DNA of 64,000 nucleotides from Branchiostoma floridae (taxonomy: Eukaryota > Chordata > Leptocardii > Amphioxiformes > Branchiostomatidae): contig NC_049994.1 in NCBI RefSeq assembly GCF_000003815.2, positions 4,630,534 to 4,694,533 of the forward strand. Reading direction: 5' to 3'. The first letter of the stretch is position 1. Every line of letters starts with the position of its first letter. Both the position numbers and the translations under genes were made by a program. Below the pieces are notes generated by a model. The model was not told where the DNA came from, searched no databases, and was given only the letters and a program-made list of their open reading frames with translations. Positions 1 to 64,000 of the stretch are shown here, in pieces.

Positions 1-282
1 CACCCTAGCTTTTTGGTGACGCCTCAAGGGTGGAGCCTCATTACCGCTGCTTTCTTCTTACCTATCTGCCTACTTGCCTAAGTGTTCAGGCCAGGGACAG
101 CTTTCTTCTCACACTAGCCTCAAATCTATGTGGCTTTGAACTACATCTTTTAGACCACGTTGCTGATCTCACTTCGAAGCTTCTTAGCTTGTGCCTACCT
201 TTCCTGTAACACACCTGCTTGTATTGTTGTCACTGGCATTGTTCAGAAAATCCCTGAGTGTAGTGTGTCCTATCACCATCCA

Positions 283-606
283 GGGTTGGACAAGTTTTCT
301 AAAATTCACTTGTCTTATTTCACTTGTCTGGACATTTAAATGACATTTGTCTAAGTATTTTTAATTCCATCAATGGAATTCTTTTATTGTTGGCTCTATT
401 TTTCTGTGTTGACCAATGCATGATGCTATGACTATGAGAGGTAACAACAAGTACAGTTGTATATCAAAATCTCTATCATGGAAAAATCTTACCTGACCAC
501 TCGGACAGGTGGGCTAGGACATGCACTTGTGGCTGACTTGCCCGATTAGCACTTTCAGTTCACTTGCCCTGGACATTATGTGGCTAGTGGACTTGTCCAA
601 ACCCGC
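283..606. repeat. Possible inverted-repeat element
   Basis: GGTTGGACAAGT near 283 is mirrored by ACTTGTCCAAACC ending near 605. The interior repeats short ACTTGTC/GACAAGT words. No target-site duplication was found. Bases 1-282 and 607-1039 show nothing I can assign, apart from chance reading frames. Confidence 0.3.
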
Positions 607-1039
607 CATCTATTCTATGTTGTCGTCTTCTGCTTTGTCCATGTGCCAGCTACATGTACATGATCATCAGTACAATGTAGTATGTTGGTGGCTACCATGA
701 TTTTACAATGTCTTTGCATCCTTTGCTACACTGTTGAGCTCCTGTTGATAATTATCTGAACCTTAAAGCTTCCGTCTGTCAATTTCCTGAATTCTGTCTA
801 GATGACATGGTGACTTTGGTACATAATATGCATGGAATTTCTCTAACGCTTATAAATCAGTTGTCATATCATGAGCATTTCCTGATTCAGCCCGTATGTA
901 GCTGCTGCTTCATGGGCCTTGCTTTCGTCCGTCTCACCTGAGGGAAAATGTTCCTGTGTACTGCAGGGTGTCCGGGAAATCATGAACCGTATGGCTTCCT
1001 TCCTCATAATTAGGAGACATGAAGTAGCATGTCGCTTTA

Positions 1040-1403
1040 CAGGGCTCGAAATACTGGGTGCATGTGCACCCAGGTGCACCCAAAATTGGAGCTGTGCACC
1101 CAATTTTTTTTCAGTGGGTGCACAGGGTGCACCCAAATATTTTCTTAGGTTTATGTATGGAAAGATATCAAGTATACTAGTATACATCATATTCTTGACA
1201 TCTAAGTGTTAGAAAGATAATAAAAATGTCTGTCATGTTAGTTGTTTAAGAACTTGATAGCTTGTAAATAAGTTTTTTTTTATTAGGCTTTTTTGACATT
1301 CTACTTAAATTTAAGTGGTGCACCCAAAAAGTTTTTGGTGCACCCAATTTTTTAAACTGGGTGCACCAGTGCACCTAATCCCCAAATCGGATTTCGAGCC
1401 CTG
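1040..1403. mobile_element. Short inverted-repeat DNA transposon (GGGTGCACC family)
   Basis: Terminal repeats CAGGGCTCGAAAT and ATTTCGAGCCCTG, with CTTTA on both flanks (1035-1039 and 1404-1408). The interior is full of GGTGCACCC words in both orientations and so can fold on itself. A truncated relative lies at about 7555-7812. It carries no coding capacity. The 5-bp flank match is shorter than the 8 bp of clear hAT relics elsewhere in the window. Confidence 0.7.
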
Positions 1404-1898
1404 CTTTAGAATGTAGTGATCTGATTTCACTGTGCATATGGTAACTGATCTGAATATATACTAGATGCTCATAAATATAGACAAAAGGCTGATGATCTAG
1501 TCTCTAAGAGTCTTTATTCTTTCTTTATTCTTTATTTTGTTTGACCAGGTAAATACACTGAATACAGTCTAATCTCAGATTCCTTCAGTTTCAAATCAAA
1601 TCTTGTCTCCCTTTTAGCAATATGAATCAGGCAAATTTGTGAACTCACTGAACTGTATTTTTATTTTGCTGGAATGAGAATAACCTTGCAAGAGATTGCC
1701 TGTCTTCTTACATATAAACATGCATGTATATTTCAAGCAGTTGAGTATAGATGGACATAGTGCATGTATCTATTACAGGATGAGATGACAGGAAATGCAT
1801 AGAATTTATAAACATATTAGATGGAAGAGAGATGGATCCATAATTTCATTGTCTGCCTTGAACTTGTTTTCAATGAATGTTTTTCCTTTTTATTCCAG

Positions 1899-2627
1899 AA
1901 GGTCTGGGCAGCAGTGTGTTCCTGCGTCCATGATTGGCTTTGGTCAGCAAGTGTCCAGTGGGAATCCACAAACTTTTGGAAGGCCCCCCAACCAGACATC
2001 CCAGCCGCCTACTCATTGTACAAGGCCCCCTAACCCTGTGGAGTATCTGCCTCACATTGCTTCTGCTCAGCACAGATTCCTGCCACCGCCGGGCACAGGG
2101 CCCCTTATGTACCCAGGAAATATACATGCTCAGAGTGGACCAAGGCCCCCAATCCAGCCAGCCTTTTTGCCGCACCCCTATCCGATACCTGCCTACCCTG
2201 TCCAAGTTCTACCGCCAAACATTCGTCCTAACGTCCAAGTATCCGGTGCAAACCAGCAATACCCTGCACAAGTTCCTGGCCCTCCAGTTAGCTTGAACTG
2301 TAGCATTGCGGACTCCCATTCCGCCATGGAGCCGAGATTCCCCACGAAAGGTGTGCGTACGCGCCCCCTCCGACATCGTCCAATGACCTATCAGCCCTTC
2401 GTTCTGCCCATGCACTCAGCACAGCACCCCCCTCCAAGCAGGTACCCCCCTCCCATGCAGCAGTTCCCCCCCACCAGTGCACCACCCCCTGCTTCCTACC
2501 ACCCCCAGAGTTACCCGAACACTCCCCCCTACACTGAGCCTGACTGTGCCAAAGAACAGAGCGGATCCAACTGGGGGGCAGGCTGGGAAGACTGGGAAGT
2601 AACCGAGTTGAAGAAAAGTCTGTACAG
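1899..2627 (+). CDS. Proline-rich exon of the RING ligase gene
   Basis: The acceptor is TTATTCCAG before 1899 and the donor is CAG|GTAAGG after 2627. The exon enters with the third base of a split arginine codon and leaves in phase 2. The product is rich in Pro, Gln, Tyr and Ser, with repeated RPPN and PPP patches and no clear fold, so it is probably a disordered linker. The last residues ([15 protein letters not shown]) are charged and helical and lead into the next exon. The open frame extends upstream through the intron, but the splice site defines the real start. The preceding exon was not found in bases 1-1898. Confidence 0.8.
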
Positions 2628-5600
2628 GTAAGGTGCCGCTTTGTTTGGTACCATCAGCTTTTAAGTTTTATAAAACATACCAATAAGGCCATATTGATTT
2701 GATTGTATGGATGACGTCCCACGTGCATCAATTTTCTGCCATTTCCAAAAGTAAATGAAAGTAGTAACCACACTGTAAATCATACAAAGTAGCTTCAATA
2801 TAAGCTAATATATGCCGTTGATTGCAAAAGCAAATATTGGAAAACGTAAAGGAATATCCCAAGATCATAAAAGGTGAGAAAGAACAAAAATGAAGAATCT
2901 ATTGTTCGGTATACTACAGTCAAACCTGCCCGAGCGACCACCTCTTCTCAGCGACCACCTGGCCATTTCGACCGCTTTTTCTCGGTCCCGATTTATTTTC
3001 CCATTGACGTAAGCATTAAGCGACCTTTTCTCAACGACCACCTGGCCAACGCGACCGCGACCGGCCCAAATTGGGACCCATAACGACCGCATCATTTTCA
3101 AAATTGAGGTTTTCATCGATTTTTGATGATAACTAGCACGATTTTGTGCCAAAATCGGCCAGTTTTCGTCTGATTTTGGGGTTAAATTTACAGTTTACAG
3201 TGTGCCTGTTGTATTTGAGATTAAAGTCCTCGCTTCTTTGCGTGCGTGCAGTGTGCTTGCTTTATGCCATTAAGCACAATGGAAACCATTTATACTTTCC
3301 ATGGGTATGTTTTGAGTCAATACTCTTCTCAGCGACCACCTGTCCAAACCGCTTTTTCCCGGTCCCCCGGGTGGTCGTCTTGGGCAGGTTTGACTGTATA
3401 TTCTTTGTGTCCAGTCATATGTTCAAGCTTCCTCGGACTACTTAGATTTCATAATGAAGGCAACTTCTTTTTTGTCAACCTTTTTTTTTACTCGCACACT
3501 CGCTCGCTTCAGTTTTGGGGTTTTGATTATATAGATGATTGTCATCCATATAATCAAATCAACACGGCCTTATTACTAGTTATGCATCTATTCATTTCCC
3601 ATTATGACAATAGATAATATTGGGTACCAGAAGTACAGAAGTTTGAAATTCTTCTTCCATCTTCAATCAACAGAGAGTTTGCGACCCTGCTGTCCAGCCA
3701 TGGCCCCCTAGGTGAGAGGGATCAGCCTGTGTTAGGACTCTTCATGGGGATGCCTACAGAAGCAAGGCAACTCATCAAGGTAAGTCTAGTCTTCTTTATA
3801 CATTGTGGTCTGGATTAGGAGTGGGTACAAGTACAGAAATTTCAGGTATAGGTCCGCTTCAGGTACAGAGGATCAGGTACAGGTCTGGACCTGAAACTGG
3901 ACCTAACATTATATTGTAAATGGGTGATACCAGGGTTGTAGCCAGCACCCGTCCTTCAGTCCTTTGAAGGAATTCTGCAGCTGGGGACTGAAAAAAAAAT
4001 TGCCCATTCTGTCCTCTGTAATGGACAAAAACTATATGTAAAGTCAGTAAAGATATAAAAAACGTCTTCTTGTGTAATTTTTCACCAAAGCAGATGAACA
4101 GCTTAGTCTACCAGCAAAATCTACACCTCAAAATGCAGGAAATTGGGTTTCAGAGGGTCTAGATTTCAAAAATTTTCAGGGGAGTATGCCCCCGGATCCC
4201 CTTAGGAACGTTATGCCTTCGGCTCGACGTCTCGTTCTTTCTGATTCAAAATCGAGGGGACTGAAAATGATTTCAGGCTGGCTACAACCCTGGGTGATAC
4301 TAAAAAAAACAATGGTCCATTTTGCTACAAATGAATCTGTTTGGTGGAGTATCTGCTACCCACTTGCATTTTAAAATCATGTAATAAACACTTAGTTTGT
4401 AGAAACTTTGTAGAAATGATCCACCCCTAGTCAGAATTCATGAACTAGAAAGTAGTGTTTGTGTGTGTATGTTTGTTTGGATGGACAGTGTAACTGCAGT
4501 AGGTCTGGATGGATCGTCTTCATGTTTGGTGTGTGGGTAGATTTAGATGAGACCTCGAAATGATTGGATTTTGGGCCCCATACTAAATAATAGTGACTTT
4601 TTCAAGTACTGCAGCAGAACGTCCAGTTATGGTATTCTATTATGTTATTGCATTAACACTCCCTTTGCGCTTGAGGCTGTGACCATTGAGCGACTGATAT
4701 TAGATTGCTTAACAAATCGCATACGCTCCATTTTCCAGCTATAAAATAGCAAGGCCCAAACACATCCAATTTTGGACACTCAATGGTTGCGTAGTGATTG
4801 CAGTGTAGTGGAAAGGGCAGTTTGCCCCTACCCTTTGGGGATGGGACATGGAATAAGTCTGCCTTTAAAGTCCTGATATTACATTTTGTATCTTGCATTT
4901 AAGCTATATGCCAGATATTTGCCAGATATTTGTACCAAGCTATATGCCAGATATTTGTACCAAGTTAACAAACTGTTATGACAGAGAAAATCTCAGTTTT
5001 GCATTCATAAAATCAATCACAAGTTGACAAACTTTATGAAATGCTTGCTTTCTACCTTAAGATGTATTGCTATTCTACTCAACAGGAGTGCGGTGGCGTG
5101 AAGGCCTTCCTGCTCCAGAGCCCAAAGTTCAGTGAGGAGGGGGGGAAGATTTGTCTGTCTGATGAACCACGGACACACGTGGCTGTGTCTTCTGCCGACA
5201 GTGGGCAGGGGAGCTGGGAGAGTAACGCAAGTAAGTTGTCTATAAACCACTACAATCTTATTTTCAGAAAAAATGCTCCTAAACCAGTTGAGTTCACAGT
5301 TCACTGAAGAGTTTATCTTCTATTGGTTGTGTCACAGAGAAGACAGACGCTGTGTACAGTTTTTTTATTGGGGAAATCCCACACCACTTTATGACAAGTA
5401 TAATGAACAGTGGATCACAGCTTGATATCCCATCCTAAGGACTGTGACCCTGGATCTGGTATTAGGCACGATATAGACACAGTTTTTCCCGATATCTGCG
5501 AGCTGACAACCTCTCACCGACAGCTTTTTTCAGTGTCTAGATGGAACTGTAATATGGCCATAAAGATATTGGCAGAATTTCTCCCGAAAGGTCCGGAGCA

Positions 5601-8600
5601 TTCGCCTGATAGCTTAGCAGGGGTCCCCGATAGCTTAGCAGGGGTCCCCGATAGCTTAGCAGGGGACCCCGACAGCTTCCGCGTGTGTGTAGATGCGTCC
5701 TGACTTCGGGAGGGCTTATTAGCATATAACGCGGGCTCATTAGGCTATATAGCTGTTTATGACTGCAAGCGCCACGGGTGTCCCACAGCCAAGATCCCTC
5801 CCTCCAGATCCCTCCCTCCAGATCCCTCCTGACATCTCCACAGATATCGGTAAAAACTGTGTCTAGATTGGGCCTTAGAAGCACATATGGATGTCGCAAT
5901 GTGAGATAATAGGAAGATCTATAATGCTGGCCATAGGTGGTCCTAGCTAGGACAGGGCCACCCCACATATGGTTCTGATAAGAGTTCAATAAAGGGACCG
6001 GACCCCAGGCCTGTCCGACACAGTTCTGACCAAGCAAGCAGCGAGTGTGTGTCTCATCGTATTCTCCCCTACATTTGGTGGCTTGCGGTGTGTTGCCGCT
6101 TTCGAGCGGCCGAACCCGTGCTAAAATGTGCCCTTGGCTCGCCCGCTACCATGTTGCCCGACCGGCCCGCTACCATGATAGACTCTCGAACAACTGTGGG
6201 GTTTCATCCGTCCAGACCCACCAACTACTGCAGTATGGGCCCTGACGGTGTCCAGCTACATCCTTTGTTGGCCAGCTCCCTCTGCGAAGCTTCTTCCACC
6301 AGTAGGGCTGTGTACCTAAATACCCGTACATGTACCGTACCTAAAAAATTGTTTAGGTACAGGTCCGGACCTAAACATCTGTGTACCTGTACCTAAACAA
6401 ACTAAATCACTATTAAACACTACTTTTTAAGACTGCTGGACAAGTAAATCCCGAATCAACAATGACAATGGTAATAATCTTGCAGTTAAAACTTAAGAAA
6501 ACTTGCAAAGAAATTGTTTTGAGATTCAAATATGTAATTCCCCATACAAAGATGACAAGAAAGACAGTTAGCTACATGTTTAACGTACATATACTTGGTT
6601 AAACTTTTTTAGGTACAGGTGCAGGTCCAAACCTGTACCTAAACCCGTGTACCTGTACCTGTACCTGAAATTTGTTTAGGTACACAGCCCTATCCACCAG
6701 TGAAACGCCGCTTCTTGCCGCCGACTCCAGTCCATCCGGCGGGGGCTGCCTTCCACCGCCGTCGCCTACCGGCCCCGCTACTGCCGCCCCCGGCCACCCC
6801 ACTAACAGCTCATGCTAAGCCCGCCATCCCAAAATCAAGGAAGGCCAAATGTAGATACAAATGTCAATTGTCAACGGAAATACACTATGACAATGAATTT
6901 TCATGAAAGCTCAAGTTGTGATGTCTATTTGTCAAGAAGTTAAGAGCTAAATTGCTAAATGTAGTCTTTTGCAGTAGGAATATCAATAAGCAATAAGCAG
7001 TGACAAAGTCAACTGTCAACAGCAACTGAGTGTGGTGCCTCAATTACATTGTGTTAAGAGGTATGTAAAGAATCCAGAGGTTTTGACATGCAGTCATAAT
7101 AGAATTTATTGAAGTTCCTGTTGGATGTTTAGTCAATGTTGCATCAGAATTTCGTCCATTATGATATCTTGTTCCACACTACATTTAGGAAACTATAGCC
7201 TGAATATCATCCTTTGTTTGGCAAACATATATACCCTATACATGTATACAATACATTCTGTCCAAGTGCTTTTCTAACACTGTGCATTTGAATAGTCTCC
7301 TCCAGGCCTACGTGTACCAGTGGCATCAACCCCAATGCCATGGAGTTTGTCCCCAGTGAGTGTTCCTTCAGCGAGGCTAGCTCTGACGACGTGTTTGTGG
7401 AAGGTGAAACATATGAATCAGAACAACCAGGTAAAGATTATGAATATCATGATAGCTAATAGTATATGTTTCTAATATGTTGTGATTCAGTCTATGTGTA
7501 TCCCAACTGTCCATCCAAATTAGCAGGCAGATTTTTTATTCTTCTATCGGCCATCTTTTTGTAGTTTTATGTATGTAAAGATATCAAAGTACAATAGTAT
7601 ACATCATATTCTTAACATCTACATGTAAGTTAGAAAGATATTAAAAATGTCTCTCATGGTACTTGTTTAAGATTTGATAGCTTGTAACTAAGTTTTATTA
7701 TTAGGTTTTTACTTAAATTTAAGTGGTGCACCCAAAATTTTTTTGGTTCACCCAATTTCTTAAGCTGGGTGCACCAGTGCACCTAATCCCAAAAATGAAT
7801 TTCGAGCCCTGTAACTATATAATATATATATATTATGTTTGTAAAATGTATTGATGCAATCTATGTGTATCCCAGCTGTCAATCCAAGTTAGAAGGTAGA
7901 TTTTTTATTCTTCTTTTGGCCACCTTGAATTTGTTTTCCTTCAACCCACTTCTAATTGAAGGAAAGATCCTTACAGAAAATCTGTTTTTCTGTCATCTTG
8001 TGCAAATTTGTGTCAGTTTATTTAAATTTTGAGTAATTCATTCATTTACATGTAGTCTGTCAAGGTTAACTGAAGGGTCTTTAATTTTTTGGTCATATGC
8101 AGCAAACTTGGATGATGGAATAATGAATGAAAGAAGACCTGTACATATATAATATTATGCTCTCTAACAAGCTAAGTACAGGTCAAAGTAGGGAAAAGAA
8201 TGCAGTTTCAAGTGATTCTAAGTACAAGTTGCGTTGGCTTAGACCCTTGATTTGACTGAAGTACACATATTTGAGGTGTTGCTTAGTGCTTCTGTGGTCA
8301 CCTATTCCACTGTTTCTCTGATAGCAACTAGTAATCGGACAATTAATTGATGTAATTATATTTGTCAACTAATTAGAACATACCTATCCACCAAAAATTT
8401 TAAATTCAATCCTTGCATGTAATTTCTTCGTCACAGATTCGGAATCTGCATTCAAGGAGATTGCGACAGCTTACGGTATCCGAGTCACTCGCCCTGAAGC
8501 CTACAGCCTCGAAGACTGCAGCCTTGAGGGTGTATCTGGCGGCTCCCTCCCCGAGGCATTGCCAAAAACTGGACCTTGTGTGTTAGCTGGAGCTGGCGAT

Positions 8601-11600
8601 GCAGTACAAAGTGAAGAGATAGAGGGAGCAGAACACACTTTTGAATCATCATGGGCTGTTGTTTGGGATGAACAGAAGATGTCTGAATTTAGCCATTCTA
8701 CAAGCAATGCTGGAAGCTCACATTGGTCTACTGCCTCAGAACAGCTGGACAGCAATTTAACCATGCCTACAGACTATGAGGACAAGGAGGACTTTAAAGG
8801 TACCGCTGCTGGGGAGCTTGTTGGGGTTGAAAACTCTGAACTTGTTGAAGAAATAACTGTTACGGCAAATGACGATGCCAAGTCACAAAACGCAGACTTT
8901 GCCGTACAGTTAGATAACAAAGGGAAACAGGACTCTGTGAAAGGGAGTGACGTAGTAGTAGAAAGTGATCTGGGAGAGTCTTGTATTGTGGAGGATGAGG
9001 TTGGTGAAAGCAGAAATAGTGATGAAAATCATGAAGCAATTGCCTATGATGACACCATTTCAAAGATGTGCAAGGACGCTGACGAAATGTTGCAGGTGTT
9101 TGATAGATCTAGTAGTTTAGGTTATGACTCATACACGTATACAATAGCAAAAGATGAGAACATATCAGATCAGGTCACTTCTAATGGTGCCATCTCTTTC
9201 CCCAAAGCAGAGGGGAATGCTAACATACCTGAAACTTTAACCCAAACAGAGGATGGAGTCAATGACGCAGAGACAACCATCTCTGAGAACACCTTATGTT
9301 CCTGTGAGAATGCGGTTGGCTTCCCCACCTTTCACGAAGAAACGGCCACCGTCGAGCAATCGTTGGACACATTCTTTCATGATATGCAGCTCAACAAAGA
9401 TGGCAGCAATGACGTACAAGAACACGATGAAACTTGCTGTCAAGCAAACTTCAACGAGAACAATAACAATGTAGACAAGCAATTTTCTACCGAGCAAATT
9501 GCAGAATGTGACACCAACGAAAATGTAGAGATGGGGCATGTTGAGAAGTCATTGATCAAAGAAAGGCTGTGCCAAGCGGAGATGACCAACTACAACCTTC
9601 ATCAAGAACTGAACCAGACAAAAGAAGAACTGAGCTCCAACTTCTCGAAGATGAGAGACTCAGAGAAAGCATTGGGATACATGGAAGAGGAATGCAAGAA
9701 TCTTGAGAAACTGATTCAAGAGAAAGAAGAGAGGTATCAGGAGCTTCAGCAGTACACCATCAAAATGGAGGATAGAGTTAAGAAAGTAGAGCAGGACCTT
9801 AGTGAGATCATGGAAGTCAGCCTTACCAGGGCACAAGAAGTGGAGAAGACTGTGCAAGCTGCTTTGGGAGATAAAAAACAGATCCGTCATCTTGAGGAGA
9901 AGCTAACTGATCTTCAAGAGGAGTTAGAGACTGCTAAGAAGGCACTGAAAACTAAGGAATCTACCACAGAAGCTTCTCCCTTGCAGCTTGTAGCTGTTGA
10001 GAAAGCGCTGACAGAAAAACTGCAGCAAACTGAAAAATGGCTGTGGAACTACGGCAAGGAGATCCCAGAAGAGTTGAAAGACGATAAAGAGCAGGTAAAA
10101 GACATTCAGATGACTGTTCAAGCTGCCATCGTGGATCAAAACCAGATCCACCATCTTCAGGAGAAAGTAATGTCTGGGCTACGAGAGGAGTTAGAAACTG
10201 CCAAGAAGGAACTGAAAGCAAAGGTGTATGCTGCAGAAACGGCGCACTTGCAGCTTGCAGCTGTTGAGAAAGAGCTGACAGAGAAACTGCAGCAAAGTGA
10301 AGCACAGCTGCAGAGTTCCCTTCAGCATAACTGCAGTCAGGATGCTCCAGAAGAGTTGAAAAAGGTCCAGGAGCGGGCGACTCAAGCTAAACTCCAGCTC
10401 GCAGCTGTTGAGAAAGAGCTGACAGAAAAGCTACAGCTTACTGAAGCACATCTGCAGCAACACTGCAGCCAGCCTGTCTCAAAAGATGAAAAGCAGATAC
10501 ACCCACTTCAGGAGATACTATTTACTGTCCTTGAAGAGAAGTTAGAAACTGCCAAGGAAGAAGAAATGTACCAATTGCAGCATGCAGCCGTTGTGAAAGA
10601 GTTGATAGAAAAATTGCAGCTGACTCAAGCAGAGCTGCAGAAGTCCCTGCAGCAATTCTGCAGCCAGGATGGTGCAAACGGAAAACAGATCCATCAACTG
10701 CAAGAGGAAGTAGCTGCTCTTCAAACGGAGTTAGAAACTGCAAAGAAAGAAGAACTATCTAGCTTGCAGCATGCAGCAGTTGAGAAAAATCTGATAGAGA
10801 AACTACAGATTGCTCAAGAAAAGCTACAGAAGTCTTTGCAGCAAAACTGTAGCCAGTTTGTCCTGGAAGATCAACAACAGATTCGCCAACTTCAAGAGGT
10901 ATTAACCACTGTCCTTGAAGAGGAATTAGAATCGGCCAAGGATAAAGAAATGAGTCTTAAGAATCTCAAATCTCGTGAAAAAGTGATCATAGAGAAATTG
11001 GAGCTTGCTCAAGCACAGCTGCAGAAGTCCCTGGAGAAGGATGTTGCAGATGAAAAACAGATTCGTCAACTGCAAGAGAGAGTAACTTGCCATCAAAAGA
11101 TGTTAGAAATTTCAAAGATACACCAAATAGAGCAGTCGCAAGCCATAGCTCGTAGGGAAAACTTGATAGAGAAAATAAAGCTTGGTCAAGCACAACTCCA
11201 GAAGTCTTTGCAGCACAACTGTAGCCAGGACATGTCAGATGAAAAGCAGACACTGCAGGAAAAGGTAACTGCTCTTCAAGAGGAGTTAGAGACTGCAAAG
11301 AGGGAGCTGAAAACCAAGGAAGCTGCTGCAGAAAAGGCACAATTGCAGCATGCAGCTGTTGAGAAAGAGCTGACTGACAGACTGCAGAGTACCGAAGCAA
11401 AGCTGCAGTATTCTATGCAGCAGTACTGCAGCAAGGATGTCCCAGAAGATGAACAAGAGATGCATCAGCTACAGGAGAAAGTTACCGCACTTCAAGAGCA
11501 GTTAGAAACTGCCAAGAAGGAAACAAAGGGGTCTGCTACAAAAGTGTCTCCCTTGCAGCTGGAAGCTGTTGAGAAAGAGCTGACGGAAAAGCTGCAGCAT

Positions 11601-14600
11601 GTCGGAGCACAGCTGGAGAAGTCCCTGCAGATGTTAAAAACTGTCAAGAAGGAGCTGAAAACAAAGGAATCTGCTGCAGAGAAGGCACACTTGCAGCATG
11701 CAGCTGTTGAGAAAGAGCTGACAGAGAGACTGCAGCACGCAGAAGCACAGCTGCAAGAGTCCCTGCAGAACAACTGCAGTCAGGACGAGTTGAAAAAGGC
11801 TGAGGAGCGAGCAACTCAAGCAGAACTTAAGCTTGGGAAAATGCTGGGCGAGAAACTGACGTTAGCTGGATCACATCTGCAGCAGAATCTCAGCCAGTGT
11901 GGCCCAGAAGAGCTGAAAGAGTTTATGGAGTTGGCTCAAGTACTTCAACAGCGGCAAAAAGAAAATGAGATGACTCTAATAGCTGGCCTTGAGAAGGAAA
12001 TAGAACTTCAGAAGAAATTGATAACTAATCTTCAACAGGGGTTAGAAACTGCCCAGGAGGAAGGGAAAACAAAGGAAGCTGCTGCAAAAATGACTCGCTT
12101 GCAGCTGGAAGCTGTGGAGAAAGCGCTGACAGAGAAACTGCAGAACACTGAAGCACAGCTGCAGGACTGCCTGCAGCTGAACTGCAGCCGGGATGAGTTG
12201 AAAAAAAGCCAGGAAGAGTTGAAAAAAACTGAGAAGAAAGTAGCTTCTCTTGAAGAGAAGCTAGATACTATCAAGAAGTTACAGAAAACACAGAAATCTG
12301 ATGCAGAAAAGGCACGCTTGCAGCATGCAGCTGTTAAGAAAGAGCTGAAAGAGAAACTGCAGCAAATTCAAGCTCAGCAGCAAAAGGATGCCTCAAAGGA
12401 AAAACAGAAGCTGCAGGAGAAAATAACTGCGCTTCAAGAGGAGTTAGAGACTGCCAAGAAGGAGCTGAAAACAAAGGAGTCTGCTGTAGAAAAGGCTGAC
12501 TTGCAGCTCACAGCTGTTGAAAAAGAGCTGACTGAAAGACTGCAGCACACGGAAGCAGAGCTACAGAAATCCCTGCAGCAGAACTACAATCAGGATGTTG
12601 CAGTTGAAAAACACACGCTCAAGGAAAAAGTAACTGCTCTTCAAGAGGAGTTAGAACATACAAAGAAGGAGCTGGCAGCAAACAAGTCTGCAGCAGAAAA
12701 GGCACACTTGCAGCATACAGCTGTGGAGAAAGAGCTGACTGAGAAACTGGAACATACAGCAACACAGCTGCAAAACCTCAACCAGAAGGTGCCAGAAGAG
12801 TTGAGAAAGGCCCAGGAGAAACTAAAGCTGACTGAAGAACAACTCCAGAAGGCCCTGCAGCAGAGCTTGAGCAGGGATGAGTTGAAAAAGGCCCAGGTGC
12901 GAGCAACTCAAGCTGAACTTCAGCTTGCAACCGTTGAGAAAGAACTGACGGAAAAACTGCGCCTTGCTGAAGCACAGAAAGTCAGTGAGAATGTGGTGGA
13001 AGAGTTGGTGAAGGCCCAGAAGCGGGCGACTCAAGCTGAAATTCAGGTTTGAACGTTATCTTCATGTTATAATTAGCCAGGGTACAATCCGGATAGTAGT
13101 TTGCTCTGACTTTTATTATACACTATATACAGTTGCTTCTCTGCTATTCTGTCTGCGAACTTGGGTCTCTAACGTCTAGAGACCCAAATTTGGACTAGGG
13201 CGCTGATTGGTCCCTACACATTAAGTGAATTAAGGGATGTTTTCAAGCATTGTTCGAACAACACCCAAAACGCCCTCAGTCCACTTGCAGGAGGGCCAGT
13301 TGGAAAGCCTCTTGGAAAGAGCGCTTTAGAACCCATTCCTTCATTTGCTCATTAACTAATGTCACCACCAAAAGGTTTGAATGTATAGTTCCCCAGACAG
13401 GTAGCAGAAGTGAACATAGGAGCAAACTACTACTTGGATGGTATCCAGGCTTTTTGTTTGTTTGCTTTTAACCTTTGTTTCTTCATGAAAGCTCAAATGG
13501 GCCTGCAGGCTCAGTCCCTTGAGTGGTTGCTTAGGCCTGGGTCACATTTCCAAGGGATGTTTTAAGAAACGAAAATTAAATCATATGCCAAGAAAAATAC
13601 ACGAATTATGCCCTTGAATCTTATTTTGACATTTTGTGCATTTTGATGTCTTTTATATAATTTTTTTTGCTCCCGATAGTTGCCCGGTCGGGCCCCTTTT
13701 TTTAAATGTGACCTAAGGGTTAGGCCAGGTCTTACTGTGTAATTAAATTTTGTACTGGACATGCAATTCAGCCTCTGGCTGCCAGGTGTCTAAAACAAAT
13801 CATTCGTCGTCGTTCACCAGGTTTTGAACTCCACGTTCCGCTGGTGCCGCTCTGAGCTGGAGGAACAGTACAGGGAGGGGGAGAGGATGTACAGGTTCTT
13901 CACGGAGAGGTGCATGCTGGGAGAACGAGAGCTGGAGAAGTTCAGCTGTGATTGGCAGGACTACACCAGCGACATCCTCAAGCAGATCACTCAGGTTCAG
14001 GTGTGTGCCTTACATGGAAAACAGTGCCATAACATCATGCATAGCACTAAACATAACACCAGGAATAGGTACTGTACAGGTCTGGACCTGTGCCTGAACT
14101 ATTTTGGTATGGTGTTGTGTTTAATGATGACAGAAACAGAAATAAAAGTTGACAGGATGTTTATGTAGACTTTGTCTAAATTTATGTATCTTATGAAGAG
14201 AACCCATGCTTTCATGTGGATCTTAAATAAAAATGGTGTTCATTTCTAACAACCATACAATTTTTCAGGGAAAATCTTTGTGCTAGGATTTATTATAAAT
14301 GTTTTAAACAGTTGAAAAGTTATTTAGCATAAGTTTATTCAGGCACAGTAACAGTACATGGATGTCCCAGTATTTTGGACCTAATACATGGTTTTCTCTG
14401 TAATACAGTGGCCAGTAATGATTATAAAGAGATACATAGGTACTGTACACATTGGCATATATAGGCCAAGGTTCACAAAAATTTTAAAGAATGTTCCAAG
14501 ACAATCACTTAATATTCAAGGCCTGTATATTGTATTGCCAGTTTGTTAGACTTAAAGATGTCATGTCAAAATATGTGCAAAATTAAATCCTTACGTGCCA

Positions 14601-17600
14601 ATTCTCTTGTTGTTGAATGATAAAAGTTCCACCATCAGTGGTTGACTGTTTCGTGTTGACCCCTCCTGCAGCTGCTGTACTCCACCAATGTCCAGAGGCT
14701 TCAGTCAGGCCAGCCGCTGTCCAGCCTTCCCCAGCTCAGCCTGGTCAGGCCACAGATGCCACGACTGCCTGACCTTACTGCAAATATGGTGAGTCCATAT
14801 ACGTGGGTGATGACTTGTTTCCGACAAAAATGGGATAGGGAATGTCCTGAGCAGCCATTGTAACCCCTGCTTCACCTATTGGGTCAGTTAGTCCTCACTC
14901 ATAGCGAGCAATTGAGCTGGAGCAAAAGTGATAGATGGACACATGAACTACAATGAAGTGGATGTAGTGAACTACAATTAAAGAAGGCACCAAACAAACT
15001 TGACATATGTCACATCAGAGGCTTGATATCTTAATCTGAAGCCAGACAGGATGCAAAGCAGAACTCGTATTATCTGTAGCATCTTTGAAGCAGATAAACT
15101 TAGTATAGTAGTAGAAGAGTTGTCAGTACAGCCATCTTTAACCCATGACTAATCAAAGGATAAAATTTTCTCTTTCATCTCAGCTGAGCCCACCTGACAG
15201 CTACAAGCTCCATCTTGTCCCACTCTGCCCTATCGCAAACCAGTCAGTCTCCAGGCCAACCAGCCCTCCACTGCCCATGCCTACTGGCAACGTAGACTGG
15301 TCTTCCTGCATCCCTCCACCAAAACCCTTGCAGGAGAAAAACTCCACTCCTGATGGCACCAGTCCCCAAGAAGCAGGGAATGAAAACCATCCTCTAAAAT
15401 CTGACCAACACGTCAGCTTACCTTCAAACTCTAAAGGCTCATCAACTGAAAACAGCAACTCTTCAACTCAGGAGAACTCAGCCTTACAGGGCAAGAGAAG
15501 TCCTGAAAATGACGTTCAACCGCCGCCGAAAGCCAGAGTTTCGGAGGACAAGAAGCGTCTTCGTTTGCCGTCTGGGATGTCGAAAGCTGCCGCTATCCCT
15601 AGCGGTGCAGTACTAGTCTCGAAGAGGAGGAGGCGCACAGAGTCTGGAAGCAGCTGTAGTTCGAATGTGACTGAGGCAAGTGTGGCATCTGTGGCTGGCT
15701 CCTCTGGTCCACCTGGACTTGTGAATCTGCAGGTTAGAGTGATTCTTTTGTTGTATGATTTTAGCTTTGTTCCAACACAAAGGACACACAGACCATGTAC
15801 AAGTATTTTCAGTAGATCATGACAACCAGGCTTTTAGCTAGCAATGCGTACAGCCGTACAATGTACGGCCTTCGCTAAAAAAATCGCAAAATGTACGCCC
15901 TGTTTTTTGGATGTACGCCTTTGGTACGCCCTTATTTTCCCGGTAACTTGAGATATTACTTTTGTTGCAGTCTTTATTTTTAAAATATTGATAAATGGAT
16001 GTTGTTTGTTGAGAAAATTTCGCTTAATTTGCCCTTGGAACACATCTTTTCTGCTATATATTTTCAATGAATTAAATGTTTGTACACATTTTTCTGTACT
16101 GTGTAAAGTTAAAACGCTGATGTTACAGGCTACAAGTAACTTTTCAGTGCATTTATTTTCAGCTATGTTCTTAACAGTAGATACACAAAAGAAATATAAG
16201 ATGTACCTGGCAGTCCTGGCTACACTTTCTCCTCTGTTGGTTTGCAGATTTTCTTGTAGACTTCTTTAGCTTGCTGTTGTTATATATGTAACAGTCAAGT
16301 TTCACCTTTAGCAGTAAGGTTAATTTACTCTCCCTGATTGTATGTATTAACTCATGAAACATTATATGTAAGGGAATCAGTGTTATATTACTTGAAAATT
16401 ACCTCATGTATTCTTTAAGCCATATCCACCTCAAATCAAAAAACACATACCGAGCCATTCTCAGGACAAAAGTAGTGTTGCAGCAAAGACAAAAATTTGG
16501 CTATATTCTACTTCAAAATGCAGGAAATAGCATTTCAGAGGCTTTAAATTTCAAAATTTTCCGGGGGAGGATACCCCCCGACCCCCCTACAATGCTCGCG
16601 CCTTCGGCGCTCGTCGCGCGGCAGATGTACACCCTAAAAAAATTCCTAGCTAAAAGCCTGATGACAACCTTCATCAGTTGGCTGATTCACTGCGGCGACT
16701 GTACCGAAACTGGATGCGTGATGATGTCAGGAGTGAATCAAAGGTGGTTGAAAGACTGAGCCTACTGCCGTCACAGTCCAGAGAGGGTTGATTTTCCCTG
16801 ATGTACACTGCCTCCTTCACGCCCTTCCATCAACCTTCTTTGAACCATGATGGTGGTAAATGCTGTCTTCCTGCCACCTTTGATTCACCCCTGATGTCAT
16901 TCCAGGAAACGTTTCTGGGAAATCAGTGCAGTCAATCAGACCTTTGATGTAGGTCGGCTTGGTGTGAGTTTCCTTTAATGTTTTTTAATGCTACCAATAT
17001 AGATGAGCTTTGATTCAAATATTTGTATGATTCTGGGTTTTATGATGGTGCTTCTTATGAATTTTGTCATTTTATTAATTTTTGTACATGTTTTCCACAA
17101 GGAACCAATGATGCCCCATACCACTTCACCTGCCAAATCTGTGAGCCAATCACCTGCAGAAAAATCTCAGCTTGCTCCAAAGTCTGGTGTGGAACTGCCT
17201 AAGCCCAGTACAGGGAATGAAGACTCCCTCCATCCAGAAACTGGCCAATCAGCTTCAAACCAAAGTCAAGACAGCCAATCAACCAACATAGTGCATGTGG
17301 CCGGCCTTGCCCAATCAGGACCAGGTTATCAGAATGTAACCGGCCTTACCCAATCAGCACAAGGTTATCAGAATGCAACCGGCCTTGCCCAATCAGCACG
17401 AGGTTACCAGGTTATCAGAATGTTACTGGCCTTGCCCAATCAGCCAGCTACATGGCACCACATCCAATGGGCTTGATGCCACCAGGATATGCAGGACAGC
17501 AAGCCTTTAGTGTTCCAAGGCAGGTGCCTCTTGGAGCTGGACTGCAGTTCCAGCCTGACATCCACAAGTTCTCCTCTACACCTCCAGGTGTCTTCGAGTT

Positions 17601-20600
17601 TGCTGGTCACCATCTAACTCCACCAAATGTCTTACCGAGGGATCAGGGAGCACACTCCCAGGTGCAACCAGGTGCTAAGGACACAGCTGAAGCACCTTCT
17701 TCACTACAACCAAACAAAGAGCAGCTGAAAGCATCTGCTAGCATCTCAACGAAAACGTCGGACAATCAGAAGACAGCCTCCTTTACCCAAGCTGTCAGGC
17801 CTAAATCAACTATCCCATCTGACAAGGCCAGGGCACTGGTGCAACAGGCACTCACAGAGGATGCACTGGACACCCAAAACAAGTACCAGGCCTTGGATAC
17901 TGGAATAGAGGACGCCACAGAAGAGGTTGATGAAGCCGCACCAGCAGCCAAAGGGGTTGCTGAACATGGCGGCTCCGATGAAACGCGGAGGAAAGCGGCG
18001 AGTCCCGTCTCACAACTGTCAAATGTCCAGCAGCTCAGCAAGTTCCCTGAGATAGAGGACAACAACAATAGCAACAATGAAGATGAGTGGCAGATGCAGG
18101 TGAGGGTTTCTCTTCATACTGTAGCTCAGACAATACATTGTACCTATAATCTGTTTGTTTTTTTAGGGATATAGTCAGTTGTGAGGCTGTGCATTTGTTG
18201 GTGTAATGGTTATGGTGTTTGACCCAGAATCCAGAGGACCTGGGGTTCACATCCCCTGACATGCTGCCAGTGTTGTGCCCTCGGGAAAGGCACATAGCAT
18301 GACCTTCCCTGCTGCACTCAGGTGTAAAACTGTGCTAAAACTTGGCTAGGAAGGGTACATGAAAAAGACAGTGTAAGGAGAGACACAACCCATTGCCCCA
18401 TTGCACTAATCTCCAAGCAAACCTGTCAATGGCAAGGCAGTATCCAAAGGGCCAACCGGTATCCAACAGACCACCAAAGGCCTGTTGGATACTACCCCTG
18501 TACCACTGATTGATCTGCTTGGACATAACTGCCCTCAAAAGGACTACCTTTACCCTTTTTTCTTTTAGTTTGAAGATGCATACAAAAGTATTTTTCAGAG
18601 TTGGTTTTGATTAGGGCTGTGTACCTAAACAAATTTCAGGTACAGGTACAGGTACAGGTACACGGGTTTAGGTACAGGTCCGGACCTGCATTTGTACCTA
18701 AAAAATTTAAACTATGTATATGTAAGTTAAACATGTAGCTAACAATAATTTCTAGTGATAAATTGTAATTTTTGTATGGGGAATTACACATTTGAATCTA
18801 AAAACAATTTCTTTTCAAGTTTTCTTCAGTTTCAACTGCAAAATTATCACCATTGTCATCGTTGATACGGGATTTACTTGTCCAGCAGTCTTAAAAAGTA
18901 GTGTTTAATAGTGATTTAGTTTGTTTAGGTACAGGTACAGGTACACATTAGGTCCGGACCTGTACCTGAACAATTTTTTAGGTATGGTACAGGTACGGGT
19001 ATTTAGGTACACAGCCCTAGTTTTGATGCAATATAAGGCAAATACTGGAGAAAAGAAAGACCTTCCCAATGTAAGATTGGGATCTTTCTGTTATTGCCTT
19101 GTCTTTGACTGTTTCTATTTGTTTGCAGCTGAGTAAGAAGAAGAGAAAAGTGCTTGCAGCAGTGAAGGAGTCGGAGGCTCCACAGACGAGCGGCAAAGCT
19201 GCCGCCAAGCAGAAACTACTGGACAGACTTCAGGCAGACCTCCCAGGCTACTCAAGGTTAGGAGGAACCAATACACATTATTGTATACATGACAGTCATA
19301 TAGGGTGTATGACAGTATGAGGGATGTCCTTACGGCTCAAATGGTAGCAGACTCACAGTTGAGCTCCTGGTTCCAATTAGTTGGTTCATGTAACTGGAAG
19401 ACCCCCGTTCAATCCTAGGAAGGACATCTTGGTTGGGGTTGCACCCATTATTCGAAGGGGATGTAAAATGGGGGTCCCGTGTTTGGGGAGCTACTGTAGT
19501 CTCTACCAGACTCCGTCCGTGGGTCGCTGTTCCCTAGCCAGCTATACTTCTCAGCTCTGGCTGGCTTACTGGCAGTGACATATGGAGTCTGATAGAGTCT
19601 GAGACTACTACCTCAAGCACATTGAAGGGGAAGGGCTAGCAACCCGTCCCTGTAATAAGATATCTTTCTACAACAACAGCAAGGAAACTTGCTGTCCGTA
19701 CAGTCACTAGCCAGCACAAGGGTACAAGCAATCAAAGAGGGTGTAGGAATTTATTACACTATCATACATGTGTATGTTGAATGTATGTTCTTGTATAGAT
19801 ATACCTGACATATAAATGTGTGTACCTATTGTTAATGTGTGTCCGTGTAAATGTACCCATAGGGAACAGTTGCTGAGCGCGGCTGCTGCAGTACGGCGTG
19901 CGAGGCATGGCACCCTCAGCAGCCTGCCGTTCTGCATCATCAGCGGAATGGTGAAGGCAGAGCTGTACAAAAGTCAGCTGCCTGCCCAGGTGGAAACATC
20001 AAATCAGCCCAGCTCACAAACCCCACCTAGCAGCCAGCTCCAAACTGCACCAAGCAACCAACCTGGGACTCGAGCCAACAACCTGGTCCAAGCCACACCG
20101 AGCAACCAACCTGGGAGTCCAGCCAGTGACCAAGCTGCTAAAGCCCCACTGAGCACAGAGGCTCAGTGCACAGGCACTACCCAGTCCTTTGAAGCTGGTA
20201 GTAGTGCCAACCAGGTTATTGAAGTGAGTATTTTTCCTGTTTTATAACAAATTTGTATAATATATGAAAATGTGGTAAAAAACTAATCTTACTGCATGTT
20301 ATTCACACCCCAAGAAGCAGTGAAGCTTTCCTCCATTTGATTCCATTATTATTTTAAATGCATTTAAGTTTGCATTGATTTAATTTTGCCATGAGAAAAA
20401 AAAATGTGTTCACAGTGGTTTGGAAATTGCAATAGCACTATAGACACATACTGGTACAGTAATGGGAATGACAGCAAGTCTAAAACCACCTAGTAGGGAC
20501 TCAGCAAGGGTGCTATGTAAAGATAGACAGAACAATTCCCTCTATCATCATTATGTTGTACAATGTATAGTGCATTTAACATGTAGAACTTAGACAAGAC

Positions 20601-22542
20601 AAGCCGAGAGAGTCACAGACAAGACAGTATGCGGGCAGAAGATAGAAAACAAATTCACTGTAGTAGTGAAGTGTAGTAGTAAAACCGCCTTGAACACATA
20701 CATGCATTTACAGTATATTATTACTACACCTGTCCAGCAGTAAAGAACAGCTATGGAGAAATTTTAATGTATTAAGCTACTGTATTTTCAGGCGACTGAA
20801 GGAAACCTGCAGCTTGCCAGGAGCCTGCTTCAGTTAAAGTACAAGACGGAGATGTGCTCTAACTTCCGCAGCAGCGGCACCTGTCGCTTTGGCGACAAGT
20901 GTCTGTACGCGCACGGGGAATGGGAGCTGCGCCGCACTCCCAAGCTGACACCCTGTCCAGCTATGCAGCAGAAGGTGGGTAAAATAGGAAGTTAAAAGGT
21001 GTGTCTGCATGGTTTTACAGTCTACACACTCTTCCACTTGAAACATTATGTCCAAATTCTGTGGCGCCAGCTTCCTGGGATAACAGTTAGGTCGGGACAT
21101 GGCTGGAAATGAGTTGCATCATTCGAGGGTTGGATAGAGCCGGTGGCTCTGTCTGCGCATGAATGAGCTTGAACACTACCCACTGTACCTCAAAATGTGT
21201 GGCATTGTGTGGCGCAATTGACAAGGTGTTTGTCCCAGACCCCAGAGTTAAACAGGCTCGAAACCGCTGATTTGTCCCGACGTTGTGCCCTTAGGAAAGG
21301 CACTTTACACGACTTTCCTCACATCACTCAGATGAAAATGAGTGGCTAGCTTTGGCTAGGACTATCCTTTGGATAGGACGTTAAATGGTGGTCCATTGTT
21401 TGAGTAGAGCCACACCATGAGCACATTAAAGAACCCATCGCACTTATCGAAAAGAGCAGGGGATCTTCCTGGTGCGATTGGTGGAACCCTACAGTCCTAT
21501 GGCCGCACCTGGGGCAATTACTGTAGTATTGAGGTCACTTTAGTGGCGCCAAATGGCAGACCCTTGCAATTTACTAGTGGCACCAAGATACATGAAGATT
21601 GAATCAAAACTGTATCCTAATCTACAGGGACACTGCCCACATGGTGACAGCTGTATCTTTGCACATTCCAAGAATGATCTGAAAGCACCTGCCAGGACAC
21701 CTGAGCAGGTGAAACCTGTCGCAGCTGTGAGGAGGACGTCCCCGACAGCTCGCATGCGTCTGGTGGACCTGAAGAAGAAGAAAGAGCAGACAGAGGACAG
21801 ACTTGACAAAAAGAGGCCTCTCTGGCAAACTGTAGAGGTAGAGATATGCAGTCTTCCTTCTTTCTCTTGTAAAACCTTTCTTGTCTGAATACTGAAAATT
21901 GCATGGTGTAATATAGGTTTCAGAATTTTTTAAGGATGTATAAGCTTTATCTTGCTGATTTTTTTTCAACTTTGTAGATGCTGGTAACATACTAAAAGTT
22001 CTGAACTTTTAACAGTTATATGCATTTTGCTCTAGGCTCTTTCAGAGCTCGAGGCCTCTATAAGCATTTTATATTATATAATGCTCAGAAATAGCATCAA
22101 AACTTTTGTAGATTTGGATAAAGTACTAACTTAGTCATTTGGTATCTGTAAGAGCTAAATATGCCATTTTTAAGGGAACTAAAACCATAGTACATGTACA
22201 CAGAGAGAAAAGAAACCCAGTTATAACAATGTGATATACATGTACTAGTATTTTTCTTAGTGGGAAATGATGGTAGTACAAAAAAACAAAGTTACTGTAT
22301 GACAATATGATATATTTTTCTTGGTACAGACAAAGCAACGGTCACAGTCCCTAGAGGCCGACGTCTGTGCCATCTGTGTGGACGACCTATATGACCTGAT
22401 GGGGTCGTGTGTCCGCACGCTGGACTGCGGGCATCGCTTCCACGATTCCTGCGTCTCGCGCTGGCTGCTGAAGGAAGAGCGGACGTGCCCCTGCTGTAGG
22501 CAGCTCGCCTTGCTTCCCGAAGAGTTCCCGCGCTTGAAATAG
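1899..22542 (+). CDS. TTC3/DZIP3-like RING-H2 E3 ubiquitin ligase with PAM2 and tandem CCCH fingers (3' part of gene)
   Basis: Exons: 1899-2627, 3674-3779, 5086-5230, 7296-7430, 8437-13046, 13821-14000, 14672-14788, 15184-15732, 17102-18099, 19129-19256, 19863-20223, 20792-20974, 21628-21837, 22330-22542. Every junction has GT-AG ends and matching phase, giving about 2,885 residues once the 8-nt duplication at 17402-17417 is discounted. The N-terminus lies upstream of the window because exon 1899 begins inside a codon. Domain order in window residues: proline-rich 1-240, TTC3/DZIP3-like segment about 244-327, PAM2 337-347, repeated coiled coil about 700-1909, basic and low-complexity segments, CCCH fingers about 2706-2758, RING-H2 2828-2871, and a tail LLPEEFP as I recall from DZIP3. 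Expected role (family knowledge): E2-dependent ubiquitin transfer. RNA association is inferred from PAM2 and the CCCH pair. Introns hold many transposon relics. Family assignment is from memory of motifs, not from a search. Confidence 0.82.
2917..3396. mobile_element. Tc1/mariner-type MITE, copy 1
   Basis: Terminal inverted repeats CAGTCAAACCTGCC and GGCAGGTTTGACTG are flanked by TA on both sides (2915-2916 and 3397-3398), the Tc1/mariner insertion signature. The interior repeats GCGACCACCT words. A near-identical copy in the same orientation is at 33490-33962, inside ATXN7L3. Non-coding. Confidence 0.88.
3674..5230 (+). CDS. TTC3/DZIP3-like segment, exons 3674-3779 and 5086-5230
   Basis: The first exon joins the previous one in phase (AG + A), reading [20 protein letters not shown] and then [12 protein letters not shown]. 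The second continues in phase 0 with [20 protein letters not shown]. The pattern of an alternating hydrophobic helix, then GG[11 protein letters not shown], resembles a conserved segment I associate with the TTC3/DZIP3 ligase family. The donors are strong (AAG|GTAAGT and CAA|GTAAGT). The second exon ends in phase 1. The assignment is from memory and could be wrong in detail, but the coding call is firm. Confidence 0.72.
3931..4292. mobile_element. hAT-type MITE, family CAGGGTTGTAGCCAGC
   Basis: Terminal repeats CAGGGTTGTAGCCAGC and GCTGGCTACAACCCTG, with a perfect 8-bp target-site duplication GGTGATAC at 3923-3930 and 4293-4300, as in hAT transposition. 362 bp, non-coding. The right sub-terminal sequence (CTTCGGCTCGACGTCTCG) resembles the 15827-16660 element, suggesting related families. 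Confidence 0.9.
4904..4963. repeat. Short tandem repeat in intron
   Basis: The word AAGCTATATGCCAGATATTTG occurs twice and GCCAGATATTTG three times between 4900 and 4963, with TACCAAG spacers. It looks like local slippage duplication. Confidence 0.8.
5465..5874. mobile_element. PIF/Harbinger-like MITE with internal minisatellites
   Basis: The ends GGCACGATATAGACACAG and CTGTGTCTAGATTGGGCC are inverted repeats of about 37 bp, flanked by TTA on both sides (5462-5464 and 5875-5877). The 3-bp TTA duplication and GG(G/C)C start fit PIF/Harbinger. Inside are three 21-bp direct repeats (GATAGCTTAGCAGGGGTCCCC, about 5610-5672) and three 12-bp CCTCCAGATCCC-type repeats (about 5800-5830). Confidence 0.82.
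5893..6850 (+). mobile_element. Possible LTR-retrotransposon 5' fragment, split by a hAT element
   Basis: A TGT...ACA segment (about 5893-6071) contains AATAAA and ends CCCCTACA, followed by TTTGGTGGC, which resembles an LTR end followed by a primer-binding site. An open frame downstream (6049 onward) stays open across the hAT insertion at 6303-6692 up to a stop near 6811, as expected of a gag-like remnant. No second LTR, protease or polymerase is present. Tentative. Confidence 0.35.
6303..6692. mobile_element. hAT-type MITE, family TAGGGCTGTGTACCTAAA, copy 1
   Basis: Terminal inverted repeats TAGGGCTGTGTACCTAAA, with a perfect 8-bp duplication TCCACCAG at 6295-6302 and 6693-6700. Sub-terminal regions are rich in GGTACAGGT and GGTCCGGACC words in both orientations. 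390 bp, non-coding. The second copy at 18612-19019 lies in the opposite orientation. Fragments near 3840-3900 and 14065-14105 share GGTACAGGTCTGGACCTG. Confidence 0.93.
7296..7430 (+). CDS. Exon encoding a PAM2 (PABP-interacting) motif
   Basis: The only acceptor that restores frame with the upstream phase-1 exon is GAATAG before 7296. AG sites at 7305 and 7320 give the wrong phase. The exon encodes [14 protein letters not shown] at 7319-7360, matching the PAM2 consensus (L/I)NPNAxxFxP that binds the MLLE domain of cytoplasmic poly(A)-binding protein. The key residues are present: the hydrophobic position before Asn, Asn-Pro-x-Ala, Phe and Pro. An acidic stretch follows ([10 protein letters not shown]). 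It ends in phase 1 at CAG|GTAAAG. Confidence 0.8.
7555..7812. mobile_element. Truncated copy of the 1040-1403 element
   Basis: From TTTATGTATGTAAAGATATCAA to ATTTCGAGCCCTG it matches the right two thirds of the element at 1040-1403, including the GTGGTGCACCCAAAA and GTGCACCAGTGCACCTAATC words. The left terminal repeat is missing. Confidence 0.8.
8437..13046 (+). CDS. Giant 4.6-kb coiled-coil repeat exon
   Basis: One exon of 4,610 nt, entered in phase 1 and left in phase 0 at CAG|GTTTGA. The first 380 or so residues are acidic and serine-rich. From about 9840 the product is an almost unbroken heptad coiled coil built from roughly 16-17 degenerate repeats of about 60-90 residues. The repeat core is [20 protein letters not shown], followed by NCSQD, a short spacer, then [20 protein letters not shown]. 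Cys in NCSQ recurs at the same place in many copies. The length suggests an extended oligomerisation rod. Copies differ in length and sequence, so the array is old or under relaxed constraint. Confidence 0.9.
13075..13451. mobile_element. MITE with AGCCAGG/CCAGGCT ends
   Basis: AGCCAGGGTACAATCCGGAT at 13075 and its inverted partner ending CCAGGCT at 13451 share GTAGTAGTTTGCTC on the inner side. It lies 28 bp downstream of the giant exon's splice donor. A similar-ended element is at 29814-30235. The target-site duplication is unclear here. Confidence 0.68.
13533..13717. mobile_element. Small MITE, GGCCTGGGTCACATTT family
   Basis: Ends GCCTGGGTCACATTTCC and AAATGTGACCTAAG are inverted. TTAGG lies outside the left end and CTAAGG at the right. 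A related element at 53570-53766 has ends GGCCTACGTCACATTTTC. Non-coding. Confidence 0.6.
13821..15732 (+). CDS. Exons 13821-14000, 14672-14788 and 15184-15732 of the RING ligase gene
   Basis: All three are phase 0. The first encodes a helical, Trp/Arg/Glu-rich segment that continues the rod ([20 protein letters not shown]). The second gives a Leu/Pro/Gln-rich linker ([17 protein letters not shown]). The third encodes a Ser/Pro-rich disordered stretch with basic patches ([19 protein letters not shown]) that may add nuclear-localisation signals. Acceptors and donors are CACCAG/CAG|GTGTGT, CTGCAG/ATG|GTGAGT and TCTCAG/CAG|GTTAGA. No recognised domain. Confidence 0.8.
15827..16660. mobile_element. 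hAT-type element, family CAGGCTTTTAGCTAG, copy 1 (834 bp)
   Basis: Terminal repeats CAGGCTTTTAGCTAG and CTAGCTAAAAGCCTG, with a perfect 8-bp duplication ATGACAAC at 15819-15826 and 16661-16668. The sub-terminal region has GTACGGC/GTACGCC repeats. A shorter relative with its own duplication is at 35498-35838. No transposase frame. Confidence 0.92.
17102..18099 (+). CDS. Low-complexity exon with 39-bp repeats and an 8-bp frame-breaking duplication
   Basis: Entered in phase 0 after CCACAAG and left in phase 0 at CAG|GTGAGG. From 17324 it carries about three 39-bp units encoding GYQNxTGLxQSAx. In the last unit GGTTACCA (17402-17409) is followed by GGTTATCA (17410-17417). These 8 extra bases move the repeat into another frame, and the first frame stops at 17476. 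The downstream frame to 18099 is open and joins the later exons, so both halves are coding. It is a recent allele, an assembly or sequencing error, or is removed by an unusual splice. An intron 17411-17499 would restore frame but has a weak pyrimidine tract. Confidence 0.72.
18189..18540 (+). mobile_element. tRNA-derived SINE
   Basis: A perfect pol III A box TGGTGTAATGG at 18199-18209 and a near-perfect B box GTTCACATC at 18245-18253 sit about 40 bp apart, as in a tRNA head. They are followed by a body with GTTGTGCCCTCGGGAAAGGCAC. The body is shared with 21203-21600 (GTTGTGCCCTTAGGAAAGGCAC) and, inverted, with 30530-30665. Confidence 0.75.
18612..19019. mobile_element. hAT-type MITE, family TAGGGCTGTGTACCTAAA, copy 2
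   Basis: The same ends as 6303-6692 but the element is inverted. The 8-bp duplication GTTTTGAT is perfect at 18604-18611 and 19020-19027. 408 bp, non-coding, about 110 bp upstream of the NLS exon. Confidence 0.93.
19129..20223 (+). CDS. Exons 19129-19256 (NLS) and 19863-20223 of the RING ligase gene
   Basis: The first exon opens [13 protein letters not shown], which contains the monopartite nuclear-localisation core KKKRKV, and then an Ala/Lys-rich helix. It ends in phase 2 (AG) and the next exon supplies G, giving Arg. The second exon has a conserved-looking start ([20 protein letters not shown], then [14 protein letters not shown]), then a Ser/Gln/Pro linker with three degenerate copies of xxPSNQPG. 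It ends in phase 0 at GAA|GTGAGT. Confidence 0.8.
19326..19670 (+). mobile_element. tRNA-derived SINE, second type
   Basis: A perfect B box GTTCAATCC lies at about 19409-19417 after CCCCC. Upstream, GGCTCAAATGGTAGCAG is compatible with a decayed A box. The body includes GGTCCCGTGTTTGGGGAGC and ends with poly-A-like ACAACAACAGCAAGGAAA near 19685. The boundaries are approximate. Confidence 0.55.
20792..21837 (+). CDS. Tandem C-X8-C-X5-C-X3-H zinc fingers (exons 20792-20974 and 21628-21837)
   Basis: The first finger is at 20855-20914: [20 protein letters not shown], preceded by YKTEM, close to the (R/K)YKTEL lead-in of tristetraprolin-type RNA-binding fingers. The second is split by the intron. 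Its first Cys (20954-20956, in TPCPAMQQK) lies in the upstream exon, and [13 protein letters not shown] begins the downstream exon at 21628. After phase-0 splicing the spacing is again exactly 8-5-3, with 13 residues between fingers. A Lys/Glu-rich helix follows. By family knowledge such pairs bind AU-rich single-stranded RNA. The target here is unknown. Confidence 0.9.
21203..21600 (+). mobile_element. tRNA-derived SINE in the intron between the two CCCH exons
   Basis: A-box match TGGCGCAATTG followed by a decayed B box GCTCGAAAC, then the same body as 18189-18540. It occupies most of the intron that splits the second CCCH finger and ends close to the acceptor at 21627. Confidence 0.65.
22330..22542 (+). 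CDS. Terminal exon: C-terminal RING-H2 finger
   Basis: The acceptor is GGTACAG before 22330 and the stop is TAG at 22540-22542. The zinc ligands follow C3H2C3 order: Cys-x2-Cys (CAIC), 16 residues, Cys-x-His (CGH), His, Cys (HDSC), then Cys-x2-Cys (CPCC), spanning 22366-22497. Ile in CAIC, the Trp of SRW and the following Pro in CPCC are the usual E2-contact positions, so the finger looks catalytically competent. It ends [10 protein letters not shown], close to what I recall of the DZIP3 C-terminus. Confidence 0.93.
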   Translation, partial: TKQRSQSLEADVCAICVDDLYDLMGSCVRTLDCGHRFHDSCVSRWLLKEERTCPCCRQLALLPEEFPRLK

Positions 22543-24290
22543 TCCAAATGCTAAGTGTTAGACAGTTGGATTATTGAAACTATTCAAGCTGCTCAAGACC
22601 AGAATTTATGCATCAAAAGACAAGCTTCAGAAATCCCTATAAAACGTTGAATACTGTATTACGCACACTCAGGAAAGCTCGTTTGAAAGATTTGGAATGA
22701 ATAGAGAAAGCAAAACTAGAATTTGTTCCAGGTTTACATTTTCAAAGTATTGAACCTTGGACCTTGAAGAATTGGAACTTGGACCTTGTAGAATTGTTAG
22801 TACTGTGAAGCAATACAAATATGGTGCAAAAATGCTACTGAAGTGCCTGACTTGGAAAAAGATAGAAGTACAATGTACATGTAGTCATTGATTAGTTATT
22901 ACTGCAAAGATGATATGTGCAGGGAAGCTGTCAAGTGATGATATTTTTGTACTTAATTATTGTCTTTCTGCACATTTTCCTTCAGAGATGAGCTAGGGAC
23001 CAAACTATGGAATTCTACCATGCAATGAATATTATTCAGAAATGCTTCCTTTTGTGTATGAATCTATGTATACTAAACATTGAGAACTTAATGGATAGAA
23101 ACATTTGTCAACAGCAATGGGAGGGCCAGCAATTTCTAGAACACTATAATGATGGAAGAATTATTTAGCTTTAGATGCACACTAAGTTACAGAACATGAC
23201 AAAAATTGTCCCAATTTGTATTTTGTAATACCTAAATTGTTCCCATTGAATTATAATATTTAAAAAAATGTAGTGTATCATTTGTTATTGTAGGTTATAG
23301 AGTTGATGGTCTAGCATTTCTGTTTCTGTTCATTCAAATCTTTTGATAAACTTCAGTTACTGCTGTGGCATGCCTAATATGTTGAACTTGAGTGGTAATG
23401 TCTTACTGAATGTTTATACTATTTATATCAGATATTGGAAGGTACAGACTACAGATTTAAGTAGTTTTGTATCTGGTACGGTTTGGTGGTCAACCAATCC
23501 AAAGAACTGATGACTTTGTACAAGCACCATGTTGCATTTGGTACAAGGCAAAAGTCACAAGTGTTGTAGAAAGCATAACTAGGAAATGTTTTTGTATGTT
23601 CTGTTTTGCTTTTGTATGTTTATAAAAGACCAGTTATTTCATTCATTGTTGTGCTTTTTCATTTTGCAAATGATACATAGGTTATACATGTGTAGTAATG
23701 CTAATTGTTATTTCATGCACATATTACACCACCTATTGAATAACCTCAGACTATGAAGATTCAAGTTCATGATTCATCATAAACATTTGTACGGTCAAAG
23801 TTCGAAAGCCCCTGAGACAAACAAAACACATCTGGATTATTATGTAAATCAACTAAACTTCCATATGTTGCAAGTATGAAATTCTGGTGATAAAGTACCA
23901 TCTATGAAATTATGCCCTTTGATTATGCAAATTATTTCATTATTTGCATTACAAATTAATGTTCCTATCTGTCCAGTTATGTATTATGCATGTTTTCATA
24001 GTCCTACATATCATTAAGTGCATTGGATTAATACCTTTGTAATATAGATTATGCAAATTTGATTGACATTTGCATACTTGTAAACCATTCATTCATTCAT
24101 TCTTATCATCTAATATCATTCAAGCTTCCCACATACCAAAAAGTCACAACGGTCCATCAGCCCTTTCTTGATAGAAATGCATTCACAATTTTAACAAAAT
24201 TTCCCTTGCAGTTTTAGACAAGCAGCTAGGGGGTTCAAACCCACTCAGCTATAGCTATCTTGTTAGTGACATCCCCCATTCCTGAATGGA
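22543..24290 (+). other. 3' UTR of the RING ligase gene and intergenic spacer
   Basis: No coding potential. The sequence is AT-rich with several ATTTA pentamers and TTGTA runs, as expected of a 3' UTR. I saw no convincing AATAAA. TATAAA at about 23620 is a possible variant signal, so the transcript end is uncertain. A short (ATTC)n run lies at 24088-24102. Confidence 0.5.
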
Positions 24291-24294
24291 CTCT

Positions 24295-24340
24295 CCCACC
24301 AATCCCAGCGCACAGTGCTTTCCAAAATGGCGGACACTGG
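24295..24340 (+). promoter_or_regulatory. Likely ATXN7L3 promoter: CCAAT box and YY1-like site
   Basis: CCAAT at 24299-24303, then AAAATGGCGG at 24324-24333, a strong match to the YY1 core (AANATGGCGG) often found at housekeeping promoters. It lies about 330 bp upstream of the ATG at 24661. No TATA box is evident. The transcription start is inferred only. Confidence 0.45.
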
Positions 24341-24660
24341 ATGAAAACAAGATCTGCTTTCTTCCAAATTTCCCATTTTTCCTCATTTCTCGACACCTCA
24401 CCCTTCTCCAAAAATCACCAGTTATCCTTACGATGATACTCTAACTCAGGGCGACGACGTTTCTACCGCTGCACTCGTACTTTTTCTTTAAACACGTGGT
24501 TTTTGGTGAAATTACCCCGGCAGCTGAGATTTTTTACATGACAGCTGTGTTCGGGAACTTCTTGGTTTTAGGAATATTTTCCTGACTCGTTTCGTATGGA
24601 AGTATCCGGACATCCAGGCTCGTCTCTTGTCCCCTGAGCTGACGGGCGGTTTGTGGAGAG

Positions 24661-24720
24661 ATGTCCGAGTACAGCTTTGACGGGAGTGAGGATCAGGAAA
24701 GCGAGGATTGCCAACTCGTG
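24661..24720 (+). CDS. ATXN7L3: ATXN7L3 exon 1 (start codon)
   Basis: ATG at 24661 in GAGATGTCC. It encodes 20 acidic residues and leaves in phase 0 at GTG|GTAAGG. The next coding exon is 4.9 kb away and also phase 0. Confidence 0.8.
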
Positions 24721-27700
24721 GTAAGGAACACAAAAATCGTCTGACACACATGTCAATCACGGACGGAGCTGAAAATCTAATTAGGGACCATTAATTTGCC
24801 AACTTTTCTTACGGATATTGTTCAAAAGTGTTGGTTAAAATTTCTTTCGGCCATGCCATTGTTTTATTTGCTATGTCGTCAAAATACACATGAATGTTGT
24901 AATGCAATTCAATTCAAATTGAAATTCTGTGCATTATTTGTCGCAGTGTTATGCTGATGGCCAAGTGATTTGAAATTCACACTTCTACTTTCATTGTCAT
25001 CATTTCATGCATAACACAAAAGATACTGACAGGTTTCGCAAATGTGACATAAGTGCACAGGGAAACTTTAACAATGGGGTCATTGATGCATTTGCTCCCG
25101 GCGGTGGATTTGTTATCCTACCTGCTAAAATCGGACAAATTTCTTGGTGGAAAAGCATCTGGCCTCTCTTCCAACAAAGAAATTATGCATTCTATATGTT
25201 ATCCCGGACAGAAAAGGTGTCGCGGGGCTTATAGTCCTATTGACGAGCCCCGCGCGGGCGGATAAAGTGTTCCCGCCACGGCACGGCGTGGGCCAGCTGG
25301 ACTCAATACGCGACAATCCAATCTCGTTGGGAGGTCTCGCGAGACTGTTATCTGGCCGCGCGCGCGCGTGATTTGACAGTCGGACGGTAACAGCCTTCAG
25401 CAGCCCAGCGGCTAACAATGGCTTCTCCCAGCATCGACTCGATCGAGTCAACTTCAGAGATTCGTTGTGCTTTTATTTGGCAACATCCGCCGGTAAATCG
25501 GCATGCCATGAGCAGATAATATTGTTGTGAACCTATGGACTCGATATCGTGCTGTAAATTTGCAAATTTCTGGTCATTTTTCACAATTTTTGACGGGCGG
25601 TTTATGCTTGCTTGTCGTGAGAAAAACGTGCATATAGGCGCGTCGCCTTACTTGTAGTTACTCGGATAAGTTTGGCTCAAGCCGTAAAAATATCCCACAA
25701 AAGCTTACAAGAACCATCATTGGATCCTTGTAGATCCAAACTCGTAAGACTTTCGGCGATTTTGACGGTAAATTAGTCGATGGCAACATATCGGCCTTTG
25801 GGAGTTTACGCGTACGTGAGTTGGGGAGGGGGGCGTGTTTCCGTGTTCGTTTTGATCAAGGCGGGGTCACTTTTCCGACTATGTCTATGATTTCAGTTTT
25901 CGCCGGATGAAACTCCACAAAAACGTGAACATATCGATTTAGGGTCCTTCTGGGTAGAAATCTAGCATGGTTTCGGCGGCTTTGTGGGCAACTTTTTATT
26001 GGTTAACTTCATACGTGATGAGTGGGTGTGTCTGCAAATGTATAACGTTTGGCATTTGCTGTTCTTTTTCAGATCAACGCGTCGCGATCGAAATTCACAT
26101 CATCAGGGAAATACTGCAAATCATATGGATGCAATAGCCGTATTTCATGTTTTATAAAAGATGTCTTAACATATGTTCTTACTCGATCTCGTAGAGCTTT
26201 GCAACTCATGCTTTTGAGAAATGATAATTACATGTATATATCATTAGTGTTTTTTTTCCAAATGATAGACAAGTTCTCACAGCATTTACAGTATTGACGA
26301 AAATAAGCATCCGATAAGTAATACTTTTGGGAAATGGTAATGTTTCATACACATAATCATTCAAATGTACATTGTATTAAAATGTGAACTTTCAACATCT
26401 CTGACTGTTTTTGTGTGGCATAATTTTTGCAACAAATGAGACATCGTCCTACTCAGACCTAAGACAGGTAAGCCGTAAGGTGTCCACTTCCCTGTGCTAT
26501 ACATAGTAGTCCACTGTATTCTGCCGATGCAGTGGTCTGGACACTCTGCATCAACAATCAGTCTTTCTTCATACACACCATAGAGTTTCTTACCTCCTTT
26601 GGCTCTTTGAGTGAACAGCTCCGGTAGTATGGTTGTTTTGTGAAAGTGGTCAAGCTTTGGGATATTCTTCTTCTGCCATTCTGAGTCTACTTTAATTCGT
26701 TCGCAGAATAAATTATCCCTGCCAAAGTAGACAACGAAGTCCGCCCAATTTAAGTTACAGCAATAGACATTCCCTTGCACTTGGTGGTGGTACCTGTGTG
26801 ACGTCTTGAGTGCTGCACTGCTGTCTACCTTTGTTCTTTGGACTGCCTATTTTAGCGTGAGTCCTTTCTTTGAATGGGGGACACAATGAATACACGAATG
26901 CGTTACTGGAAATACATGCAGTAGATGTACACATTTCCCGTTAAAAAGTGTAAAAAACGCACATTTCTAATTTCATGTTCATGGTGAAATTATCCCTTCC
27001 GAGCTGTCTTTTTACCAGACAATCCCAGTGCTTAAGTAACGTGTTATCATCAAGTACATTTGGGGGGATCTTGAAAAATATGATGCATGTTGGCACTTTC
27101 TCTTCATTGACACACTTGGACTGACGGCTATTGCATCCATATGATTTGCAGTATTTCCCTGATGATGTGAATTTCGATCGCGACGCGTTGATCTGAAAAA
27201 GAACAGCAAAAGCCAAACGTTATACATTTGCAGACACACCCACTCATTACATATTACGTTAACCAAAAAGTCGGCCACAAAGCCGCCGAAACCATGCTAG
27301 ATTTCTACCCAGAAGGACCCTACATCGATATGTTCACGTTTTTGTGGAGTTTCAGCTGGCGAAAACTGAAATCATAGTCGGAAAAGTGACTCCGCCTTGA
27401 TCAAAACGAACGCATATACGCGGAAACACGCCCCCCTCCCCAACTCACGTACGCGTAAACTCCCAAAGTCGATATGTTGCCATCGACTAATTTACGGTCA
27501 AAATCGCCGAAAGTCTTACGAGTTTGGATCTACAAGGATCCAATGATGGTACTTGTACGCTTTTGTGGGATATTTTTACGGCTTGAGCCAAACTTATCCG
27601 AGTAACTACAAGTAAGGCGACGCGCCTATATGCACGTTTTTCTCACGACAAGCAAGCATAAACCGCCCGTCAAAAATTGTGAAAAATGACCAGAAATTTG

Positions 27701-30700
27701 CAAATTTACAGCACGATATCGAGTCCATAGGTTCACAACAATATTATCTGCTCATGGCATGCCGATTTACCGGCGGATGTTGCCAAATAAAAGCACAACG
27801 AATCTCTGAAGTTGACTCGATCGAGTCGATGCTGGGAGAAGCCATTGTTAGCCGCTGGGCTGCTGAAGGCTGTTACCGTCCGACTGTCAAATCACGCGCG
27901 CGCGCGGCCAGATCACAGTCTCGCGAGACCTCCCAACGAGATTGGATTGTCGCGTATTTACCGGGCCGCGCGCGGCTTGTCATGGTTGTCATTAGGGCTC
28001 GCGGCTTCCGTAATCTGGCTCTAAATGGTTGGAAATTAACTACTCTACCCCAAAAAGTCAATACTTTGGCAAATATATGCGAATTACATCTCAAAGTATA
28101 CATTTTCCCAACTAAGTGTGGCCTACATCAAGGGAGAATGCCGACGGTATGTCCTCACTCTTCAACTTGCCTAAAATAAACACCAGCGCTTTCGGTCATG
28201 CCGTTTTCACCATGTTGTTGACAACAAATTCATCCACAATTTGGTTTTTATCTCCAGTGCGAACGTGTTGGTGAACTTTATCTACAATTTGTCAAAGTTA
28301 TAGGATTTCTGAACATGCTCATGTCCCAAAAAATCCCGTAAAAACTCAAAAATTGACTTTCCTAGCGGCAAATTTCTTCCTTCCAAAAATGGCGCCTTCC
28401 TTGATCAATTTTCAGTGGAAAACAACCAAATGCGCATGTCTGAGAAGGAAAGGGCTTTTAATTGGAGCCCCAGTTTGGCGGGAGGTTTGAATGGGCCAAT
28501 TGAGACGCCATTTTCCCCTAATGTCGTAAAATCGCCAAACGCCTCATTTGCGGCTATATTTCTTTAACATAGGCTGTGTCCCTGTGAAGTGTGACTTACA
28601 GAACGTTATGAGTGTATGTATATCATGACATTCAACCAAATCTCTTATGATTCAAGGTATACTAGTACTACATGTATATAACGTTATAATAATGTAAAAT
28701 TTAATTTGAAATCTGTCAGACTATCATGTATGAGATAAACATCCTTGGTATGACATTTGAGATCATTGCTCCCTTCCGTGAAGTTCCGTCTGAAAATGAA
28801 TATATAATATATCAACATACAAATGACTACCTAAAAGCATAAACTCTACTCGTTCCAGTACGTAGTGGTGTGCATGTCAGGTGAGCGGCAAAGCTCTGAT
28901 ACAAACTTACATGTATGGCCTCTTAGTTTAGAGGCATCTAGTTACTAACGACAATACTAGTAGCTTAAAAAAGGTAAAGATTCACATCTCTTGATGGCTG
29001 GGTTTAATTCCAGCAAGCAGCAACTGTTGGGCTGGCTGCTTAAAGGGACATAATGTAGAAATATGGTGCCAAAATTTCAAATATTCTGAACTTGAAAATC
29101 TCCATTCAGATTAACAAATGCAACTCATTTCTAACTTATCTGCGTCATTTTATCACATTTCTAGTGCTAATTAACAATGTCAAAGTAAGCCGCGACCAAA
29201 TTCACTTACTTCCGGGTAGCCTACCGGAAGTAAGCCGACCGTAGATTTCCGAATCGACCGTTGCGGTCGCAGATCTTCGGAGCGTAGCGGGACTTTCAAC
29301 AAACTTCAGTAATGATTCGAGCGAACCACCGAACGCGTTCTAAAGCGCACTTTGGCTCGCCGGCGAGTTGAATAAAATGGCGGACAACTCAGGCGGCGGA
29401 GGGAAGTGCGCATATTTCAAGACATCCTCACGGCTCAACAAAGTCGTATCCATACGTTGTAAATATTGCTGTGCAGTGTAATAAGGTAGACTCAACTCAT
29501 TATGTAGAGAAATAACCGAAAACAGTGACTTTAATTTTACATTATGTCCCTTTAAAGGACTGCAGTTTAGTCATGCTACCAACTACTTACAGAACTGTAT
29601 GCACGCTAGTTTTCATTTTACTGAGTATCATGACTTTTGCTGGTGTTGTACAGAACTATGCACCAGACGTCCTGAGTGAGCTGGTAGATGATGTCATCCT
29701 CGGGCTGTGCTTTGACGTTCACCGCTCCTGTAAGATGGGAACTTTCTTCGTGGATGACGTGGATCCTGCGTAAGGCCCTGGCTTATTTCTATTAGGCCCA
29801 AAATGGATGCCTATAGCCTGGTTACCAAACCCCAGCCCGATCTCAAGTATCTATCGTGCATGGGTCTGGCAGGATGACATTGGAACTCTTCTCAAAACTC
29901 TTCTTTTGCCCGTTATACTTATAGTTTGCAAAAAAACTCCACCAATAGAACAATAGCAGGATCAGCAGGAGGTAGTTACACCCTACCATGATTGGTTAAA
30001 GACCCCCAACTGTATTTTTTGAATCCATAACAGTGACCACTAAGTACCTGATTCGCTACTGTGATAGCCTACTGACCAACTGTGGTGTGTTGTAGCTGGC
30101 TACCTGTGGTGTGAGTGGTCATCAATCCTAGGTTCTCCTCCCTCTGATCAAGGGCCTTCCGAGAACCTTTCTACAGTCATCCTGCCAGACCCCAACACGA
30201 AAGATATTTGAGGTTGGGGTATGGTATCCAGGCTAGGATGCCTACTGCATTTGATATTTACTCAGGCTGCACAGTTGCTGCTACGTACATGTATTCATGT
30301 ACTATGATCAAGTGTTTAATGTTGTGTGCGCCTAAATTTCTAGGTTAGGCCTTATGGGCACTGGCACAACTAATCCTCAAAATGAATGAAGAGCCTGTTT
30401 TAGTAATGATATCAAATATGTTTCTGGCAAATGTTTGCACGTACATGTGGACATTTGTACACCAAATCTGTGTGTGTTTTTGCCACACCATTGACCGATA
30501 AACCATAAAGGCTAGGCACATGTGTTAGGTGGGCAGCACTCCACCATTAGGGGAATTTATGTAAAATCCCTTTCCCAAGGGCACAATGCCAGGGGCATGG
30601 TGCGTATCGAACCTGGGACCTCTAGGTACTGAGCCCAACACTCTACCAGTTTTGTCACACATGATGCCACCTTAGTGATGAAGCATACATTGAAAGACTT

Positions 30701-33700
30701 AGAATAGATTAAGTTTGTATTGCAAAAGCTAGCATAGAGTTTGAAAGTTACATTGTTTGACTTAAATGATATTTTCATGTAGCTATTCTTTAATTCTGTT
30801 TATACAATAATGCTAACTACATATGAAAGTTTGATATAAGTCCATCATACAACTAAAGGTAGAGTTCCTCACGACATTGTAGCTTTTGGCTTTGAAGACT
30901 GATCTTATGCAAAATCAAATTCAATCATTTCAATACTGTCTGATAACAAATTTCTTCTCTTTTTTTTCAGAGAGCTCAAAGAATTTGGTAAGTACATAAA
31001 AATTCTATTTACTATAATTGGCACAAACCAGATAATCGTGTCCCAGGTATCAAGTCAAGTCAATCAACAATACTTAGTTAATGTCATTCCATATCAGTAG
31101 TACTAGTACTAGCCTTTTGTTGTGCAAATAAAGAAGAAAACAACTCCCGGACAATTTAGACAGTTAGAATTTCAGGACATTTGGGACACTTCTGTGACAA
31201 GAGAAAAAAATTATTAATTTCAAGGCCAGAATATATAAAATGATGTGACATTTGAAACCCTTCTATATTTTTACCACCCACAGAAATAGTGGACCAGGTT
31301 GGACTGGACATCTTTGGACAGCCGGTCTCGTCCAAGAAACAGTACGAGTGTGAGTGTCCGAACTGTGGCCGGACCATCTCGGCCAATCGGTTTGCTCCCC
31401 ACCTGGAGAAGTGTATGGGGATGGGCAGAAACTCCAGCAGGATAGCCAGTAAAAGGTGGGCAGAAATTTTTCTGCATCTGTGATGTAAAGTTTAATTATG
31501 TTTATCTTCACGGAAGGGAAACATTTTTTGTGTGTGTGTGCTCTGTTTCTTCATCTTTTGCCTCCTCTTCTTCCATTCCAAGAAATAATGGCACATGGAG
31601 TCAGACTAAACCCTGGAATTGGGAGGGTAAATATGACATATAAAGCTTACATGTAAATGAAATCTAAGTGGTCAGGAAGGTTGAACTAATGATTGAGCAC
31701 CCAGAGCAATTGGTACACCAAACTCTTCTCTTTCATCCCTTTGACTTGGGACTTTATCAGTATACTTTCCTATATTTTTCTTGCAATCCTTAATACCAGG
31801 TATTAATTTTTTAATGCTCATTTTGCAGCTTCTTTACTATTTACAGTATGGCCTTTGCTATAATAGATACAGTCGCGATCTATTTTTTTGGGGGGAGGGG
31901 GCAGACGGTGATGGAGTCAGTATGGCCTTAGATGTGTTACTGTTAGGTTGTGCTCTGTTATGTACAGGGCTTTAGCCAGCTCGAATTTTTTTTCCGTCAG
32001 CCAATTACAATCGTCGCGAAAACCGCGAAAATTATTTAGAAGGACTGAACTGCGACCTTGAAAAACGGGTTTTAATGAGATTATCGTATGCGAAAGGGCG
32101 CCGACACACATTGTCAACAATCATAACAATAGCAAAACAAACAGTGTGTGGCTTTTACGGCCGTGGATTGCGTCCCCAAGCCGCCTGTAGCTTCCACCAA
32201 GGATTTTTGTCCATCAAGGTTGACGGATTGGTTTTAAAATTTTTCCGTCAGACGCAGCAAATTTCTGTCAATTGACAGAAAAACGGACGCTGGCTAAACC
32301 CCTGGTTCTGTACAAGATGTACTTAGCTTTTACTTCTATGTCAAGTTATACTTAAGTAATATGTCTTTGCTGTTAACAAATTGTAAATGCAGCATGCTCT
32401 ATAATAAGAAATAATCCCTTGTTACCATATACAAAATTATGTCATTATGTTATGATTCCCCCTCCCCCAACCCAGGCTCCAAAACACAGGCAAGTGTGAA
32501 TCGGAAGGTGACGATGATGATGACAATGACTGGACATACGGGGAAAAGAAGAAGAAAAAGAAAAGTGACAAAGTAGGAGGAGTATTGTTACACATGTATA
32601 TCATCAAAGAAAGCTTGAAGGCTAGAAGAAAGTTGTTTTTGCTGCTTTGTTTGAAAGTATATTCATTTATTGATAAGTCTTATCAACAAGCAAATATCCT
32701 GGTCTGACAAGCCAACTAAACTGTCAATAGTAATTAAAAAGGCAGTGTGAATGTTCAATATACTCATGTGAATGTGTTTTTTAGAAAGCGAACTCCCCTC
32801 GCCAATCCAAGCCGTCCAAATCCAGTAAAAATGGAGACATTCCAAGTGTAGGCAGTGTGGGGTCAGAAAAGGTAAGGGTCATACTGGTCAATGTTGCAAG
32901 GAAAAAAATGATTCCGTTCCAATTTGTGCTTACACCTCCATATACTGCTCTGTGTGGTAGCAGAAGGTTTTTACTGTTCATGGTTACAACATTTCTGTAG
33001 TATTGCACATGGTAGAAATACATTGGAAATGCACATTCACAATTTTGGATGAATTGAAGGGGAAGAGGTCACTGCAAAAACCTTGAAAATAGAATCAACA
33101 CAAACATTTCAAGAATTACAATATTGTACGACATTATTGTCTATATAGAAAATGTGTGAAATATTAAATGGGACAGTCCATCACTTAAGCAATAAAGCAA
33201 CAGTGAGGTTTTTGTTCATATTTCAACATTTTGTATTTTTGCAGTTGTTCAACACAGTTTATGGGCTGTGCCTATTCCAATTATACTATTTATAAGGATT
33301 TGATCAAGAGATAGATGCATGCCTGATTACTACATGTATTACATATTCTAAGTGTTCCTATCTGTTTTTGATTCCAGTCGTCAGGAGGATATGTCAACTA
33401 TGAGGCAATGAGTATTGGTAAGTAAACTGTCTTAGTTATTATCAACACAGTTTATGTATTCTCATATATTCTCATGTGAAGTCAATATACAGTCAAACCT
33501 GCCTGTGCGACCACCTCTTCTCAGTGACCACCTGGCCATTGCGACCACTTTTTCTCGGTCCCGATTTATTTTCCCATTGACGTAAGCATTAAACGACCTT
33601 TTCTCAACGACCACCTGGCCAACGTGACCGCGACCGGCCCAAATTGGGACCCATAACGACCGCATCATTTTCAAAATTGAGGTTTTCATCGATTTTTGAT

Positions 33701-36700
33701 GATAACTAGCACGATTTTGTCAGTTTTCGTCGGATTTTGGGGTTAAATTTACAGTTTACAGTGTGTCTGTTGTATTTGAGATTAAAGACCTCGCTTCTTT
33801 GCGTGCGTGCAGTGTGCTTGCTTTATGCTATTAAGCACAATGGAAACCATTTATACTTTCCATCGGGCATGTTTTGAGTCGATACTCTTCTCAGCGACCA
33901 CCTGTCCAAATCGACCGCTTTTTTCCGGTCCCCCGGGTGGTCGTTTTGGGCAGGTTTGACTGTACATGTAACATTCACAGTGCAGATGTCCAATGAAGTG
34001 CAGTGATCATTTCTCTCAGGAGAACCAAATTAAACCCAATGAACGGTGTGAAATTTTCATGTGCAGTTTGATTCAATATGGGGAACATGTCAAAGGTGAA
34101 GGCCCCCAAGACATAAATAAAGCCCATCTGAACATACATTTATATATAAGAAATGACAGAGCTACAGAGTCAAGAAGAAAGAAAAAGAACACACAAACAA
34201 AAACAATATGTATTCCCCAGTATAATTAAGCATGGTCTAGACAAGAATTGTTTACATGTTAGGGGTCTTCACCTTTGACATTGTGCATGTGCAGTTCACA
34301 CCATGAACATGCTTATTATTAGCATTAAGGTTCATCTGTGTCAACTTGGTATGATCCATATTGAAGTTTTAACTGTCATACAACACAAGAATTTTCTCAC
34401 CACAAATTTATGGTTGCACATCCATCGACCTTCATCATTGGTGGTGATTCAATTACTCTAACCACTTGACCAAGGACACCTGACTCGAGTAAAAGAATCG
34501 TAGATGCCTGACAAGTGGTATCGGCCCGTCTCTGTTAAGTGTCAGCTGATGTGCTCTTATGTAGATGGCCTTAGAGAAATTAATAATTGAATCAACACTC
34601 TTGACGAAGGTCAACGGATGTGCGACCGAAAATTTTAAGGTGAGAAAATTCTTGTGTTGAATGACAATTAAAAACTTCAATTTGTATGAACATGCTTATT
34701 GTTTCGGATGACAACATTTGCACTCGGCAAGGGTGTCTTTTTTTGCCGCTCCTTCACATTTCCTGTTTTTTTAACAGAGGAGAGGAGGACAGTGCTGAAA
34801 CAGATCTGTGGCGTGATTTCGGAGCACACCAAGAGGATGTGTACGCGGTCACACCGATGTCCGCAGCACTCGGACGAACAGAGACGACAGGTCAGACTGT
34901 ACCTGCTCGGCAGTGCTGCTAGGTGAGGAACAACAGCTCTTTCCTCCCCTACTACTTAAACCTAATGTTGGCTGCAAAGCAACAGCACCTCCTGCTGAAT
35001 CTGGAGCAAACTGCAGGCTGGTACTCATGGCAGGTAGATCAGTTCACCAGGAATGTGCCACAGATGTCTACATTCAATCTCTGTGTCCACTCTTCCCTCC
35101 CCTACTCCCTCTTTTCTTCACTCTCTCTTCATAATGATGATGTTTTAAGTTTCTCATACCCTTATTTTGATGTTTTAAGTTTCTTATTTACCATTAAAAA
35201 TTTTGGCAGATGTATGATAGCACACCAAAAGCAAAATCTCTGTACACAGAGAAAATGATTCTCCTGTTGCAGTGCAGATACAGTATTAGAATATTACAGT
35301 ACCAGTAAGGCTACAGCAAATTTTATGGATGACATAAACATTGTAACAAGAATTGAAGTGATTAAACATGGTATCACAGCCTTATTCATTCCTGTTTTCA
35401 AGAAGTGCACTAGTGTAGTAAAAGTGACACTAGTGTGGTAGACTGGTATCACCTACCAAGTTGGTAACTATGCTCATGACTTCTATAGTGGTGCCACCAG
35501 GCTTTTAGCTAGGATTTTTTCATAGGGTGTCCAAATGTCTTGCCATTAGGCGAGCGCTGCAGACGCGAGTATTGTAGGGGGTCTGGGGACATCCTCACTC
35601 AGAAAATTCTGAAATTTATAACTCTCTGAAACATCATTTCCCACATTTTGAGGTGCAAATTTGTGGGAATGAAGCAAATTTACTGTCAGACAGGCCACAT
35701 GTGACCTGCAGCATCCCTGGTCAATCAGAATTTCATGCTTGTCAGAGGATCTGCTCCCCAGTGTAAGGGTGTACAATTTGTGTTATTTTTTTAACAGGGT
35801 GTACATTTTACCCGTACACCTGCCTGGCTAAAAGCCTGGGTGCCACTTTTACAACTATCCAGCTAGTTTCTCTTCTACAACTACAGTCTTGGCTAGCTTG
35901 CTAGTGTCACTTCAACAAGGCTAATAGAATCATTAGGCTACAACACATTTTCCCACTTCAGTACTGTCTCGTCATGTTGACCATCTTCGAAGAAGGAAAA
36001 AAATTACTATTTAAATTTTTCTGAAATAAGGCGAAAATTAGTGTCTGATGTCTGACACAAAATATACTTTCTGTGGCCTAAATAAACTTACACAATGCCC
36101 CTTTCAGCTCCTTGTTAGATGATGATGTCCATGTAGACATTGATGGTTACGAGGACTCCCCAGTGGTGTCGGCCACCGGACACCACCACCCCACTAACCT
36201 GCCCAAGAGAGACCACCTGGGGAGGTTCATGTCAGCACAGCAGGTGGCTGCCATGGCGGCCGGGTTACCTTGGGATACAGCCTCCAACAGCTCCCCTGGC
36301 AGTTCAGGTGAGTACTGCAGCACTGTCAGACACAATGTTGGAATTTTTTTTTTTTACTGAAATTCTATTAGTGGTTCCAGTAAACTGCAAAGGACGTTTC
36401 TAAGCTTGGAACAATAGAACAGCTAATAATACGGTTAACGGTAGTAATATATGTTTTGTTTTGCATAACATGTAAACTACCTTTTGGCATATAACACACC
36501 ACTCAGTAAGTACAAGGTCGCTGGGTAAGACCAAAATGTAATAAGGTTTGATCCACTCACACAGGATGGATCCCAACTATTTTCGATAAAAGTGTGCTGG
36601 GTTCTTTAATGTGCAAGAGCTCAAATTTAAAGTGGGGGCCTTCCTCAAACACAGGACTTTCAGCTTTATGTTCCATCTGCTAAGACATCCCTAACCTAAG

Positions 36701-38076
36701 CTGTAGGTACTTGTATTCACCTGAGTACAGTAAAGAAATAGGTGTTAAGTGCCTTTCCGCAAGGACACTACATCCTAGCTTGCTATGGATTTCAACCCTA
36801 AGGCCACACCAATTTAATTTCTTGGTTCACGGATTTTTCATAAAAAATATGGAGCGAGAGGGCGAAATGAAAATAAAAATGAAAATTGTTAAATTGTTGG
36901 GGTAAAGGTAACGGCCAATCCAAAACATAAAGAAAAAAGTTTTCAGCTTGAAAAAAGTACAAAAACACTATATAAAGGCCAATTTGCTTCACCAGAAAGT
37001 TGGTGAATGGTTTCATTAATGGTGAAAATTTGCTGAGTAGCACTTTTTATTTTTATTTTTTTTTTCCAAAAAATAGGAGCGAGCGAATCCGTGAACCAAG
37101 AAATTAAATTGGTGTGGCCTAACTTCCAGACATCTTGCCACCGTTAGTCCGTTACACATGACCAACATTTTCTCTCCCCCAGTTTCCTCCATGAGGGTTG
37201 TCCAGCAGTGGGAGACAATGGGGATGACAACAACAGGGCCTGCCAGTAACAGTAAGTCTTACAACATTTCTACTACCGTTTATTTTAGAAAAGGTGGACT
37301 TGTACTAGTACAACAACTGTAAATGCCTTCAGTTTGTGAGGATTTGAAATCGCGGTAGGGAAAAAATGGTCCAGGAGTGTTCATGGTGTTTGTTTTTTTC
37401 TTTGCAGTTGTAACAAGGGGTTAGGTGGCTATCATTTTTTGCAGTGGTTTTAAGTTTGCGATGAAGAGTTTACTGCAAAAATCAAGACAATAAACCACTG
37501 CATAGATGTCAACATTTACAGCATGTAAATACTGTAAATGCATTTAAGTTCGTGGGGATTTAATTTCGCGGTAGCAGGAAAAGGGACTTTTCGCGGTGGA
37601 TTTAAGTTCGCTGTAACACCAAAGACTGCAGTCTAATACCATAATAGAAAAATGTTCGCGGTGGTTTTAAGTTCGCAGTGAAGTGGTCACCGCGAAAACC
37701 GCGAACATTAATCCACCACGAACATTTCTGCATTTACAGTCGCTTTCTTGTCCTATTCTAAGGATGTACCAGGATATGGCAACAATCTTTTTATTTGTGA
37801 CAGACAGACAGAAATTTTTGATTAGGAGGCAATTTTGTTAACATTTAAACAAAGATAATAACATTCCATTTTCCTTCATAAAACACAAAGAGAACTCTTA
37901 GATATGAAGTGTTTTTGTAGACAACAAAACTAATGCATTCTGTTGCATTTCCAGGTAGCGCTAGTGCTAGTGCACCCCCTCCTACTAAGAAGAAAAAGAG
38001 TAAGAAGAAAGAAGGACACACCCACAAGAAGTCCAAGTCCAAGAATCCCGTCTTGCAACAGTATGACCTTCATTGA
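24661..38076 (+). CDS. ATXN7L3: ATXN7L3: Ataxin-7-like 3, SAGA deubiquitinase-module subunit
   Basis: Coding exons: 24661-24720, 29654-29769, 30971-30987, 31284-31455, 32476-32572, 32785-32871, 33378-33417, 34778-34922, 36108-36307, 37183-37251, 37955-38076. Phases match throughout: 1,125 nt, 374 residues, slightly longer than I recall for the human protein. Residues 21-65 give the amphipathic helix ([20 protein letters not shown]) that by family knowledge packs in the USP22 module. The SGF11 finger is C89-x2-C92-x11-H104-x3-C108. An Asp-rich stretch and Lys run follow (130-155). The SCA7-type finger is C207-x10-C218-x5-C224-x2-H227, and a Lys-rich tail ends the chain. The ATG at 24661 begins [16 protein letters not shown]. 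Role: histone H2B deubiquitination in the nucleus, with ENY2, USP22 and ATXN7 as known partners. Confidence 0.95.
26400..26840 (-). pseudogene. YqaJ-like (lambda-exonuclease-type) nuclease fragment of the transposon
   Basis: Read on the - strand from about 26838: [29 protein letters not shown], then [11 protein letters not shown], ending ILPELF. This is the C-terminal signature of YqaJ-type alkaline exonucleases (S-H-x-Y-x-x-Q-x-Q, W-x-D-F-V-V, E-R-I-x-x-D). The upstream catalytic part is absent and a stop lies just upstream. It is a remnant, not a host gene. Confidence 0.75.
26941..27216 (-). pseudogene. THAP-like zinc-finger fragment of the transposon
   Basis: The - strand frame after an intron-like TTTTTCAG gives [12 protein letters not shown], later [13 protein letters not shown] and [10 protein letters not shown]. 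The Cys-x4-Cys start, FFKIP and W-x-x-x-x-x-R fit the THAP DNA-binding fold of P-element-like transposases. The last Cys-x2-His pair is not intact. The first dozen residues are duplicated in the left arm (+ strand, 26075-26141). Confidence 0.6.
29044..29551. mobile_element. TTAA-inserting MITE (piggyBac- or Kolobok-like)
   Basis: Ends AGGGACATAATGTA and TACATTATGTCCCT are inverted, with TTAA at 29040-29043 and 29552-29555. The interior contains GC-rich ACTTCCGGGTAGCCTACCGGAAGT and AAAATGGCGGACAA, resembling promoter motifs. It ends about 100 bp upstream of ATXN7L3 exon 2. Confidence 0.85.
29654..29769 (+). CDS. ATXN7L3: ATXN7L3 exon 2: USP22-module helix
   Basis: The acceptor is TTGTACAG. 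The exon encodes [20 protein letters not shown] and then [18 protein letters not shown]. The donor is TGC|GTAAGG, splitting the Ala codon (phase 2). The GxCF-x-VHR core is a hallmark of ATXN7L3/Sgf11. Confidence 0.93.
29814..30235. mobile_element. MITE with TAGCCTGG ends and GGATGCCTA duplication
   Basis: Inverted ends of about 65 bp (TAGCCTGGTTACCAAACCCC and, inverted, TAGCCTGGATACCATACCCC, both running to GGGTCTGGCAGGATGAC). The flanks repeat GGATGCCTA at 29805-29813 and 30236-30244 (8 or 9 bp depending on where the end is placed). It lies 44 bp downstream of the exon 2 donor. Confidence 0.88.
30530..30665 (-). mobile_element. tRNA-derived SINE head, inverted
   Basis: Read on the - strand: ACTGGTAGAGTGTTGGG, then a perfect B box GTTCGATAC, then GTGCCCTTGGGAAAGG, the body shared with the SINEs at 18189 and 21203. 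The rest of the body is truncated. Confidence 0.65.
30971..30987 (+). CDS. ATXN7L3: ATXN7L3 exon 3: 17-nt microexon
   Basis: A 17-nt exon between TTTTTTTCAG and GTAAGT, reading (A)ELKEF(E). It bridges phase 2 to phase 1, so skipping it would break the frame before both zinc fingers. Confidence 0.9.
31284..31455 (+). CDS. ATXN7L3: ATXN7L3 exon 4: SGF11 zinc finger
   Basis: Encodes [12 protein letters not shown], then the finger [20 protein letters not shown] and [13 protein letters not shown]. By family knowledge this region contacts nucleosomal DNA/acidic patch and the USP22 catalytic domain. It leaves in phase 2 at AAAAG|GTGGGC. Confidence 0.95.
31965..32304. mobile_element. hAT-type MITE, family CAGGGCTTTAGCCAGC
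   Basis: Ends CAGGGCTTTAGCCAGC and GCTGGCTAAACCCCTG. The flanks GTTATGTA (31957-31964) and GTTCTGTA (32305-32312) match at 7 of 8 bases. The ends resemble the 3931-4292 family. 340 bp, non-coding. Confidence 0.85.
32476..33417 (+). CDS. ATXN7L3: ATXN7L3 exons 5-7: acidic/basic linker
   Basis: Exons 32476-32572, 32785-32871 and 33378-33417. They encode an Asp run ([12 protein letters not shown]), a poly-Lys stretch, [15 protein letters not shown] and a short [13 protein letters not shown]. The order acidic, DW-YG, Lys-rich, NSPR matches vertebrate ATXN7L3 as I recall it. Confidence 0.88.
33490..33962. mobile_element. Tc1/mariner-type MITE, copy 2
   Basis: Nearly the same sequence as 2917-3396 in the same orientation, with TA at 33488-33489 and 33963-33964. 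It lacks the AAAATCGGC-type segment near the middle. It starts about 70 bp after ATXN7L3 exon 7. Confidence 0.9.
34361..34681. mobile_element. Inverted-repeat MITE in ATXN7L3 intron
   Basis: TTGAAGTTTTAACTGTCATA...CAACACAAGAATTTTCTCACC at the left is mirrored at the right (GGTGAGAAAATTCTTGTGTTG...AAAAACTTCAA), with terminal repeats of about 40 bp. The right end is about 96 bp upstream of the SCA7 exon. The target duplication is unclear. Confidence 0.78.
34778..34922 (+). CDS. ATXN7L3: ATXN7L3 exon 8: SCA7 zinc finger
   Basis: The acceptor is TTTAACAG. The exon encodes [20 protein letters not shown], then [17 protein letters not shown]. This is the SCA7 fold shared with Ataxin-7. All four presumed zinc ligands are present. 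Confidence 0.95.
35498..35838. mobile_element. hAT-type MITE, family CAGGCTTTTAGCTAG, copy 2
   Basis: Ends CAGGCTTTTAGCTAGG and CTGGCTAAAAGCCTG, with a perfect 8-bp duplication GGTGCCAC at 35490-35497 and 35839-35846. It shares the sub-terminal GGGTGTACA words with the longer relative at 15827-16660. Confidence 0.92.
36108..38076 (+). CDS. ATXN7L3: ATXN7L3 exons 9-11: C-terminal linker and basic tail
   Basis: Exons 36108-36307, 37183-37251 and 37955-38076. They encode an Asp-rich start ([17 protein letters not shown]), a His/Met/Ala linker, [10 protein letters not shown], and a Lys/Ser tail with [10 protein letters not shown]. The stop is TGA at 38074-38076. Confidence 0.88.
36802..37119. 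mobile_element. PIF/Harbinger-like MITE
   Basis: Ends GGCCACACCAATTTAATTTC and its inverted partner are near perfect over about 36 bp, flanked by TAA at 36799-36801 and 37120-37122. The TWA duplication and GGCC start fit PIF/Harbinger. It ends 63 bp before exon 10. Confidence 0.88.
37530..37740. mobile_element. MITE with ACTGTAAATGCA ends
   Basis: ACTGTAAATGCATTTAAGTTCG at the left and TTCTGCATTTACAGT at the right form an inverted pair. The interior repeats TCGCGGTGG(A/T)TTTAAGTTCGC. A decayed relative lies at about 37314-37525 (ACTGTAAATGCCTTCAGTTTG ... AACATTTACAG). Confidence 0.75.
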
Positions 38077-40615
38077 CCTTTCCCATCATGCTCTAGTCCC
38101 ATGATCCTCTAATCCCTTGACCCATTGGGTACTGTGTAACAATATTTGTTACATATACTGTCTTATACATGAAGAAAGCAGTGCATTATGTAGAGGAATG
38201 GGCATTCGAAGATAGGAAAGAACTTTCTTGATACTATTCAGTGTAAAGTAGCAACATTTGTAAGGTACTTGTAGAAAGATACAAGTTTCTATAGAAAGCT
38301 TAATAATAACTCAGTGCTGGAGTTTTTGTGCTATAAGAAAAATACAAGCTTGCAGAAGTTTTGTAAACCTTGTGTAATACTTGTAATCTGTAGACAGCGA
38401 AGACAAAGCCAGTAAAAATGATATTAGATGTTATGTTGTAAGATATCCTTCAGAAAAATATTATTTTCTATTATGATAGAAATTAGGGCATGCTGGAAAG
38501 ATCCTTACAAAACCAGCAAAGATGTATTTACTTTTTCCCTGTAGATTATTATTTGATGGAGACTTTGCAAGCAATGCTTTTGCAAAGAATAGAACTCCGA
38601 TGAAGGTTAGACATCCAGGTAATAAGATGCACAACCCAAAGGTTACTCCAGTAACTTGGTAGATGATGTAAATATGGACGTTTCTGATAGGCATCTCTGA
38701 CAAAAGATTATAGATGTTGTCAGAAATGTCTGATCGTTTATAAAGTCTATCCAGCTACTTGTAACTTTTGTATTGTGTGCAAAGAAAAAATTCATTTTGT
38801 GAGCATAGTATTTAGATTTACTATAGTATTTGCACATTCTATGCCACCAAATGTATGGTGTAACACATACGAGGAACATGTGTAATAATTTATCTTAGAT
38901 GTACCCAAGACACGGTTGATGTTACCTTCATCTAGTAGTTGTTAACCCTCTAGTAGGAAAATGTTGCATTTTCGTCAACATAACTTGAAGAGTTTTCGAT
39001 AAGTTTTCCTCTGACAGCAACTTGATTTGATATCAAGTATTTCTGGTGTTAGTCCCGCTAGTACGTGTAATCCCTCTTAAGGTAGCTGCAAAATAGAAGA
39101 ATAGGCCATGATAGAAAAAGATGACAAAGAAGAAGTATTTAAGGTTGTAGCTGCATTAAGACTAACACAGACTGTCAGTAGATTATACATGAAAAGATCT
39201 GGAGTTTTTACCCCATCAGAAAAACCCTTACATATTTACTACCTACTTTTGCTGTACCTGCAACAAGAGGAAATATTTATACCATAGTGACAAATAATAT
39301 TTATTTGTGTCATCCAAGTGATTCAGTCAACTATTTATGGTCAAGATGTGATGAAGAATTTTAGCCAATTATTAATGAATCATATACCTCTGTGCATGGA
39401 GAGATACATACAGACAAATGATTACAAGGATTGTATGGAAGAAGAAAAAGTAGTGTGCTAATGCAGAGACTAGTTGGTCTTTTATGCTAAGGACATAGAG
39501 AAATGAGAGCAACAGCATGTAAGGCCCATTTACACTTGTGCGTGTAGTCAAGTCGGTACGAGTTGCGTATTGACTTTTGTTTCGGTTTAGGTATATTTTG
39601 CAGAAGTTAACTTTTACGTGCCATTGTCATTGGTTATCTAATGGGAAAAAATTACTTCTTTGGACGCAAAACTTACCTAAGCCAGAAAATATATCTATAA
39701 GTTGATACGGAATTCATGCGGACTTGAACATGCGTACGTGTGTGATTTTCAAGGTATTCTAGCCTATAGGCAAATTGTATGTTGAATGCAATTTATTGGT
39801 AAAAGTTGAAGTTGTTTAATTTTCCTTTGTTATAAGACAATATACTTCCCTACAATGGTTGCTAAATCATGAATGGAGAACTGAAAGATGAAGATGAACT
39901 TTTTTTGTATTTGGAAGTACAAAAAGATGGGAGTGTATGATTAGTACAGTACAAAATCAGTCAGTTCTCCAACTTTTATGGTAAAAACTGCATTACACAT
40001 TTGACTGTGAGCCCCCAACAGAAAGTCCATATCATATTAAGATTCATGTGTATTGGTATGCAAACCTGGGATATGATCATTAGACCATTTAATTTCAGTG
40101 CTATTATTCTTGAAAAAATATGTGTGTTGAAAAAAGACACTCCTGTTTCCTTAGTTTTGGTGCCAACTGAAGGGAAATCTCTTTATTTTGCAAGAAAACA
40201 ATGCTTCTGTGTAATTTTCTAGTGTCTTTTCTGCCAATGGTTGTACATGCATGTAGATGGAGATGTGGCATGTACAATGTATGATAATGACTGCTTTTTG
40301 GCAACGCCCTAGGGGCAAGCCAAAAGGTAATTTCTTTATGTTCATGATCACAGAAGAAAATTTGTATCCCTCCTTTTGTATGCCTTTAGATGCCTTAAGG
40401 CAGTTCTAGTGATCTTATGTAATATTCTTTTGTACTATTTTGGTTATATATATATATATATATATAGCTGGCTACTGTAAACTTAGTTGTATACTTGATT
40501 GGCCAAGTACATGTATGCCTGTGAGAAAAAAACTATATGTGAAAAAAGGGTTTGAATACCCAACAAAGAGATACTTTGTACACGAGTATGTACAATAAAA
40601 TGCAGAAAGTCCATA
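38077..40615 (+). other. ATXN7L3: Probable ATXN7L3 3' UTR
   Basis: No coding potential. AT-rich sequence runs to an AATAAA at 40594-40599. A (TA)n microsatellite lies at about 40444-40466. A segment at about 39520-39760 starts GGCCCATTTACACTTGTGCG and looks like an embedded Harbinger-like relic. The UTR length is an inference from the first convincing poly(A) signal. Confidence 0.5.
40594..40599 (+). terminator. Candidate polyadenylation signal for ATXN7L3
   Basis: Canonical AATAAA about 2.5 kb after the stop codon, followed within 60 bp by a TGTTCTTTCTTGTG U/GU-rich stretch. Confidence 0.5.
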
Positions 40616-41059
40616 GAAAATTGATCAGTGTTCTTTCTTGTGCTAGTTTTTTTTAGAGAAGTTCTAGATGTTAAACATCATACAATTCTTCAGAAGTTTG
40701 CATAACAAAAACAAAATAGATATTTTACAAACGGGACATTCATTTTGCAAAAAATAGACCCTGCAGAGATGATAAGACTGTAGTTTTCATTTTTCACGCT
40801 TTTATGTATTTCTGAACATATTTATTGAATGTACATTTATAGTCTGTAGACACACTTAGCATGCAACAATCAAATTTCAATAATAATTTTGGGCAAGGTA
40901 GATCAATCGTTTCTGCCCACAAAAACATTGCAACAAATTATCTTAACTTGAGCATCCTGTACAATATTTATGCAACAATCATACTGTTAGGTATTTCCTT
41001 TGATCTGCAACAATCATCATATAGTTCTGGCTTCCATTTTATACATGTACATGTATATA

Positions 41060-41810
41060 TGTCACAGTAGAGATCACGATCCAGTAGAATCGCCGATTCT
41101 CCTTGGAGAGATCGCGATCGGAGTTTCTCCTAGGAGAGATCCCGATCGCAAAAGTGACACAAGTAGGCTTGAGTGTAGTTGGTAATGAGTTAGTTCAGTT
41201 CAGTTCAATTCATCCTCATATTCATAAGAGGTGCCACTAATAATATCAGACCATGCATCTCTGTCTAGCATGGCAGTTAGCAGGTTGCGGTCCTTCAGTC
41301 CAACCTCACTCTCCAGTACATTCTTAAGTGTCAGGTTCGGTCGTCCCCTTCTTCTTTTCTCCTCGGGTTGCCAGAGGAGAACTTTGGACAGGCCATCTCC
41401 TCATGACGTGCTACATGGCCAGCAAGGGCCAGTCTTCTTTTCTGAATAGTTCTAGTGATCGGGGGAAGTCCATTGTACAGTTTTTTTGTTTCCTATGCGA
41501 CTCTGCCAGGGTACATTTAGAGCAAAACGAAGCAGACGGGTGTAGTTACCATCCAGTTTCTTGGACAGAGACTTAGTTAGTGTCCATGAGTCTGAACCAT
41601 AAATCAAAATAGCCTCTACACATGCTTTAAATACTTTCAGCTTTGTGGTGTTAGTAGGTTTGCATTAATACTAAATAAAATCATTGTTTATCAAAAGAAT
41701 TATTGCTGTTTCCTACATCTTAGAATCATTCGAGTTTGATTCGGAGTTTCTCCTAGGAGAATCGACGATTCTACTGGATCGTGATCTCCACTGTGACATA
41801 TACATTTTTT
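41060..41810. mobile_element. Inverted-repeat element carrying a LINE fragment
   Basis: GTCACAGTAGAGATCACGAT at about 41061 and ATCGTGATCTCCACTGTGAC ending at about 41797 are inverted, with TATAT/ATATA flanks. Inside are GAGATCGCGATC, TCTCCTAGGAGA and related palindromes. The middle (41190-41690) is a LINE fragment, so one element probably inserted into another. Confidence 0.65.
41190..41690 (-). pseudogene. Non-LTR retrotransposon reverse-transcriptase C-terminal remnant
   Basis: Read on the - strand and across frameshifts it gives CVEAILIYGSDSWTLTKSLS, KKLDGNYTRLLRFALNVPW, then LLWQPEEKRRGRPNLT. This is the familiar LYGSE-WTLT ... RRGRP tail of CR1/RTE-type LINE proteins. Stops and frame changes mark it as dead. 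Confidence 0.75.
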
Positions 41811-42331
41811 GCCAAGAGTGCACTGATGTGTAATGATGAACAGCGCCACCTTGTGGCTCATTTCATAAATGCATAAAAAAGTGCTTGGTGATGTGCTATA
41901 AATACTGTTTAGTGCATTCGTACATAATGGCAAATTGCTCTTAAAGTGTACACGTATAACAATGACGTAAATTGGAAATGCTATGTTATAATAGTGCCAA
42001 GTAACCAAAAATGAAAAGAAAACAAGCCGTATATTTGTATGTATAACGGTAATGTACAGGACTGTGGCTTATACAAGTAGAAAACCTGTGCTTGTGGCTA
42101 AAATTCCTTTGCTTTGGGAGAAAGCCTCTCAGTTATCACCCCCACCCCAGCTACTTTTGATGCACAAGAATGACTGTACAATATTTACATAAAAACTTGG
42201 ATGCACCACAGTGCACATGCTCTTTTTGGTGCAAATCTTTCATATTGGCCTGTTCTGATAGTATTTGATATTACATGTAGAAACAGAAGCGTGAACTTTA
42301 GTCAGGCTTCAACAGCGTATTGTTGAACATA

Positions 42332-44887
42332 TCACTCATCGTCTGGATCTCTGGCCTTCATGAGTCGCTTGACGTATTCCTCCGCCCAGTCTCGCAAGAG
42401 TTTCTGAAATGACACAGAGTTATGCTGATTTATCTATGAACCAATCACATTATGAGTCTGAAATTGAAATTTGGCCCACATTTACTGTTTCTGGCCCAGC
42501 GTCAAGCCAATTTTTTCCCTATACCATATAATTGCTCCGACACTGCTTGAAGGTTTCTAGTATACCTGAATGAAGGAATTTAACTATGATACTGTCTGGG
42601 ATAAATTGCAACCCGCAGGGCAGTATTACTAGAGGCCTACCTCTGCATACTCCAAACTTTTCTTGACTTTGCTGTTGCTGTAGATCTGCCGCATTTCTTC
42701 ATCCGAGAAGATAAAGCGCTGCAATTCCACTGGCACTGGCTAGGGGGAGAAAATGCACGGTCAACTGCATGCAGACTGTGCCCAGCCCAACACAATCAAT
42801 TCTTGACTTTGCTGTTGCCCTCATCTCTTCATTCATGTGTAAATATACCACTGCAGTTCCATTGGGATATGCTAGGGGGCATGTTTAGACCATAAAAAAC
42901 AGCTTCCATCAGTTTTGAAAAATGCACAGTTTTATTAGATCATGAAAAGTATACCCAAGGCTGTTCCTTCGCTGGCACTGACGCCCTCCGGACGAGATTT
43001 AGGAAGAGTGTGGCAAGCAGCTTCAAGTTCCTCTCCCCAACATCGTCCAACATCGTAGTGGATAGACCGTAGTCCAGTGGTTTCATCAGCAACTGAGGGA
43101 GGGAATTCAACAAGTGTAACATCTCAGCATCCAACCAACTAATTAACTAACTAACTTGCTGATTAACTAATCAATAAAAAGAAACAGTCAACCAATCATC
43201 CAATCAAAGAAACATCTAACTTTTCCTTTAAACCAACCAATGTGCAAGTAACAGACCAAGTTACTAATATGTAGAAGATATCTGCAGTACTCTTATAGTC
43301 CGTTAAGGGGCGCTCTTACCGTGGTTATGAGTCCCCTTGACAAGTACATGCCAATGACCAGCATGGCCGCTCTGCGTTTATTGACTCGAACTGTTCTATC
43401 AAGGGCGTCAAACTCCAGCTCAGCCTGTGAACGGGAAAAGTCAGGATCAAACATGAAATACAGATGAATAAATAAGACATTCAAAGCAAAAATAGACAAA
43501 GGAAATAGAGTATACTGTACCCTTTCGAGTTGCCAGAAATATCCTTTGGGGAACGTTTTCCTGTCTTGTACCAAATGGAAAATCGAAGCTTTCTTGTTGG
43601 TTCCTAGAACACCCTTGTCCGGCTGTTGAAAAGAATAAAAAATAGGCAAATGTGAGACAAAGCCCAGCATCCGGTTAAAATCCATCCAAAAAGTTTGGCG
43701 AAAAACTAGAGAATTGGTCTGATTTTTGGCGACGCCTCAGGAGCTAGCCTAATTATGATTACTGAAGATGGCCACCCTACCATGATCTCTGTGATGTTGT
43801 AGGTGAGATTTTCGATGATGTAGCAGATCTGTGGAATGGCTTGTCTGGAGTCAACAAACTCTACAACCGTGCCACGAGCATCCCGCTGCAACAAGAAAGC
43901 GTGTATTAAGTTAGACGTAATAATAAATCATCACTTGCTGTCAAACAAATTCAAAAGTGTACTGTATGTTTATTGTTTGCTCTTTTCACTGTGGCAAAGA
44001 CATATCGTAAGGACACAAATCAAGAAAGAGAAATAAACTTGTTGCCCATGGGATCAAAGTTGAAAAATACAGTAAATAGTCTCCAGAGCAGAGCCAACAG
44101 AGCCAAATCTGTCTTTCTATTATTTACTTCTGAATCTCTCTGCATGTGCCTCATTATCCTTTACCTTAATCAAAACGTTTGATAGCTCTTTGTGGGACTA
44201 TATATGTTTTACCTTTGTGTCTATGGTTCCATCCAAGACAGCCGTTCTCAAGATCTCGTTCACAGGGCCTTCCGGCTGGGGAAAAAGGTCAAAGAACGTG
44301 TTACGAAATATTTACATATAAAGAATACAAAGTCAATCAGATGATACGCAAATGAAGTTCCTTGAACGCAATGGGTTGGTACTTACATTGAGGTATATCC
44401 TATGCAATGCTGACACAGCTTCTTTTAGGTGAATACCAAACAGGAACTCTTCTTCTAATCTCTTCTCTCGATTCTGTTAAAAAGAGAAGCACGACATCAT
44501 TAACATATATGGGCAGTGTGGATTTTCGTTTTGTGTTACGTCGCCAAATTGTGTGCTACGTTCTTCTTGAATAGCATAGTGTTCGTTTTACGTTGTTAAA
44601 CTGGATGCTATGTTTTTCTGAAACGATGCTATGTTTTTCTGAAACGGTGGCATATATTTTACTTCGTTCGTTTCCTTTTTTGCGCTGGTATATTTTTCAT
44701 GCATTGATTTAATACCAAAATGTTTAACTTTGATAGAAAACAAATCTAGATTTCCAACAGTTATTGTAATTAGCAATAAGAGACATATAATTTATGAAGA
44801 TAAGTCAGCCTACCTTCTTCTGCTGCGCCTTAAGAAAAGCTACAAACCACGCGGCGTAGAAGATATGTCTTAGCTTCCGGAGGGCAG
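42332..44887 (-). CDS. C-terminal helical domain exons of the - strand gene
   Basis: Ten closely spaced exons (44814-44887 to 42332-42403), nine of them phase-0 to phase-0, encode about 280 residues with regular amphipathic helices, for example EEFLFGIHLKEAVSALHRIY, FVDSRQAIPQICYIIENLTY, RRAAMLVIGMYLSRGLITT and NLKLLATLFLNLVRRA. Exons are 63-138 nt and introns mostly 150-350 nt. The pattern suggests one ancient folded domain, possibly an alpha-solenoid. It ends KARDPDDE. Confidence 0.83.
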
Positions 44888-47800
44888 CTGAAGATGGAGG
44901 GAGGGGGGCAGTGAGGAAACACACATAGTTCTCATTGCGCATGCACAGCCAGGGCAGACTTCAGGCAGCGGTTTTTAATAGCAGGAAAAAGATGGAAGGA
45001 AAGGATAGATGGACGAGAAGACAGAAAGAAAAAGGAGAGAACGTTTTCCGACGAACCTTTTCTTCTTCTTCTTCTGAAAGAGAGACAGAGAAGGAAGAGG
45101 GGTGAGTAGGCGTGGTCAAGCCGCCCTGGCTGGGCATGGCAGCAGATCAATGTTTTATATCATTAATAGATATTGGTATTTTTCATCAACAAAAAATAAT
45201 GAAAAGAAGAATAGTACAAAGTAGTAATATAAAAAAAAACAGCTTGCAAATTTCTAATAGTGATACTGAGTGTAGTATTTGGCAAAATAAAAAAGTTAAC
45301 CCTTTCTACACAAAACAAATATTCAGTACAAAACACTACATGTACTATGATTTTGTTTTTGATAGCGTGGTGCACTTTGGCAAATATGAAAAAAAATATG
45401 TGTCGGTATTGCAGCGGCTCGAGGAATACTCAGATCTGTAGGAACTCTAGCCTTTAAAGGTCTATAAATGCTAAATTACGTGTAATATTAAATGGCGAGC
45501 AATGATGATGGACATGAAAACGAGATATCACAAACGGTGTGCAGTATCTTTAACGCAACAGAATGATATAGAAGAGGCTTATTATCAATGTACTATTATC
45601 AATTTATTTTCCACCTGTGCACATTCAATTCACAGATAAGACTACATAAATGTAAACTTACGAGGTCCGGGAAATGGTATTTTTCTCGCTGGAGGCTGTG
45701 GTGTGGGTGGCTTTGGTGCGGGCGTTTCTATAAATATAAAAAAAATATCATCCCACATCTTGTTTACTCAGATACATCAATGAAGTCTACATTGCTGAAG
45801 TTTAAACGTATTAACTAAGAACGCGTCAGAATTTGATACGTTTGACAGGGTTGCACAAGCTTCAATTGAAAGTAATATCGATCTAAAAGCTCAAAAAAGT
45901 AACGAGAATATTTAACATACATGTATACAACTGCAGTTACGGGTCATACTAGTGGTGTGTACCGGTACAAAATCGATTTGTTTCTTCTTGCACCGGTCCG
46001 AAAAAATTCGACCCTGAAAAATCAGTAGACCCGATATTTGACCGTTTAGAAAATGAACACATAATATCGACAGACGCGCACGCGTTTTGGTCCAAGAAAA
46101 TAACAAGAGCTAAGTAGAGCAGAGTTTATATTCATTTCAACCAAGATTTTACAGTCAAACGTACAAAGGCAGTTAGCGTTGTTTACACGAAGACCTGATT
46201 TTTCGTATCGGTTCCCACCATATGAGGTTGTTCTGACAGGAATTTGATTGATAGCAGTTTCAACCGACCTTTAGTTTTTGGCGGTGTGGTGACGGTTCTT
46301 GGTCTCACAGGTGTGGGCTGACGTGGTGTCGGTGTAGGGGTCGGCGGCTTCTTACTGCGCTTTCTGACGGGTGTTCTAGTCTTAACTGAGTAAGAAAGAC
46401 AGAAGTGATTATAAGTACTATTTAGTAAACACTCGGACAGTATGTTGATGGTGTACTATAGAAAGGAAAACCACGCATAAGCTGTCACAAACTCCGTGTT
46501 GAATCAGAAGGACACAAACCTGTGAAACAAATGATTTGTCAGTTTTCTAACTTGAATAGGGTAGAAGACGAAACCTACTTTAATTTAGATTGTATTTCAT
46601 CTGAATATCATAAAAAAATTTTCCTCATTTTAAATCGATATCTAGCTCTGCCTAGTACTAAAATCAATTTCCTTCTTGTACAAACAAATCTACATCTACA
46701 ATAATCGGTACCTCGAAGTACAATCATTAGTCCAAAACAAAACAAACTATTTCCAGTTGGTACTTTTTCGTCATGTTGACGATCTCCGAAGAAGAACAAT
46801 TTTTTTTTCACATCAGGCAAAAGTTATTGAGCCCGCTAATGTCATCCATAAAATTTTTATGCTGTGGCTTTAGGAGAATTTTGGTCAACATCCTAGTCCA
46901 GATGATTCATTTTCCTATGTTATTAGAGATGTGCTGAATGATTTTCATTGTGATAGAGAATCCTGAACTCCTATTGGATGGATTTTCAAAGTGATTAAGA
47001 ATCCTGAGCTCCTATTGGTCCGAATAGCTTGACTTATAGCAGCTCTTTGCTATCAAGCTTCTGACCAATGAAAAGGCTTCTCTGGAAGCTTCCATTGGTT
47101 TAGTCAGGCTATGTCTTCAACATGGCCTCACAACAAAGACAAAGTGCCCCGTCATCAAACTAACGCCTGCGTACATTCCTCCTTTTCGGTCAACCGATGG
47201 AGTAAGGTGAGAGTGGTTTGCTGAGAAAACATGCCTAAGACGATATGCTGCGTGGTTCTTTGTTCAGTTTGACACACACCGAAGTTCCGTTACTGCGTGC
47301 TTTACAAACAACCATGTCATTGGAGTGGATCTCCGTTAAAGGGTCAGTTAGGCCTCGGTATTTTGGCCAAGGAACGTTGCAGTCAGGACATGTACAGTTA
47401 CTGTGCAAAATAACATCTGGTTTCGATGTTCGTGGCATTATATAGCTGAAAAGGGCAGATATGATATCGATATCACTGTGCTTATTTAAAGGCGACAGTT
47501 TTTAGTAGCACTAAAGCTTGTGTCCAAACATTTTCTGTCGGGTTATTTTTAGAAAAAATCACAACTTCACAAAGACCTCCCCTAGTAATGTTGTTTGCTT
47601 TGTGTAAAGGCTTGGCATTTTAGACCTAGATTTTAGAAAAACAAGATAAAAAATTAAACACACTGCCCTAACTGTTTTAGGTTTACGTACGTTCTTTGTT
47701 GCATGTATAAATAATAATTATAGAATTGTTATCAATTTGTTTTATCAAAAGTTGAATCTACGTAGTTTTAACCTAATATGGGTTTACATTTGTAAGAGTC

Positions 47801-50800
47801 ACTTTTGAAACAAAAATTGAACCTAACATAACTGCATGCGAACCTTTTATCGTATAGAACCTAAGCTGTGTTGTCATTTGGTCTTTTCATTGTAATTCAA
47901 GCGTGACCGGCTTGATGTAAGTAGGCGGGCTCCTCTGTAGTCTTTCTATGGCACCTGTTAGTGAATGTTTTCTCATATGTCACACAATTTACTTTGTGTC
48001 AGTCTAAAGTTTACTTTGTCACTCTATACATGTCGGACCGTCCTCTCTACTGCCAAAGCAGTAAGAGAGGAGCGTTCCCATTGGTGATTGCAGTTGACAA
48101 GTATGTAAGAAGAGTTTCCATTGGTCAATTTTGTCCTGTCTCTGACGAAAAAGCCAAATATTTTGTATGTAAATAAAAAGAATTCATGCATGACAGGTTT
48201 TTAGTTGATGATTAATGAGAAACTAATTGAGTCGACACAAGGAAGCCACGCCCACAAAAACAGGTTGATGTGAATTATTCTTTAATACAAACAATTGTCT
48301 TTCATAGATATTTGTACACAAATCATTTTGCACATTTCCGACAAATACAACGTTTCAAAAGTTAAAAACTGTCTGAAAGAAAAATCGCTGCGGTAGACGC
48401 GTTCATATTCTGCAAACGGAATATTTGTCTAAATATGATCACCGCGTTCAGCGCTATGTACACGACGCCACCTCTCTATATGGTCTATTTACAAATGACA
48501 AAAGAGTCAAAGTCCTGATGGCCTACTCTACTTGGTCTACATGCCAGTCCATTGTCGAGTAATTTTGCAACAGAGTTTACTCGGGAATTTGAAGCCCTTA
48601 GTTTCTTTGCTCCAGGACAAAGCGGAACTGTTTGGTATGGTGAGGTAGTACAGGCCCGGATATTACGTCAGCGATCCGGATATTACGTCACGATCTTAAT
48701 TGGGATTCTGGCCAGTGGATTTGATGCTTTCTACTCAACGATTCTAGTTGTCTCAGAAAAGTTCTTAGGGGCTTGCATGTGCTGTACATTCCAAGACTTT
48801 GACACAACAAGGGTAGATGACTAAAATATACAGTACTCTAAAACTTCAAAACGACGCCTAAATGTATGATTCCTCTATGTCGTATAACCTCCATCATAAA
48901 GACAAGCATTAAAGTAATGATTGTGCACCTTTCAACGAAACCCAAGGGAAAAACTATAGGGGTATGCATTACAAGGGCAGATAGTTTAACGACATTCTTG
49001 TACTAGATATATAATTTTAGAGATGGAGAAACCCAAGAAACCCACCCCTTTGGGTTTACTTTGACAGGTGCATAATCATAGTCAAGCGAAGCTGCTGTAC
49101 GTCAAAGTGACGTCATCACCCGAATGCCTCGTCAGAATGCGTCGTCATAGTAGTCTGTAAATAATCATACAGCCATTATGGGTGAGAAATATTGACATTT
49201 CAAGCAAGCTGATAGTATATTAGATTGATATGATATATTTTGCTTCATTGCTATTTATAGTGGTAATAATCATTTCAATATTATCTTCATCACTAATTAC
49301 GTCATCATCAATACATCAGTTACATGATCATCTGTCTATGTATGGCGATATGGAAATCATCAGTGTCTACGTCATTGCAGGCCTTTTAAGGAATCATTAA
49401 CCATTTCCTTCAAATAATCCCGATCACAGATCCAACTGCACATGCGCAGGTCAAAGGTGAAGGTCCCAAAGTTGCAAACAATCCTTGTCTTGACTTAAAA
49501 TCCTTTAAAATCTTCTTTTTCCTTGAAAATTTTGGCCCAACCTGGAGACTTTTTGGGATAGAAGGAACAGGTAAGGTCTAATCTTTCCCATTTTGGTCAA
49601 AATTTGCTCAGTTTAGCAGTTTAGGTGGCGCACGGAAGGATTTTAGTTGTTGCGTCATATTGGTGGTATCAGGAGAAAACTGAGGTCAAAGGTGAGGTTT
49701 CTGTCATAGAGCGGGGATTCCTCGGAGTTTGAGGTGGTTAACCCTCTGTTTTCTTTTAGTTTTTACAAAGATGACCCTTGTGGCTGTCTGGTGGAGAATT
49801 TTTCTTAAGATTGAAATTGGGGTTAGTACTTTTCTGAAGCCTTGTTTTAGTGTATTTTATAATGCTTTCCTATGGAGAGGTCCAACTGTAATGTCAGCCC
49901 TTTATGTCTGAGAGGTCTTCAACTTTGACCTGCATGCGCATACGCAGTTGGATCTATGAACGAGCTTATAAGGTGGTTCGTAGTAAGCGTTTTCCTGCCA
50001 TGGCATCCTCCCTGCATCTTATCATGACATATGCATTGATACTGTTCCGGAGACATTCTGGGATGATGATAAAAACTTATAAAGTGAAATCAACGTTTTT
50101 TTTTCACCCAGTCTTACCTGTGGGTTGTTGGTAGTCGGGACCAACCGTTTGTGTTGCGCTTGGAGGCGGGGGTGGAGGGATGTTTCGGTATATCCTTCTC
50201 CTGGAGATAGAGAAAATATTATAATGAGAATCAAAATCATCGACAACATACGGGGGCTATGGGGGCGTTGTGTGTGTACTACAGTTTAACATATATGTCG
50301 CTGTAAAATACATTGTATCTATTTGGGCATTGCTTACCATGGTAGGTTCTCTATAGGATTCTCTGAACAGATATGGTCATACAGACAGCTACAAGAACAT
50401 AGACGGTGGGCGCCATAGACTTCTTGCAACTTATGATCCACTGCTCACTGACTCACGTGTTCTATCCGCATAACGTGGCGTCACGGCAGCAGTGGGTTAT
50501 TCATTCCTTGACAAAGAATGGTGCTTTTCAGTCGAAAATTTGGGTGAGTCCAATTTTTGTGTTAGATATTACAGTTAAACTATTTCGAGAAGAGCTACAA
50601 GAAATGTTAACACAAAGGTTTCACTCACGGCTGTAGCGGCGGGAGTTGTGTGATGTGACTGACGACAGGCTGTGGTTGCGGCGCTGCCTGGTACTGCACC
50701 GCCGGCTGCTGCACGGAGGAGTAGTGATGATGATGATGTACGGATGGGGGACGCTTACCTCCCCCTCCCGGGGCCTGGACCACTACCGGCGCCGGCGGTT

Positions 50801-53800
50801 CTTGCATCACCTGTGACAGAGTTATTCGTTAGTCAATATCAAACGTAATCCTGATATATGTATTTATGGATTGAAATATAACAAGGAAACACATCCCTTA
50901 CTATTGGTTACAAACTGTAGTCATATTGCTAGTGTATGTTGTTATTAGCAGAGATTTTAAAGGCTCGAATAAGGAGAATCACGATTCCAAGTTTACATGC
51001 GCAGCGAGATGAATTGTGGGTAAAGTGTCAAAGGTGAATGTCCCTAACTTGTAAACAGCTCTCGTCTTGACCATTATCTCGATTTGGTAACAACGTGCAG
51101 ACGTTTTTTGTTTATGTCGAATGGGCCTTTACCTTTGACATATCACCCACAATGCATTTCGCTACAAATGCGTACTTAGAATCGTGAACTATCGTATTGT
51201 ACTGGCATTTGTAGCTGTGGAATGTCACATGCGATGTTGTACCCACCTGCACCGGCATGGACACCTGCTGCGGCTGCTGCAGCCCCGGCTGCTTCATGGG
51301 CAGGTGTTGGAACATCATCTGCTGCATGACGATCTGGTGCATCTGTGCGTTCTGCATCATCATCATGTCTACCATGTCTGTAATTTACACAAATTTAAAA
51401 AAAAAGTTAAAGTTTGCCCATGCATCTACAGACGCGTAGGGTGGCGCCCATCCCCACTTCGAAGCCCTTGGGCCACACATGTGCAAGCCACTACAGCAGG
51501 GGGCTGGTCCGCTGGTAGTGATGTGTGTTTAACTTCCATACTCTTCCTCATTAGTGCTGAGTGCTAAGCAGAGAAAGCAGCATGTACCATTTTTAGAGTC
51601 TTTGGTATGACTCGGCCGGGGATCGAACTCACGACCTACCGAATGCAAGGCGAACACTCTACCCACTAGGCCATTGCACCGGTCAACACAAATTTTGCTC
51701 TTAGAATTCCGACGGTTAGACTCAAATTGTCAAGCAAAATAGATGAATTCGCTGCTGATGTCATCTTCCCACTTCCGAGACATCAGTGAAGCGAATCGTA
51801 CATCTGAAGAAGGTCGACGTCTTTGACCGAGAATTTTTAGTGAGTTCCTTTCTTTGTGTTGTAACAAAGTATAAACTTTACAACAACTGGATTCTAACAC
51901 AGATGAGCTTTTATTCGAATAAAATAGATCGTATTGAACTCTCGGGCGTTGATAGTCAAAAGTCAACGTTATAGAATTCTAGAAAGCCCAAATGTCAAAA
52001 TACATGTACATGTAAATGTCTTACTCACAAAATAGATGACTTCATTTGCAATACATGCATGCTACACAAAATCTTAGGGTGTTGCATTTTTTATGTTATT
52101 GACAAAAATTGAACACAAATATTAGTAAAAACTTGTCACCTAATTTCAATGTATTCTATGTTACTCAAAGTTAATGTTTTATTATGTTACAATGATCTAT
52201 AAAATAAAAGCTCACCATTCCTATTCAAGAATGCAGAATTCCTGGTCTCCGGCGGTCCCGGCGGATAGACGTTGTGAATGAGCGGGTTCTGTGGTGGGAT
52301 CTGGTTGACTATCGGCTGTGGCGGTACTTGGTTCACTATTGGCTGCGGCATCTGGTTTACGATGGGCTGTACCACTGGTTGAGGAGGGGGTGGAGGTGGT
52401 GGAGGAGGGACCTGTGACGTTATTTGATGCTCCACTATCTGTCTATGCGGCATCGGATCGTGACGGTATACCTAGGTGAAAAACAATGTTCGAACTTTTA
52501 GGAAATGTTAAGATAAAAGTCTATGCAACACAGCCACGTCCACCGGAACGTACTGCGCCTGTGCGAACCCCTGGTGGTTTGGGGGCTTGGTTTTGGTCAA
52601 CGTTCGCATTGAAATCCCGCTTGTTGCACAATATATATTAGAGACATGGTTTTCATGTAAAACGTACACGGGATTTCACCCTTATATACGCACGTACTTT
52701 TTAAATGCGGCCCTTTAGTAAACCGGGGGTTTAGCAAGGTTTAGCATGTCTATACTTTTCGCGCAGGCGCAGTACGTTCCGGTGACGTGCTTATGCAACG
52801 CCATGTAATTTAACACCACGTGATGTCTTCTACCTTATCAGTAACCATGGTGACAGCCATCTGTTACAGGTCATTGACCTTATTTCTTTGGAGAAGAAGA
52901 GGAGAAAATGTAGTAAAAACAATATGTTTCCCTTCCATGAAGGTACACATAATAAAAGTGAAGATATTTTTTGACACGATCAGGACATCTGATACGATTC
53001 AATAGATCGGACGGACTTTCTATGCCGTTGATGCTTGCTTGTTTGTTTGTTTGTTTGTTTGTTTGTTTGTTTGTTTACTCACCTGTATGTCAGGCAGAGA
53101 CCGGGCAGTTCGGATGGGCGTTAGTAGTCTCCTATGTCTGTGACCCCCATATGACCTTGGCCGGTACATAGGAGACGGTGATCTAGGTTCGTTCAATTTT
53201 TCGTCCTGCAAAAAAATAAAATAAAAATGACATGATTATGGAGAGGGGGGGTGTCCTTCCAGATTTTTTATGAGATGACATTTACCGAATGCACCAGACA
53301 TTAATTTAGTACTAAATTCAGAACACATAACTATTACAACTAGCATTTTATGGTTAAAAAGGTTGCATTATCAGATCGGTATACCTATCTGTATACGGAT
53401 AGAAAGTAGAGTAAGAACGAAAACAACAGTATTGTCGCAAGGCTATGGGATTACCTTTGCTTTTATTCGCAATGAAAATTGTTAATAATATGGCCATATT
53501 GCCTGAAGGTTTGTAAATAATTTACGGTACTATGCCAACGAAAGACGTCTGTGTTACACAATTTATTCCGAAGGCCTACGTCACATTTTCAAACCAGGGC
53601 CCAGCTGGGCAGCTTTCGGGAACGAAAAATATGATATAAAAGACACCAAAATACACAAGACGAAAAGAGAATGGTCGTGGGAATCATTTGTGTATATTTC
53701 TACGTATGCCTTTCTATTTTTCGTTTCCACAAACCTCCCGTCCGTTTGGAAGTGTGACGTAATCCTAACGGTGGCTTATTGTGTAGTAAGCAACACTATG

Positions 53801-56775
53801 TAATAAAGACTGACCCTTAATCTGTTGAGTAGGTCCTGTCGCCTCTCTAGAGCTCGCTGCAAGGCGTCGGGCGAGTTACTGGGGTCGACTTGAGTCGCTG
53901 GAGGAAGAATCAACACAGATCAACCTCAAATCATGAAAAGAGTATATAAATTTAAAAACAATCTTAAGCTGACTATGCCACTTGAATACTGCCAACAACT
54001 ACAAGCAAATATGTTAACAGGAAGCCGAAATCAGAAAGATTGAAGAAATGCGTTCGAGCGAGTGAAAGGCAAAAATAGCTTAAATTTCATGTTTGAAGCA
54101 GTCACGTAATGCGACATACCGAGCGAAACTTAAACTTAACGCTTGCGATGAACATGGATCAGCGCATCGATTGTACACAGATAGCCTGTAAATCTGACCT
54201 TATAAAATGTCCCACTTCAAGCCAAAGTCGTCAGGATACACAGATACGCAAAGTTATACGTTGACGTATCTGTATCTGTATCTGTATCTATATAGCCGGT
54301 ATAACCGCCGTTCGGCGTAACACACCAGCTTCGCAGGCACACGGCGCGGCAGCAGCTGGTTATATTACACCGAACGACTCGTTACCCCTAACTTTTGCAC
54401 ATTTATCTGCAAGCGTTCTTTAAAACTACCCAGAGAAGATGCCCCTACTGTACTTGGTGATAACAAATTCCACTCTACGGTATTTCTGGGAAAGTACGAA
54501 TTTTGAACACATCAATCCTAGGTTGGTAACTCTGGTATTTGAAGGCATGACTGTTTCTTGTCCTTTTTTGAGCTGGTATTAGATACTTATCAGTTGGTAC
54601 GTCCACCAGTGTGTATAATAGTATCAAGTAACAAATTTTCCAATGGCATGGAAATCATATCTATGCACATTCCACAGTTGTTCTGCATGTACTTTACCAG
54701 TAATCTGCCATTAAAAAAGAGATGACTCGATATTTGCGGTATGAGCAAGACCCACACTCAATGAACTTGAGCGTCCTTAGCGTCTACACTTAAGAACTTA
54801 CCGAGGAAACAGGGGAAGTCGGACAAACTTAAGATGGTTACAGGGGGAAGCATCCAATCGTCACATCTTGCCCTGTCAGGGCGCAACCTGATCCTTACAG
54901 AAAGACACTTTAAGAAAGAGATTTTGGTACTTCTACGGATGTCTATTCAACTCAAGACTCCGCAAACAAGACTTGTTACCGCCACGACAACTCCGGGCAT
55001 TGTTGTCAGTCCGGTCCAAACTGGACTTGTTTTGTGTACCGATCAACTGTAGAGAGTAGTAGCGGCCATAGTTACCGTAACCAGGGGGCCACAATGTAAG
55101 TAGTTTGTACCATGGGGTCATGTAAACAAGAATGAAACAGTTGTTTATTCTTTTACTATGTCCTCGATATACGCCGCTTTTGACGACCACAACCTCTAAA
55201 GGAATCCAGAAGAAAAGGGTCTTAATTAATTGACGGTTTCAACATTAAGACTCAAGAGGGTTTTGTGGTTGTGAACCCAAGGAAACCGACCTGGGTTTTG
55301 GAATGGTGACAGAAACATTCCAGAGTGTCTGTAATTAAACAGCATCATTTACCATTACTGTCACGCCGGCACCCTAAAAGGTTTGACGAATGGAACATTA
55401 ATGACTTAACCTTGGTACCAAAACAAGTACATCAACGCCTGCAGAGATTTGTGGCGCTGAAAAACTTTTGTGGCGCCTTTGTAGCCCCTTTTCTATAAGA
55501 TTTAAACTCATTGGCATTGTTCAGATTTTTGTTTCAACGACCAAATGTTTGGTATTGTATCGTTCGTTTTGTGGTAAAAACTATGATCCGGTCAAAAACG
55601 ACATCACACAAATGACCTAAAACACAAAGCGATAAAAAAAAGTTAAAGGTATGCACAAGATACGGATGAAAAATTCTCAAACGATTTTTCTTGAAAGAAA
55701 AAGATAAGAATTTGCTTGTTGAGGACCACACATTTGTCTTCGCTTGCTGTGCGGGTCACGTGATGTTGGTTACCCGGGCAACCGACCTCTCCTTAACCCC
55801 CCTCCCACCTACTTACGGCGCCATCCCATTGGCAAATATTAGACGTTTCATACTGGCAATAACTAAGGTACTCAGCATAACTGATTAATGTCGTTGTGAT
55901 AACCTAGGGCTATAGATCTCAATAGGGTGGGTTATATGTTTGTGTGGTCGTCTGATGGGGGGGGGGGAGGTGCCCAGAGCTAGAGCTATCGGTAGAGAGC
56001 GTTCAACGTTAGTCTCTCTGGCCGAATAAGGTGACTTTGGCCAAGTTTAAGGAATAAAAGCCTAGTAGGAGTTAATTAACCTAGGAGTGTTGGCTAGCCA
56101 TAAGTCGCAAACTGTGCTCCTCTGGCGTGTTTTCTGTCTTATTTGGTCAATTTTTACTATTTTTCCAGCGACCTGTGGAGCCTGATAGAGGCGAGTTCAA
56201 CGTACAGGCACTTTTTTTAAGTACAGTATAAAATCGCTTTATGATCTAAAAATAGTCAGAGAGTCTTTTTCATCAGGAGGATAAAGGATGAAAGAGTGAA
56301 AATGTGATGTAAAATTCTTTCAAAAAATTGATAAATCATAATCTATAGGAAAGCAATATGTGTATACTTGTTAGTATAAACTTTATGTAAGAACAATTTA
56401 AATCCTTTAAACTACGTTGTAACTAGCATAAGCCTTACTGTAATACCCAATAATCCTATTACTCTAACAATTCCCTTTCACAAAGTAGTCCTAAAAAGGG
56501 TATGAACAAAATCATTTGTCCAGAGCATCCTAAGTAGCATAGTAGCCATTGACGGAAGTCAATGGTGTATGGAAACGTTTACTGACCCCAATTAGTCACA
56601 CATCTCTACAAACAGTGATGCCCATAGTTACTAGATTTGTTTGCATGGTCTGTGATCCAAGCCACCATCTACACAAACCGTAACAAAATGACCACTACTC
56701 TAACAGTCACCAAAAGTAGAAAATTGTTGATATTTTACCTGTTGAAGGTGCGTTTTCTCTCTCGTTCTCAAGTTT
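42332..56775 (-). CDS. Uncharacterised protein with DUF4587-like motif, proline-rich N-half and helical C-half
   Basis: Exons in transcript order: 56739-56775, 53815-53897, 53083-53205, 52216-52471, 51247-51377, 50629-50810, 50118-50200, 46269-46385, 45662-45727, 44814-44887, 44387-44473, 44213-44275, 43781-43885, 43521-43622, 43320-43424, 42955-43092, 42641-42739, 42332-42403. They total 1,923 nt in one frame, 640 residues plus TGA at 42332-42334. The 5' exon(s) with the start codon were not found. Residues 1-40 are a short coiled coil. 82-166 is poly-Pro with xPIVNQxP repeats. 167-195 holds DMVDMMMMQNAQMHQIVMQQ. 271-359 is a Thr/Pro/Lys-rich basic linker. 360-640 is helical and well structured (LRKLRHIFYAAWFVAFLKAQ at its start). 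The QNAQMHQ motif recalls PRR29/C21orf58 (DUF4587). I do not recognise the C-terminal domain and no function is proposed. Confidence 0.85.
49433..49962. mobile_element. Inverted-repeat element with GATCCAACTGC ends
   Basis: GATCCAACTGCACATGCGCAGGTCAAAGGTGAAG at the left and an inverted near-copy (CTTCAACTTTGACCTGC...GCAGTTGGATC) at the right. The motif TGTCAAAGGTGAAGG also recurs at 34085-34110 and 34260-34285 and, with TGAATG, at 51030-51140, so it belongs to a family. Confidence 0.65.
51000..51172. mobile_element. Small MITE, GCGAGATGAATTGTGGGT family
   Basis: GCGAGATGAATTGTGGGTAA with GTGTCAAAGGTGAATGTCCC at the left is inverted at the right (GGGCCTTTACCTTTGACATATC, then ACCCACAATGCATTTCGC). 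It lies 75 bp downstream of the DUF4587 exon in transcript direction. Confidence 0.72.
51247..51377 (-). CDS. DUF4587-like exon of the - strand gene
   Basis: Encodes DMVDMMMMQNAQMHQIVMQQ, then a Met/Gln/Pro-rich tail (FQHLPMKQPGLQQPQQVSMP). The (M/L)(M/L)xQNAQMHQ core is what I remember of the PRR29 and C21orf58 proteins. The Asp is split over the upstream intron. It leaves in phase 0 at CAG|GTGGGT. Confidence 0.8.
51397..51685 (-). mobile_element. tRNA-derived SINE abutting a splice acceptor
   Basis: On the - strand the head has a perfect A box TGGCCTAGTGG and a perfect B box GTTCGATCC. The body ends AACTTTTTTTTT. The perfect 10-bp target duplication ACACAAATTT lies at 51387-51396 and 51686-51695. 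Its 3' end sits 19 bases before the DUF4587 exon, whose acceptor (ATTACAG) follows the left duplication. Confidence 0.92.
52530..52791. mobile_element. hAT-type MITE, CACCGGAACGTACTGCGCCTG family
   Basis: Inverted ends share CACCGGAACGTACTGCGCCTG. The flanks repeat TATGCAAC (8 bp) at 52522-52529 and 52792-52799. The very ends are imperfect (ACAGCCACGTC versus AGCACGTC). It lies 59 bp upstream of the poly-Pro exon's acceptor. Confidence 0.82.
53037..53076. repeat. (TTTG)n microsatellite
   Basis: About ten TTTG units directly beside the donor of exon 53083-53205 (donor AC on + at 53081-53082). On the transcript strand the intron starts GTGAGTAAACAAACAAAC. Confidence 0.95.
53570..53768. mobile_element. 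Small MITE, GGCCTACGTCACATTTTC family
   Basis: Ends GGCCTACGTCACATTTTCAAA and TTTGGAAGTGTGACGTAATCC are inverted, and the inner GGGAACGAAAAATA is mirrored by TATTTTTCGTTTCC. Related to 13533-13717. Confidence 0.7.
54260..54320. repeat. (TATCTG)n array with palindromic flank
   Basis: TATCTGTATCTGTATCTGTATC at 54267-54290 is followed by GCCGGTATAACCGCC and TTCGGCG. Further on comes CGAACGACTCGTTACCCCTAAC. It looks like a dispersed-repeat terminus, but no partner end was identified. Confidence 0.5.
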
Positions 56776-59765
56776 CTGAAAGAGAAAATAACAGCAATCA
56801 TTATCATGTCGTCACTCGTTCTTTTAGGCACTCGGTTACAGTGTAAAAACCGTCTGCATTGACTGATTGTCAAATGCATTTGTGAAATCTACAACCACAT
56901 TACTAGTGCGAATGCAATACTGTATGTAAACCAATGAAACAAAGTCTGTAAGGAGAAGTCGAGACATTCGTTCCATATCTGATCTAATATTTACTATAAC
57001 AACAAAGATAATCCTGAACCTAAACCCGACCAAATGAATATTTCCTGATTGCCACATCTAATTTGTTGTCCCTTTTTCGCAACCGTGACAACGTTCTAGC
57101 AAAACCGCTTCATAAGCACGTACAAGTCAATAACGACGCTTAGAAAAGAACAGAGCACCTACGAAACTGGCCCCGATAATTAAAAGTTCACCTTAGCAAC
57201 CACTTGATCAACCCTTAAAGATAAGATTATTCCCTCAACATTATGACATACACAAGCTATTAGCATAAGTCTTTCTGAACGGTAACTAATGAAGACAAAG
57301 TAGTTCGAAATGTAGTGTGGCATGCTATACGTACACCCGAGGATTTGCTTAAACCTTGACAAAACAGTAGGAGTAATTCGGACGGGTGAAATTCAAAGAC
57401 ATCTGGGAGGTGCGGTCGGTCTTGTTGACAGGCCTAACCCTCTGGTTTTAAGCACAAAAGTCAACTTGAAAACACAAGCGTGACAAACCATGTTTTAAGG
57501 TCCTGTCGGCTTCATTGAAGTAAAAAGAGGCCATTAACACTGCTAGTGTAGCCGGTTAAAGAAGGTGGGGCATCATGCTAACTATCGGCCCCTGACAGTC
57601 TTTACACGGGTGAAGGTCATAGGAGAAATCTTCCCATTAAAAACATTTTAACGAAAGTATAACATAACATAACATACGTAAAGACAGAATGAAAGAATAA
57701 GCTAACCCTTCCCTTTTCACCACATCCGGTATTACAATCATGAAGCACTTTCTCGAGAAAACGAAGCATAAGACAAAAACAGTTACCAAGTTTCGTCCAA
57801 GGAGGAGAGACACTCTGTCGACCCAAGACATTCATCGAATATGGGATGACTTCAGCTAAGTCTTGAGATTCTACTGATTTTCAGCTGACCATTCAGATAG
57901 CAGATGCGCAAGCAAATATCTTAAAGGATCTACTTTCTACAGCGTGTTCTTTAGAATAACTGCTTTTCTACGCATTCGTTGGAAAAACAGTTGGCAAGCA
58001 AATCGATAGATTCAACATAAACATGGTTGTTAAGCAAAGTGACCATTTGTCAGTCGCTATGGATACCGTTACCAATAACAACAGCAGTCTCCTCAAATCG
58101 AACATCCGGGACATCTTGCTCTCACAAGTCGAACATCCGGGACATCAAATCTTCCTATCATCAGAAGATGGCGATTATAATAACCCAAACCACATAAAGA
58201 CATCATCAATGAGAAAACCTGTCGACTGAAATAATCTAATTTCTTAACTTGGGGGGCGTTATGTAAAAATGGGACGGTCACCACTACCGGACCTGGTCAC
58301 GGGATGCTAAGAAAACATAACCTGTAGTGGGGAAGGGCAGCAAACTTTGCAACAAGCCGGTAAACACATCATTAAAACACATTAGAGAAGACAACATTAG
58401 CAGATAACAGGTACATACATACGTTACAGGCGCGGCGAAGAACAGACTGTTTAGCTGGTCGTCATTTATCGAGACAACATGTCTAACTTATGACAGAGCT
58501 CCAAATGGATTCACATTTTTAGCTGTTCACTCGATGTCGTAAACGACAACAGTATGCCGTCTAAGTCACGTACAAGTACACAAAATGACATAGTTTTGAT
58601 GTTGTACAGTGTTCACTGTATGACGTGGGAGTTATGGTAAATTAAAATTGAAAAGGAAAATTTCTGCTTTGCGTTATGCATGGCTGCCTCTTCCTGTTTT
58701 TCTAGTAGTAGTATTCTGTCAGTGGTTGCTTTTGATGGTGTATCCAATGTTGGTAAAGCAATAGAGTTTACAGAATTATGCTTTTAGTAGCTCCAAACAA
58801 CGCACAGCAGCAGACATTGTTACGGTAGTGCCAGTACAATATCAAAGGGTCTTTACTGAATGCAATGTGTTTCTTTCGATTCTGAATCTAATGCGTATCT
58901 TTCAATGTTTGACAAAATGGAAGGGAGATAAGAACAAAATCTGTTTCGAATTTTATGTGTATTCTACAATAATTATTGCAGCGCGTAAGGCTATATTTTT
59001 AAACTGCAATAACCAATTTATCTAATTCACCAGCGTAAAAAAAAGGAATTATCATTGACCATATCAAGGAACCTCCTTGAACATATCAACTCATCCATGT
59101 TTCCTAATATACCGTTGTTAGCACAGGAAATACGTGTTTCAAACATACCGTATCGTGTGTACATGCGCCATATTTTAAAGGTCAAAATACTTTTGACCAC
59201 AAGCTGTCAACGGCAGAGCTATTTCGAGTCATTCTCTACAAAGTACATAGTTCTTGTTCTATAAATGTAATGTCCAATACATCTATCAATTGTTCTCCAG
59301 CTGAGTCAAGTGCGCGCCAAGTAACATACCAATTCAACAATCCAGCTTCATTGATATTAATCAGAAGGAAACTTGTCATAAGGTCATGACGTCATAGCGA
59401 CATCCGGGACAGATATAGACTACCGCAGAGGTCATTGGGATGTTGATTTGCATAAAGATCATGATTTCTTTTCTATGGTCTCATACCTAGTATATACCTT
59501 AAGGCCATTCACACACAGTCCTTTGCAAAAACGAAAAAATATTGTTATATATATTACTGACACAGCCTACTGTAATCAAGATAATGTTATCATAGCGTAA
59601 AAGAATGTATAGTTTTAGCTACAGTACATTTAATAATTAGGCTACAGGTAGTTCTTTAAAATTGTTGGATATGAGAAATAGTTTATAAATGCCATGTTTG
59701 TACAAGTTTTCATAGATTTTTTCCATACAATTTGTTACGCAATAGATTTCTCCCTGTGTTTCTGT
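56776..59765. other. Non-coding stretch upstream of the - strand gene
   Basis: Nothing here has coding character. The 5' exon and promoter of the - strand gene may lie here but no donor with a good initiation codon stood out. Short repeats noted are TAACA units near 57657-57672 and a duplicated TCGAACATCCGGGACATC (58097-58114, 58129-58146). The segment 56868-56955 is repeated, diverged, at 61278-61365. Confidence 0.5.
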
Positions 59766-59769
59766 ATAT

Positions 59770-60068
59770 AAGGCCACAGCAAGTATTCTTTTATGGATGG
59801 CATCCTATGTATGCAGGCTCCGAAAATAAGATAAAAGGTATAAAAAACAAGATGGCTAAATTTTCAAAATAGACACGTGCACCATAAACGTTGTAACACG
59901 AATTGTGACAAAACAACATATCACATTTTCTCATTTCATTGATTACTTTCTCGTCATGCTGACCGTCTCTGAAGAAGAAGAAAAATCTTGCTTTTTTTTT
60001 TTACTGAAATCAGACGAAAATTTATGAGCGCGAGGATGCCATCCTTAAAATTTACTTGCTGTGGCGTT
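59770..60068. mobile_element. MITE, GGCCACAGCAAGT family
   Basis: GGCCACAGCAAGTATTCTTTTATGGATGGCATCC at the left is mirrored by GGATGCCATCCTTAAAATTTACTTGCTGTGGC at the right. The inner CTCGTCATGCTGACCGTCTCTGAAGAAGAAG recurs at about 35968-35995 and 46768-46797. At 46840-46872 a right end of this family is also present. Confidence 0.78.
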
Positions 60069-62874
60069 ATCATAACACGTGCCACACACCAGTGGTGGTC
60101 TAGTCCCTGGTACACTAGGCCAAACGCGCGTCGTTCGTCACCATGGTTACGCGTCTAAAGTCCGCCAGAACACCTGGTTCCTGAGATATGGCCTTCCCGT
60201 TGCCATAGAGACAGCGATTAATGACCATTATATTGCCACTAATGAAATAACAAATTGGTCGGGAGACTGAACCAAAAATAGACGAAGATTAAGTCGAAAC
60301 CCTAATGACTTCCAGTGTTTGTTGACCCACTGCTAGGTGACCGTAGTCTGACAACGCATTTCTCTCATATTCTTCCAACAGATGTGAGATATATGGGATT
60401 ATGATTTATCATAAAGATCATAAAAACACTTAATAACTGACCAGTTGATACGTCGATGACGGTTATTAGACATCAAAATGCAGTGACACTGACGAAAGAC
60501 ACCGGATGGTTGTCTGAAACGTCTGACCGTTTCCAAAATCATATCCAGTTGCTTGAGTAATTGGTTTTTGCATATTGGTGTGACCAGTTTAGTGGCCGCT
60601 AAAGCAAACGAGAAACACCGTACTGCTATCTCAACATTCCATCTTTTTCTGATACTGAAGATATATAATGTATACGTTGGTAGGAGTATTTTATCATTTG
60701 TCACTGTATTATTAAGGTGGGGCTTTCAGAATTTCTAATTATACGATATCTACTAAGAGACTATCAACAACTAGCAAGTAACTTGTGCGAGTGCACCATT
60801 GATTAGGAGTTGATATAGCTCCCACCAGGTCTTTCTAGGGGGTACGGGGATCGAAAAATCAGGAAATTGGCCAGGGGAGTCAGTCCACGCTAAGGTTCAT
60901 GTTTCCTCTCCGGCTGCGCGGCCGACCAACTCCTCGAGCTCTCGTAGCAAAATTTTCCTGGCAAATTAATCTCCCTATATTAGCCAGTGTAGTTAGTCTA
61001 GTAGAGAGTAGAGTTACTACACCCCATAAGCTGTTATGGCGAGATATCAAAATTTCATTTTCAGGAAAATCACGGCAAACAAACTGATTTATAGGGCCTT
61101 GCTACGGTCGTCGTTTGGTCGCAGACTAAGGTCATTGTTACGATTATCGTATATGTGTCGTAAAGTATTCAGCTATGTTGTGATGGAAAATGCTGTCATA
61201 AATCCTTGTCGGAAGTCGGTTCTGTCACAGCCAATTTGCAAATATTACGACATCAGAATTGCACGACGACCAACGACGAATGTCAAATGCCTTTGTGAAA
61301 TCTACGACCACAGTACTAGTGCGAACTCTGAAATGTACATCAATGAAATAAAAGTCCGTAGAATCGTAGTGATGATATGAGGCGATACAGAGCAAGTACT
61401 TTATTCTTTATTATTTCTCCGTCCACTTCTTTCCTCTACATCTAAATCCCATTTTCAACATTTTTCAATTTATTTCACATCAACAAAGGATTTGTGAAGC
61501 TGACAGCGGTGGAACCTATAAATGAAATATATTTAGTTGGTAATCATAATTAATCGCTTGTTTTCGTTATCTTTTGAGAGTTTCTTTGGTCTTTTGAAGC
61601 CGCCATTCACTGAACAGTTGGTCAGATCGTAACCATGGAGACGGGTGTACCTCTGACCCTTACGTGACCCCATCTGCCCGTACCCACCCACACAAAACAC
61701 CTGGTCCGTCAATGTGGTAAGACCAGCTAAACATTCTAACTGCTTGACGATATCGACATCCAGGAGGAATGAGGCGAAATATTACACAGTGGAGTTGGAA
61801 GATGTATTCTTTTTTAAAATTTGTATATACAAAATACCTCGGAAAACTTTTTCCGGCTATTTCTTTCTACTCAATGCGTGATTTTGACTCCCGACTTTCA
61901 AGCCAAAAATTGCATGCTTTCAGTAACACACACGAAAATGAAAGTTGGTGTTGTTTTTACATAAAAAAAATTATTTTAGGTTTAAAACGCGTTTTATGGT
62001 GCTTTTGTAGATGATAGTAGGGTATACATCTTTCGCTCAAATCTCGTGATTTAGGTCTGATAACGTTAACGCTGTATCTACACACCATCGCAAAACCATC
62101 GTCACCACTACTGTTATACAACTGACATATACGAGTCATGCAAGTACCGGGGGCATGTAAGTAACGTTAACACTTTATCAAAATATAACACGAAGAAAAT
62201 TTAACTCAACTACTCTATAATTGAAACACAACGAAGGCCATGCTTTTTTCTTCTTTCAAAAACCTGTGTTCCTGCTCAGTAAATCATACAACTTTCGAGG
62301 AACATTGTATGATTGCTGTCAATGATTTTGCTGACTTAAAAGTTATCAGTTGTATTGCAGATGAAACGTTCGTAGGTGTAACGTTATTTGCTCAACCCCA
62401 TGCAAAAATCTTCAGAAAGAAGTCAACCACCATATGCCTATGCAATTTTGTTACTCCTTTGTATATGATACATGTGAGATGTCATACTGTTGACCCACAG
62501 ATTACATAGCAAAACTAATTGTCTATGGAGACCTCCTGTTTGACCTTGAGAAACGTGTGAGAGTTTCAATCGCACCTGGTTATATTTGCATAGTCTAAAA
62601 CATATATTTGTTCCGGAAAAACTGTTAAGAAACTTGACATTGACTTCTGCACAGCAAGGAACCCTTTGAAGAGATATTTCATTTTCACTGGGGGATGTGA
62701 CACCTGCGTTACACCAAATACCTGTTATTCAGTGTCCATGGACAGAAATTTGACATGGCAAGAAACGCGTGCAACACCGTATAACATGACCTAACAAATG
62801 GCCCACCACAAGCGTTTCATCGAGCGTGAAAAATTTTCCTGTCATGTCACATGTGCCCGCCTACAGGTTAGGGT
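60069..62874. other. Intergenic DNA without a supportable gene
   Basis: Only short, unconserved frames. One diverged dispersed-repeat segment (61278-61365, matching 56868-56955) lies at the end of a stretch beginning AGGGCCTTGCTACGGTCGTCG at 61095. I see no splice-compatible exon series. Confidence 0.5.
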
Positions 62875-63080
62875 AACGCTAGTTCACCTTTATCCACAGG
62901 GTAACCTATATTCGTTGTATTAAGGGATATCAACTGGACGGACGATGGTTTCAAGTTGTAATACGTTCAAAGTATTGTAGTTTGAAGCACCGACTGTCGA
63001 CGTTTTATCCCTAGACCCTAAATACCATTTCCGAAGGCAACGTATATAGGTTACCCCACTGATAAAGGTGAACTAGCGTT
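62875..63080. mobile_element. Small MITE, AACGCTAGTTCACCTTTATC ends
   Basis: AACGCTAGTTCACCTTTATC then GGGTAACCTATAT at the left is mirrored by ATATAGGTTACCCC and GATAAAGGTGAACTAGCGTT at the right. 206 bp, non-coding. The target duplication is unclear. Confidence 0.82.
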
Positions 63081-63600
63081 GATACTTCCATTCGGAACCA
63101 AGTGAAAAATTGGCATGTTTTTTTTTTCAAAATGGCGGCCATGTTACCTTAAGTACAGGTTTCTCTCGGCCAACTGAAGCAAATTTGTTTAGTAGGCTAA
63201 AACCCATATTTCAAACGTGATTGTTTCAGAAATCATAAAATCTATTTTGGTCATGTCAAGCCTACAGTTTTCTTTTCTAAACCTCTCATGAAATATGCCA
63301 CATAACGACCGCTCCATTTTTACAAATAAATATAAACACACCGACATAAATTCATAAATCACAGAGTTAATGTTGTACATAAGAGACCCCCCCTTTACCT
63401 ATTAAAGCGATAAAAACGTCAACCCATTAATACACAAGGACTTTGGCCGTCGACAATGACAACAGAACAGGTAGTTCCAAGACACAAAACACTCTCTAAA
63501 ACTGAATGGGGATTTGGCCCTTGAATTGACCAGTAAAGATGCAATTACGTTGGCATAATGAGGTTTGAACGAGTTAATTCTTTCAAAGTTTGTTCCTAGA

Positions 63601-63992
63601 CTATAGGAAACTGTAACTTTTAATGTAATAACGTTAGGATCATGGTAATAAGTAAGCAAAGTTACTAGTATGCAATGTCACGTATACCTTGGAAACAGGC
63701 TTTCTAATTACTATGCATGCCTTCTATGGTAATTGGGAAATGTTTATAGAAATTCAAGTGTATATCTTTGCCTCCTTAGTTTTATATGTCTTAAGGAACC
63801 TATAGGAAACTGTAACTTTTAATGTAACGTTAGGTTCATGATAACAAGTAAGAAAAGTTACTAGAATGCAATGTCACCAATACCTTGGCAACAGTCTTTC
63901 TAATTACTATGCCTGCCTTCTATGGCAATTGGGAAATGTTTATAGAAATCCAAGTGTATATCTTTGCCTCTTTAGTTTTACATGTCTTACGG
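63601..63992. repeat. 199-bp tandem duplication at the window edge
   Basis: The unit starts CTATAGGAAACTGTAACTTTT at 63601 and again at 63800, and both copies run through CTTGG(A/C)AACAG and TTTGCCTC to a TAGTTTTA(T/C)ATGTCTTA end. The copies differ at scattered bases. A third copy could begin beyond the window. Confidence 0.92.
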
Positions 63993-64000
63993 ATTAAATA

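Follow-up and report, generated by a model that had tools for sequence, protein, structure and literature searches.

The window, a stretch of 64,000 nucleotides of Branchiostoma floridae DNA, carries on a single strand, in this order, the coding parts of a winged helix, a PAM2 motif, a predicted rod, helical segments, a pair of CCCH fingers and a RING-H2 domain. Judged from its sequence, the gene encodes an E3 ligase of the TTC3 family, and we hold with moderate confidence that it is a diverged TTC3 paralogue whose product would be a PABP-docked, RNA-contacting RING ligase acting on translation.

The gene was modelled from the sequence alone as a chain of 14 exons on the + strand, running from position 1899 to a stop codon at 22542 (Table 1). 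GT donors and AG acceptors were present at all 13 introns, and the acceptor before exon 1 was likewise canonical. Exon 1 opens mid-codon, which places the start of the gene upstream of the window. The limits given in the original prediction held, 1899 being an acceptor and 22542 the stop codon, while its statement that the exons join in phase was borne out at 12 of the 13 junctions, the sole exception being the junction after exon 9, whose entry frame differs from its exit frame. The exon chain itself had to be corrected: the exons at 3674-3779 and 5086-5230 had been overlooked, and with both in place the PAM2 exon begins at 7296 rather than at 7306, in phase 1. Joining exon 1 directly to a PAM2 exon that begins at 7306 also keeps the phase, but exons 2 and 3 yield the winged helix, and this candidate was rejected.

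Table 1. Exons of the modelled TTC3-family gene, with their predicted content and the evidence for each.
Exon	Position	Strand	Content	Evidence and remarks
1	1899..2627	+	Proline-rich; 3′ end encodes the first matched winged-helix residues	Splice sites; phase 2 in and out
2	3674..3779	+	Winged-helix middle	PF24812, 19.3 bits (ORF alone), 61.1 bits spliced with exons 1 and 3
3	5086..5230	+	Winged-helix end	PF24812 positions 79-106, 14.3 bits (read-through scan)
4	7296..7430	+	PAM2 motif	PF07145, 18.6 bits (cut-off 20); regular-expression control; phase
5	8437..13046	+	Acidic segment, then predicted rod of ~1,140 residues with repeated units	Open over 4,610 nt
6	13821..14000	+	Rod end and start of PF24525-like segment	PF24525 match; BLAST to C15 gene
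7	14672..14788	+	End of PF24525-like segment	PF24525 match; BLAST to C15 gene
8	15184..15732	+	Proline/serine-rich linker	Splice sites and phase
9	17102..18099	+	Low-complexity linker, 39-nt repeats	Alternative: two exons, 17102-17186 and 17588-18099
10	19129..19256	+	Basic stretch and first half of TTC3 C-terminal helical domain	PF24905
11	19863..20223	+	Second half of C-terminal helical domain, linker	PF24905; BLAST to C15 gene, E 5e-8
12	20792..20974	+	CCCH finger 1 and first Cys of finger 2	PF00642; 183 nt, phase 0-0
13	21628..21837	+	Remainder of CCCH finger 2, lysine-rich stretch	210 nt, phase 0-0
14	22330..22542	+	RING-H2, tail, stop codon	PF13639, 42.0 bits

Membership of the TTC3 family was indicated by the winged helix. 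One ORF scored 19.3 bits with the Pfam family wHTH_TTC3 (PF24812), and a scan reading through introns found the consecutive piece of the profile at 14.3 bits. When exons 1-3 were spliced, the match covered profile positions 35-106 of 123 and reached 61.1 bits (E 2.1e-16, cut-off 27), far exceeding either piece alone, which supports the splicing of these exons. The gene combines this winged helix with two other traits of the family, a PAM2 motif following the winged helix and a C-terminal RING-H2 domain. The winged helix had no match among PDB sequences at E 10, and a search of NCBIfam with two proteins returned no families.

We also searched the genome (513,431,437 bases in 431 contigs, with the window on contig C16) for PF24812 at E 0.001, and obtained one match of 90 bits on another contig, C15; the window copy was not reported because it is cut into exons. 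Likewise, the helical domain and the TTC3/DZIP3 domain (PF19179, E 0.001) passed the cut-off on C15 only, in searches that exon-split copies can escape. The C15 locus comprises two ORFs of 1,343 and 457 residues (5171924-5177521; L015 and L016) with TPRs, the TTC3/DZIP3 domain (117.7 bits), the winged helix (86.0 bits), PF24525 (27.3 and 49.8 bits), TTC3_9th (88.8 bits) and a RING (47.8 bits), and its predicted product is a canonical TTC3. In coding layout it consists mostly of these two long ORFs, as against at least 14 exons in our model of the C16 copy. Neither a zf-CCCH family at E 0.1 nor a CCCH pattern was found in the C15 gene, and a single open frame holds both its helical domain and its RING, with no sign of CCCH exons in between. 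Shortly after its winged helix, at the place that PAM2 occupies in the window gene, it carries the PAM2-like sequence LNPCAPTFTP, detected by regular expression only and not reported by the Pfam PAM2 profile at E 0.1.

In blastp comparisons of the two genes, the winged helix scored 44.7 bits, the end of PF24525 30.0, TTC3_9th 36.2 and the RING 57.8, scores that none of 100 shuffles reached in any case, while the CCCH pair gave 15.8 bits, which was reached by 52 of 100 shuffles. The winged helix together with PAM2 scored 45.4 bits, in an alignment that ended before PAM2 with composition correction and ran through it when uncorrected. The two RINGs were 47% identical over 57 residues. The modules common to both copies are collinear, and include the winged helix, PAM2 or the PAM2-like motif, a coiled coil, helical segments resembling PF24525 and PF24905, and a C-terminal RING-H2 with an ALLP(E/D)EFPxL tail. 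The original proposal of one gene that is kin to TTC3 and DZIP3 is supported. Beyond the C15 TTC3, the window gene has the CCCH pair before the RING, the predicted rod of ~1,140 residues and a proline-rich segment before the winged helix, whereas the TPRs and the TTC3/DZIP3 domain, both present in the C15 TTC3, were not detected in it. No family appeared at E 0.1 in ~19 kb upstream on the + strand, where split exons could escape, or at E 1 in positions 1-1901 of the window. Because the C15 ORFs, compared by tblastn with 54 kb surrounding the window gene, recovered only the RING (E 2e-9) and one chance match (E 4.1), the missing upstream TPRs say little, and in the window copy these domains may be absent, further off or in split exons.

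The PAM2 motif (PF07145) scored 18.6 bits (E 0.0014), below the cut-off of 20, and 13.6-18.1 bits in longer contexts. A strict regular expression gave a single match over all six frames of the window, and none in 200 order-1 random windows; a loose one matched twice, with one match spanning a stop codon, and was also found in 7 of the 200 random windows. Among PDB sequences, the Paip2 PAM2 peptide (1jgn) was the sole one at E 10 or better, with E 0.39. The profile searches suggested with the original prediction came out clearly for zf-CCCH (46.7 bits) and RING-H2 (42.0 bits), with PAM2 remaining under its threshold. The accompanying suggestion that vertebrate TTC3 lacks PAM2 was not supported: human TTC3 is included in an alignment of PAM2 motifs in PMC7356810 and is named in a list of PAM2 proteins in PMC12898128, and the C15 TTC3 has the PAM2-like motif described above. 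PAM2 binds the MLLE domain of PABP, as stated in PMC7356810.

Exon 5 showed the composition and periodicity of the predicted rod. From about residue 400, E, K, Q, L, R and A accounted for 61-76% of every 100 residues. In 7 of 10 windows along the exon the best hydrophobic period fell at 3.54-3.62 (two of the other three falling within the first 350 residues), and there were 12 instances of a repeat unit; no Pfam family matched the exon at E 1. PF24525 matched over the exon 6-7 junction at 20.1 bits, below its cut-off of 27 and at profile positions 195-248 of 250 only, and PF24905 (TTC3_9th) matched over the exon 10-11 junction at 23.8 bits, again below a cut-off of 27. The helical domain returned only two unrelated chains from the PDB (E 0.73 and 0.85). 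Basic runs were observed in exon 10 (LSKKKRKV, 19129-19152) and exon 8 (SKRRRRTE, 15184-15732), which we take to resemble nuclear localisation signals and which would then be at odds with a purely cytoplasmic role.

For the CCCH pair, PF00642 matched the spliced C-terminal piece in two stretches at 46.7 bits (E 2.7e-12), compared with 33.3 bits in the exon 12 ORF alone, and finger 2 was complete only once exon 12 was spliced to exon 13. Both fingers are of the form C-x8-C-x5-C-x3-H, and all zinc ligands are intact in both of them and in the RING. The best PDB match of the C-terminal piece was butyrate response factor 2 (1rgo, E 9.3e-13), presumably TIS11d, which covers both fingers, followed by an unnamed C3H1 protein (4.8e-12) and tristetraprolin (6.9e-12). 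A whole-genome search with the same piece gave, among the 11 matches listed, five of the gene's own exons, one ZFP36-type gene, the C15 RING and four other RING regions.

Among the matches listed, that ZFP36-type gene (C1, L008) was the best for the CCCH pair beyond the gene itself; it has YKTEL ahead of both fingers and a linker of 18 residues. In the window gene, finger 1 is led by KYKTEM and finger 2 by TPKLTP, the linker has 13 residues, and finger 2 contains CPHGDSC where the C1 gene has CPYGPRC. The pair thus shares with the ZFP36/TTP family the YKTE lead on finger 1 and the repeated C-x8-C-x5-C-x3-H spacing, for which the original designation as TTP-type is apt, and departs from that family, and from the designation, in its linker (13 instead of 18) and in the absence of a YKTEL lead on finger 2. 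TTP is not known to have a RING. Finger 1 could well bind as finger 1 of TTP does, to judge by its sequence. Because of the differing finger 2 lead and linker, however, the proposed binding of AU-rich RNA is weakly supported, and a UAUUUAUU-like site as the target of the pair is not supported. Exons 12 and 13, which stand just before the RING exon, amount to 393 nt. Each is in phase 0-0, so that such a cassette could enter by shuffling, and splicing could omit it while the frame is kept; the CCCH exons may be missing from some transcripts. As to origin, the pair was probably either inserted as a phase 0-0 two-exon cassette between the helical domain and the RING, or lost from the canonical copy.

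RING-H2 (PF13639) was matched at 42.0 bits in exon 14 alone and at 37.4 bits in the spliced piece, and the nearest PDB sequence was that of RNF13. An AlphaFold prediction for exon 14 (70 residues), run without an alignment, had a mean pLDDT of 56.5, contained no RING fold and was uninformative. Two scans of viral contigs yielded, in the first, one locus matching the RING only (L001, 42% identity) and, in the second, none.

Several other features were observed in the window. A downstream neighbour of the TTC3 paralogue is a gene for the SAGA subunit Sgf11, with an exon at 31256-31480 on the + strand (PF08209, 67.1 bits) that we take to be of the ATXN7L3 type. On the − strand, 51115-51384 matched DUF4587 (45.2 bits), a family that presumably includes human C21orf58. 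Human TTC3 is on chromosome 21, like C21orf58, and an old linkage is possible. A large inverted repeat occupies 25305-27958. Its arms are 497 nt long at 99%, and two further pairs inside it measure 146 and 113 nt at 96%; a mobile element or a palindrome of recent origin may account for it. An ORF at 41455-41664 on the − strand had no Pfam match at E 0.1; we take it to resemble the end of a retroelement reverse transcriptase.

Published passages on TTC3 in mouse neurons place it mainly on 40S subunits and describe its co-precipitation with eIF4E, eIF4G, PABP and RACK1; where Ltn1 is knocked out, it reduces initiation for some of the genes and increases the ubiquitylation of RPS2, and it made no contact with those arrested nascent chains that were tested (PMC10041068, PMC11880988), and total translation was not much changed in the same knockout study (PMC10041068). 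By its PAM2 motif the paralogue would dock on PABP, while the rod would form dimers and give reach. The CCCH pair would touch RNA directly, placing the ligase on chosen messages, and the RING would transfer ubiquitin from an E2 onto members of the bound translation complex, either 40S proteins or initiation factors. The outcome would be damped translation of the bound messages, comparable to the action of TTC3 in Ltn1-knockout mouse neurons. The originally proposed function, an mRNP-docked RING ligase, is plausible.

Against this reading stand the scores of PAM2, PF24525 and PF24905, all below the Pfam cut-offs, and exon 9, which in its modelled form interrupts the frame ahead of the CCCH and RING exons. 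At 17402 this exon contains an extra 8 nt (GGTTACCA before GGTTATCA), an out-of-register repeat with 7 of 8 bases alike, and this repeat causes the frameshift: the entry frame ends at a stop codon at 17474-17476, and the repeat peptide read in it is continued in the other frame, a sign that exon 9 was one exon. The shift is due either to an assembly error or to a broken allele, or it lies in a spliced-out intron. Were it real, the gene would be a degenerating or recently broken TTC3 copy with a product ending before the CCCH pair and the RING. We regard such a decay as improbable, since the zinc ligands of both fingers and of the RING are all intact, the exons downstream of exon 9 join in phase, and tandem repeats are places where assemblies err. 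In addition, a candidate intron of 401 nt at 17187-17587 (donor 7.1, acceptor 10.5 by a simple matrix) would bypass the shift, leaving 199 residues without a stop.

The locus might also produce two isoform classes, or hold two genes, with PAM2 and the CCCH pair seldom in one protein owing to an early end or to skipping of the CCCH exons. The phase 0-0 of exons 12 and 13 would allow this, as would the weakest splice sites among those scored (the 7296 acceptor being left out), namely the acceptors of exons 11 (1.7) and 9 (3.3) and the donor of exon 5 (3.6). However, the CCCH exons lie on the same strand as the flanking TTC3-like parts and in phase with them, and those flanks, the helical domain and the RING, form one open frame in the C15 copy; we give such a division little credence. 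A less remote alternative, although still an unlikely one, is that the CCCH pair is not sequence-specific for RNA and serves protein contacts or substrate recruitment in an otherwise ordinary TTC3 action. The missing YKTEL, the CPHGDSC of finger 2 and the short linker agree with this, whereas the closeness of finger 1 (KYKTEMC...) to its ZFP36-type counterpart and the extent of the best PDB match, 1rgo, across both fingers argue for RNA contact. The reading we prefer is still that of a diverged TTC3 paralogue docked on PABP and touching RNA.

Parts of this architecture are already known, namely PAM2 in TTC3, and PAM2 with CCCH and RING in MKRN1 and Unkempt. Two features of the predicted gene appear unusual: the CCCH pair, encoded by two phase 0-0 exons just ahead of the RING, and the predicted rod of ~1,140 residues. 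No CCCH-bearing TTC3 was found in the open-licence literature among the matches listed, and one may well already be annotated in some genome database. TTC3 has been tied to translation control and neuronal defects in passages of PMC10041068, and its PAM2 is little mentioned in the open-licence literature. A CCCH-bearing paralogue suggests that mRNA contact is an old part of the TTC3 role, and the presence of two copies in one animal, one with fingers and one without, constitutes a natural experiment. More speculatively, and as a tentative possibility only, exon shuffling after a TTC3 duplication might have given one copy the phase 0-0 CCCH cassette, set between helical domain and RING, and the giant rod, so that a translation-arrest ligase docked on PABP would come to pick its messages by RNA sequence, a second and independent origin of the Makorin/Unkempt type on a TTC3 chassis.

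DZIP3 is the K-rich RNA-binding ligase, and by Pfam name the TTC3/DZIP3 domain is common to it and TTC3. Ubiquitin ligases that bind RNA have been named as a class, one that includes DZIP3 (hRUL138), and one class of them is defined by K-rich regions and not by CCCH fingers, according to passages of PMC5707401. With Makorin and Unkempt, the window gene looks like a case of convergence on one set of parts. None of the Makorin families was among the 25 Pfam matches listed for the spliced pieces. MKRN1 is a PAM2, CCCH and RING protein in which PAM2 spans residues 161-193 and residue 307 belongs to the RING, and thus has a spacing and size other than those of the window gene; it belongs to a separate family, and the MKRN1 passages of PMC6805484 name no TTC3 domains or rod. 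Unkempt, as portrayed in passages of PMC11009413, resembles the window gene in having CCCH fingers, a RING, a PAM2-like motif and a dimer-making coiled coil, but it differs in that it has two CCCH clusters, works with CCR4-NOT and is described there in terms that name no TTC3 domains.
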